Shown here: positions 1-40,064 of the stretch, one piece after another | How the letters are laid out: each line of letters starts with the position of its first letter | Position numbering within the stretch: the stretch's first letter is position 1 | Assembly: GCA_038851035.1 (NCBI GenBank) | Contig: JAWCLH010000026.1 | Location: 1-40,064 of the forward strand | Source: Thermoplasmata archaeon | GTDB taxonomy: Archaea; Thermoplasmatota; DTKX01; VGTL01 | DNA length: 40,064 nucleotides | Reading direction: 5' to 3' | The notes under the pieces: model-generated | What the model was told of the DNA's origin: nothing | The model's database searches: none | Seen by the model: only the letters and a program-made list of their open reading frames with translations | Translations under genes and position numbers: made by a program

Positions 1-74
1 TGGATACCGGGGAGTTCGTTCTGAAGCTGGAGACGGTTCTGGGCATACTCAAGCCCCTGAGAATACGTACATAG
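1..74 (+). pseudogene. 3' end of a repeat-family reading frame, cut by window edge
   Basis: The frame starting at base 3 reads DTGEFVLKLETVLGILKPLRIRT and stops at 72-74. Nearly the same peptide (LDTGEPVLRLETVLGIL) is encoded at 38031-38081, so this is one of two related copies. The rest lies upstream of the window. I do not recognise a domain. The second copy follows a transposase-like frame, which suggests the C-terminus of a mobile-element protein, but that is inference. It cannot be decided from this fragment whether the gene is intact outside the window. Confidence 0.4.
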
Positions 75-238
75 CGGGTTCTCCCGCTCCAGTCAGAGCA
101 GAGGCCCAGCGCAAGCACTGAGCGATTCTGGAAATTCTACGGCAGATTCTCATAAAATGCGATTCTAGCGCTCTATTATAGAGCGGATGGAGTCTAAAGG
201 CCGACTAACTGGGCTGTCGTTTCCATAGGAAATGGGGG
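1..238 (+). repeat. Long direct repeat, copy A (partner at 38034-38253)
   Basis: This stretch aligns by eye with 38034-38253 in the same orientation. The first 50 bases (coding end) and the last 40 bases match well: 199-238 and 38214-38253 agree at about 34 of 40 positions, ending in GGAAATGGGGG in both. The middle is more diverged and carries small length differences. Conservation past the stop codon points to an element end rather than just a paralogous gene. Copy A may extend left beyond the window. Confidence 0.6.
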
Positions 239-256
239 TACCTGCGCGGGAACTCA

Positions 257-290
257 ATTAATGCATTAATGCCGGTTATTAATGCCGGTT
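257..290. repeat. 14-bp palindrome joined to a 13-bp tandem duplication
   Basis: ATTAATGCATTAAT (257-270) is a perfect palindrome. It runs into two exact head-to-tail copies of ATTAATGCCGGTT (265-277 and 278-290). The block lies between repeat copy A and the 3' end of the ornithine carbamoyltransferase gene. The remaining bases of 75-378 outside the repeat show no credible gene. It could be a protein-binding site or a scar from slippage or insertion. Confidence 0.7.
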
Positions 291-378
291 CTGGGGGAAT
301 CTCTTCCCGCGGGCCGCATTCGCTTCCTGTACATGGCCTCCTCTGGTAACAACGGAGCGGGCACCGCCCTTCCGCCCC

Positions 379-1296
379 TCAGCCGATGAGTCTAGCGAGT
401 ATGGCCTTCTGCATGTGCAGCCTGTTCTCGGCTTGGTCGAAGACCACGCTCTGCGGGCCATCAATAACATCGTCCGTTATCTCCATCCCCCGGTGAGCGG
501 GAAGACAATGCATGACTATTGCGTTACTCTTCGCGTAGGCTAGGAGGCCGGCGTTGAGTTGGTAGGGGAGGAGGGCCTCCTCTTTCTCCCTCCTCTTCTC
601 TTCCTCGCCCATCGAGACCCAGACGTCCGTGTACAGGATGTCGGCCTCCTGCGCGGCCTCGCGTGGGTCGACGACCACCTCAATGTCGCATCCGGTCTCT
701 TTAGCTATGTGCAGGGCGTACTCGTGCAGCTCCCTGTCGGGCCAGTACCCCCTTGGGCAGGCCGCCCTCATGCTCATTCCTGTGATGGCCGCTCCTAACA
801 GCAGCGAATTGCACACATTGTTTCCATCGCCGACGTAGCAGAGCCTGAGCTTCTCGAAGGCCCCCTTGTGCTCCTTTATGGTCAGCAGGTCCGACATTAT
901 CTGGCAGGGGTGCTCCCTGTTGTCCAGGGCGTTGATGACTGGGACAGTGGCGTGCCTCGCGAGCTCCCGCACAGTCTTATGGTCAAAGGCCCTGTAGACG
1001 ATGGCGTCGACGTAGCGGCTGAGCGTGCGCGCGGTGTCCGCAATCGTCTCGCCCCTCCCCATCTGCATGTCCTTGGGGCTCAGGTATATCGCGTGCCCCC
1101 CGAGCTGGGTCATCCCGGTCTCGAAAGAGACGCGGGTGCGCGTGCTGGGCTTCTCGAAAATCATCGCGATTGTTTTGCCCCTGAGTGGCTCGTAGGGGTG
1201 GCCGGTTCTGTGCCATTCCTTCACATTCGTCGCCATCTCTAGGAGCAGGGGCACCTCGTCCCTGAGGTCCACCATTGAGAGAAGGTCTTTCTTCAA
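379..1296 (-). CDS. argF: Ornithine carbamoyltransferase
   Basis: Joins carbamoyl phosphate and ornithine to make citrulline, in cytosolic arginine synthesis (or run backwards in arginine fermentation). Visible family motifs are the carbamoyl-phosphate loop STRTRVSFE near residue 51, HPCQ in the middle, and HCLPAHRG near the C-terminus, the last marking ornithine rather than aspartate carbamoyltransferases. The open frame reaches back to 1584, but those extra residues are low-complexity and overlap the divergent neighbour. I chose a TTG start at 1296, giving MKKDLLSMVDL, typical of the family N-terminus and 305 residues, the usual length. GGTGAG lies just upstream, and a TATA-like TTTTTATCC lies at about 1328-1336. 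The first ATG (1275) would remove conserved residues. It diverges from the glycosyltransferase gene. Function is very likely; the start is fairly likely. Confidence 0.95.
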   Translation of the reverse strand: MKKDLLSMVDLRDEVPLLLEMATNVKEWHRTGHPYEPLRGKTIAMIFEKPSTRTRVSFETGMTQLGGHAIYLSPKDMQMGRGETIADTARTLSRYVDAIVYRAFDHKTVRELARHATVPVINALDNREHPCQIMSDLLTIKEHKGAFEKLRLCYVGDGNNVCNSLLLGAAITGMSMRAACPRGYWPDRELHEYALHIAKETGCDIEVVVDPREAAQEADILYTDVWVSMGEEEKRREKEEALLPYQLNAGLLAYAKSNAIVMHCLPAHRGMEITDDVIDGPQSVVFDQAENRLHMQKAILARLIG

Positions 1297-1393
1297 GCCC
1301 TCACCGCGCGATAATCGGGGAGGGTGGATAAAAAGATATCCCGCGCGCGGCTGACAGTTAATATTATCTCCCCAGGCCCCTTTCGCGCCAGAG
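1297..1393. promoter_or_regulatory. Divergent promoter region of argF and the glycosyltransferase
   Basis: On the minus strand, CTTTTTATCC at about 1327-1336 is a TATA-like box placing the RNA start near 1306, about 10 bases before the TTG start of argF. On the plus strand, GTTAATATTAT at 1358-1368 would start RNA near 1388, only a few bases before the TTG at 1394, so the glycosyltransferase is probably leaderless. Both boxes are predictions from composition and spacing. Confidence 0.5.
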
Positions 1394-2173
1394 TTGCCTG
1401 AGAAGTCAGCGGCTGGTGGGAGCGAAACCGGGTGCGAGGGCTCGCTCAAAGCCGGCCCGCAGGGGAGAGCTCCCGAGGTCACGGTCATCATCCCGACAAT
1501 CAACGAGGAGGAGGGGATAGCTAGGGTACTCGACTCCATCCCGGGCTTCCCGGGGCCCGACATCGAGGTTCTGGTCGTGGACACAAACTCGACCGACAGG
1601 ACGCGTGAGATCGCGATGGAGAAGGGCGCGAGGGTGATTCAGGAGCCGAGGCGGGGCTACGGGAGGGCTTACAAAACCGGTTTCGAGCATGCCCAGGGGG
1701 ATGTCATCGTGACCCTCGACGCGGACGGGACCTACCCAGCGGAGGAGATACCGCGGCTCGTCGGTACGCTCCGGAGGGAGAATCTGGACTTCATCACTTG
1801 CGACCGTCTCAGCAGGCTGGAGAAGGGCGCGATGTCGGCCAAGCACAGGCTGGGGAACTGGATTCTTACAACTTTCATGAACCTTCTCTTTAGGACCGGC
1901 CTCAGGGACTCCCAGAGCGGAATGTGGGTCTTCAGGCGCTCCGTCCTTGAAAAACTCGAGCTGACCAGCGATGGGATGGCCTTCTCAGAAGAAATCAAAA
2001 TCGAGGCCGTGAAAAAGGGCCTCAGGGTGAGAGAGGTGCCGATTGCGTACAGGCCGCGCCTCGGCGAGGTCAAGCTGCGCTCCTGGGCTGACGGAAGGAG
2101 GAACTTGGCATTCCTTTTCTCGAAGAGGTTCTCTGGGAGGCGGAAGACCAACGCAGTAAAAGGAGGCCTGTGA
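1394..2173 (+). CDS. Family 2 glycosyltransferase (dolichol-phosphate hexose synthase type)
   Basis: A 259-residue GT-A fold enzyme that probably transfers a sugar from a nucleotide donor to a polyprenyl (dolichyl) phosphate at the inner membrane face, feeding N-glycosylation. Seen: the N-terminal strand VTVIIPTINEEEG (residues 29-41), VVDTNSTDRT (61-70), and the metal-binding DADGTYP at 109-115. No C-terminal membrane segments are visible, so it is the short soluble form. The start is TTG at 1394, with a TATA-like box 26-36 bases upstream. Residues 1-27 are low-complexity, so a later start is possible. It stands alone, divergent from argF and convergent with the next gene. The acceptor and sugar cannot be read from sequence. 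Confidence 0.85.
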   Translation: MPEKSAAGGSETGCEGSLKAGPQGRAPEVTVIIPTINEEEGIARVLDSIPGFPGPDIEVLVVDTNSTDRTREIAMEKGARVIQEPRRGYGRAYKTGFEHAQGDVIVTLDADGTYPAEEIPRLVGTLRRENLDFITCDRLSRLEKGAMSAKHRLGNWILTTFMNLLFRTGLRDSQSGMWVFRRSVLEKLELTSDGMAFSEEIKIEAVKKGLRVREVPIAYRPRLGEVKLRSWADGRRNLAFLFSKRFSGRRKTNAVKGGL

Positions 2174-2264
2174 TTCCGGGTGAGATGGAAGAATTCGCGT
2201 TGGGATAAGGGCCCCCGGCCCTCCCGCATTGCCCTTGGCGCGGCCAGGAGAGTGGGCTGAGCCA

Positions 2265-3749
2265 CTAGGTTTTCTGGCGTCCGCTGCGGGGTGCGAGCAA
2301 CCCTTTTTTCCAGAAGAAGAAAACCGCGGCGACCGCAAGCAGGAGCACCGAGCCCCCCGCCATCCATTGCAAGCCTCCTCCACCCCCAGCGCCCGGCCCG
2401 GCCCCGGCGGCAGTGAGGTTGGCGAGCTCGACCCGGCCCTGCGTCCCGTTCCCGTCATAGAGCAGGAGAACGATGAAGAAATTCTCGGCCGGGGAGGCTT
2501 TCAGGAAGGCTGTCCCGCGCGCATTCTTGTAGGCCGCGCAGGTGCCGCCGCTGCACTCCTCGCCCGTCAGATTGAGGGAGGCGATCGACCAGTTCGTCGC
2601 GTTTGAGCCCTCCGTGTTGTAGAGGACATAGCCGGCTGCGATTCCGTCCGCGTCGTCTAGCTCGGCCGTGAGAATCACCCCTCCTCCCGACGCGCTCAGT
2701 CTGAGCCCCCTCGCCACCGGAAGGTCGTTCTGCTCGTCGTAGGCGGTCGAGAGTGGGGTGGCGGACTGGACCGCTCTTGGCACGCGGTTGGGGTTGCCCT
2801 GGTTCCCGCTCTCCGAGGATGTGTCGTCTGCGTCGTAGACCACAGCGACTGCGCTGACGTCGCCCGGCTTCACGGGAACCTTCAGGTTCTTGGGAACCTC
2901 CCACCTTCCGGTGAAATCCCTGCTCTCGCCCGGTCTCAATGTGAAGGACTCCCCTTTGATCGCGTAGCCTCTGAATACATTGTGGTTAAGAACGCTCTTC
3001 CCCTCGACCTTGCTGAACGCGGTGACGTTGTCCTCGACCATGAAAACATAGAGGATGCCGTTCAGGGCCTTCGTCTCGATGAGCGCGCTCGTGCCCAAAT
3101 ACTCCGCCCTGACCATCACCGCGAAGCCGGTCCCGTCGAAGAGCTGCCTCACGCCCAGCCTCACGTACTTGAAGCCGCTGCGCAGGGACTGAATCGGGTG
3201 GAGGGGGTTCAGGGAGGCCGAGGCACGGGCCTCGCAGTCCTTAATCGCCTGCTTCGCGGTCTGATAGTTCAGCGTCCCGCCGTACATTCCACCGAGCTCG
3301 ATGTAGCCCCCGTCGAACTCGGCGTCGGGCGTTCCGGAGATTCCCGGCTGGTAGTGTCGCATCCTCTCCGTAGCCTCCTCGCTGTTCAGATCGTCCACGC
3401 CGCCACCGTTGAGCTCGTGGAAGACGACGTAGGTGAACGCCTGCTCCGGGTCGTAGCCACCCTCCTCCCAGATTCTCTCCATGTCTGGGTGCGGGCCGCC
3501 CATGCAGGACGGGCAGCTCAGGCCAGTGAAGAATTCAATTGAGGGTCTGTGGCGGTAGCCGGCGGGGACAGGAGTCGCGGAGGTGTTGGCGGGACGCTGG
3601 GGCGGCGCCTCGGCGGCAGCGACGGCTGTAAGAGTGGCAAGAGTGGTCGGTATGATTATGAGGGCGGCTAGAAGCACCGCCGGGATTGCAGGGGCCGGAG
3701 TGCCTAGGGCGGCCCTGTCCGCTATCCTCCTTTCCCCCGTGCTGACCAC
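2265..3749 (-). CDS. Exported, membrane-anchored thioredoxin-fold protein
   Basis: A 494-residue protein of unproven function. Residues 20-46 form a hydrophobic export signal. Just after it comes a beta strand and CPSC at residues 79-82 (SIEFFTGLSCPSC), the layout of a thioredoxin-like redox site. The region that follows keeps a cis-proline-like stretch (GISGTPDAEFDGG), resembling Omp28/DsbA-like extracellular proteins. The second half is predicted beta-rich. A Gly/Ala-Pro linker then leads to a C-terminal membrane helix (GGSVLLLAVAAVFFFW) and a basic tail, so the bulk faces outside. The start is GTG at 3749; a TATA-like box lies upstream. It may oxidise or reduce disulfides of exported proteins, several of which are encoded nearby, but that role is inferred. 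Confidence 0.6.
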   Translation of the reverse strand: MVSTGERRIADRAALGTPAPAIPAVLLAALIIIPTTLATLTAVAAAEAPPQRPANTSATPVPAGYRHRPSIEFFTGLSCPSCMGGPHPDMERIWEEGGYDPEQAFTYVVFHELNGGGVDDLNSEEATERMRHYQPGISGTPDAEFDGGYIELGGMYGGTLNYQTAKQAIKDCEARASASLNPLHPIQSLRSGFKYVRLGVRQLFDGTGFAVMVRAEYLGTSALIETKALNGILYVFMVEDNVTAFSKVEGKSVLNHNVFRGYAIKGESFTLRPGESRDFTGRWEVPKNLKVPVKPGDVSAVAVVYDADDTSSESGNQGNPNRVPRAVQSATPLSTAYDEQNDLPVARGLRLSASGGGVILTAELDDADGIAAGYVLYNTEGSNATNWSIASLNLTGEECSGGTCAAYKNARGTAFLKASPAENFFIVLLLYDGNGTQGRVELANLTAAGAGPGAGGGGGLQWMAGGSVLLLAVAAVFFFWKKGLLAPRSGRQKT

Positions 3750-3783
3750 CTCGCAAAGTTCCAGGCATAAACCCGTTTACGAG

Positions 3784-3822
3784 TTATATCTAATTTAAGC
3801 ACATATATGTAAGCACATATAT
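3784..3822 (-). promoter_or_regulatory. Promoter with a 12-bp direct repeat upstream of the thioredoxin-fold gene
   Basis: AAGCACATATAT occurs exactly twice, at 3797-3808 and 3811-3822 (14-bp period). For the leftward gene this lies directly upstream of a TATA-like stretch at 3784-3796. That position suits an activator or repressor binding as a tandem dimer. The remaining bases to 3934 hold nothing recognisable. Confidence 0.45.
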
Positions 3823-3934
3823 TCAGCCCCTCCATCAACCCCCGGGCTCTTCCGCCGGCTCCTACCCCTTTCTCGCCGCTTTAACCGCCCCTACCGGGAG
3901 TGAGCATGGGAACCTCCAATACACTTCAAGTGCT

Positions 3935-5368
3935 TCAAGTGCGCCGCCCGGTCCCCTTCCTTCCACGTTGTCGTCCCCCCGTTCTCGTCGAGGATCTGGG
4001 GTTCGAGCCAGCGCCCGTCCCACCCCTGACCCGGGCCGCTAGCGCCTCTACAATTTCCACCGCCGCACCGATGTAGGCCGAGGGAGCGAGCATGCGCTCC
4101 AGCTCCTCCGGGGTTAGAAGCCGGCGAATCTCAGGCTCCCCCATCATGGCCTTCCCGAAATCCTCCCTACCCGAGGAGGTCCTCAGGCTTATCCTCCTGA
4201 CGAGGCCGTGGGCCTCGCCCCTGTCCATTCCCTTCGCGATCAGGGCAAGCATCACCGGCTCCGCCATTATCTCCCTGCCCGCAGCCTCTAGGTTCGCCCT
4301 CATCTTCTCCGTTCTGACCTCCATTCCCCTGACCACGCTGGTCATGTTCCGGAGGATGTGGTCCGTCAGAATCGCAGCGTGGGGAATGAGTATCCTCTCT
4401 GCCGAGGAGTTGGTCAGGTCCCTCTCGTGCCAGAGCACGTTGCTCTCCAGGGCCGGAATCACGAGAGAGCGCACGACGCGAGCGAGCCCGCAGGCGTTCT
4501 CAGAGACGATCGGGTTGCGCTTCTGGGCCATCGTGGAGCTCCCGACCTGCGAGGCTTCCTCAAATGGCTCGCGGACCTCGTCCACCTCGCTCCTCTGGAG
4601 CAGCCTGAGCTCGGTCGCGAGCTTCTCCACAGAGGTCGAGATACTCGCGAGGAGGAGGACGAACTCGGCGTGCCTGTCGCGCTGGAGAATCTGGTTCGTC
4701 GCCTCCGGGATTCCGAGGCCGAGCCGCCGCATCACATTGCGCTGAATCTCCAGAGCCCGGGACCCGAAACCCGCGCCCGTGCCCACGGCACCGCTCATCT
4801 TGCCCGTGCATATCCTTGGCCTGGCCTGGTCCAGCCTCTCGATGTGCCTCCCGAACTCCGATACAAAAACTGCTAGCTTCAGGCCGAAGGTCGTCGGGAG
4901 GGCCGATTGGCCGTGAGTCCGGCCGAGCATAACGGTCCCCTTGTGCCTCACGGCCTGCTCGAGCAGTGCGTCTCTCAGGGATATTAGGTCGGACCTGATG
5001 ATGTCTAGGGCCTCCCCGAGTTGCAGCGCGAGGGCCGTGTCAACTATGTCGTAGGATGTGGCCCCGTAGTGCACGAACCTCCCCGATGGACCACAGCGCT
5101 CTGCGAGCGCAAGGGTGACGGCCATCACGTCGTGCCTAGTCTCCTTCTCGAGCTCCCTGACCCTCTCCAGCGAGACCTCGTTCCGGAAGACCGTGGACGC
5201 AATTCTCTCCGCGTCCTCGCGCGGAATCAGGCCCGCCTCCGCTTCTGCGAGCGCGAGCGCAGCCTCGACCTTCAGGAGAGTCCCGAGCCTCGCCTCTTCA
5301 GTGAAGAGGCGCTTCATCTCCTCAGAGCCGTACCTGAAGTCGAGGGGGCAGACGCTATTACCGCTCAT
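3935..5368 (-). CDS. purB: Adenylosuccinate lyase
   Basis: Cleaves SAICAR and adenylosuccinate, releasing fumarate, in purine and AMP synthesis. The fumarase/aspartase superfamily signature SSTMAQKRNP is present, together with HYGATSYDIVDTA and GRTHGQSALPTT, which carry catalytic and substrate-binding residues of this family. The open frame extends 28 residues further upstream, but MSGNSVCPLDFRYGSEEM is the typical PurB beginning, so I placed the start at ATG 5368. This gives 477 residues, slightly longer than most archaeal PurB because of a C-terminal Arg/Gly/Ser-rich tail of about 30 residues that looks disordered. It follows cdc48 by 40 bases on the same strand, so the two are probably co-transcribed. 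No strong ribosome-binding site is visible. Confidence 0.95.
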   Translation of the reverse strand: MSGNSVCPLDFRYGSEEMKRLFTEEARLGTLLKVEAALALAEAEAGLIPREDAERIASTVFRNEVSLERVRELEKETRHDVMAVTLALAERCGPSGRFVHYGATSYDIVDTALALQLGEALDIIRSDLISLRDALLEQAVRHKGTVMLGRTHGQSALPTTFGLKLAVFVSEFGRHIERLDQARPRICTGKMSGAVGTGAGFGSRALEIQRNVMRRLGLGIPEATNQILQRDRHAEFVLLLASISTSVEKLATELRLLQRSEVDEVREPFEEASQVGSSTMAQKRNPIVSENACGLARVVRSLVIPALESNVLWHERDLTNSSAERILIPHAAILTDHILRNMTSVVRGMEVRTEKMRANLEAAGREIMAEPVMLALIAKGMDRGEAHGLVRRISLRTSSGREDFGKAMMGEPEIRRLLTPEELERMLAPSAYIGAAVEIVEALAARVRGGTGAGSNPRSSTRTGGRQRGRKGTGRRT

Positions 5369-5408
5369 GATGGGTAATCGCGCTGCAGGTAGATGTGCTT
5401 TTTCCGGT

Positions 5409-7631
<2,223 letters not shown>

Positions 7632-7707
7632 TCACTCTCCACCGGATAGTCCAGCGTCTTGCGAGAATCCGACTCCGCTCCGCGGACCGCGGGCGGGGCC
7701 GGCGCTC

Positions 7708-8352
7708 TCACTCGATTTTGACCTTCGTGCCCTTCTTCCCTGCCTCGGCCTTCTGGACGGTTATGTCCAGCACACCGTTATTGTACTTCGCTTTCGCGGT
7801 GTCGGGAAGAACTCGTGCGGGGAGGCGAATCTCCTTGTAGTACCTTCTCGGGCCTTTCTCGACTTTTATCACCATGAAGTCCTCGCCCGTCTCGAGCTCG
7901 ATGTCGTTCTTCTCAATGCCCGGCATCTCGGCCGTGATGGTGACGCTCTTCTCGTCCTCACATACATCGGTCAGCGGCTCGCGCACCCCCGGCCCCATGA
8001 AGGTCCCCGCAGGGCAAGCGCCGCCCTCCCCTCCAGCGAGCATCCTGTGCGGTATCGCCCCCGGCCTGACGTTTCCGAAGGTCTGGATATGCGGCACGCC
8101 GTCGGGGCCAACCCTCATGCTCCAGCCGTAGACGTACGGACCGCCCGAGTGCTCGGGACCGAGCTCCCCGTGCAGGGCCTTCTCCATCATGGCATTCATG
8201 TAGGCCCGAATTCTCATTAGCTGCTCGTCGAAGTCCCTGAAGAAGTCCTCCCTGAAGCTGAAGAATGGGTCCTCGAACGGGTCCCTCTCCCAGTCGTCCG
8301 CCCTCTCTCCCGGCCTCTCTCCCTTTCTTTCCTTGCGCCTCCATATCGTCAT
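7708..8352 (-). CDS. hsp20: Small heat-shock protein, Hsp20/alpha-crystallin family
   Basis: A 214-residue cytosolic holdase chaperone that binds unfolding proteins without ATP. The N-terminal half is charged and aromatic (DPFFSFREDFFRDFDEQ) followed by YGWSMRVGPDGVPHI, a block found in long euryarchaeal Hsp20s. The alpha-crystallin domain starts around residue 125 (AEMPGIEKNDIE) and ends with YNNGVLDITVQKA. There is no clear C-terminal IxI motif; the protein ends in KGTKVKIE. I chose ATG 8352, preceded by GGGTGGTG, over the in-frame GTG three codons earlier. A strong TATA-like box lies at 8402-8411. Being upstream of cdc48 on the same strand suggests a stress-responsive cluster. Confidence 0.93.
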   Translation of the reverse strand: MTIWRRKERKGERPGERADDWERDPFEDPFFSFREDFFRDFDEQLMRIRAYMNAMMEKALHGELGPEHSGGPYVYGWSMRVGPDGVPHIQTFGNVRPGAIPHRMLAGGEGGACPAGTFMGPGVREPLTDVCEDEKSVTITAEMPGIEKNDIELETGEDFMVIKVEKGPRRYYKEIRLPARVLPDTAKAKYNNGVLDITVQKAEAGKKGTKVKIE

Positions 8353-8401
8353 CAACACCACCCCGGTTGTTAACTTTTTGTTATCTACCTATTGTCAGTG
8401 C

Positions 8402-8419
8402 TTATATAAATAGTTTTCG
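8402..8419 (-). promoter_or_regulatory. hsp20 promoter (BRE plus TATA box)
   Basis: Read leftward, CGAAAACT precedes ATTTATATAAG, a good match to a TFB-recognition element plus TATA box. RNA would start near 8380, giving a leader of about 28 bases before ATG 8352. GTTAAC-containing A/T-rich sequence at 8368-8390 covers the start region and could hold a heat-shock repressor site, though I see no defined motif. Confidence 0.6.
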
Positions 8420-8540
8420 GTTGGGTGTGTGGTGCCGCGGCGCGCGGCGCGATCTTATGACACTCCTCCCTGAGAGCCTTTCCCATCCCTTATATAATAT
8501 CATTCCGGTAAATTTTATTTATAGATGAGATTTCATTACT

Positions 8541-8566
8541 TAAATATATAGAAAGTTATATATATG
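8541..8566 (+). promoter_or_regulatory. gar1-tfb promoter
   Basis: Two TATA-like stretches, TAAATATATA (8541-8550) and GTTATATATAT (8555-8565), precede the GTG start of gar1 at 8608. Either would place an RNA start 20-40 bases before the gene. The 246-base gap 8362-8607 otherwise holds the hsp20 promoter and a GC-rich patch (8432-8450). Confidence 0.55.
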
Positions 8567-8607
8567 ACAATCCAGATAAGCCCTGGTCAGACCGGCAGGG
8601 AGTTGCT

Positions 8608-8838
8608 GTGAAGGCCCTGGGACGCGTTCTCACAGTTTCTCACACGGGGCGCCTCATCGTGCGCGCCAACTGGGCGCCCGAGCTGGGCTCTCATGTAGTA
8701 GACCGAGAACTCAGGGTGATAGGGACAGTGGCCGCCCTCCTCGGGCCCGTCCATGCACCTTATGTCGCCATTAAGCCGGCGCGCTCCCCGGGCCAGACCC
8801 TGCTCAGGCTGATCGGAAAGGATGTCTATGTCAACTGA
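8608..8838 (+). CDS. gar1: H/ACA ribonucleoprotein subunit Gar1
   Basis: A 76-residue protein of the archaeal H/ACA pseudouridylation complex, which works with Cbf5, Nop10 and L7Ae on rRNA. The beta-barrel pattern fits Gar1: [17 protein letters not shown], then [18 protein letters not shown], then the conserved [12 protein letters not shown]. Length is normal for archaeal Gar1, which lacks the eukaryotic Gly/Arg arms. The start is GTG at 8608 with CAGGGAG upstream. Its last 17 bases overlap the start of tfb, implying translational coupling. A gar1-tfb neighbourhood is, to my knowledge, recurrent in euryarchaea, which supports the call. Confidence 0.9.
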
Positions 8839-9793
8839 GAGAGAGAAGAAGGCGGTGTCGAAGAAGAAGGAGCTGGCCGAGACCGACGAGATACACAGGT
8901 GCCCCGAGTGCAACAGCGCCCACCTGGTGAGGGACTACGAGAGGGGTGAGCTGGTCTGCGAAGAGTGCGGCCTAGTGCTCGACGACCAATTCATTGACCA
9001 AGGGCCCGAGTGGAGGGCGTTCGACGCCGAACAGGGCGAGAAGCGAGCTCGGACGGGAGCTCCGATGACCTTCACAATCCACGACAAGGGCCTCTCCACT
9101 GAGATCGGCTGGAAGAACAAGGACTCATACGGCAAATCCATACCGACCAGAAACCGGGCCCAACTCTACAGGCTCAGGAAGTGGCAGCGGAGGATAAGAG
9201 TGAGCAACGCCACGGAGCGCAACCTCGCCTTCGCCCTGAGCGAGCTCGACAGAATGGCTTCGAGCATGGGCCTGCCGCGCAACGTGCGCGAGACTGCGGC
9301 GCTGATATACAGAAAGGCGGTGAACAAGAACCTGATTCGTGGGAGGAGCATCGAGGGGGTCGTGGCAGCCTCGCTCTACGGCGCCTGCAGGCAGTGCTCG
9401 GTCCCCCGGACCCTCGACGAGATCGCCAGCACATCGCGCGTGGGGAGGAAGGAGATAGGGAGGACCTACCGCTTCATGACTCGAGAGCTGCGGCTCAAGC
9501 TCATGCCGACGAGCCCAGAGGATTACATATCGCGCTTCTGCTCCGAGCTCAAGCTCAGCGGCGAGGTCCAGGCGAAGACGATGGAGATTCTTAAGCAGGC
9601 CAACGACAAGGAGCTGACCTCTGGCCGCGGGCCCACGGGCGTGGCGGCGGCCGCGATATACATTGCGTCCATTCTGTGTAACGAGAGGAGGACTCAGCGT
9701 GAGGTGGCGGACAAGGCGGGCGTCACGGAGGTCACCATTAGGAACCGATACAAGGAGCTCACCGAGAAGCTGGGGATACAGATACAGCTCTGA
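8822..9793 (+). CDS. tfb: Transcription initiation factor B (TFB)
   Basis: Recruits RNA polymerase to the TBP-TATA complex. The N-terminal zinc ribbon has Cys27, Cys30, Cys46 and Cys49 (CPEC ... CEEC). The B-finger linker follows, with EWRAFD and an Arg/Gly-rich stretch. Two cyclin-like repeats occupy about residues 120-215 and 216-310; the C-terminal one contains a helix-turn-helix ([21 protein letters not shown]) that contacts the BRE. Total length of 323 is usual. ATG 8822 is the first start; ATG 8828 is equally possible and gives two fewer residues. It overlaps gar1. Only one TFB gene is seen in this window. Confidence 0.97.
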
Positions 9794-9810
9794 TCGCGGA
9801 TATGGAAAAC

Positions 9811-9820
9811 TATTATTATA
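9811..9820 (+). promoter_or_regulatory. Promoter of the PRC-barrel gene
   Basis: TATTATTATA, preceded by GGAAAAC as a possible BRE, lies 28 bases before the GTG at 9849. This spacing implies a nearly leaderless transcript separate from gar1-tfb. Confidence 0.5.
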
Positions 9821-9848
9821 GAAAAACAGATACGAGGTCAAGCCGGGG

Positions 9849-10157
9849 GTGCGGCAGATGCTCGAGGAAGTTTCGGAGATGATAGGGCTGCAGGTCTACA
9901 CGAGCGGCGGGATATTCCTTGGAAACGTGGCCAACGTGATTGTGGACATCGCCGAGGCAAGAATCGACGGGCTCTTCATCACCGACACGAACCCCCTCCT
10001 TGTCGAAGATTCGAAGAACGTGGCCGTGCCCTATAGATGGGTTCAGTCGATAGGTGATATAGTAATTCTCTCTTATTTCCCCAAGCGCGTTGCCCTGCGG
10101 AAGCCCGCTGAGCAGAAGCCAGAGGAGGGGAAGGTCCTCCCGGCCCCACCCCAGTAA
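9849..10157 (+). CDS. PRC-barrel domain protein
   Basis: A 102-residue cytosolic protein consisting of one PRC-barrel: GLQVYTSGGIFLGNVANVIVD, then a strand-rich stretch ending VAVPYRWVQSIGDIVILS, followed by a short Pro/Glu/Lys tail. Related small archaeal PRC-barrel proteins are widespread. Suggested links are RNA metabolism or cell division, but no function is set for this type. The start is GTG 9849; ATG 9858 is an alternative and loses three residues. It follows tfb by 55 bases but seems to have its own promoter. It ends 27 bases from the convergent subtilase gene. Confidence 0.75.
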   Translation: MRQMLEEVSEMIGLQVYTSGGIFLGNVANVIVDIAEARIDGLFITDTNPLLVEDSKNVAVPYRWVQSIGDIVILSYFPKRVALRKPAEQKPEEGKVLPAPPQ

Positions 10158-10184
10158 TGCCCCCGACCCAGCCCGGAAACGCTA

Positions 10185-13100
10185 CTATTTGAGCCCCCCG
10201 CCAAGCCTCGCCAGAATCTCGTCTATCTCTCTCTCAACATCCCTCTTCGGCGAATCGGCCCGCGCCCCCTCTCTCCCAATATTGTCCTCGCTCCTCCGAA
10301 CCGCTTCCGGCTCCTCTCCGAGGTGCTCCTCCATCGCCCCACTTTGGCCGACAGGAGCGCGGCCCTCGTGGGGCGCGACCCGCCAGGCACCGTCCTCCGC
10401 CCGCCCCTCTCCGCCGCGCTCCGGAATTCCGCCCCTTCCATCTTCCTCGACGTCTAGGAAAACGGTCTCCATCGCCGGCGGAGTCCCGGTCGCCCCTGTG
10501 CTTCCGCCGCCCGTCCCCTCCCTCCCCGCCCCCTCACTCTCCACCCCCGGGCCGGCCAGCTCATAAGGCGGCTCATAAAGCATGCCTTCCTCATCCAGCC
10601 CCCCATCCAGCCCCGCCCTCCGCCTCGCGCCGGCGAAGGCGACGGCGAGGGCGAGAAGGGCGATAGCGATTATCAGCAGCAGGGGCCAGTTCTTCGAGAG
10701 CCACCTGACGGTGGGGCTCTCCGCTGGAGGCTCAGGCTCTTCGACGGCCGGCGGGGGCGGCTGCACGATGGGCGGCGCGGGCTCCGCGGGAGCTTTAACC
10801 AGCTCGATCCTGAGCTTCTGCGTGGCGAGGCTAGAGGGGGAATTCCAAGAGACTGCCGTCACGACGAGGGCGTAGCTACCCTCGCTCTCGTTTGCTGGGG
10901 AGCGGGCCCTGACCCTCATGGTGGCGTTCTGGCCAGCCCCCAGGACAATCCGGGAGGGCTTTATTGTCAGGCTCCAGCCAGGGAGGGCGCTCTCGTCGGC
11001 CTCGAGAATAAAGGTGTCCTCGCCGTTCCCCGTGTTCTCCACGACTACTTCAAAATCCGCCGCGCTGCCGGGCTCGACCGTCTCCTTGTTGACGGGTGCG
11101 CTGAGGCGAACCCCGTAGTACTGCTTCACCAGCACGCTCGCCTCGAGCTCCGCGGTGACGTTCGGGTCAGCGCCCGAGACCGCGCCTATCATGAGCTCCA
11201 TCTGCCCTGCCGGCGCGTCCTGCGGCACAAACACAGTGAGTCTCTCGGTGGCGTAGTCCCCCGGCTCGATCAGCGTCACCGGGCGGCTCCACTCGCCCCT
11301 CCAGCCCTCCGGGAGCTCTGCGCTCAGCGCGATGGCGTCGGGGCCATTGCCGCGGTTCCTGACAATCACCGTGAGCTCGCCCTCGCCGCCGGGGTTTATC
11401 GCGTTGTTACTGGCCGCGAGCTCCAGCTCGATGGCCGCGAGCTGGCGAACGCGGGTGGTGACCACGGTCTCGGTGGTGCCGTTCCTGCCATATGAGCAGC
11501 TGACGGTGATGGAGGCCTGCGAGAGGGCCCGGGCCCCCCTGGGTGCGGAAACGATGACGGAGAAGTTCTGCGCCTCGCCTGCGGCGAGTCTCAGCCGCTC
11601 CGTCGAGAGTGTGGCGCCCCATCCGTCCGGGAGCCCTCTCAGCGCCAGCAGGGGCTCGTCCGGGCCGTTGCCGGCATTCCGCACCTCGAGTCTATGGACC
11701 TCGGTCCCGCCCGGCTCCACCCAACGCTCCTCCCCAGCCGCGAAGAGCTCCATCATGAATACCTGATTGACCTCGACAGTGAGCCAGAGCATTGCCCTGT
11801 GGGTGAGGTTGCCACCCGAGACGGCGCTGGCGCGCATCGAGACCCTCTCGAACGCGGGAGCGTCCCGGGAAACTTCGATGTCCACTTTCACGCTCGTTCT
11901 CTCGCCGGCGCCCAAGTTCACCGACTCGCTACTGAGGGAGGCGCTCCAGCCCTCCGGGAGTCCGCCTTCAAGCGAGAGGGATATCGTGTCAGGGGCGTTG
12001 CCCGTGCTCAGCACTTCGAGCTCGAAGCTCGCCCTCCCTCCAGGGTCCGCGCGTAGCTCAGGTGCTTCACAATGAAGTTCGACCCCGTAACCCCGGACAA
12101 AAAAGGGTGTGATCGCGATGTTGTTATCCCTAGTGTTCTCGCACAGGGTCATGAGCGGGTCGACCTCGAGACTGATGGTGTAGTTGCCCCTCAAGGCGCT
12201 CCAGCCTGCACTGACGGAGGCGGCCGCGCCCGGACCGAGGCTTTCCACCTCTCCGGAGGCGAGCTCGCTCGTGTCATTGTCGGGTCCGGTGAGGAGGAAT
12301 CTCCAGGCGACGCCCGACAGAGGGAGCAGGCCCACGTTTGAGACCTCGGCGGAGAAGCTGACGAAATCACCCTCCGCCGGGTCCTCGGGAGCAACGGAGA
12401 TTCTGGAAGCGGCGGCGTCAACCGGAACTACCGAGGCATTCCCGATCGGGCCCGCTATCACGAGGGAGTAGTCCTGCGGCCCCTGCGGGACGTTGTAGCC
12501 CCGGACGCCTGCGAGCCAGCCGCCCTGCGCCGGGGAGGCTATCCTCACGACCTCGACGTTGTTGACCCTGTCGGCGGTGCCGTTGGGCCGGGAGTAGCTG
12601 CTCTCGAAGCTGTTCCCGAAGTAGACGGTCCCGTTGGGGGCAATGACGACTAGGTCCAAGTCGTTGACCAGAGCCCTCGAGGCCCCCGGGGTGCCCGGCA
12701 CATCCGTCCAGACGAGCGAGACCTTCAGCTCTCCCGCGCCGGTGATGTTGAAGGCGTAGGTCCTCCCGAGCCCCGTGCTTATAGGATGGAGCTGGTCCTC
12801 GGTCCAGATTCTCCTGCTGGTCTGGTTGAGGAGCGAGCGGGCGAGGTTGAGCCTGCCCCAGCCCTGACCGCCGTCTGGGTAGCTCCGGCCGCTCATCGGG
12901 TCCGCGCCGTTGATGAGCAGATTCTTCACCATCGCTGGGCTCGGGCGGGAGCCGCGAGTGATGCAATAGTACTCGTTGACGACGACAGCGGCGCCGGCCG
13001 CGATGGGGCAGGACATGCTCGTCCCGCTCATGCTCACGTACGAGTAGCGGCTGTCGGCGCTGCAGGAGGTCACGCCCGCTCCCGGGGCCACTATGTCGGG

Positions 13101-14417
13101 TTTGATTCTGCCGTCGTCGCAGGGGCCGCGGCTGCTGAAGCCCGCCACGCTGTTTCCGTTGGAGTTGTCCGTGGCGCCGACAGAAACCACGTTCTTTGCC
13201 GTAGAGGGCGGGTCCACCGTCCCTGCTCCATAGTCGCCCTCGTTGCCGGCTGAGAAGAAGACGGATATCGACTGGTTCCCCGGGAGGCTGAGATCAGAGT
13301 CCCTGACGAGGTAGTCGTAGCTCTCGCAGCTAGAGTCGTAGCTCCCCCACGAGCCCCCGCCCCAGCTGTTCGAGGAGACCACGGCGCCCGAGGCGGTGGC
13401 GTCCCTGCAAAGGTAGTAGTAGGAGGTCTGGGGGGAGAAGGCGAGCTGGCCAACAAGGCCCGCGAGAGGAGCCATTCCCGCGTACCTCCCCACCGTCCCG
13501 GTCTGGCCCGGCCGGTAGGCCCCGTTGCCCAAGACGCTTCCCGCGGTGTGGGTTCCGTGGCCGTAGTAGTCGACCCAGTTGGAGTAGCCGTAGGCGTAAT
13601 AGGCAACCTTCTTTCCGTCGAATGCTGGGTGGGTGCCGTCCACGCCTGTGTCGGCGACGGCGGCGACAAAGCCGGCCCCGGCGTAGCCCTCGAACTTTCC
13701 TGTCCCGGGGTTGTATCGCCAGAGGGACGATGTGCCCCAGTCGTAGGCTCCGTCTGGGGTCGTCCTGGCCCGGATTATCTGTGCGGCGTTGTAGTTGGTC
13801 GGAGAGGGGGGATTGTAGTCCTCGACCCACTCTACCTCCGGAAGGAAGGCGATTCTCACGGCGAGCTCATAGCTCGCCTCAACGCGGAGGAGCAGGGGGT
13901 CCGCGAACCAGACCACCGCGCCAAGGGTCTCGATTTTTTTCGAGAGCTCTCTGGTATCTGCGCCGGGGAAGGGGCTCACGCTCCTGAGTCGCGGGGCCGC
14001 GGACCTGTCCATGTTGGGGCTGAGCTTGTAGCCCGGCTCGTACACGCCGGCCCAGCGAACGCCCGGCAGGCCCCGGAGCTCGCGCAGGGAGTGGCCCGTG
14101 GTTCTGAGAACGAGGGCATAGTCAGGGATATACCCCAGAACCTCGCCCATCTCCTCCAGCACTGACCGCCGCCCTTCCGTAATCGGGCCGTCGAATTGGA
14201 CGATGAATACGCCCTGCGTATCGCCATCGGGTAGTCTGAGAACTTCAGGGACCGCTAGGGGCGAGGCGAGGGGGTCGAAGGCGCCGGCCCTGAGCCAAAG
14301 GCGGGGCCCGACACCGGGGTCCTCGCCCGGGTCACCGCCGCTGGCCGAAATCAGGCCAGGAAGGGTCAAGAGCAGGGCGAGGTACGCGGCTACCGGTCTC
14401 CCGATTCTCCTGCTCAT
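10185..14417 (-). CDS. Exported membrane-anchored subtilisin-like serine protease (S8)
   Basis: A 1410-residue extracellular protease tethered to the membrane. The signal peptide covers residues 1-26. A propeptide-like region (about 60-200) precedes the S8 catalytic domain, with Asp256 (VADTGVDGTHP), His287 (GHGTHTAG), oxyanion Asn350 (SSNSWGG) and Ser467 (GTSMSCP). A beta-rich P-domain-like segment follows (about 530-660). Then come one CARDB-like and four NEW3-like Ig modules carrying repeated NTGNGxD-type turns (about 670-1200), a Pro-rich linker, a membrane helix (NWPLLLIIAIALLALAVAFA), and a 148-residue cytoplasmic tail. The tail is disordered until a final charged helix, REIDEILARL. ATG 14417 sits just after a likely RNA start. 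It is probably transcribed alone. Confidence 0.93.
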   Translation of the reverse strand: MSRRIGRPVAAYLALLLTLPGLISASGGDPGEDPGVGPRLWLRAGAFDPLASPLAVPEVLRLPDGDTQGVFIVQFDGPITEGRRSVLEEMGEVLGYIPDYALVLRTTGHSLRELRGLPGVRWAGVYEPGYKLSPNMDRSAAPRLRSVSPFPGADTRELSKKIETLGAVVWFADPLLLRVEASYELAVRIAFLPEVEWVEDYNPPSPTNYNAAQIIRARTTPDGAYDWGTSSLWRYNPGTGKFEGYAGAGFVAAVADTGVDGTHPAFDGKKVAYYAYGYSNWVDYYGHGTHTAGSVLGNGAYRPGQTGTVGRYAGMAPLAGLVGQLAFSPQTSYYYLCRDATASGAVVSSNSWGGGSWGSYDSSCESYDYLVRDSDLSLPGNQSISVFFSAGNEGDYGAGTVDPPSTAKNVVSVGATDNSNGNSVAGFSSRGPCDDGRIKPDIVAPGAGVTSCSADSRYSYVSMSGTSMSCPIAAGAAVVVNEYYCITRGSRPSPAMVKNLLINGADPMSGRSYPDGGQGWGRLNLARSLLNQTSRRIWTEDQLHPISTGLGRTYAFNITGAGELKVSLVWTDVPGTPGASRALVNDLDLVVIAPNGTVYFGNSFESSYSRPNGTADRVNNVEVVRIASPAQGGWLAGVRGYNVPQGPQDYSLVIAGPIGNASVVPVDAAASRISVAPEDPAEGDFVSFSAEVSNVGLLPLSGVAWRFLLTGPDNDTSELASGEVESLGPGAAASVSAGWSALRGNYTISLEVDPLMTLCENTRDNNIAITPFFVRGYGVELHCEAPELRADPGGRASFELEVLSTGNAPDTISLSLEGGLPEGWSASLSSESVNLGAGERTSVKVDIEVSRDAPAFERVSMRASAVSGGNLTHRAMLWLTVEVNQVFMMELFAAGEERWVEPGGTEVHRLEVRNAGNGPDEPLLALRGLPDGWGATLSTERLRLAAGEAQNFSVIVSAPRGARALSQASITVSCSYGRNGTTETVVTTRVRQLAAIELELAASNNAINPGGEGELTVIVRNRGNGPDAIALSAELPEGWRGEWSRPVTLIEPGDYATERLTVFVPQDAPAGQMELMIGAVSGADPNVTAELEASVLVKQYYGVRLSAPVNKETVEPGSAADFEVVVENTGNGEDTFILEADESALPGWSLTIKPSRIVLGAGQNATMRVRARSPANESEGSYALVVTAVSWNSPSSLATQKLRIELVKAPAEPAPPIVQPPPPAVEEPEPPAESPTVRWLSKNWPLLLIIAIALLALAVAFAGARRRAGLDGGLDEEGMLYEPPYELAGPGVESEGAGREGTGGGSTGATGTPPAMETVFLDVEEDGRGGIPERGGEGRAEDGAWRVAPHEGRAPVGQSGAMEEHLGEEPEAVRRSEDNIGREGARADSPKRDVEREIDEILARLGGGLK

Positions 14418-14440
14418 CTTTCCGGTACATTGACGAACAA

Positions 14441-14458
14441 AGAATTATATATACATAT
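14441..14458 (-). promoter_or_regulatory. Promoter of the subtilase gene
   Basis: Leftward, TATGTATATATAATTC lies in the 52-base gap between the two large genes and ends 24 bases before ATG 14417. It implies independent expression of the protease with a very short leader. Confidence 0.6.
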
Positions 14459-14469
14459 TGGACTGGTCT

Positions 14470-17400
14470 CTATTCCTTATATTCCTTCTCACCCTTTTTC
14501 ATTGAGAAAAGTGGAAGGCCGGAGATCGAGCTCTCCTGCTCGATCTCCCCGGCTTCCTCGTCCGAATCCGCTGTGGACGACGGGAGGGGCTTCTTCTTCC
14601 CGTGGCCGTCGCTCCCCTCCTCAGGGGGCGGGAGGGGGGACGGCCGCGCGGGCCCTTCGTCCGGGCCAGCGGGCAGCTCCGTGGCGCGGGTCCTCCTCCG
14701 ATACAGCAGCACGGACGCGGCCGCCACCACGAGCAGCACAAGCAACAGATAGACCACCCAGGACAGGTCCGGGTTGCTGACCCTGACCCTGAAGCTCGCC
14801 AGCGCCGTGTTTCCCAGCTCGTCCACCGCGCGCACATCCACCCTGTGCTCCCCGTTGTCCGCCACGCCGGTGCTCCATAAGAACTCGTAGTTCCCCTTCG
14901 AAGGGGTGAAGAGCAGCTCCCTCCAGGCCCCTCCGTCCACACGGTACTCGTAGCTCACAACCCTGTTCCTGTCATTGATGCTGAAGACAACCGAGCAGCG
15001 GCCTACAAGCTCCGTGCGGGTCTCGAGCCTGATTGCCGGCGCGACATTGTCGACCCGGAGCAAGACGGCTCCCGAGGTCGTCTTGCCCGCGCGGTCGCGG
15101 ACAAGAACGGTCAGGTTATGCTCGTATCCTTCGAGGAGGGCGGTGTTGACGAGAGCCTCCCAGCGCCCGGGCGTCCGAGTCGGGGAGGCCCTCCAGCTCC
15201 TGTCACCGAGGGACAGCTCGACGCTCACGACGCCGAGGTCGTCCTCCGTCCAGATGGTCAGGGCGGTCTCCCCGGACACATAGACGCCTTCGGCGGGCGA
15301 GTGGAGACCGAAGACCGGCTCCGCGTTGTCCACGAATACAGGGAGCTCCACGAGCGCCTCATGCCCGGCGGCGTCGAGCGCTCTCACCCTCAAAATGTGT
15401 CTGCCGGCCTCCAGAAGTGTCGTGTCGAGCTCCCTGGAGATGTCGCTCCAGGGGAGCCCGTCGACGCTGTACTCGACTTTCTGAAGGAATGCATCCGCAG
15501 CGCTCGCCTCCACCACCACCGTTCCGCAGAGGTAGTCGTTGATGCGGGGCGATGCGAGCGCGAGGGTGGGAGGGCGGTTGTCGACCCTGACCGTGAAGAC
15601 GACGAGAGCGCTCCTCCCAGCGAGGTCCCGCGCCCGGACCTCAATCACATGCTCCCCGTCAGGAAGCTCCGTGGTGTATATCGGACAGCGCCATCGCGCC
15701 CCCTCTAAAACGCAGGAGTGCTCCGAGCCGTTGAAGAGCACCTCGACCCGGGCGATGCCGGCCCCGTCGGACGCCACCGCCTCAATCAAAATTTCTCCTT
15801 CTACGGTCTCGAGCGCGCGCGGCCGTGCGACCGTGACAATGGGCACCGAGTTGTCGACCGTGACGCTCACGCACCAGATGGTCTCGTGGCCCGCGCTGTC
15901 CGCGGCCCTCACGGCGAGCGTGTGCTGACCGTCCGCCACCACGAAGGTGTTCCAGGGCACCCCGATGGGGACCCAGGCGGAGCCGTCGATGCTGTAGCAG
16001 GTCGGCTCGAGGAAGATTCCACCCTCGTCCCGGACCTCGGCCTCCAGCGCGACCTCGCCGTAGACCACCGCGCCCTCACCGGGGCTCAGCACCCTCAGGA
16101 CGGGCGCGTGGCCGTCCACGCTCACCGGCACCGCCGCGGTCTGGACGACGTGCCCGGCCACGTCTGTGACCCTCAGAATGAGGGCGTAGGTGAAGTCGGG
16201 CAGCCCGGCGCAGAGGAGCTCGGTCTCGTAGCGCTCCCCGCTGATTTGGGCCATGGTGACGCTCTGCACATGCGTGAGGTTCTCCCCCTCCAGCCTGTGG
16301 ACACCCAGCTCCACCTCCGCCACGCCGACCGAGTCCTGCGCCAGCGCCTCGACCCTGACCCGGCCCTCAAGAAACTCGCCCGGCAGTGGCCGCAGGATGC
16401 GGCCGGCTGGGAGGCCGTTGTCCACGATGATTGTCAGGGAAACGGATGTCTCGTGGCCGGCTGAGTCCAGTGCCCGCACGTCGAGCCTGTGCCTGCCGTC
16501 CATGAGAGCGGTTGTGTTCAGCGGCAAGCTCACATCGAACCAGCCGTTGCCGTCCACGCTGTATTCCGTCCTGTCCAGATGGAGGTCGGAAACCTCCGCC
16601 AGCAACCTGAGCTCGCCGGAAACCACCTCTCCATCGCGCGGATGGATGACCACGAGCCTGCAGGCCGTGTTGTCTATTCTGAACTTCGTAATCGAGTGGG
16701 AGACATGGCCCGCGAGGTCGGTGGCAGTGATGTTGAGCACCGTCTCGCCGTCGGGGAAGACACGCGTGTCGAGAGCGGCCTCGTGGCAGCCCGTGAGATG
16801 GTTGAGTGCGAGTCTCTCAACGGCGTGGTTGGCTCCGGAGGAGAGAGAGAGCGTGGCGCAGACCTCCGCCAGACCCACAGCGTCCGAGACCGCCACCCTG
16901 AGCACGACGATGCCCTCGACGTATGTTCCGGCCTGAGGCTGGATCACGGCGGGAACCGACGGCGGCTGGTTGTCAACCAGCACGCTCCTCTCCTCGATGG
17001 TCTCGTGGCCCGCGGCGTCTGTCGCCCTGACCCTCAGGATGTGTTTCCCGTCGAGCACGCCCGTGCTGTCCCACTCGGCTCCCCCGGTGACCCGGCACCA
17101 CGCGCCCCCGTCCACGGAGAACTCCAGCCTGTCGGGGAAGGCGTCGTCCATGGTGGCGGCGACATCCACGAGCCCCGAGACGATACCACCGTTCTTCGGC
17201 GCGCTGACCCTGAGGACCGGGGCGTTGTTGTCGATTCTGAACTGGCAGCTCGAGGAGCGCGTGTTGCCCGCCCTGTCGCAGGCCGTGACTGTGGCGCTCG
17301 CGTTACCGTCGGCATAGAGCTCTGTGTCCAGGGTGTACTCGTAGCATCCGCTTGCCCCGCTGAGGGCCATGCTGTCCACCGTCACCGTCCTCCCTTCGGG

Positions 17401-20235
17401 AAGGGACACCTGCAGGCGCACCCGCGAGATGCCGTTGATATCGTCGGCCTTTACCTTGAAGGTGTGCTGCCCCTCGAGATAGGCGCCGTCGCAGGGCGAG
17501 AGCACCGAGACAGAGGACGGGGGTGTGTTGTCCACGAGCACTCTCACAGAGACCTCCGTGCAGACGCGCAGGAACTCCTCCGGAGGGTTGTCGTAGGCCC
17601 GGAAAATTAGAGCGTGCGTGCCGTCCGCGAGGGCGTTGGTATTCAGGCTGCTGGTGTAGAGGCCGCCCGCGCTCGCGTCGGGGTTGAGCCGGGACCACGC
17701 ACCCCCGTCGACGCTGTACTGGACCGATTGAATTCCCTCGGTGTCTGTGGCGCTCACCCGGAGGGTCGTCGCCCCCCCGATCACGTCCCCCTCCCCGGGC
17801 CCGATGACCACGAGACTTGGACGGGTCTGCACCTTCACGACAACCGAGTCGGACACTGGGTTGCCGTCGGGGTCGTAGACCACGGCTTTGATGAAGCGCT
17901 CCCCGTCGCCGAGCACTGTAGGGTCGAGCTGGACGACGAAACCCCTGTCCCCCGCACCTAGGTCCTCGGTGGTGTAGTCCGACGTCAGATACTCGCCGTC
18001 AACGAGGATGTCCATTCTGACGCCGCTGTCGTCGTCCTCGAAGTCCACCATGAACGTCATCAGACCAGAGTTGGTGACGTTCGCTCCCGGGCTGGGGGAT
18101 AAAATCGAGACGGTGTTGAGGTGCCAGTTGTCAAACTCGAAGAGGCCCGCGTCGGAGGCGGAGCCGGCGGCGTTGAAGGCGGTAACGCGAATGGTGTGGT
18201 AACCGTCGCGGAAGCACGTGGTGTCCAGAACATACTCCCATCTCATGGTCCCCGAGTTCCACGACATCGTTCCCACCATGCGGTCGTCCACATAGACGCC
18301 CACGCCCGATGCGCCGGACGCACTGGCCGCGACGAGCACGCTGCCCCTGAGAGGTCCGCCGGTCGGCTGGAGAATGGAGACGCCGGTCGGCGGGGCGCCG
18401 GTCAGGTCGCCGTTGGCGACCGTGACCGACACGATTCTCCTGACGACTATGCCGTCGTTGTCGCGGGCCGCCACGGTGATGTCGTAGCGCCCGTCCGGAA
18501 GGGAAGTGGTGTCCCAGTAGCTCTCCCAGAAAATGGTCCCCGTCTGCTGGATCAGGGACGTCCAGGTGGACTGGCCGGATATCTGGAAGGCCACGGAGGT
18601 CACGTCGTTTGTCCCGGAGTCCTCGTCGTCCACCGCCACCCTGAAAATGTAGCCCGAGCCCTTCACCACCGAGCCCTCGGTCGGTGAAACAAGCTTGAGC
18701 CAGGGCCCCCCCATTTGCAGGAGTATCCACCCGGGCGCCACGAAGACCCCCTCCGCATACTCCTGGGTCTTCAGCTGGTCCATGTTCGCCGTCCGGTCCC
18801 ACCAGTAGTCCTGCTGTCCGGAAGGAGCATCGGCGTCATGGAATCGGATGAGCATTCCAAGAAGGGCGGCGCCCTGCACGCTCAGGTCATGATCGGCATC
18901 GACCATGTACGAAGAGCTTGAGTTGTATGGGACGAGGAACTCGAACTCGTACCTGTCACTGGCTGTCCCGGGCAGGTTAACATACTTCACCTTCCCGTTT
19001 CCGTCCACATCGTCCGCTCCGCTGTCCGATTTCCACGTCGCGTCGAAAGTTGATGTGTTGATGTGCCCGTCCGTGAAAGCGCCGCCCCCCGTTACCTCGA
19101 AGTACTGCTCAAAGTTGGGGTATGAGTTGTCCAGAAGACCGTTTCGCGAGCCGTCTCCCGAATTGCCCTGCTCGAAGTATATCCTGAGGAAGTCCGAGTC
19201 GCTTGGCTGCGGGTCGCGGACCATGAGGCCGAAGTAGAGGTTCGAGCCGGCCGTGTCCTGTGTGATAAAAACCGTGGCACAGATTCCCCCTCCCCGGAAG
19301 TTGGTCAGCATTATGTTCCGGGTGTAGCAGTCGGCCCACCCGAAGTCGCCGGTGATGTCCCCGTCCAGGGTTGGGGTGCCGGAGCGGGCGAAGGTGGCGT
19401 ACATCGTCCGGTCCTGCGCCCCGACGCCCAGCTGGAGGTCCGCGTAAAGGCTCACGTTACCGGGGTCCTTGCCGGTCCGGTCCCAGTAGTAGATCCTGCC
19501 CTCGTTGTGGAAGTAGACCTCCAGGAAAAAGCCCAGCTCGTCCGTTCCGGCGACGTTGAGATCCGACTCGATGGATGAGTCGTTTTTCGGGTTCAGGGGA
19601 ATTTTGAGCTCCCTGTTGTAGTAGGGCCCCGCGACGCTCACGGCGTAGTCGAAGTCGTCCCAGCTTCCCTTGTCGGTCCCCGAGTCGTTGTTGTCGTAGA
19701 CCCACCCTCCGGCGGACGAGTTGTAGTATCCGTCCCAGTACCTCCTGTTGGACGAGATGGCTCCCGCAACCTTCACGAAGTTCTCGTTTTTATCGGTCAG
19801 CCTGTCGTCGTGGGGGCCGTCGTAGCCGGCCGTGGCGCCCGCGCCCTCGTCGAAGTAAAGGGTAACATAGTCGTTGGACGAGGAGCTCGTGCATTTATAG
19901 ACCAGTCCGACATAAAGATAGTCGTCGTCGTTCATCAGCAGGAGCTGGGCATATCTCGTGTTTGCGGGGGAGCCGAAGTCCGAGAGGGTTATGTTGCGCA
20001 CGAACGCCCCGTCCCACTCCGTGGCGGGGGAGGTGCCCCTCGAGATCTGGCCGTCGATGATGACGTCGCTCGCGGCGTCGCCGTTGAAGAACGAGTATAT
20101 CTGCCTGGGGTCCTCCGGCGAGGCCAGGGGGTCCACGTGGGCCTCGGCGCCCGGCATCAACAGAGGGAGCGCCGCAGCGAAGTATCCTGTAATAAGGCAC
20201 AGCACCATGGCTGGACATGCGAGCTTTTTCACCAT
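14470..20235 (-). CDS. Giant Ig-repeat surface protein with N-terminal carbohydrate-binding-like modules
   Basis: A 1921-residue exported protein. A signal peptide (1-32) is followed by two related beta-rich modules (about 50-270 and 280-510). Each contains a DGxI-type opening and aromatic, Asp-rich loops similar to CBM9/DOMON-like sugar-binding folds. About 14 Ig-like repeats of 85-100 residues follow, most opening with VDNxPP and a P-G-V-G strand. From the repeat opening IDNNAPVLRV they alternate between two types: one with SVDGxxW and DGRHxLxVRAxDxAGHE, the other with VGVAEVxL. The C-terminus has a membrane helix (WVVYLLLVLLVVAAASVLLY) and a roughly 70-residue polar cytoplasmic tail. The start ATG 20235 has GGGGTGA six bases upstream. 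It is 43 bases downstream of the next gene on the same strand, so probably in one operon. No catalytic motif is visible; a structural or adhesive role is inferred. Confidence 0.8.
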   Translation of the reverse strand: MVKKLACPAMVLCLITGYFAAALPLLMPGAEAHVDPLASPEDPRQIYSFFNGDAASDVIIDGQISRGTSPATEWDGAFVRNITLSDFGSPANTRYAQLLLMNDDDYLYVGLVYKCTSSSSNDYVTLYFDEGAGATAGYDGPHDDRLTDKNENFVKVAGAISSNRRYWDGYYNSSAGGWVYDNNDSGTDKGSWDDFDYAVSVAGPYYNRELKIPLNPKNDSSIESDLNVAGTDELGFFLEVYFHNEGRIYYWDRTGKDPGNVSLYADLQLGVGAQDRTMYATFARSGTPTLDGDITGDFGWADCYTRNIMLTNFRGGGICATVFITQDTAGSNLYFGLMVRDPQPSDSDFLRIYFEQGNSGDGSRNGLLDNSYPNFEQYFEVTGGGAFTDGHINTSTFDATWKSDSGADDVDGNGKVKYVNLPGTASDRYEFEFLVPYNSSSSYMVDADHDLSVQGAALLGMLIRFHDADAPSGQQDYWWDRTANMDQLKTQEYAEGVFVAPGWILLQMGGPWLKLVSPTEGSVVKGSGYIFRVAVDDEDSGTNDVTSVAFQISGQSTWTSLIQQTGTIFWESYWDTTSLPDGRYDITVAARDNDGIVVRRIVSVTVANGDLTGAPPTGVSILQPTGGPLRGSVLVAASASGASGVGVYVDDRMVGTMSWNSGTMRWEYVLDTTCFRDGYHTIRVTAFNAAGSASDAGLFEFDNWHLNTVSILSPSPGANVTNSGLMTFMVDFEDDDSGVRMDILVDGEYLTSDYTTEDLGAGDRGFVVQLDPTVLGDGERFIKAVVYDPDGNPVSDSVVVKVQTRPSLVVIGPGEGDVIGGATTLRVSATDTEGIQSVQYSVDGGAWSRLNPDASAGGLYTSSLNTNALADGTHALIFRAYDNPPEEFLRVCTEVSVRVLVDNTPPSSVSVLSPCDGAYLEGQHTFKVKADDINGISRVRLQVSLPEGRTVTVDSMALSGASGCYEYTLDTELYADGNASATVTACDRAGNTRSSSCQFRIDNNAPVLRVSAPKNGGIVSGLVDVAATMDDAFPDRLEFSVDGGAWCRVTGGAEWDSTGVLDGKHILRVRATDAAGHETIEERSVLVDNQPPSVPAVIQPQAGTYVEGIVVLRVAVSDAVGLAEVCATLSLSSGANHAVERLALNHLTGCHEAALDTRVFPDGETVLNITATDLAGHVSHSITKFRIDNTACRLVVIHPRDGEVVSGELRLLAEVSDLHLDRTEYSVDGNGWFDVSLPLNTTALMDGRHRLDVRALDSAGHETSVSLTIIVDNGLPAGRILRPLPGEFLEGRVRVEALAQDSVGVAEVELGVHRLEGENLTHVQSVTMAQISGERYETELLCAGLPDFTYALILRVTDVAGHVVQTAAVPVSVDGHAPVLRVLSPGEGAVVYGEVALEAEVRDEGGIFLEPTCYSIDGSAWVPIGVPWNTFVVADGQHTLAVRAADSAGHETIWCVSVTVDNSVPIVTVARPRALETVEGEILIEAVASDGAGIARVEVLFNGSEHSCVLEGARWRCPIYTTELPDGEHVIEVRARDLAGRSALVVFTVRVDNRPPTLALASPRINDYLCGTVVVEASAADAFLQKVEYSVDGLPWSDISRELDTTLLEAGRHILRVRALDAAGHEALVELPVFVDNAEPVFGLHSPAEGVYVSGETALTIWTEDDLGVVSVELSLGDRSWRASPTRTPGRWEALVNTALLEGYEHNLTVLVRDRAGKTTSGAVLLRVDNVAPAIRLETRTELVGRCSVVFSINDRNRVVSYEYRVDGGAWRELLFTPSKGNYEFLWSTGVADNGEHRVDVRAVDELGNTALASFRVRVSNPDLSWVVYLLLVLLVVAAASVLLYRRRTRATELPAGPDEGPARPSPLPPPEEGSDGHGKKKPLPSSTADSDEEAGEIEQESSISGLPLFSMKKGEKEYKE

Positions 20236-20278
20236 GTTTTCACCCCGTCAGAATGTCACGGCGGGAAAGAGAACCGGC

Positions 20279-21418
20279 TCACCGCCTCCTCCATAGAGCG
20301 ACTGCCCCCGCCCCGCAGAGTGCGGCGATTATGAAGAGCGCCTCGAACCCCCCGATGCCCGACGCGGGAGGCTCGGTTATCTTCTCCACAGAGAGCTCGT
20401 GCTCCGAGAAGTGGGGTATGTAGGCCAGCACCTCGCAGCTCCTCTCACCGACCTCCACGCAGTACGCGGCCCGCTCCCTCTTCTCCAGCTGGTGGCGCAC
20501 CAGCTCCTCCGCGCTCACCCGCTTCATGGTTTTGCCGTCAAGACTCGCGCGCAGCTGCTTCGCCTCCTTCACACCCATGGTCTCCCTGTCGATGCCTATC
20601 CTGAATATCATGCCCTCGGCGTACTCCGCCCTCACCACCACCTTCATCTTTCCGCTCCCGGCGGCTTTGACTGTCATGGAAGTCGAGTGGGCATAGCCCC
20701 ACGAGCTCTCCATGTGGGAGCCGTTCGCCCCGACCATGTCTAACTCGCCGCCCAGCCGGCCCTCGCGCGCCATTTCGTGGGCCCGCAGCCTGAGTCCCTG
20801 CTCCCCGCTCGGCTGTACCCGGACCGTGAGGCTCCCGGCGGACTGGCCGAAGCTCACAAGGAGCTCGCTGCCGTTTATCTCGGAGTCCGCCCCGCCGACC
20901 AGAACCACCGCCTCGAGCGCTCCCGAGATTCTTATGTTGCCGGTGCTGTTGTGCTTCACCGCGGTCATTCCCGCGCCCAGCGTCAGACGCGCGGACATGT
21001 TCGCTCCCTGCATCTTGGTGATGTGCAGCACCGCCGCCGGGTTGTTGTGGGCCATTATGACCGCTGTGCTCCCGTTTACCCGGGCCACGGCACCGGACGC
21101 GCTCCAGCCCGTGCAGCAGAAGGGCTCCAGCGCAACGAATTCGAAGAGAACTGTACCTGAGTCCTGCACCGTGTAGTTCAGTATCGCCCCGTCCTCCACG
21201 CTGAAACCGATGTACCTCCCCGAGAAGGAGGTCTCGTTGAGGAGAATCTGGCCGAACATGTTGAGCTCCTGAGCCCTGTTCATCAAGGCGTTCCCAGCTG
21301 GGTCCTGGCCCGGACCCCCCGGGCCGGGCCCGTTGCCCGGCCCCGAGGCCGCGGCAGCCCCCAGCGCGAGCACGACCACGACAAATCCAGCGAACACTCC
21401 TGCCATCGCCCTTGCCAT
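20279..21418 (-). CDS. Exported protein with a PGF-CTERM-like C-terminal signal
   Basis: A 379-residue protein I do not recognise. The first 25 residues are a signal peptide, followed by a Gly/Pro-rich linker, then a long beta-rich domain with several NxS/T sites. Cys-Cys at about residues 99-100 is notable. The end reads GGFEALFIIAALCGAGAVALWRRR, closely resembling the PGF-CTERM tripartite signal (PGF, hydrophobic helix, Arg cluster) processed by archaeosortase A, but with Gly in place of Pro. If processed, the protein would be moved to a lipid anchor. ATG 21418 has GAGGTG upstream. It heads a probable two-gene operon with the giant Ig protein and diverges from the gene at 21560. Confidence 0.65.
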   Translation of the reverse strand: MARAMAGVFAGFVVVVLALGAAAASGPGNGPGPGGPGQDPAGNALMNRAQELNMFGQILLNETSFSGRYIGFSVEDGAILNYTVQDSGTVLFEFVALEPFCCTGWSASGAVARVNGSTAVIMAHNNPAAVLHITKMQGANMSARLTLGAGMTAVKHNSTGNIRISGALEAVVLVGGADSEINGSELLVSFGQSAGSLTVRVQPSGEQGLRLRAHEMAREGRLGGELDMVGANGSHMESSWGYAHSTSMTVKAAGSGKMKVVVRAEYAEGMIFRIGIDRETMGVKEAKQLRASLDGKTMKRVSAEELVRHQLEKRERAAYCVEVGERSCEVLAYIPHFSEHELSVEKITEPPASGIGGFEALFIIAALCGAGAVALWRRR

Positions 21419-21467
21419 TCCTCACACCTCGGCCATCCCCTTCGCTCCCGCCAGATAAAGGGTTTCT

Positions 21468-21532
21468 GGAACAAACCTCTAAGATTGGAACAAATTTCTA
21501 ACCGTCCCCGGAGACACTTAGAGGATTGTACC
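21468..21532. promoter_or_regulatory. Three copies of a 15-bp operator-like motif in a divergent promoter
   Basis: GGAACAAACCTCTAA (21468-21482) and GGAACAAATTTCTAA (21487-21501) are direct repeats 19 bases apart. TTAGAGGATTGTACC (21518-21532) is the same motif inverted; its complement matches copy 1 at 13 of 15 positions. They lie between the start codons of two divergent exported-protein genes. A TATA-like TTATTAATTCC follows at 21540-21550 for the rightward gene. This looks like a regulator binding array controlling both directions. Confidence 0.65.
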
Positions 21533-21559
21533 AAACCCATTATTAATTCCGGCGGCGAA

Positions 21560-22954
21560 ATGACGGGACGGATGAGCGGAGGGGCAAATGAGGGGAGATG
21601 GGCGGCGATGATTCTCGTGGCTGCGCTGATTCTTGCCGCAGCGGTCTCCCTGCCCCGGCCCGCCTCCGCTCTGAGTCACTCGGAGAGTCCCTCGCAGGTC
21701 ACGGTCGAGGGCAGGAACATCTCTATCGAAATATCCAGAGCCAGCCCCCGTCTCTACTTCCACGAGCGTGGCGCGCAGGGCGCGACGTTTCAGTTTGCCT
21801 ACACACGCCTCCTCAGCTTCAACGACACGGGCGACGGGAGGTACCAGCCCGGGGAGCTGTCCTATTTCTGCAACCTCACAGCCGCGCGATGGAATTCCTC
21901 GGTCGAGGAGCGGGATGGCGGCGAGGGTGGGGAGGAGGTCCGCGTTGTTATGACCGCCTTGCTGGACATGACCGAGCACAGGGGAGGGTCCGCGGGCCGC
22001 TCCGGGGGCGAATTCCCCCGGGAGTATGAAGGCGGCCCGGGTGTGGAGGGGCGGAGTGGGGGGGCCGGGAAAACCGGCAACGGGACGGGGAGCGGCGGCG
22101 CCCCGGAACCCGCGGGAAACGGCACCGGTGGAGGTGGTCCGAGTTCTCCGTCCAACGCCACGGAGCCAGGCGGCCCCGGCTCCTCAGGAGGAGGAGGCGG
22201 GCCGCAGGATGGCAGGCCCGATGTCATTCCCGGCGCCGTGCAGATGACCGCGACTTTCCTGCTGAGGGAACTCAATTCCACATACGTTTCGGGAGGGGAG
22301 GTGCTGGTCCTCCACGGCGGGAGCGAGATGAAGATCTCGGTCGGGCTCGCCCTCAGGTCTCCTGTGCCGGGCACGCACATCGCGCTGGAGCAGTCGCTCG
22401 GTGAGGGGGAGGGAGAGATGAATGACGGGCGCTTCATCGTCCATGACGCGACGGGCCCCACAACCGCCCGCGGGTCCGAGAACGAGATGCAGGGCGGGAG
22501 GGAGCTGATGCACGTGTTCACCAGCACCGCCCGCGAGCAGCAGAGGATAACCTACTGCGATTCGGACGGAACGGACAGGGGCTACCTCACCTGGACGCGC
22601 ACCGTTGAGGCCCCCGGAGGGCCGTCGTTGCTGGAGTGCTCCTACCGCACCGATGGGGTCTCTCTCAAGCTCTACTCCGCCTTCAGGTTATCCGCCACCA
22701 CGGGGGAGTACTTCATCGACCCCACCGTCGGCGTGCTTCCGGGACCGCTCGCGGGCGCCGTCCACGAGCTCGAGGAAAGGCTCCTGAGCCACCGCTGGTC
22801 CATTCTGGCGGGACTTGCCGCCGGAATTGCGCTCGCCACCGCCGTCGTGGGCGCGGCCGGCCTGTGGCGGCGCGCCCGGGGCGAGGAGCTCGTTATTCTC
22901 GAAAGAAACCCCTACTACCGCGGAGGGGGCGGGGGTCGGGGCCCTCCCCCGTGA
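21560..22954 (+). CDS. Exported, Gly-rich, membrane-anchored protein of unknown function
   Basis: A 464-residue protein I cannot assign. Residues 14-38 (WAAMILVAALILAAAVSLP) form an export signal. Then comes a beta-rich domain, an unusual stretch of about 85 residues dominated by Gly, Ser, Pro and Asn (from RGGSAGRSGGEF to GGGGGPQDG), and a second beta-rich domain. A membrane helix (ILAGLAAGIALATAVVGAAGLW) precedes a short tail ending in a Gly/Pro-rich run. The low-complexity part may be a flexible, glycosylated linker, as it contains repeated NGT/NAT sites. ATG 21560 is preferred; ATG 21572 is possible, and an in-frame TTG at 21485 is rejected because it covers the operator motifs. It diverges from the PGF-CTERM-like gene and converges with the regulator. 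Confidence 0.6.
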   Translation: MTGRMSGGANEGRWAAMILVAALILAAAVSLPRPASALSHSESPSQVTVEGRNISIEISRASPRLYFHERGAQGATFQFAYTRLLSFNDTGDGRYQPGELSYFCNLTAARWNSSVEERDGGEGGEEVRVVMTALLDMTEHRGGSAGRSGGEFPREYEGGPGVEGRSGGAGKTGNGTGSGGAPEPAGNGTGGGGPSSPSNATEPGGPGSSGGGGGPQDGRPDVIPGAVQMTATFLLRELNSTYVSGGEVLVLHGGSEMKISVGLALRSPVPGTHIALEQSLGEGEGEMNDGRFIVHDATGPTTARGSENEMQGGRELMHVFTSTAREQQRITYCDSDGTDRGYLTWTRTVEAPGGPSLLECSYRTDGVSLKLYSAFRLSATTGEYFIDPTVGVLPGPLAGAVHELEERLLSHRWSILAGLAAGIALATAVVGAAGLWRRARGEELVILERNPYYRGGGGGRGPPP

Positions 22955-22977
22955 TTGTTCTCCCGGTCCGACTCAAT

Positions 22978-23502
22978 TCATCTGCGCGAGACCCAGGCCG
23001 CCACGAAGCTCTCGACGAGCTCGTCGAGGAAGCTCCTGCGGTAGGTTATCAGGAGGTCCGCGACCTTCTCGGGCTCGACCACCTCGAACCGGGTCTCGCG
23101 CCCCTCCCTCCTCGAGACCAGCACCCCCGCCTCGACCATTCTCTTAAGATGATAGGATATCGTGGGGCCGCTGACGGAGAAGCTGGCCAGAATCTCGCCG
23201 TGGGTCGCGCCCGGTTTGCGAAGGAGAAAGAGGAGGATGCCCCGCGGCAGGTCCTGCCGGAGGAACGACAGGATGGCCTTCGACGCGGGGTCGAACCTGT
23301 CCCTCGGGTAGTAGCGGGTGTAGTGCTCCTCCTCTCTGGCCACGAGGATTTCCTTCTTCACCATATATTTCAGGTGGTAGTCCAGCGCCCCAACCGGCAT
23401 CCCGAGCGCCCTCTGGAGCTCCCTGAAGTGGACCCCCGGGTTGAGGGTGAGGTACTCGAATATCCTCTTTCTGCTCTGGAGCTCGAGGGTTCGTTCCTCC
23501 AT
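22978..23502 (-). CDS. Transcription regulator with two winged-helix domains
   Basis: A 174-residue protein with two ArsR/MarR-like winged helices. The first (about residues 12-65) has HFRELQRALGMPVGALDYHLKYMVKKEILV; the second (about 85-140) has THGEILASFSVSGPTISYHLKRMVEAGVLV. Duplicated winged-helix regulators of this kind are common in euryarchaea. No metal-binding Cys motif is visible, so the signal is unknown. ATG 23502 has GGAGGGG just upstream; an alternative GTG at 23517 overlaps the upstream stop as GTGA, so the two genes are translationally coupled. The partner is a small membrane protein, which may be the sensor. A plausible target is the motif array at 21468-21532, but nothing in the sequence proves it. 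Confidence 0.85.
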   Translation of the reverse strand: MEERTLELQSRKRIFEYLTLNPGVHFRELQRALGMPVGALDYHLKYMVKKEILVAREEEHYTRYYPRDRFDPASKAILSFLRQDLPRGILLFLLRKPGATHGEILASFSVSGPTISYHLKRMVEAGVLVSRREGRETRFEVVEPEKVADLLITYRRSFLDELVESFVAAWVSRR

Positions 23503-23513
23503 TGCCCCTCCGT

Positions 23514-23801
23514 TCACCTCTTTCTCCTGACTCCCCTCGCCACCCAGAGGGCGATGATGATGAGGAGGAGGGTCAGGCTCACAGCGGGTATCAGGACATC
23601 GAGCTCCCGCGGGGCCTCACGTGAGAGGGCCGCCAACAGGACCTGATGGGCGGAGAGGGCGAGAGCCGCGGCGGAGACGCAGACCGGGAAGAGAAGGCGG
23701 AGGGATCTAGTGCGGGCGAGGGCGAGCAGGGCGAGAATCAGGAGGGCTGCCGAGAGCACCAGCGCCGCTGAGGCCAGCGCGTCGCCTAGATACAACACCA
23801 T
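23514..23801 (-). CDS. Small membrane protein coupled to the winged-helix regulator
   Basis: A 95-residue protein with three predicted membrane helices: ASAALVLSAALLILALLAL, RLLFPVCVSAAALALSAHQ and VLIPAVSLTLLLIIIALWV, ending in an Arg/Lys cluster. Similar small membrane proteins occur beside winged-helix regulators in haloarchaea (DUF7521-like), but I cannot confirm family membership. ATG 23801 is chosen because a TATA-like TTATTTATC at 23822-23830 would start RNA right there. An upstream in-frame GTG at 23816 is the alternative. Its stop overlaps the optional GTG start of the regulator by 4 bases. A role in sensing or sequestering the regulator is inferred. Confidence 0.6.
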   Translation of the reverse strand: MVLYLGDALASAALVLSAALLILALLALARTRSLRLLFPVCVSAAALALSAHQVLLAALSREAPRELDVLIPAVSLTLLLIIIALWVARGVRRKR

Positions 23802-23867
23802 GTGATCGGATATCACTATTCGGATAAATAAGATATACAGGTCTCATGAGAACTGCCCACCGCCCGC

Positions 23868-24157
23868 ACCGGGCCAGCCTGCCCGGTTCGAGAACAGCTC
23901 TTCACTTTCACGGACTCCACTCGCCTGCGGGTCTCAACGAATGGTCTCATCGAACGATAAGAAACAATCCGAAGAACGAGCGGAGAGAAAGGACGTCCAC
24001 GAATCGAGGTGGAGGAGGTTGAAAGAGGGCTCGAGGTGTGAGAAGAAAATGAGATCTGTAAACCTCTTTCGGCGCTGTCGGCGGGCCCCTCCATGTCGCC
24101 GCGCGAAACGCGCGGCACACCCGCGCCCCGCCCGCGATATGTGTGCGGGCGGCTTTT
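23868..24157 (+). ncRNA. Candidate structured RNA with terminal hairpin and TTTT
   Basis: Stem 1: ACCGGGC (23868-23874) pairs with GCCCGGT (23881-23887), 6-base loop. Stem 2: GCCGCGCG (24098-24105) pairs with CGCGCGGC (24109-24116), 3-base loop. Stem 3: CCGCCCGC (24128-24135) pairs with GCGGGCGG (24145-24152), 9-base loop, followed by TTTT at 24154-24157. A plus-strand TATA-like ATAAATAAGATA near 23824-23836 would start RNA about 23855. Together this could be an RNA of about 300 bases ending at stem 3. No known RNA family was recognised; GC-rich sequence forms hairpins by chance, so this is tentative. Confidence 0.25.
24128..24157 (+). terminator. Hairpin plus TTTT, terminator-like
   Basis: A perfect 8-bp GC stem (24128-24135 with 24145-24152) is followed after one base by four T. 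It would end rightward transcription before the ech promoter. Archaeal termination depends mainly on T runs, and this one is short. Confidence 0.35.
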
Positions 24158-24225
24158 CACGGGAACGGACATGCGCCGCTCTGTCATGGCACATGTTATT
24201 CTCCCGCGTCAATCCGGCGTGTGAC

Positions 24226-24236
24226 AAAATATTTAT
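24226..24236 (+). promoter_or_regulatory. ech operon promoter
   Basis: AAAATATTTAT lies so that RNA would start at about 24257, three bases before ATG 24260. The operon mRNA is therefore probably leaderless for echA, while later genes use internal ribosome-binding sites or overlapping start/stop codons. Confidence 0.6.
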
Positions 24237-24259
24237 CGGCCTCTTTCAATGCCCCCATC

Positions 24260-26167
24260 ATGCAGGGGTATGCAACTGCTGTCTGGTTGTTAATAGCTCT
24301 ACCCGTTTTCATGGGTCTCCTCGCGCTCCCCTTCAAAAAAAAGGCCCACCTTCTTGCCATCGTCGGCGTCAACACCATCGTTTTAATATCTCTCTCCATC
24401 TTCCTCGTTATCGCGGTCTCGGCCGAGGGCATGGGCCGCGGCGATTTCCTCCGGGTGGACTCGAAAGAGCTCGCGCTCGCGCTGGGCCTGCCGGAGCTCT
24501 CGATTCACGAGCTGATTCTCTATCTCGACCTGGGCCTTCTGGCGTTCTTCGTCGCCCTCGGTCTTTATATAAAAAGTCCGGTGACATTCGCGGTTGCGAT
24601 CTGCCAGCTGGTGCCCCTGGCATCCTTTGAGCTAAGGAACCCGGAGGCGCTCGAGACCTTCGCTTTCGCCCTCGACCACCTCTCGCTGGTTTTTGTCCTG
24701 ATATGCTCGATTGTCGGCTCCATTATCGCAATCTACGGCGTCCAGTACATGGCCGACGAGAAGAAGCAGGGGGTCTTCTTTTTCTTCATCCTGACCTTCC
24801 TCGGCGTCATGAACGGCGCGGTCCTCTCAAACAACCTCATCTACCTCTACTTCTTTTGGGAGTGCACAACCCTATGCTGCTACTTCCTCATCAAGCACGA
24901 GGGCGACCCCCTCTCCCTCTCAAACGCGAAATGGGCTCTCGAGGTCACGATAGCTGGCGGGGCTGCGCTCCTGATCGGCGCGTTCATGTTCCACCAATGC
25001 AGCGGGACCGCCAGTTTCTCGCTGATGGGGATCGTGGGGAAGGAGGGGCTCGCGGGCGCGGACGCCATGGTCGCGCTTCCGCTCTTCTTCTTCTCTCTCG
25101 CGGCCTTCACCAAGGCCGCGCAGGTACCCTTCCAGTCCTGGCTCCTGGGGGCGATGGTCGCACCAACCCCGGTCTCCGCGCTGCTCCACTCCAGCACGAT
25201 GGTCAAGCTCGGCGTCTATCTCGTCATTAGAATTGCGCCCGTGCTACACCAGTTCCAGGAGCTCTCGCTGCTCGTTGCGATTGTGGGGGGTCTCTCGTTC
25301 CTCTCCACAGCGCTCCTGGCGATTCAGGAAAGGGGAATGAAGAAGCTCCTGGCCCTCTCGACCGTGGGCAACCTGGGCCTCATCATCATGCTCGCGGCCA
25401 TCGGGACGCCGGAGGCCATCGCGGCCGCGGTGGTGCTGACGATATTCCACGCGATTTCAAAGGCCCTGCTCTTCCTCTCCGCAGGCGCCGTCCAGAAGCT
25501 GTTCGGGAGAAAGGACATCGAGGGCACGGAGGGGCTCTTCAGGAGAGCCCCGTCAATGTTCGGCGCCTTCTTCATCGGAATTCTGACGATGTTTCTGGCA
25601 CCCTTCGGAATCTTCATTGCGAAATACACATCCATAGCCGAGTCCACCTCCAATCCGTTCCTCCTTCTGATGGTGCTGGTGGGGAGCATCGCGTGCGAGG
25701 TCTTCTATATCAGATGGCTGGGGAGGGCGATGGCGCTGACGGGGGAGGTGAGCGAGAAGAGGGTCTCGCCTCTCTACACCGCCCCGATGTGGACGCTGGC
25801 CGTCGGGGCCGTTGCGCTCTCTGTGCTCCTGCCCTTCTTCCTCTCCCCCCTCGTTGACCCCATCGCCGGTTTCCACAGACTCGAGGCGACCCTGCCCATC
25901 ACCTATCTTGGCAGGGCCGGTGCGATACCGACCTTTGTGATCTTCCTCGCCCTCCTCCTCGGGATCGCCTACGCGACGATGGAGACGGGCGGAAAGAGGG
26001 TGAAGCCATACACCTGCGGCATGGAGGGCTACGAGCTCCAGCTCTCTTGCCCCTACTTCGAGAGCTATATCGACTCCGGCAAGGCGATGCTCGCAGTGGA
26101 GGTCGCCGGCATCCTGACTCTTCTCGCCGCGCTCGGCGGGGCTCTGGTCTCGGCGGGGGTGGTCTGA
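24260..26167 (+). CDS. echA: Energy-converting hydrogenase, antiporter-like subunit EchA
   Basis: A 635-residue polytopic membrane protein homologous to NuoL/MrpD, forming the ion channel arm that couples electron flow to H+ or Na+ export. The proton-antiporter core spans about residues 140-430. It includes the TM5 Glu201 (YFFWECTTLCCYF), an intramembrane Lys in AAFTKAAQVPFQSWL, and HSSTMVKLGVYLVIR, all typical of this family. The C-terminal segment continues with further helices and no NuoL-like long lateral helix can be confirmed. The open frame extends 39 codons upstream, but the TATA position and the start of hydrophobicity favour ATG 24260. It is the first of six genes in the canonical echABCDEF order; echB starts directly after its stop. 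Confidence 0.93.
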   Translation: MQGYATAVWLLIALPVFMGLLALPFKKKAHLLAIVGVNTIVLISLSIFLVIAVSAEGMGRGDFLRVDSKELALALGLPELSIHELILYLDLGLLAFFVALGLYIKSPVTFAVAICQLVPLASFELRNPEALETFAFALDHLSLVFVLICSIVGSIIAIYGVQYMADEKKQGVFFFFILTFLGVMNGAVLSNNLIYLYFFWECTTLCCYFLIKHEGDPLSLSNAKWALEVTIAGGAALLIGAFMFHQCSGTASFSLMGIVGKEGLAGADAMVALPLFFFSLAAFTKAAQVPFQSWLLGAMVAPTPVSALLHSSTMVKLGVYLVIRIAPVLHQFQELSLLVAIVGGLSFLSTALLAIQERGMKKLLALSTVGNLGLIIMLAAIGTPEAIAAAVVLTIFHAISKALLFLSAGAVQKLFGRKDIEGTEGLFRRAPSMFGAFFIGILTMFLAPFGIFIAKYTSIAESTSNPFLLLMVLVGSIACEVFYIRWLGRAMALTGEVSEKRVSPLYTAPMWTLAVGAVALSVLLPFFLSPLVDPIAGFHRLEATLPITYLGRAGAIPTFVIFLALLLGIAYATMETGGKRVKPYTCGMEGYELQLSCPYFESYIDSGKAMLAVEVAGILTLLAALGGALVSAGVV

Positions 26168-27088
26168 GTGGAGCCGCCCGAGGAGGTTCTGCTGACGCTG
26201 CTCTCGGTTGCGCTCTTCGTGCTCGCGCCCTTCCTCGGTATGCTCGCCATGGGTCTGGGCCGCAGGATCTCCGCCCGCATGCAGAACAGGGTCGGCCCGC
26301 CCGTGCTGCAGCCCTGGTACGACGTCGCGAAGCTGATGACGAAGAGCGACCAGTCCACAAACCCCGTGACCGGGACGATGGCCTTCCTCTTCTTCATCTT
26401 CAACGCCCTCGCGGTCGTGGTTCTGGTGACCCTCGGCGACCTCCTGATGGTGATTGTCCTCATGGGGACCGCACAGCTCTTCCTCTCGCTGGCGGGCTAC
26501 GCGGGCAGCTCCCCCAATAGTCATCTGGGCGCAAGCCGCAACCTCCTACAGGTTCTCTCGGTCGAGCCCCTCATGCTCGCTCTCGCTGTGGCCGCGCTGC
26601 TCGTCAACGGGAGCTACTTCGTGCGGGAGCTCGCGTGGAGCAACGAGCTCCTGCTTCACTTCCCGATGGCGCCGGTGGTTCTCTTCTTCGCCCTCCTGGT
26701 CTGGATGCAGAAGGGGCCCTTCGACCTCTCCACGGCCCATCAGGAAATCGTCTACGGGCCCATGATAGAGCTCTCGGGGAAGAACCTCGCTCTCGTGGAG
26801 ATCGGCCACTGGTTCGAGACCTTCGGACTGCTGGCCATCTTCTCCCTCATGTTCAACTCCGCCCCGCTACTGGCGCCGCTGCTCGGGTCCACGGGCGCGG
26901 TGGTGCTGGACCTCGTCCTCAAGACCCTGGTCGCCTTCATAGTGCTCATAGCGGTCATCTGGGTGGACAACGCCACGACCAGATCCCACTGGGACCGCCT
27001 CCCCAGGTTCTCGTTCACCTTTCTATGGCCCCTGGTTTTCATCAATATTCTGTTCATCTACTCCGCGCTGGTCTGGGGGTGGTGGTAG
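26168..27088 (+). CDS. echB: Energy-converting hydrogenase membrane subunit EchB (NuoH-like)
   Basis: A 306-residue membrane protein that anchors the soluble hydrogenase module and helps form the ion path, homologous to NuoH and HycD. Seen: several hydrophobic helices, the conserved cytoplasmic loop RMQNRVGPPVLQPWYDVAKL near residues 37-57 that contacts the small subunit, and an acidic loop with GPFDLSTAHQEIVYGPMIELSG near 180-200, characteristic of the family. The start is GTG at 26168, immediately after the echA stop, and the stop directly precedes the GTG start of echC, so translation is tightly coupled. Confidence 0.95.
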   Translation: MEPPEEVLLTLLSVALFVLAPFLGMLAMGLGRRISARMQNRVGPPVLQPWYDVAKLMTKSDQSTNPVTGTMAFLFFIFNALAVVVLVTLGDLLMVIVLMGTAQLFLSLAGYAGSSPNSHLGASRNLLQVLSVEPLMLALAVAALLVNGSYFVRELAWSNELLLHFPMAPVVLFFALLVWMQKGPFDLSTAHQEIVYGPMIELSGKNLALVEIGHWFETFGLLAIFSLMFNSAPLLAPLLGSTGAVVLDLVLKTLVAFIVLIAVIWVDNATTRSHWDRLPRFSFTFLWPLVFINILFIYSALVWGWW

Positions 27089-27718
27089 GTGTCCCTGCTG
27101 AGGTCGCCCTGGGTTCTCCACTTCTCATCCACGAGCTGCAACGGCTGCGACATCGAGGTCCTCGCGGCCCTGACCCCGCGCTACGACGTCGAGCGGTTCG
27201 GAATCGTGAACAAGGGGAACCCCAAGTTCGCAGATGTTTTGCTCGTCTCCGGAGCGGTGAACCCGCGCACCGCGCAGGCCCTGAGGAACCTCTACGAGCA
27301 GATGCCGGAGCCGAAGGCCGTCGTGGTCGTCGGGAGCTGCGGCTCGACGGGTGGGGTTTTCCACGACTGCTACAACGTGCTCGGAGGTGTTGACCGGGTG
27401 CTGCCAGTCGATGTCTACGTTCCGGGGTGCCCCGCGAGGCCTGAGGCGATAATTGACGGGGTGGTCAAAGCCCTGGGAATTCTCAAGGAGCGGCTGGAGA
27501 AGAAGGCGGCCGGAGCGAGCGGACCGGGGCGGGGGAGGTCCGGGGGAGCGGAGGGGGGTGGCGGAGGAAACGAGGGGGAGGAGGTGGGGAGGGGGCTTTC
27601 AGGGAGTGAGGGAAGGAGTGGGGGAGAGGAGAGAATCGAGGAAGAGCACACCTCGCCCGCGGAAGCGCGTGGCGTGGGAAGGAGCAAAGAGGCTGGTGGA
27701 GGTGGCGGGAATGATTGA
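27089..27718 (+). CDS. echC: Energy-converting [NiFe] hydrogenase small subunit EchC
   Basis: A 209-residue cytosolic subunit carrying the proximal [4Fe-4S] cluster next to the NiFe site (NuoB family). Cluster ligands are Cys17 and Cys20 (SCNGCD), Cys84 (GSCGSTGG) and Cys114 (PGCPARPE). The conserved domain ends near residue 140. The last ~69 residues are a Gly/Glu/Arg/Ser-rich extension not normally found in this subunit, encoded by a purine-rich tract with long G runs. The start is GTG 27089, with no gap to echB. Its end overlaps the echD start by 8 bases, so the extension is not simply a missing stop followed by spacer: it reaches into echD's ribosome-binding site GGAGGTG. Confidence 0.93.
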   Translation: MSLLRSPWVLHFSSTSCNGCDIEVLAALTPRYDVERFGIVNKGNPKFADVLLVSGAVNPRTAQALRNLYEQMPEPKAVVVVGSCGSTGGVFHDCYNVLGGVDRVLPVDVYVPGCPARPEAIIDGVVKALGILKERLEKKAAGASGPGRGRSGGAEGGGGGNEGEEVGRGLSGSEGRSGGEERIEEEHTSPAEARGVGRSKEAGGGGGND

Positions 27719-28046
27719 GAACCTCCAGGTCGTTGAGAAGGGAGAGCTCAAGAAGGCGCTGAGAAAATTGAAGGAGGGCGGCCACAGGCTCATCACTATA
27801 ATCGGCGCCGTTCGAGACGGGAAAATGGAGCTGACCTACGCCCTCGAGAGCGCGGACATGAGCTTCGCCGCCGTCAGGACGTCGTACCGCCTCGACGAAG
27901 AGATTCAGAGCGTGCAGGACATATTCATCAACGCCCTCCTATACGAGATGGAGCTGGTCGACCTTTTCGACGTGAGGGTGGAGGGCTGCGCGCCCGGCCT
28001 CCTGCTCGAGCCTGAGAAGAGGGGGCCTTTCAGGAGGGATGGGTGA
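27711..28046 (+). CDS. echD: Energy-converting hydrogenase subunit EchD (NuoC-like)
   Basis: A 111-residue subunit related to the NuoC 30-kDa family that scaffolds the large and small subunits. The pattern HRLITIIGAVRDGKMELTYAL, followed later by the SVQDIFINALLYEMELVDLFDV helix, fits EchD. The family-typical ending with a Pro-rich strand is present in short form. The open frame runs 86 codons further upstream, but that part is the out-of-frame reading of the echC extension. ATG 27711 has GGAGGTG seven bases before it. Its stop overlaps the echE start by one base (TGATG). Confidence 0.88.
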   Translation: MIENLQVVEKGELKKALRKLKEGGHRLITIIGAVRDGKMELTYALESADMSFAAVRTSYRLDEEIQSVQDIFINALLYEMELVDLFDVRVEGCAPGLLLEPEKRGPFRRDG

Positions 28047-29146
28047 TGGCGGAGAGGTGCGTGACCCGCGTGCCCTTCGGGCCCCAGCACATCGTCCTGC
28101 CCGAGCCCGTCCACTTCGACCTCAGGGTCGAGGACGAGGTCGTGGTCGAGGCCGGCTTCAGGCTCGGTTTCGCCCATAGGGGCATCGAGAGGGCTTTCCA
28201 GCTCAGGGACATGTACAGCGCCCTCTTCATCGCCGAGAGGATATGCGGCATCTGCTCCTCCTCCCACTCGAACGCGATATCGGGCGTTCTGGAGAAGCTC
28301 TGCGGCATAGAGATACCCGACAACGCCCGGTACGTCAGGACTTTGATGGCCGAGCTCGACAGAATTCACAGCCACCTCCTGATTCTCGGCCATATCGGCG
28401 AGACGATGGGCTTCGAGAACCTCTTTATGCTTACCTGGAGGGACAGGGAGTTCGTCATGGACATGCTCGAGCTCCTCACGGGGAACAGGGTCAACCACGG
28501 AATGAACACCATCGGTGGGGTTAGGCGGCGGGTGACCTCGGCCGTCCTAAAGCAGCTCGGGGGGATGCTCGACGAGTTCGAGAGGCGCTGGCCCGCCCTA
28601 GCGGAGGTCTACACCAAGGACAGCGGGTTCATCCACAGGACGCGCGGGGTGGGCATCATACCCCGGGAGGTCGCGCTGGCCGCGGGAGTGGTGGGCCCCA
28701 ACGCGAGGGCGAGCGGTGTGGATCTTGACATCCGGAAGAAGCACTACTTCGCCTATGGGGACCTGAAGTTCAGGCCCGTGAGGCTCGACGAGCCGAGGGG
28801 CGACGTCTACGACCGGGTGCAGGTCCGCGTGAGGGAGGTCAATGAGTCGCTCAGGATGGTAAGGGAGCTTATCGGGATGGTTGACGAGAACAAACCTTTT
28901 GCGGTGGAGAAGGGGCCGCGCAAGCTGCCGGAGGACGAGTGCTTCTTCAATGTGGAGGCGCCGCGCGGGGAGCTGTTCTACTTCGCCCGCGGCAACGGCA
29001 CCGGAAAGCCCGCGAGAATAAAGGTGAGGACGCCAACACTGGCGACCCTGCGCGCGGTGATTATGATTCTCAAGGGCATGGAGATTCAGCACGTCCCCCT
29101 GACGGTCATCAGCATTGACCCGTGCATATGCTGCACCGAGAGGTGA
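28046..29146 (+). CDS. echE: Energy-converting [NiFe] hydrogenase large (catalytic) subunit EchE
   Basis: A 366-residue catalytic subunit that holds the NiFe centre and reduces protons to H2 with electrons from ferredoxin, or the reverse. Both metal-binding motifs are intact: RICGIC at residues 65-70 (Cys67, Cys70) and DPCICC at 358-363 (Cys360, Cys363). This separates a true hydrogenase from NuoD/FpoD, which lost these cysteines. The protein ends in CTER right after the second motif, so it lacks the C-terminal peptide that maturation proteases remove, as reported for EchE and CooH. ATG 28046 has AGGAGG upstream; the preceding GTG 28043 is an alternative. No hydrogenase maturation (hyp) genes are in the window. 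Confidence 0.96.
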   Translation: MAERCVTRVPFGPQHIVLPEPVHFDLRVEDEVVVEAGFRLGFAHRGIERAFQLRDMYSALFIAERICGICSSSHSNAISGVLEKLCGIEIPDNARYVRTLMAELDRIHSHLLILGHIGETMGFENLFMLTWRDREFVMDMLELLTGNRVNHGMNTIGGVRRRVTSAVLKQLGGMLDEFERRWPALAEVYTKDSGFIHRTRGVGIIPREVALAAGVVGPNARASGVDLDIRKKHYFAYGDLKFRPVRLDEPRGDVYDRVQVRVREVNESLRMVRELIGMVDENKPFAVEKGPRKLPEDECFFNVEAPRGELFYFARGNGTGKPARIKVRTPTLATLRAVIMILKGMEIQHVPLTVISIDPCICCTER

Positions 29147-29151
29147 GTTGA

Positions 29152-29595
29152 ATGGGGATGTTCTCGCAGGCCATCAGCAATCTTTTCAAAAAGCCATTCA
29201 CTAAACTCTACCCGGCGGAGAAGTATGAACCGATTAAGGACACCCGGGGGAGATTCGTGATGGACGTGACCAGATGCATTTTCTGCGGCCTCTGCGAGAG
29301 GAACTGCCCCGCGGCCGTTATAAAGGTGGACAAAGCGCGGAAGCGCCACGAGACCGTCATCAGCGGCTGCATCCTCTGCTACCGGTGCCAGGAGGTCTGT
29401 CCGAAGGGCTGCATATCATTCAGGGAGCACTATGCCCCCCCCACGGTGGCCCGGACCGCGCTGGTCCACGAGATTCTCCCCCGGGGGCAGGAGCCCGCCC
29501 GCGGAGCCGCGGTCGAGGAGAGAAAGGACGTCGAGGGTGGAACCGCCTGGGCCTACACAATTGAGCTCCCGCTTCCCGGCCCTGGAAAAGGGTGA
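29152..29595 (+). CDS. echF: Energy-converting hydrogenase ferredoxin-like subunit EchF
   Basis: A 147-residue protein with two [4Fe-4S] clusters that passes electrons from soluble ferredoxin to EchC (NuoI family). The two motifs are CIFCGLCERNCP (near residues 42-53) and CILCYRCQEVCP (near 73-84). The N-terminus includes a short amphipathic segment (FSQAISNLFKKPF) likely to lie on the membrane arm. The last ~45 residues are polar and poorly conserved-looking. ATG 29152 has AGGTGA just upstream, five bases after the echE stop. This completes the operon; deoxyhypusine synthase follows 60 bases later and may be read through. Confidence 0.95.
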   Translation: MGMFSQAISNLFKKPFTKLYPAEKYEPIKDTRGRFVMDVTRCIFCGLCERNCPAAVIKVDKARKRHETVISGCILCYRCQEVCPKGCISFREHYAPPTVARTALVHEILPRGQEPARGAAVEERKDVEGGTAWAYTIELPLPGPGKG

Positions 29596-29655
29596 GACCG
29601 CGGAGCCGGCCGAAGGATTGAAATCAGGGGAGCTCTTCAGGCGGGGTGTGGTGAA

Positions 29656-30666
29656 TTGCGGGCCAGGAAGTTACTAAAAGGAGCCCGGGGGAACCCCCCC
29701 GTCCGGGACATCCGCCCCGCGCCGGGGATGAGCGCGGACGCCATAGTCCGGCAGATGGAGGGTGCGGGTGGCTTCACGGGCAGGCATCTGGCGGAAGGGG
29801 TAGGAATTCTAGAGGAGATGGTCTGCAGGGATGGGTGCCTGAGGTTCCTCTCCTTCCCCGCCTGCATCGTCGCGACTGGCTGCAGGGGAATTCTTGCGGA
29901 CATGGTCAGGAGGCGGCTGGTGGACGTGATAGTCACCACCTGCGGGACCATTGACCACGACCTCGCAAGGGCGTGGGGCAGGTACTACCACGGCGACTTC
30001 GAGATGGACGACGCCAGCCTGCGCAGAATGGGCATCAACCGGCTTGGGAACGTTCTCGTGCCGGACAGGAGCTACGGCACTTTACTCGAAAGGCGGCTCC
30101 GGCCAATGCTCGGTGAGATATACGCGAGCGGCCTGAGGAGGCCCTCGACCCGGGAGCTCATCTGGGCGGTCGGAGAGAGAGTGCGCGACGAGGGCTCCAT
30201 CCTCCACTGGGCGGCTCGGAACAGAGTCCCGGTCTTCGTCCCCGGAATCACTGACGGGGCCTTTGGCTGCCAGCTCTGGATGTTCTGGCAGGAGCACCGC
30301 GACTTCTCTCCCGACCCGATGGCGGACGAGCAGGAGCTTTCCGGGCTGGTTATGAAGGCGGAGAGCTCCGGGGCCCTGATTATCGGCGGGGGAATATCGA
30401 AGCACCACGTGATATGGTGGAACCAGTTCAGGGGCGGGCTGGACTACGCCATCTATATCACCACCGCGACGGAGCAGGACGGGAGCCTCTCCGGCGCCAG
30501 GGTGCGCGAGGCGATATCGTGGGGAAAGGTCAGGCCGGGCGCGAGGAGGGTGAACATCGAGGCCGACGCGACCGCGGTTCTACCCTTAATGTATGCCGCG
30601 CTCCTCGAGAGGCTGGAGGGGGAGCACTCCGGTGCGGGACGTTCTGTGAAGAGTAAACGCCGCTGA
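29656..30666 (+). CDS. dys: Deoxyhypusine synthase
   Basis: Transfers an aminobutyl group from spermidine to one lysine of translation factor aIF5A, using NAD. A 336-residue protein, usual for archaea. Conserved: VTTCGTIDHDLAR (NAD/spermidine site), GITDGAFG, GGGISKHHVIWWNQFRGG, and the active-site Lys291 in EAISWGKV. The N-terminal block PVRDIRPAPGMSADAIVRQM matches the family start. The start is TTG 29656; there is no in-frame ATG before residue 25 (29728), and starting there would delete conserved sequence. It is downstream of echF on the same strand and converges with FttA (127-base gap without recognisable features). Confidence 0.94.
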   Translation: MRARKLLKGARGNPPVRDIRPAPGMSADAIVRQMEGAGGFTGRHLAEGVGILEEMVCRDGCLRFLSFPACIVATGCRGILADMVRRRLVDVIVTTCGTIDHDLARAWGRYYHGDFEMDDASLRRMGINRLGNVLVPDRSYGTLLERRLRPMLGEIYASGLRRPSTRELIWAVGERVRDEGSILHWAARNRVPVFVPGITDGAFGCQLWMFWQEHRDFSPDPMADEQELSGLVMKAESSGALIIGGGISKHHVIWWNQFRGGLDYAIYITTATEQDGSLSGARVREAISWGKVRPGARRVNIEADATAVLPLMYAALLERLEGEHSGAGRSVKSKRR

Positions 30667-30793
30667 TTCTCCATGCCGGCCCGGGAGGTGGGCCGACCTC
30701 CCCGGCGCGAACGTGGCCCGCGGCATCCGACTCGGCTCAGCTTCCGGGGCAAGAGAGTCTCCAGAACCGCTCCGGTCCCCCGGCCCTCCGCGG

Positions 30794-32707
30794 CTACCTC
30801 AGCCTTATGACCTCGAGGTTCGGCGGCGCTCGGGTCTCGACGCCGAAGCGTTTGTGCAGCGAGACCGCGAGGTCCAGGCACTTCGCCTCCTCCCCGTGGC
30901 AGACCACGACGCGCTCTGGCTTGGGCTGGATGTTCTGGACATAATTTATTAGCTGGCCGCGGTCCGAGTGGCCCGAGAAGCCGTCGACGGTCTCTATTGA
31001 CATCTTGATGGGAATTGGGGTGCTCTTGCCGCCGCGCTCCGTGAACTGAATCTCCGACCATCCCCTCTGGATGCGCCTGCCCAGCGTCCCCTCGGCCTGG
31101 TAGCCCACGAATATCAGCGTGTTCAGGGGGTTGTCGCACCAACGCTTGAAGTACTCCATCACGGGCCCCCCGTTCAGCATGCCGCTGGTCGCGAGCACGA
31201 TGCAGGGCTCGGGGTCGCTGCATATCCTCTCCCTCGCGTCCACGCTGTCGACCCTCTGGAATATGGGAGAGAGGAAGGGATTCTCGCCCTTCTGGAATAT
31301 CTGGTTGCGCAGGTTGCTGTTCAGGTACTCGGGGTAAGCGGTGTGGATCGCCGTCGCCTCCCATATCATCCCGTCGAGGTGGACCGGGACCTCCGGCAGC
31401 GCACCGGTCCTGATATATTGCTCCAGGACGATCATCACCTCCTGAGAGCGCCCGACCGCGAAGACAGGTATCAGGACCTTGCCCTTTCTCTGGATGGTCC
31501 GGGCCACGATGGCCTGAAGCGCCTCCGCGGCCTCCCTCCTCGATGGCTGGTTGTCGTGGAAGCCGCCGTAGGTCGCCTCGATAACGAGCGTCTCGAGCCT
31601 GGGGAACTTATCGGCGGCGGGGTTGAAGAGCCAAGTCTTCTCGTACTTTATGTCCCCTGATATCGCGATGTTGTGGATGCCGTCTCCAATGTGGAAGTGG
31701 GCAATCGAGGAGCCGAGGATGTGCCCCGCGTTCTGGAGCGTGAGGCGCACGTCCGGCGATATGTCGGTGGTGTCGCCATAGTTCAGAGTGATGCAGTGCT
31801 TCACCATCTCCCTGACGAAGGCGGAGTCGAAGGGGCTCCTGCGGGCCTCGCTGTGGGCGACCTTCATGTAGTCTATCTGGAGCAGGGACATCAAGTCCCG
31901 CGTCGGCGGAGTGCAGTACACGGGACCGTCGTAGCCGTACTTGAAGAGCAGGGGTACGAGGCCTGAGTGGTCGAGGTGGGCGTGGGTGACGACGACGGCG
32001 TCTATGCTCTCTATTGGCAGGAACTCGGGGGCGTTTAGGAAGGGGGAGTCCTCCTCGCTCTGGGAGAACTTGACTCCGCAGTCCACTAGGACCTTGCTGT
32101 CCTTCGTGGTCAGGAGGTGGGCGCTCCGGCCGACCTCGCGATAGCCGCCTAGCGCGGATATCCGGAGCCAGTTCTCCCCCCTCGATATCTCGCGGTTGAT
32201 TCTGCGCGCGATCTTCTTTAGCCAATCCTTCCTCTCCTCGCTGACCATCCTCAGGTAGCCCCGAATCTCGCCCACGGTCTTCGAGGGTATCGGCGGCGCC
32301 CGTACCACCTTTGGGGCCCAGCCGATTCTCTTCTTTATGTCGTTGAGCACGGTCCCGTGCTTCCCGATGGCCAGTCCCGGAGAGAGGGCCTCGATGGTGA
32401 CTTCGCCTGTATCGGTGTCGAACCAGATGTCCTTGACCTCGGCCTCGGGGGGTATGATGTGCCTTATCTCCGTCTCCGCCCTGTCGGTGTCCGCGAGAAT
32501 CGAGGGGTCGGGGCGTACCGAGACCCTGCGCCTGAGCGCCTGGGCGAGCTGGCGCACGATGTCGTTGTTATTCGCGAACTCCTCTAGGCTCTTCGTGTAG
32601 ATGACCACAATCGGCCCCTCGAACTCGATGCTCGTCACCCTGACCGTCGGTGGAAGGGTGCTCCGCACAACCTCCCTCGCGTGGTGTATGAAGTCGTCGA
32701 CTCCCAT
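30794..32707 (-). CDS. Archaeal transcription termination ribonuclease FttA (aCPSF1)
   Basis: A 637-residue beta-CASP metallo-beta-lactamase nuclease that cleaves nascent RNA to end transcription in archaea. N-terminal KH-like domains occupy residues 1-150, with the GxxG loop IGKHG at 114-118. The lactamase core follows, with the zinc motif THAHLDH at 241-247 and later SGDIKYE. The beta-CASP insert and C-terminal motifs are present (LATSGMLNGGP, DGFSGHSD, VVCHGEE). Length and order match the conserved archaeal family. ATG 32707 lies about where an RNA from the TATA-like CCTTTTTACA (32731-32740) would begin. It is 117 bases downstream of psmB on the same strand. Confidence 0.96.
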   Translation of the reverse strand: MGVDDFIHHAREVVRSTLPPTVRVTSIEFEGPIVVIYTKSLEEFANNNDIVRQLAQALRRRVSVRPDPSILADTDRAETEIRHIIPPEAEVKDIWFDTDTGEVTIEALSPGLAIGKHGTVLNDIKKRIGWAPKVVRAPPIPSKTVGEIRGYLRMVSEERKDWLKKIARRINREISRGENWLRISALGGYREVGRSAHLLTTKDSKVLVDCGVKFSQSEEDSPFLNAPEFLPIESIDAVVVTHAHLDHSGLVPLLFKYGYDGPVYCTPPTRDLMSLLQIDYMKVAHSEARRSPFDSAFVREMVKHCITLNYGDTTDISPDVRLTLQNAGHILGSSIAHFHIGDGIHNIAISGDIKYEKTWLFNPAADKFPRLETLVIEATYGGFHDNQPSRREAAEALQAIVARTIQRKGKVLIPVFAVGRSQEVMIVLEQYIRTGALPEVPVHLDGMIWEATAIHTAYPEYLNSNLRNQIFQKGENPFLSPIFQRVDSVDARERICSDPEPCIVLATSGMLNGGPVMEYFKRWCDNPLNTLIFVGYQAEGTLGRRIQRGWSEIQFTERGGKSTPIPIKMSIETVDGFSGHSDRGQLINYVQNIQPKPERVVVCHGEEAKCLDLAVSLHKRFGVETRAPPNLEVIRLR

Positions 32708-32730
32708 CTCGATGCACTACCTGTCCCGGC

Positions 32731-32740
32731 TGTAAAAAGG
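32731..32740 (-). promoter_or_regulatory. Promoter of fttA
   Basis: Leftward CCTTTTTACA places an RNA start near 32710, implying a leaderless or near-leaderless message for ATG 32707. Confidence 0.45.
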
Positions 32741-32824
32741 GACATTGAAGTGTGATACACGTGCCCGGGGCGCGCCCGCCTCAATCCGGGTCGGGCCGCC
32801 CGCCGGGCGCGAGGTGCATGAGGC

Positions 32825-33466
32825 TCAGTCGAGCCCAATCTTGTGCTTCCGCTTCTTGATTTCCTCTTCTGTCAGGAGTTTGAATCCCTTTTGGGTTATG
32901 ACGGCGATGTCCATGCCGTCGCCCGAGGCCGCGTCCCGCTTCATCGCGGCCGTCAGGGCCCGAATCGCGAGGTCCGTGGCGTCCGCGACGGTAATGGAGT
33001 CCTTGTAGTGGTCCTCGAGCACGCCGTAGACGTACGGTGAGCCGGAGCCTGCCGTGACGAACTTGTCGGGAATGGAGCCACCGGCCGGGTCGAGCGAGTA
33101 GACATGCCCCCCGTCCTTGTCAACGCCGCCAATCAATAGCTGGACCCAGTAGGGGAAGTACCTCCTCCCCGCGAGTATGTTCGACATCAGGGTCGAGGCG
33201 GCCTTCACGCTCATCTCCGCATTGTGCTTCAGCCTGTAGAGCTCCACCTCGGCCTGCATGTATCGCGCCAGAATCTGTGCGTCCCCCACGAGGCCAGCGA
33301 CGCAGAGCCCGAGCCTCTCATCGACCTTAAAAAGCTTTTGGGTTGCTTTATGGGCAATTAGAGTGCCCATAGTGGCGCGCCTCTCGCTCCCCAAGACGAC
33401 GCCGTCCTTGCACACAATGCCCAGGATGGTCGTCCCCTTCTTCAGCTCGTCCATGCTCCCGCTCAT
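32825..33466 (-). CDS. psmB: Proteasome subunit beta
   Basis: The catalytic subunit of the 20S proteasome. An 11-residue propeptide (MSGSMDELKKG) ends at Gly11, and cleavage exposes Thr12 as the nucleophile. Counting from that Thr, Glu17 (ERRAT) and Lys33 (ATQK) fall at the expected catalytic positions. SGSGSPYVYGVLE and the later GDGMDIAVIT are also typical. Total 213 residues. ATG 33466 has AAGGAAGG upstream and a TATA-like ATTTAAATCC at 33511-33520. It likely works with the CDC48-type ATPase encoded at 5409. No alpha subunit is in the window. Confidence 0.96.
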   Translation of the reverse strand: MSGSMDELKKGTTILGIVCKDGVVLGSERRATMGTLIAHKATQKLFKVDERLGLCVAGLVGDAQILARYMQAEVELYRLKHNAEMSVKAASTLMSNILAGRRYFPYWVQLLIGGVDKDGGHVYSLDPAGGSIPDKFVTAGSGSPYVYGVLEDHYKDSITVADATDLAIRALTAAMKRDAASGDGMDIAVITQKGFKLLTEEEIKKRKHKIGLD

Positions 33467-33780
33467 TTCAGAAACCTTCCTTTCAATATATTATAACTCT
33501 TGCGTGAAGGGGATTTAAATTCCGCTATTTAATTATTTTGGATGCGAGCCCTGCCCATCGCCGGGTGCACCTCTCCCCCAACAATAAGCGCGATTGGGCG
33601 TGGAGGGCACAGAGGGCACATGAGGACGGGCGTGGGGCTCGGGCAGCCACGATGTAGCGGCCTCCGGCCCCAGCCCTTTCTCGGGCCTACGGCGATAACG
33701 GCAACGGTCCGGAAACCAATAGGCAGGGGTCTAGACGGTACCAAACAGAATAAATACACCCCTCTGAGATACAAGAGACG
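33467..33780. promoter_or_regulatory. Divergent promoter region, psmB and M6 protease
   Basis: Leftward: TATA-like ATTTAAATCC (33511-33520), RNA start near 33490. Rightward: AATAAATAC (33749-33757), RNA start near 33779, so the M6 protease is probably leaderless at ATG 33781. Between them is about 200 bases of GC-rich sequence with no gene; it includes a short direct repeat (AGGGCACA twice at about 33603-33620). Confidence 0.5.
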
Positions 33781-36700
33781 ATGGCGAGGTGGGTCACAGC
33801 TATAGCGCTTGCTCTCCTCCTTCCACCTCTTGTGACCGGCGCCGGGGCCCGAGGCTGGTCGCTCCTCGGGGCTGAGCGATGCTTGGATGCTGGCGTGTCA
33901 CAATCCGCGCCCACGCCTGAAGGCACAGGAGCGAGCGGTACTCCGGACAACTCCCTACTCGAAAATACCGAATGCGTGTCACAGATTCCCCCTTCCCGGG
34001 CTCCAGCTGGGGCCCGGGCTCCGAGGGCGGAAGTCGGGAGCGGGCCCGAGCTCGTCCCAGGAGACCCGCGTGTCTATGGTCGCTCCGCGCCCCCCGATCC
34101 CGGCGCGCCGATGGCCGTGCGTGGGCGCGCTCCCCCATCGAGCCCACGGATGATTGTGATTCTGATCGAGTTTCAGGACGTCAGGCACTCACCCGGAAGG
34201 GAGCCCGAATTCTTCTCAGACCTGCTCTTCAACTCCAGCCCCGGCGCGAGGAGCCTGCGCGGCTACTACTTCGAGAACTCCTATGGAAAACTTGAGGTCA
34301 GGGGCGAGGTGACGGCGGTCTGGTACAGGAGCGATAGCAATATGAGCTTCTACGGGGCCGACACCCTATCGGGCGTGGACAACGCAAACGGCCCGATTCA
34401 CCGGCTCGTGACGGAGGCGGTGAGGAAAGCCGACGCGGAGGTTGATTTCTCCATCTTCGACACCGATAGGGATGGCTATATTGACTTCCTCATCATAATC
34501 CACGCCGGCCAGGGGCAGGAATCCTCATACCAGAACCGGGACACAATATGGTCCCACAGGTGGTACGATTACGACGAGCCCATTGTGGACGGCGTCGCCG
34601 CCGGCTTCTACACAATGTGCTCTGAGTTCTCTCCCATCGGCACCTTCGCCCACGAGCTCGGGCACGAGCTCGGCCTCCCCGACCTCTACGACATCGATGG
34701 CGACACACTCGGTGCGGGGAGCTGGGACCTAATGTCCCTTGGCTCGTGGCTCGATGGTGGCGCCACCCCATCCCACCTCTCGGCTTTCTGCAAGGTCAGG
34801 CTGGGCTGGATTGAGCCGATGGCTCTCACCGCCAGCTCAGAGAACCTCTCGCTTCAGGCGGTCGAGCTCTCCCCCTCGGTGTTGAAGCTATGGGTCGAGC
34901 CCCCGCACGAGTACTTCCTTATAGAGAACAGGCAGTGCATTGGCTGGGACGCCTTCCTTCCAGGTCCCGGCATACTGATCTGGCACGTAGACGAGAGGGC
35001 CGCGGACAACCGCGACCAGACTCTCAGGCTGGTGGACCTCGAGGAGGCGGACGAGGGCCTTAATGGCGACTCACCCGTCCAGAGCACCGACCCCTGGCGC
35101 GATAGCGAGGAGGGGTTCAACCCCGGCTCCTCCCCCTCCAGCTCGGCCAACTCGGGCCGGAGCACGGGCTGGTGGGTCTATAAAATCGGTCCCTCAGGCA
35201 ACGTGATGGGTCTCAGCGTCCGTCACGTCGACTTTGATATAGCTGTCACAGAGCTCAGATACGAAGTCTTCACGACTGTGGCCTCCGTCCACAGAATCTT
35301 CGCGACGGTTTACAACCTCGGAGGTAGGGGGTTGAGGGACGCTCCGGTCACCCTGACCGTCATGGGCGGGAACACCTCCCTCTCGAGGACAGAGAAGATT
35401 GACTATCTGAACCCGGGGGTATGGAGGGAGCTGGCATGGGACTGGACGCCTGCGGAGACGGGCTTCTACTTTGTGACAGTCCTTGCTGCCTGCGCCGGCG
35501 ACTCAATTCCCGAGAACGACTGGAGGAGCGGCCCTCTCAGAGTCATAGAGAGGCTCTTTTTCGATGACGTCGAGTCGGGCGTGGGAGGGTGGAGGGTGGG
35601 GTGCAGCGTCCCAGCGCTCCCTGGCCTCTGGCACATAGTTAGCGCCGGGGAACCGCACGGCGATGCCCACTCTCCCTCGCACAGCTGGTGGTGCGGCTTC
35701 AACAGGACGGGCCGGTACGCCCGGAGCGCGGGACCCATTGAGTTCTTTCTGGAATCTCCCCTGATAGACCTCACGGGCGTGGGCTCGGCCGCGCTGGCGG
35801 TCTATATGAGATACGACCTCACCCACGGCCTTCCATACGAAATCGTGTCGGATACCGGCCGCGTTGAGGTGAGCTCGAACCTCGGGGCGAGCTGGACGAC
35901 CATCAAAGAGATCCGAGGGATGGAGCAGGCTTGGGGCCTTCACGTGTTCGACCTCGGTGGCTTTACGGGAGGACCGGTAAAGCTCAGGTTCACACTCCGC
36001 TCGAGTGCCCTCCTTCCCGGCCGCGGCTGGTGGCTGGACGACTTCACCGTCGTCGCATCGGGGGCCATCTATGAAGTGGGGCTCGGAGCGGTCCCCGCGC
36101 GCTCCTCTGTCTCTTCGTCAAACACTGCCCGGTTCAACATCACCGTTGCGAACGCGGGAAGCAGAGCCGACACGTACGACCTTCTCGTGGACGCTCCTGC
36201 CGAACTCGCGGTCTCGCTCGGGCGGCGCTCGATTCAGCTCCCCGTCTTTGGAATGGGCTCGGTCCCGCTCGCGGTCGCGGTCACGGGAAAGCTCGAGGCG
36301 GGGAGGGTGCTTCAAATCCGGGTCCAGGCGTCCTCAAGGGCGAGCCCGCGGGTCTCCGCGAGCATCATGATTGAGGTTGAGGTTATTCAGGAGCATGGTC
36401 TCGAGCTCTCGTGTGGGGCCGCCGGGGTTCGGGCGCTCCCGGGCGGGATAGCAAGGTTCCTAGTGAACCTGAGCAACACGGGCAACGGTGAGGAACAGGT
36501 TCGCCTCCGAATCTCCGGCAAATCCGCCGACATCGCATCCCTCTCCCCCACGGCAGTCTCTCTCGCTCCCTGGGCTTCAGAGTCGATCGAGGTCCTCGTC
36601 TTAGTCCCAGAGAATTCCACGGCAGGCGAGGCGCTTAGGGTCACCCTCTCTGCATCCTCAGCGAGCGCCTCGGCCTCCATTTCGCTCGAGGTTGTCGTGG

Positions 36701-37455
36701 AGCGCGTTTACGGCGTCACCGTAATCACCGGGACTGCCAAGATGGCTGCGAGACCCGGAGACACACTTCGCCTCACGCTCTTTCTCAGGAACACCGGGAA
36801 CGGCGCCGACGAATTCGTCGTCTACTCCAGCTGTCCGGCGGGCTGGAGAGCACTGCACGACGCGGTCGTGTCGCTCGGTCCCCGCGCGGAGGCTGAGCTC
36901 ACGGTTGAGCTAGAGCTCAGCCCGGAAACTGCGGAGGGCCGGCAGACGGTGTTCTTCACCGTCTCGGGCTCGGGAGGAACGAGTGATATGGCCGCCGTGG
37001 AGGTCGAGATTCTGCTTCCCGACCTCGAGCTCGCTGGCCTCTTCGTCGAGCCTCGGCTGATTGACGAAGGAGACTACTCGAGCGTTCGCCTGACCCTGAG
37101 GAATACTGGGGGCGCGGCGGCGCGTGGAATTTCGGTCCGTCTCTACGATAACGGTAGGGTGGTCAGGGAGTGGTTCATTGATTATCTCGGGCCCGGGGAG
37201 TCCCAGACTTTAAGCACCACCTTGAGACCCGGCCCCGGCCACCACCAACTCTATGCACAGGCCATGACCGACGACAAGGAGCTCTCATCCACCAATAATG
37301 TTGCGGAGGGGGAGCTCAGAGTCAGGAAGGCCGGGGGGCTCCTACCAGGGCTGGGCACGCTCGCGGCGCTGGCTGCGCTCGCCTCGGCCACCAATCTCAT
37401 CGGGCGAGTGCGCGCCTCCGACCGGCTTCGTGGGGCTGAGCGGCCGGAAAGATGA
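33781..37455 (+). CDS. Exported M6-family (immune inhibitor A-like) metalloprotease
   Basis: A 1224-residue extracellular zinc protease. The signal peptide is residues 1-22, followed by a Pro/Ala-rich propeptide-like stretch to about 120. The catalytic domain (about 122-350) has the zinc motif HELGHELGLPD starting at His291 (His291, Glu292, His295, Asp301) and the downstream Met-turn-like WDLMSLGSW. A beta-sandwich of MAM/jelly-roll type covers about 590-760 (FFDDVESG to GWWLDDF). Three NEW3-like modules and one CARDB-like module follow, resembling those of the subtilase at 10185. The C-terminus LLPGLGTLAALAALAS plus Arg-rich end resembles a PGF-CTERM variant. It is expressed alone, divergent from psmB. 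Confidence 0.9.
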   Translation: MARWVTAIALALLLPPLVTGAGARGWSLLGAERCLDAGVSQSAPTPEGTGASGTPDNSLLENTECVSQIPPSRAPAGARAPRAEVGSGPELVPGDPRVYGRSAPPDPGAPMAVRGRAPPSSPRMIVILIEFQDVRHSPGREPEFFSDLLFNSSPGARSLRGYYFENSYGKLEVRGEVTAVWYRSDSNMSFYGADTLSGVDNANGPIHRLVTEAVRKADAEVDFSIFDTDRDGYIDFLIIIHAGQGQESSYQNRDTIWSHRWYDYDEPIVDGVAAGFYTMCSEFSPIGTFAHELGHELGLPDLYDIDGDTLGAGSWDLMSLGSWLDGGATPSHLSAFCKVRLGWIEPMALTASSENLSLQAVELSPSVLKLWVEPPHEYFLIENRQCIGWDAFLPGPGILIWHVDERAADNRDQTLRLVDLEEADEGLNGDSPVQSTDPWRDSEEGFNPGSSPSSSANSGRSTGWWVYKIGPSGNVMGLSVRHVDFDIAVTELRYEVFTTVASVHRIFATVYNLGGRGLRDAPVTLTVMGGNTSLSRTEKIDYLNPGVWRELAWDWTPAETGFYFVTVLAACAGDSIPENDWRSGPLRVIERLFFDDVESGVGGWRVGCSVPALPGLWHIVSAGEPHGDAHSPSHSWWCGFNRTGRYARSAGPIEFFLESPLIDLTGVGSAALAVYMRYDLTHGLPYEIVSDTGRVEVSSNLGASWTTIKEIRGMEQAWGLHVFDLGGFTGGPVKLRFTLRSSALLPGRGWWLDDFTVVASGAIYEVGLGAVPARSSVSSSNTARFNITVANAGSRADTYDLLVDAPAELAVSLGRRSIQLPVFGMGSVPLAVAVTGKLEAGRVLQIRVQASSRASPRVSASIMIEVEVIQEHGLELSCGAAGVRALPGGIARFLVNLSNTGNGEEQVRLRISGKSADIASLSPTAVSLAPWASESIEVLVLVPENSTAGEALRVTLSASSASASASISLEVVVERVYGVTVITGTAKMAARPGDTLRLTLFLRNTGNGADEFVVYSSCPAGWRALHDAVVSLGPRAEAELTVELELSPETAEGRQTVFFTVSGSGGTSDMAAVEVEILLPDLELAGLFVEPRLIDEGDYSSVRLTLRNTGGAAARGISVRLYDNGRVVREWFIDYLGPGESQTLSTTLRPGPGHHQLYAQAMTDDKELSSTNNVAEGELRVRKAGGLLPGLGTLAALAALASATNLIGRVRASDRLRGAERPER

Positions 37456-37543
37456 AGGTGAGTGCCGGAGAGCTCCAATGCGAGACCCAGATAGCTTGAG
37501 CTGGCATTTGTCGGCCCATCCGGGATTATTAAATAGAACCCTA

Positions 37544-37549
37544 TTTTTT
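37544..37549 (+). terminator. T6 run, possible terminator of the M6 protease
   Basis: Six T at 37544-37549 lie about 90 bases after the stop in an otherwise GC-rich context. Oligo-T is the usual archaeal termination signal. Confidence 0.4.
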
Positions 37550-37575
37550 AGCCCCGGCTATGCGGATGTTGATGA

Positions 37576-37947
37576 AAACCGGCCGTAGAGCCGTCTCTAC
37601 CCAGTGTCAGGGGGCCATATAACCATATCAATGAGCTGTTCCGGGAAGTAAGTTTTCCGAAAGGACCGGATGCCCACTACAGCGATTGGGAGCTCGCTCG
37701 TGTCATCGCGCTCGCGTCGGTCGAGAAGATGGATAGTGAGAACGCGGCCTACAAACTCAGGACCATTATCCACTACTTCCCCTCACCCGATTTTCATTCC
37801 CGGATTGGAGGGCTCTACGAGATGGACTCTTTGAAGCGTTTCAGTGCGAATCTGGGGGCCAGCCGGCCGGCCAATGGGGGATTGAAGTCGCATACAGAAC
37901 TCGAGAGCGTGACTTCGAAATACCTACGAAAACGCCGGATGTTTTAG
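37576..37947 (+). pseudogene. Decayed frame resembling a transposase N-terminal region
   Basis: An open frame without a clear start reads through NHINELFREV, AHYSDWELARVIALASVEKM, ENAAYKLRTIIHYF and stops at 37945-37947. The YSD..LARVIALA...EKM..ENAA..LR pattern is like the N-terminal helical domain of some archaeal DDE transposases, but I cannot name a family. The catalytic part is missing. The next frame, 16 bases on, contains the peptide repeated at the window start. This suggests an insertion element with a large internal deletion. The function is dead if so. Confidence 0.35.
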
Positions 37948-37963
37948 CTGACTATGTAAGACC

Positions 37964-38212
37964 ATGGAAGAGCTGGGGCGGCTGACCAATGTCCCGAGGT
38001 GGGCGCGGAACATGGCGAAGGTGCTTGTCGCACTGGACACAGGAGAGCCCGTTCTGAGGCTGGAGACAGTTCTGGGCATTCTCGTTAAACGTTTTCTCAT
38101 ACTCAGGCAAGAGGATAGGTCCAGCGGGAGCGTGGGGCGAATCGGGAAATTTACGGCGGATGGTTCTTATAAGATACGGTTGAGGCGGCCTATTATGTTG
38201 TGTAGGTTCTGA
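37964..38212 (+). pseudogene. Decayed frame, related to the fragment at the window start
   Basis: Reads MEELGRLTNVPRWARNMAKV, then LVALDTGEPVLRLETVLGIL, and then diverges. The second part matches the fragment at 3-50. After residue 40 the sequence becomes Arg/Ile-rich and matches repeat copy A only at the nucleotide level, suggesting the original stop has been lost. It probably represents the C-terminal end of the element protein whose N-terminal part is at 37576. Confidence 0.35.
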
Positions 38213-38253
38213 AGGCCCGCTAATTGGGCTATCGTTTTCATTGGAAATGGGGG
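38034..38253 (+). repeat. Long direct repeat, copy B (partner at 1-238)
   Basis: Same orientation as copy A, 38 kb away. Best conserved at 38034-38083 and at 38214-38253 (about 34 of 40 identical, ending GGAAATGGGGG). See copy A for interpretation. Confidence 0.6.
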
Positions 38254-38281
38254 CGCTTACGTCTGAGCTTCTAATCGTGCA

Positions 38282-38349
38282 AAATTATTTTAATGGCCAA
38301 ATCGATTCATTAACGACTGATAGCGAGCGGAGGCTGAGCGGAGGTGATT
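38282..38349 (+). promoter_or_regulatory. Promoter and strong ribosome-binding site of the DUF2341 gene
   Basis: AAATTATTTTA (38282-38292) is TATA-like, with an RNA start expected near 38312. GGAGGTGATT at 38340-38349 is close to a full complement of the 16S rRNA 3' end and lies four bases before ATG 38354, fixing that start. Confidence 0.6.
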
Positions 38350-38353
38350 GGGT

Positions 38354-40064
38354 ATGAATTCATTGAATAGAGGAAACTCTTTCGCAGCACTGCTGATAAC
38401 AAATCTCTTAATCGCCGGGCTCGCCAGCGCGGCGTGGACATTAGAAGAATTGGGAGAAGGGAGCGGCGCTGGAGCCCGCGAGTTCACACCTTGGTGGAAC
38501 CTCCAGTGGCTGTTCCGCAGACCCGTCACGATTAGCAACACCGCGGGCTCTCAGGAGCTCTCAAAGTACCAGGTACTTATCAAAGTCACTTACGACAGCG
38601 ACATGAAGAGCGACTTCTCGGACCTGCGCTTCGTCCGCTACGATTCCTCCTCAGACCAGCACATAGAGCTTCCTTACTATTTGGAGAAAAAGGTGGACGG
38701 AATAGGGGCAAATTTCACTGTCAGGGTGGACAAAATTCCCAGAGCCTCCGAAACGACCATATACATGTACTACGGGAACCCAGCCGCTTCCTCCAACTCG
38801 AGCGGCGAGGCCACCTTCGAGTTCTTTGACGATTTCGAAGACGGGGACGTCTCAGACTGGGTAATCACCAACGGCGACGGAATCAACAAGGCTGACAGCA
38901 CAGCCCCCTATCAGGGCTCCTACTCCCACTTCGTCGACGCGGGGTCCGCGGACCTCAGGGTCAAGAAGAGCATAAACCCGCCGGTCTCGGTCCCCTATGT
39001 CTTCGAGGTAATGGCCATGGACACCTCAGCATACATGGCGCACAAGCCGGTCGGCGGAGGGAGCTGGGAGATTCTCCACCGGAGGGACGATGGGGGCAGG
39101 TACAAACCAGAGTGCTTCTTTGGCGGCACATTATATACCGGTCTGGGCAGCATGGATTTTGACCTGAACAAATGGTACCATCTGAAGATTATCCACACCG
39201 CAAATCAGGCCTGGTTCTCCTGGGAGGGGGGGACCTACGGGCCCTATTCCGACACCCTGACCCCCCTGACCGACATACAATTCACAGCCCAGAATTATGC
39301 AAAAGGGGCGGGCTATCAGGATCTCATGATAATCAGAAAATACGCCCAGCCGGAGCCGGAGGTCCGAATCGGGGACGAGGAGAACGCGATCAGGTTCCTG
39401 TCATTCACAGTTTCTTCCGGCGTGATTGACGAGGGCGATTGTGTGTGGCTGAACGCGACGTTTGAGAACCCGGCGCCTCTCAGCCTCGAAATCCCCGTCT
39501 CGTTCCACGATGGCGCCGACTTCCAGACCTCGAGCCTGATTCATTCTGAGAGGTTGACCCTCCCTCCGTCCGGAGAAAGAGTGTTTTCATATCTCTGGTA
39601 CCCCACAGGCGGTCCGCACACCGTCTGGGTCGCGCAGATGGGGTCTCCCCTCGCATCCCGGGAGCTTTACGTCAACCGCTACCCGGTCTTGAGTCCGATA
39701 ATGGACCAGGTCGCGAGCCAGGGAAAGAACTTCAAGCTGCTCATCTTCGCAGAGGACGCTGACGGCGACAGGCTCAACTGGAGCGAGGACTGCCCGCTGT
39801 TTGACATTATACCGCGCGGCGAGCAGAGCGCCGAAATCAACTTCACACCGACAAATGACGACGTCGGGAACTACACCGTCAACATCACCGTCTCTGACCC
39901 GCGGGGTTGCAAGGACAGCACGCGCTTCAAACTGACAGTGAAGAATGTGAACGATTATCCTGTCATCGAGCCTATTAAGGACCAGAGCGTCGCGCAGGAC
40001 ACGGAGTTCAGGTACAAAGCAAAAGCCTCGGACATTGACGAGAAGTGGGGCGACCACGTGACAT
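38354..40064 (+). CDS. Exported DUF2341-domain surface protein, 5' part
   Basis: An open frame of 570 codons with no stop before the window edge. Residues 8-29 form a signal peptide (FAALLITNLLIAGLASAA). The DUF2341 domain starts at WWNLQWLFRRPVTISN (about residue 52) and includes DLRFVRYDSSS, LPYYLEKK and YMYYGNPAASSNSSG, a hallmark ending of this domain. A concanavalin-like beta domain (FFDDFEDGDVSDW to DLMIIRKY, about 157-335) follows. Then come beta-sandwich modules with a cadherin-like/He_PIG signature (DADGDRL, FTPTNDDVGNYTVNITVSD, NVNDYPVI). DUF2341 proteins are common on archaeal and bacterial surfaces and are thought to bind ligands or sugars. The C-terminus and anchor are outside the window. 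Confidence 0.85.
   Translation, partial: MNSLNRGNSFAALLITNLLIAGLASAAWTLEELGEGSGAGAREFTPWWNLQWLFRRPVTISNTAGSQELSKYQVLIKVTYDSDMKSDFSDLRFVRYDSSSDQHIELPYYLEKKVDGIGANFTVRVDKIPRASETTIYMYYGNPAASSNSSGEATFEFFDDFEDGDVSDWVITNGDGINKADSTAPYQGSYSHFVDAGSADLRVKKSINPPVSVPYVFEVMAMDTSAYMAHKPVGGGSWEILHRRDDGGRYKPECFFGGTLYTGLGSMDFDLNKWYHLKIIHTANQAWFSWEGGTYGPYSDTLTPLTDIQFTAQNYAKGAGYQDLMIIRKYAQPEPEVRIGDEENAIRFLSFTVSSGVIDEGDCVWLNATFENPAPLSLEIPVSFHDGADFQTSSLIHSERLTLPPSGERVFSYLWYPTGGPHTVWVAQMGSPLASRELYVNRYPVLSPIMDQVASQGKNFKLLIFAEDADGDRLNWSEDCPLFDIIPRGEQSAEINFTPTNDDVGNYTVNITVSDPRGCKDSTRFKLTVKNVNDYPVIEPIKDQSVAQDTEFRYKAKASDIDEKWGDHVT

Follow-up and report, generated by a model that had tools for sequence, protein, structure and literature searches.

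Two genes encoded side by side, one for a small three-helix membrane protein and the other for a double winged-helix regulator, form a conserved archaeal module that occurs across Thermoplasmatota and haloarchaea. We analysed one copy of this pair in a contig of a Thermoplasmata archaeon (assembly GCA_038851035.1, contig JAWCLH010000026.1); "the window" means the whole stretch of 40,064 nucleotides. We favor the reading (with a probability of roughly 60%) that the pair is a two-gene membrane-coupled transcription switch, in which the membrane protein would bind the regulator, set its access to DNA, and free or reorient it when a signal arrives. The pair suggests a route, so far undescribed, by which signals could pass from the cell surface to genes.

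The genes and their predicted products

The first-pass annotation had placed a membrane protein and a double winged-helix regulator here, in translational coupling. Both open reading frames (Table 1), the membrane helices, and the winged helices were borne out: the genes are adjacent on the minus strand, with the membrane protein first. The coupling fared less well. The membrane-protein gene runs from ATG 23801 to a TGA that ends at 23514, and a possible GTG start for the regulator (23517) overlaps this TGA, as coupling would have it, but ATG 23502 is the likelier start. It follows an 11-nt gap, has its own GGAGG, and agrees with the N-termini of relatives. Translational coupling of the window's pair is no more than possible. 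A simple rule for choosing start codons, applied to 42 pairs (including the window's), gives 14 overlapping pairs and 34 that either overlap or are at most 30 nt apart.

Table 1. Positions of the gene pair, its parts, and the neighboring surface proteins in the window
Feature	Position	Strand	Remarks
Surface protein with C-terminal transmembrane segment	20279..21418	-	resembles surface proteins beside the pair elsewhere
Surface protein with N-terminal signal-like and C-terminal transmembrane segments	21554..22954	+	convergent with the regulator
Double winged-helix regulator	22978..23502	-	174 aa from ATG 23502; 179 aa from GTG 23517
C-terminal helical tail of the regulator (YRRSFLDELVESFVAAW)	22984..23073	-	conserved among relatives
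Second winged helix, core (HTH_24/ArsR type)	23119..23244	-	
N-terminal winged helix, Pfam HTH_HVO_0163_N	23272..23475	-	
GGAGG, ribosome-binding-like site ahead of ATG 23502	23507..23511	-	
Three-transmembrane membrane protein	23514..23801	-	95 aa from ATG; alternative start GTG 23816; predicted N-out/C-in
A+T-rich TATA-like stretch ahead of ATG 23801	23822..23837	-	by eye

The two genes are probably co-transcribed, and the TATA-like stretch suggests a near-leaderless transcript. TATCCGA occurs twice, 7 nt apart, directly before the first start codon of the window's pair, and was not seen by eye in the closest relative (L055; L, G, and C numbers denote our loci, genomes, and contigs). By eye, no shared operator was recognised in 22 upstream stretches (a 23rd was empty), and tRNA and Rfam scans of the window gave no matches.

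The regulator belongs to Pfam family HTH_HVO_0163_N (PF24266): it scores 69.7 bits (cut-off, 31), and all 20 members of our set A2 match the family at E ≤ 0.001. Its second half matches ArsR/MarR-type Pfam models. The AlphaFold model (mean pLDDT 90.5) shows a pair of winged helices followed by a helical tail at the C-terminus; when the PDB was searched with this model, the best 50 of 1636 matches were partial winged-helix matches or poor fits. A match from a genome of the same family (G001) stands at 71%. The tail may be a dimerisation or docking element. By eye, it is retained in six of nine regulators that stand without a partner, so docking on the membrane protein need not be its role. As the first-pass annotation had it, the pair shows no sign of enzymatic function: neither Pfam nor NCBIfam offers a credible enzyme family for it.

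In its AlphaFold model (mean pLDDT 78, pTM 0.53), the membrane protein has helices at residues 3-34, 41-66, and 68-97. Neither Pfam nor NCBIfam contains a match to it at E ≤ 1, which places it outside DUF7471 (PF24283). That family is matched at E ≤ 0.1 by 12 of the 36 partners in set A1 (best E-value, 8e-4). In general, composition can inflate profile matches between membrane proteins. When three segments were forced on each of 34 partners, the lysines and arginines in loop 1 and the C-terminal tail outnumbered those in the N-terminal tail and loop 2 in every one, and the partners are therefore predicted to be N-out and C-in. In their consensus, the basic loop carries SYxR, helix 2 carries AFxLFxxKG, and LYL precedes the tail; no motif of the three is invariant. 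The window's protein keeps the basic loop and has lost the helix 2 motif, and it scores only 17.6 bits against a family profile built without it; the best of 1000 plain shuffles reached 8.4 bits, and the best of 1000 pattern-keeping shuffles reached 11.5. A second type of partner, which lacks SYxR, occurs at six loci (L069, L071, L077, L078, L082, and L085) in five genomes of one family, and four genomes with this type (G030, G036, G050, and G058) also carry a standard pair at another place.

Pairing across archaea

A survey of this kind had been suggested with the first-pass annotation, and it found the two genes usually adjacent, not rarely so. Across 60 genomes (the window's own included), a three-transmembrane protein is encoded directly upstream of 41 of 47 regulator homologues. 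These homologues score about 100 bits or more and exclude the window; the window's own genome supplies one of them as a second copy, and a contig end truncates another (G058:C91). A partner was required to have at least two predicted transmembrane helices ending near its C-terminus; those shown have three, and once four. The six misses are L088, which lies at a contig end, and L091, L092, L095, L098, and L101. In named genomes, mostly Candidatus Thermoplasmatota and some of them shared with the first survey, the partner is upstream at 36 of 44 regulator loci (counting L140, which has only two helices at the threshold used in that scan). The fraction becomes 36 of 40 once two contig-edge loci (L111, L142) and two short bacterial matches (L143, L145) are removed. 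The loci without a partner are L116, L125, L133, and L138. Regulators without a partner thus make up 4 of 40 in this set and 5 of 46 in the other (one contig-end case removed). Four of them (L091, L092, L098, and L101) come from two genomes of one family (G016 and G042).

As a background, we took the other genes of at least 150 amino acids in the 36 loci: 1 of 150 had such a neighbor, under a rule stricter than the pairing rule (at least three helices). Set against this, 41 of 47 and 36 of 44 lead us to reject chance adjacency.

The reverse search, in which a three-transmembrane profile built from 36 of the 42 partners was run against the 60 genomes, found 74 places; at 63 of them, one of the listed regulators lies directly downstream. 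Because the profile was built from the regulators' neighbors, this reverse search is partly circular. A profile search added regulators for two more (G032:C48 and the contig-end-cut G010:C83), four lie at contig ends (at one, G054:C216, about 380 nt remain and hold no more than a doubtful fragment), and five lower-scoring matches (E-values of 2e-8 to 8e-4) have no regulator. Among the pairs examined, there was no natural fusion of the three-transmembrane protein to the regulator.

The pairing extends to haloarchaea. A tblastn search with the regulator in plasmid records found 60 records, mostly haloarchaeal. At 14 of the 16 haloarchaeal loci examined among 20 matches listed, a three-transmembrane gene immediately precedes the regulator in the same orientation (L161, which is counted here, was judged by eye, as the scripted rule missed it). 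At L158 this gene is divergent from the regulator, and L157 has only a weak candidate (12 bits) farther upstream. Six haloarchaeal partners were compared with DUF7471: L150 and L151 pass at about 1e-30, L146 and L147 match below the cut-off, and L148 and L149 do not match. Profiles of the haloarchaeal and thermoplasmatal partners align with 96% probability over 56 columns. A gene annotated as FAD:protein FMN transferase lies near seven of the haloarchaeal pairs (L146, L147, L148, L152, L153, L155, and L156) in a similar order. On a Halarchaeum plasmid (L159, positions 1-2007), an annotated PQQ beta-propeller gene runs straight into the three-transmembrane gene and the regulator. The pair can be studied in culturable haloarchaea, some genera of which can be engineered, and it gives DUF7471-type proteins a testable role.

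The two proteins have also diverged together. Distances in the regulator tree and the partner tree correlate with r = 0.77 over 42 pairs, and when partners were exchanged inside each of the 11 genomes with several pairs, 7 of 5000 trials reached this value. Agreement on the closest paralogue was modest (273 of 438).

Genomic context and a proposed switch

The first-pass annotation had remarked on a block of surface proteins alongside the pair, and such neighbors do recur: an anchored surface protein adjoins the pair at 19 of the 36 named loci. Surface proteins account for 21 of 69 adjacent genes versus 5 of 122 genes farther away (Fisher p = 7e-7, from crude gene calls and uncorrected for relatedness). 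Of the two surface proteins in Table 1, the one on the minus strand resembles pair-adjacent surface proteins of L129 (the best match, 4e-16), L117, L122, L123, and L144, as well as one at L121 that lies farther from its pair; these E-values hold for a very small database of such proteins only. The convergent one matches a neighbor of the pair just once (L105), perhaps by chance. In Pfam at E ≤ 0.1, six of eight neighbors scanned gave nothing (those of L129, L110, L117, L105, and L144 and the upstream neighbor of L102), the neighbor at L139 had only matches below cut-off, and the downstream neighbor of L102 has CARDB and Ig-like domains. Farther out in the window, positions 10185-20235 and 24143-29146 encode, by eye, very large surface proteins (a subtilase-like protein of 1410 aa and a repeat protein of 1921 aa) and a cluster of genes like those of a hydrogenase or complex I; these flank the pair. 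At six loci (L110, L112, L113, L117, L126, and L127), a gene that by eye resembles protein-isoaspartate methyltransferase overlaps the 3' end of the regulator gene.

The window's genome also encodes seven single chains (L014, L015, and L017-L021, on contigs C28, C20, C12, C14, C18, C30, and C34 of G000) in which a transmembrane segment, predicted from hydropathy, is followed by a related double winged helix. This regulator superfamily is thus joined to a predicted transmembrane segment in the same genome, which fits a regulator held at the membrane, by the usual fusion argument. Six of the seven have a long N-terminal part, which is presumably extracellular. By eye, a VPLY-like linker lies between the transmembrane segment and the double winged helix.

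In our proposal, the three-helix protein spans the cytoplasmic membrane: its N-terminus and a loop of only 6-20 residues would face outward, whereas the basic loop would face inward, together with a tail that is short and mostly basic. In the most likely way of working, the regulator, a soluble DNA-binding protein encoded just after it, would be bound at the cytoplasmic face, and this binding would govern how the regulator reaches DNA. Either a change sensed within the membrane or one relayed by a neighboring anchored surface protein would free or reorient the regulator, which would then control its own operon and nearby surface-protein genes. Because it has no soluble domain, the partner has little room to sense alone; the simplest role for it would be to offer the regulator a place to bind, and cues might reach it from a surface protein or from the membrane itself. 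More broadly, and with somewhat less than even odds, a kinase-free module of three parts (an anchored surface protein, a three-helix membrane relay, and a double winged-helix regulator) may be common to Thermoplasmatota and haloarchaea; transmembrane forms of this regulator, made as single chains, would work alongside it in one cell, and DUF7471 would be one haloarchaeal form of the relay.

The membrane protein might instead be an effector: a regulator that senses a ligand would control an operon for a small protective or transport-assisting membrane protein, much as ArsR-type repressors control efflux genes. The second winged helix is indeed ArsR-like, the regulator barely passes the NCBIfam model HTH_metalloreg (NF033788; 55.9 bits versus a cut-off of 55), the membrane gene comes first, and some regulators have no partner. 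But the window's regulator contains no cysteine, we found no credible transporter family for the three-transmembrane proteins, the partner co-diverges with the regulator across paralogues, and forms joined to transmembrane segments occur within the same superfamily, so we consider an effector role unlikely.

If the three-transmembrane protein anchored the regulator permanently, the regulator would act on DNA from the membrane without release, as the split counterpart of single-chain transmembrane regulators. The single chains of the window's genome and the overlapping genes of 14 of the 42 pairs would suit such an anchor, but by eye the split form's C-terminal tail is missing from those chains, and we judge permanent anchoring to be quite improbable. 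It is very hard to credit that the pair resembles a toxin-antitoxin system, in which the small hydrophobic membrane protein would be the toxin and the DNA-binding protein the antitoxin, despite the small size, the frequent gene overlap, and the scarcity of three-transmembrane matches without a regulator (the 5 of 74, plus those at contig ends). The pair is conserved phylum-wide, seven small genomes (G006, G025, G033, G035, G038, G047, and G051) carry it just once, the regulator is bigger than the membrane protein, topology and motif are conserved, and regulators without a partner exist.

Comparison with known systems

In the SdpR/SdpI system of Bacillus, an ArsR-type winged-helix regulator is sequestered by a co-encoded membrane protein. 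Our pair is alike in having an ArsR-type winged helix and a co-encoded membrane protein; SdpR has only one winged helix and works with a larger membrane protein, whereas here the winged helix is double and the partner small. The window's regulator is below the cut-off of the SdpR model (41.3 versus 100 bits), and no SdpI-named family is among the matches of the 36 partners in set A1.

The LytTR Regulatory Systems (such as HdrRM and BrsRM) combine a soluble DNA-binding regulator with a membrane protein in one operon, without a kinase, and are reported from bacteria and some archaea, including a Thermoplasmatales archaeon (PMC6193735). The two-protein, kinase-free logic is the same. In those systems, however, the DNA-binding part is a LytTR domain, the regulator gene comes first, direct repeats lie upstream, and inhibition of the regulator by the membrane protein is demonstrated. 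The pair has a double winged helix (Pfam gives no LytTR match in the regulator at E ≤ 1), its membrane gene comes first, no direct repeats were recognised upstream beyond the two TATCCGA copies of the window, which were not seen in L055, and inhibition is what we infer. Transmembrane transcription regulators (TTRs, such as ToxR, CadC, and ArnR) also place DNA binding under membrane control (PMC10269533). They join the transmembrane and DNA-binding parts in one chain, whereas the pair consists of two separate polypeptides; the seven single chains of the window's genome are TTR-like relatives of the regulator.

Kinship with CsmR of Haloferax was set aside; PMC13286277 describes CsmR as a small winged-helix protein of 13 kDa. 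The accessible text of PMC4858521 mentions another membrane-bound regulator, arCOG00381, and neither that text nor the corresponding part of PMC4158269 contains anything on this gene pair. A literature search, most of it outside subscription sources, found no published description of the pair, nor any for the Pfam names HTH_HVO_0163_N and DUF7471; HVO_0163 itself came up in one paper. In Pfam, PF24266 takes in the window's regulator, and DUF7471, whose function is listed as unknown, takes in the haloarchaeal partners L150 and L151 but not the window's membrane protein. In its logic, the pair resembles both the LytTR systems and SdpR/SdpI, and it is a member of neither.
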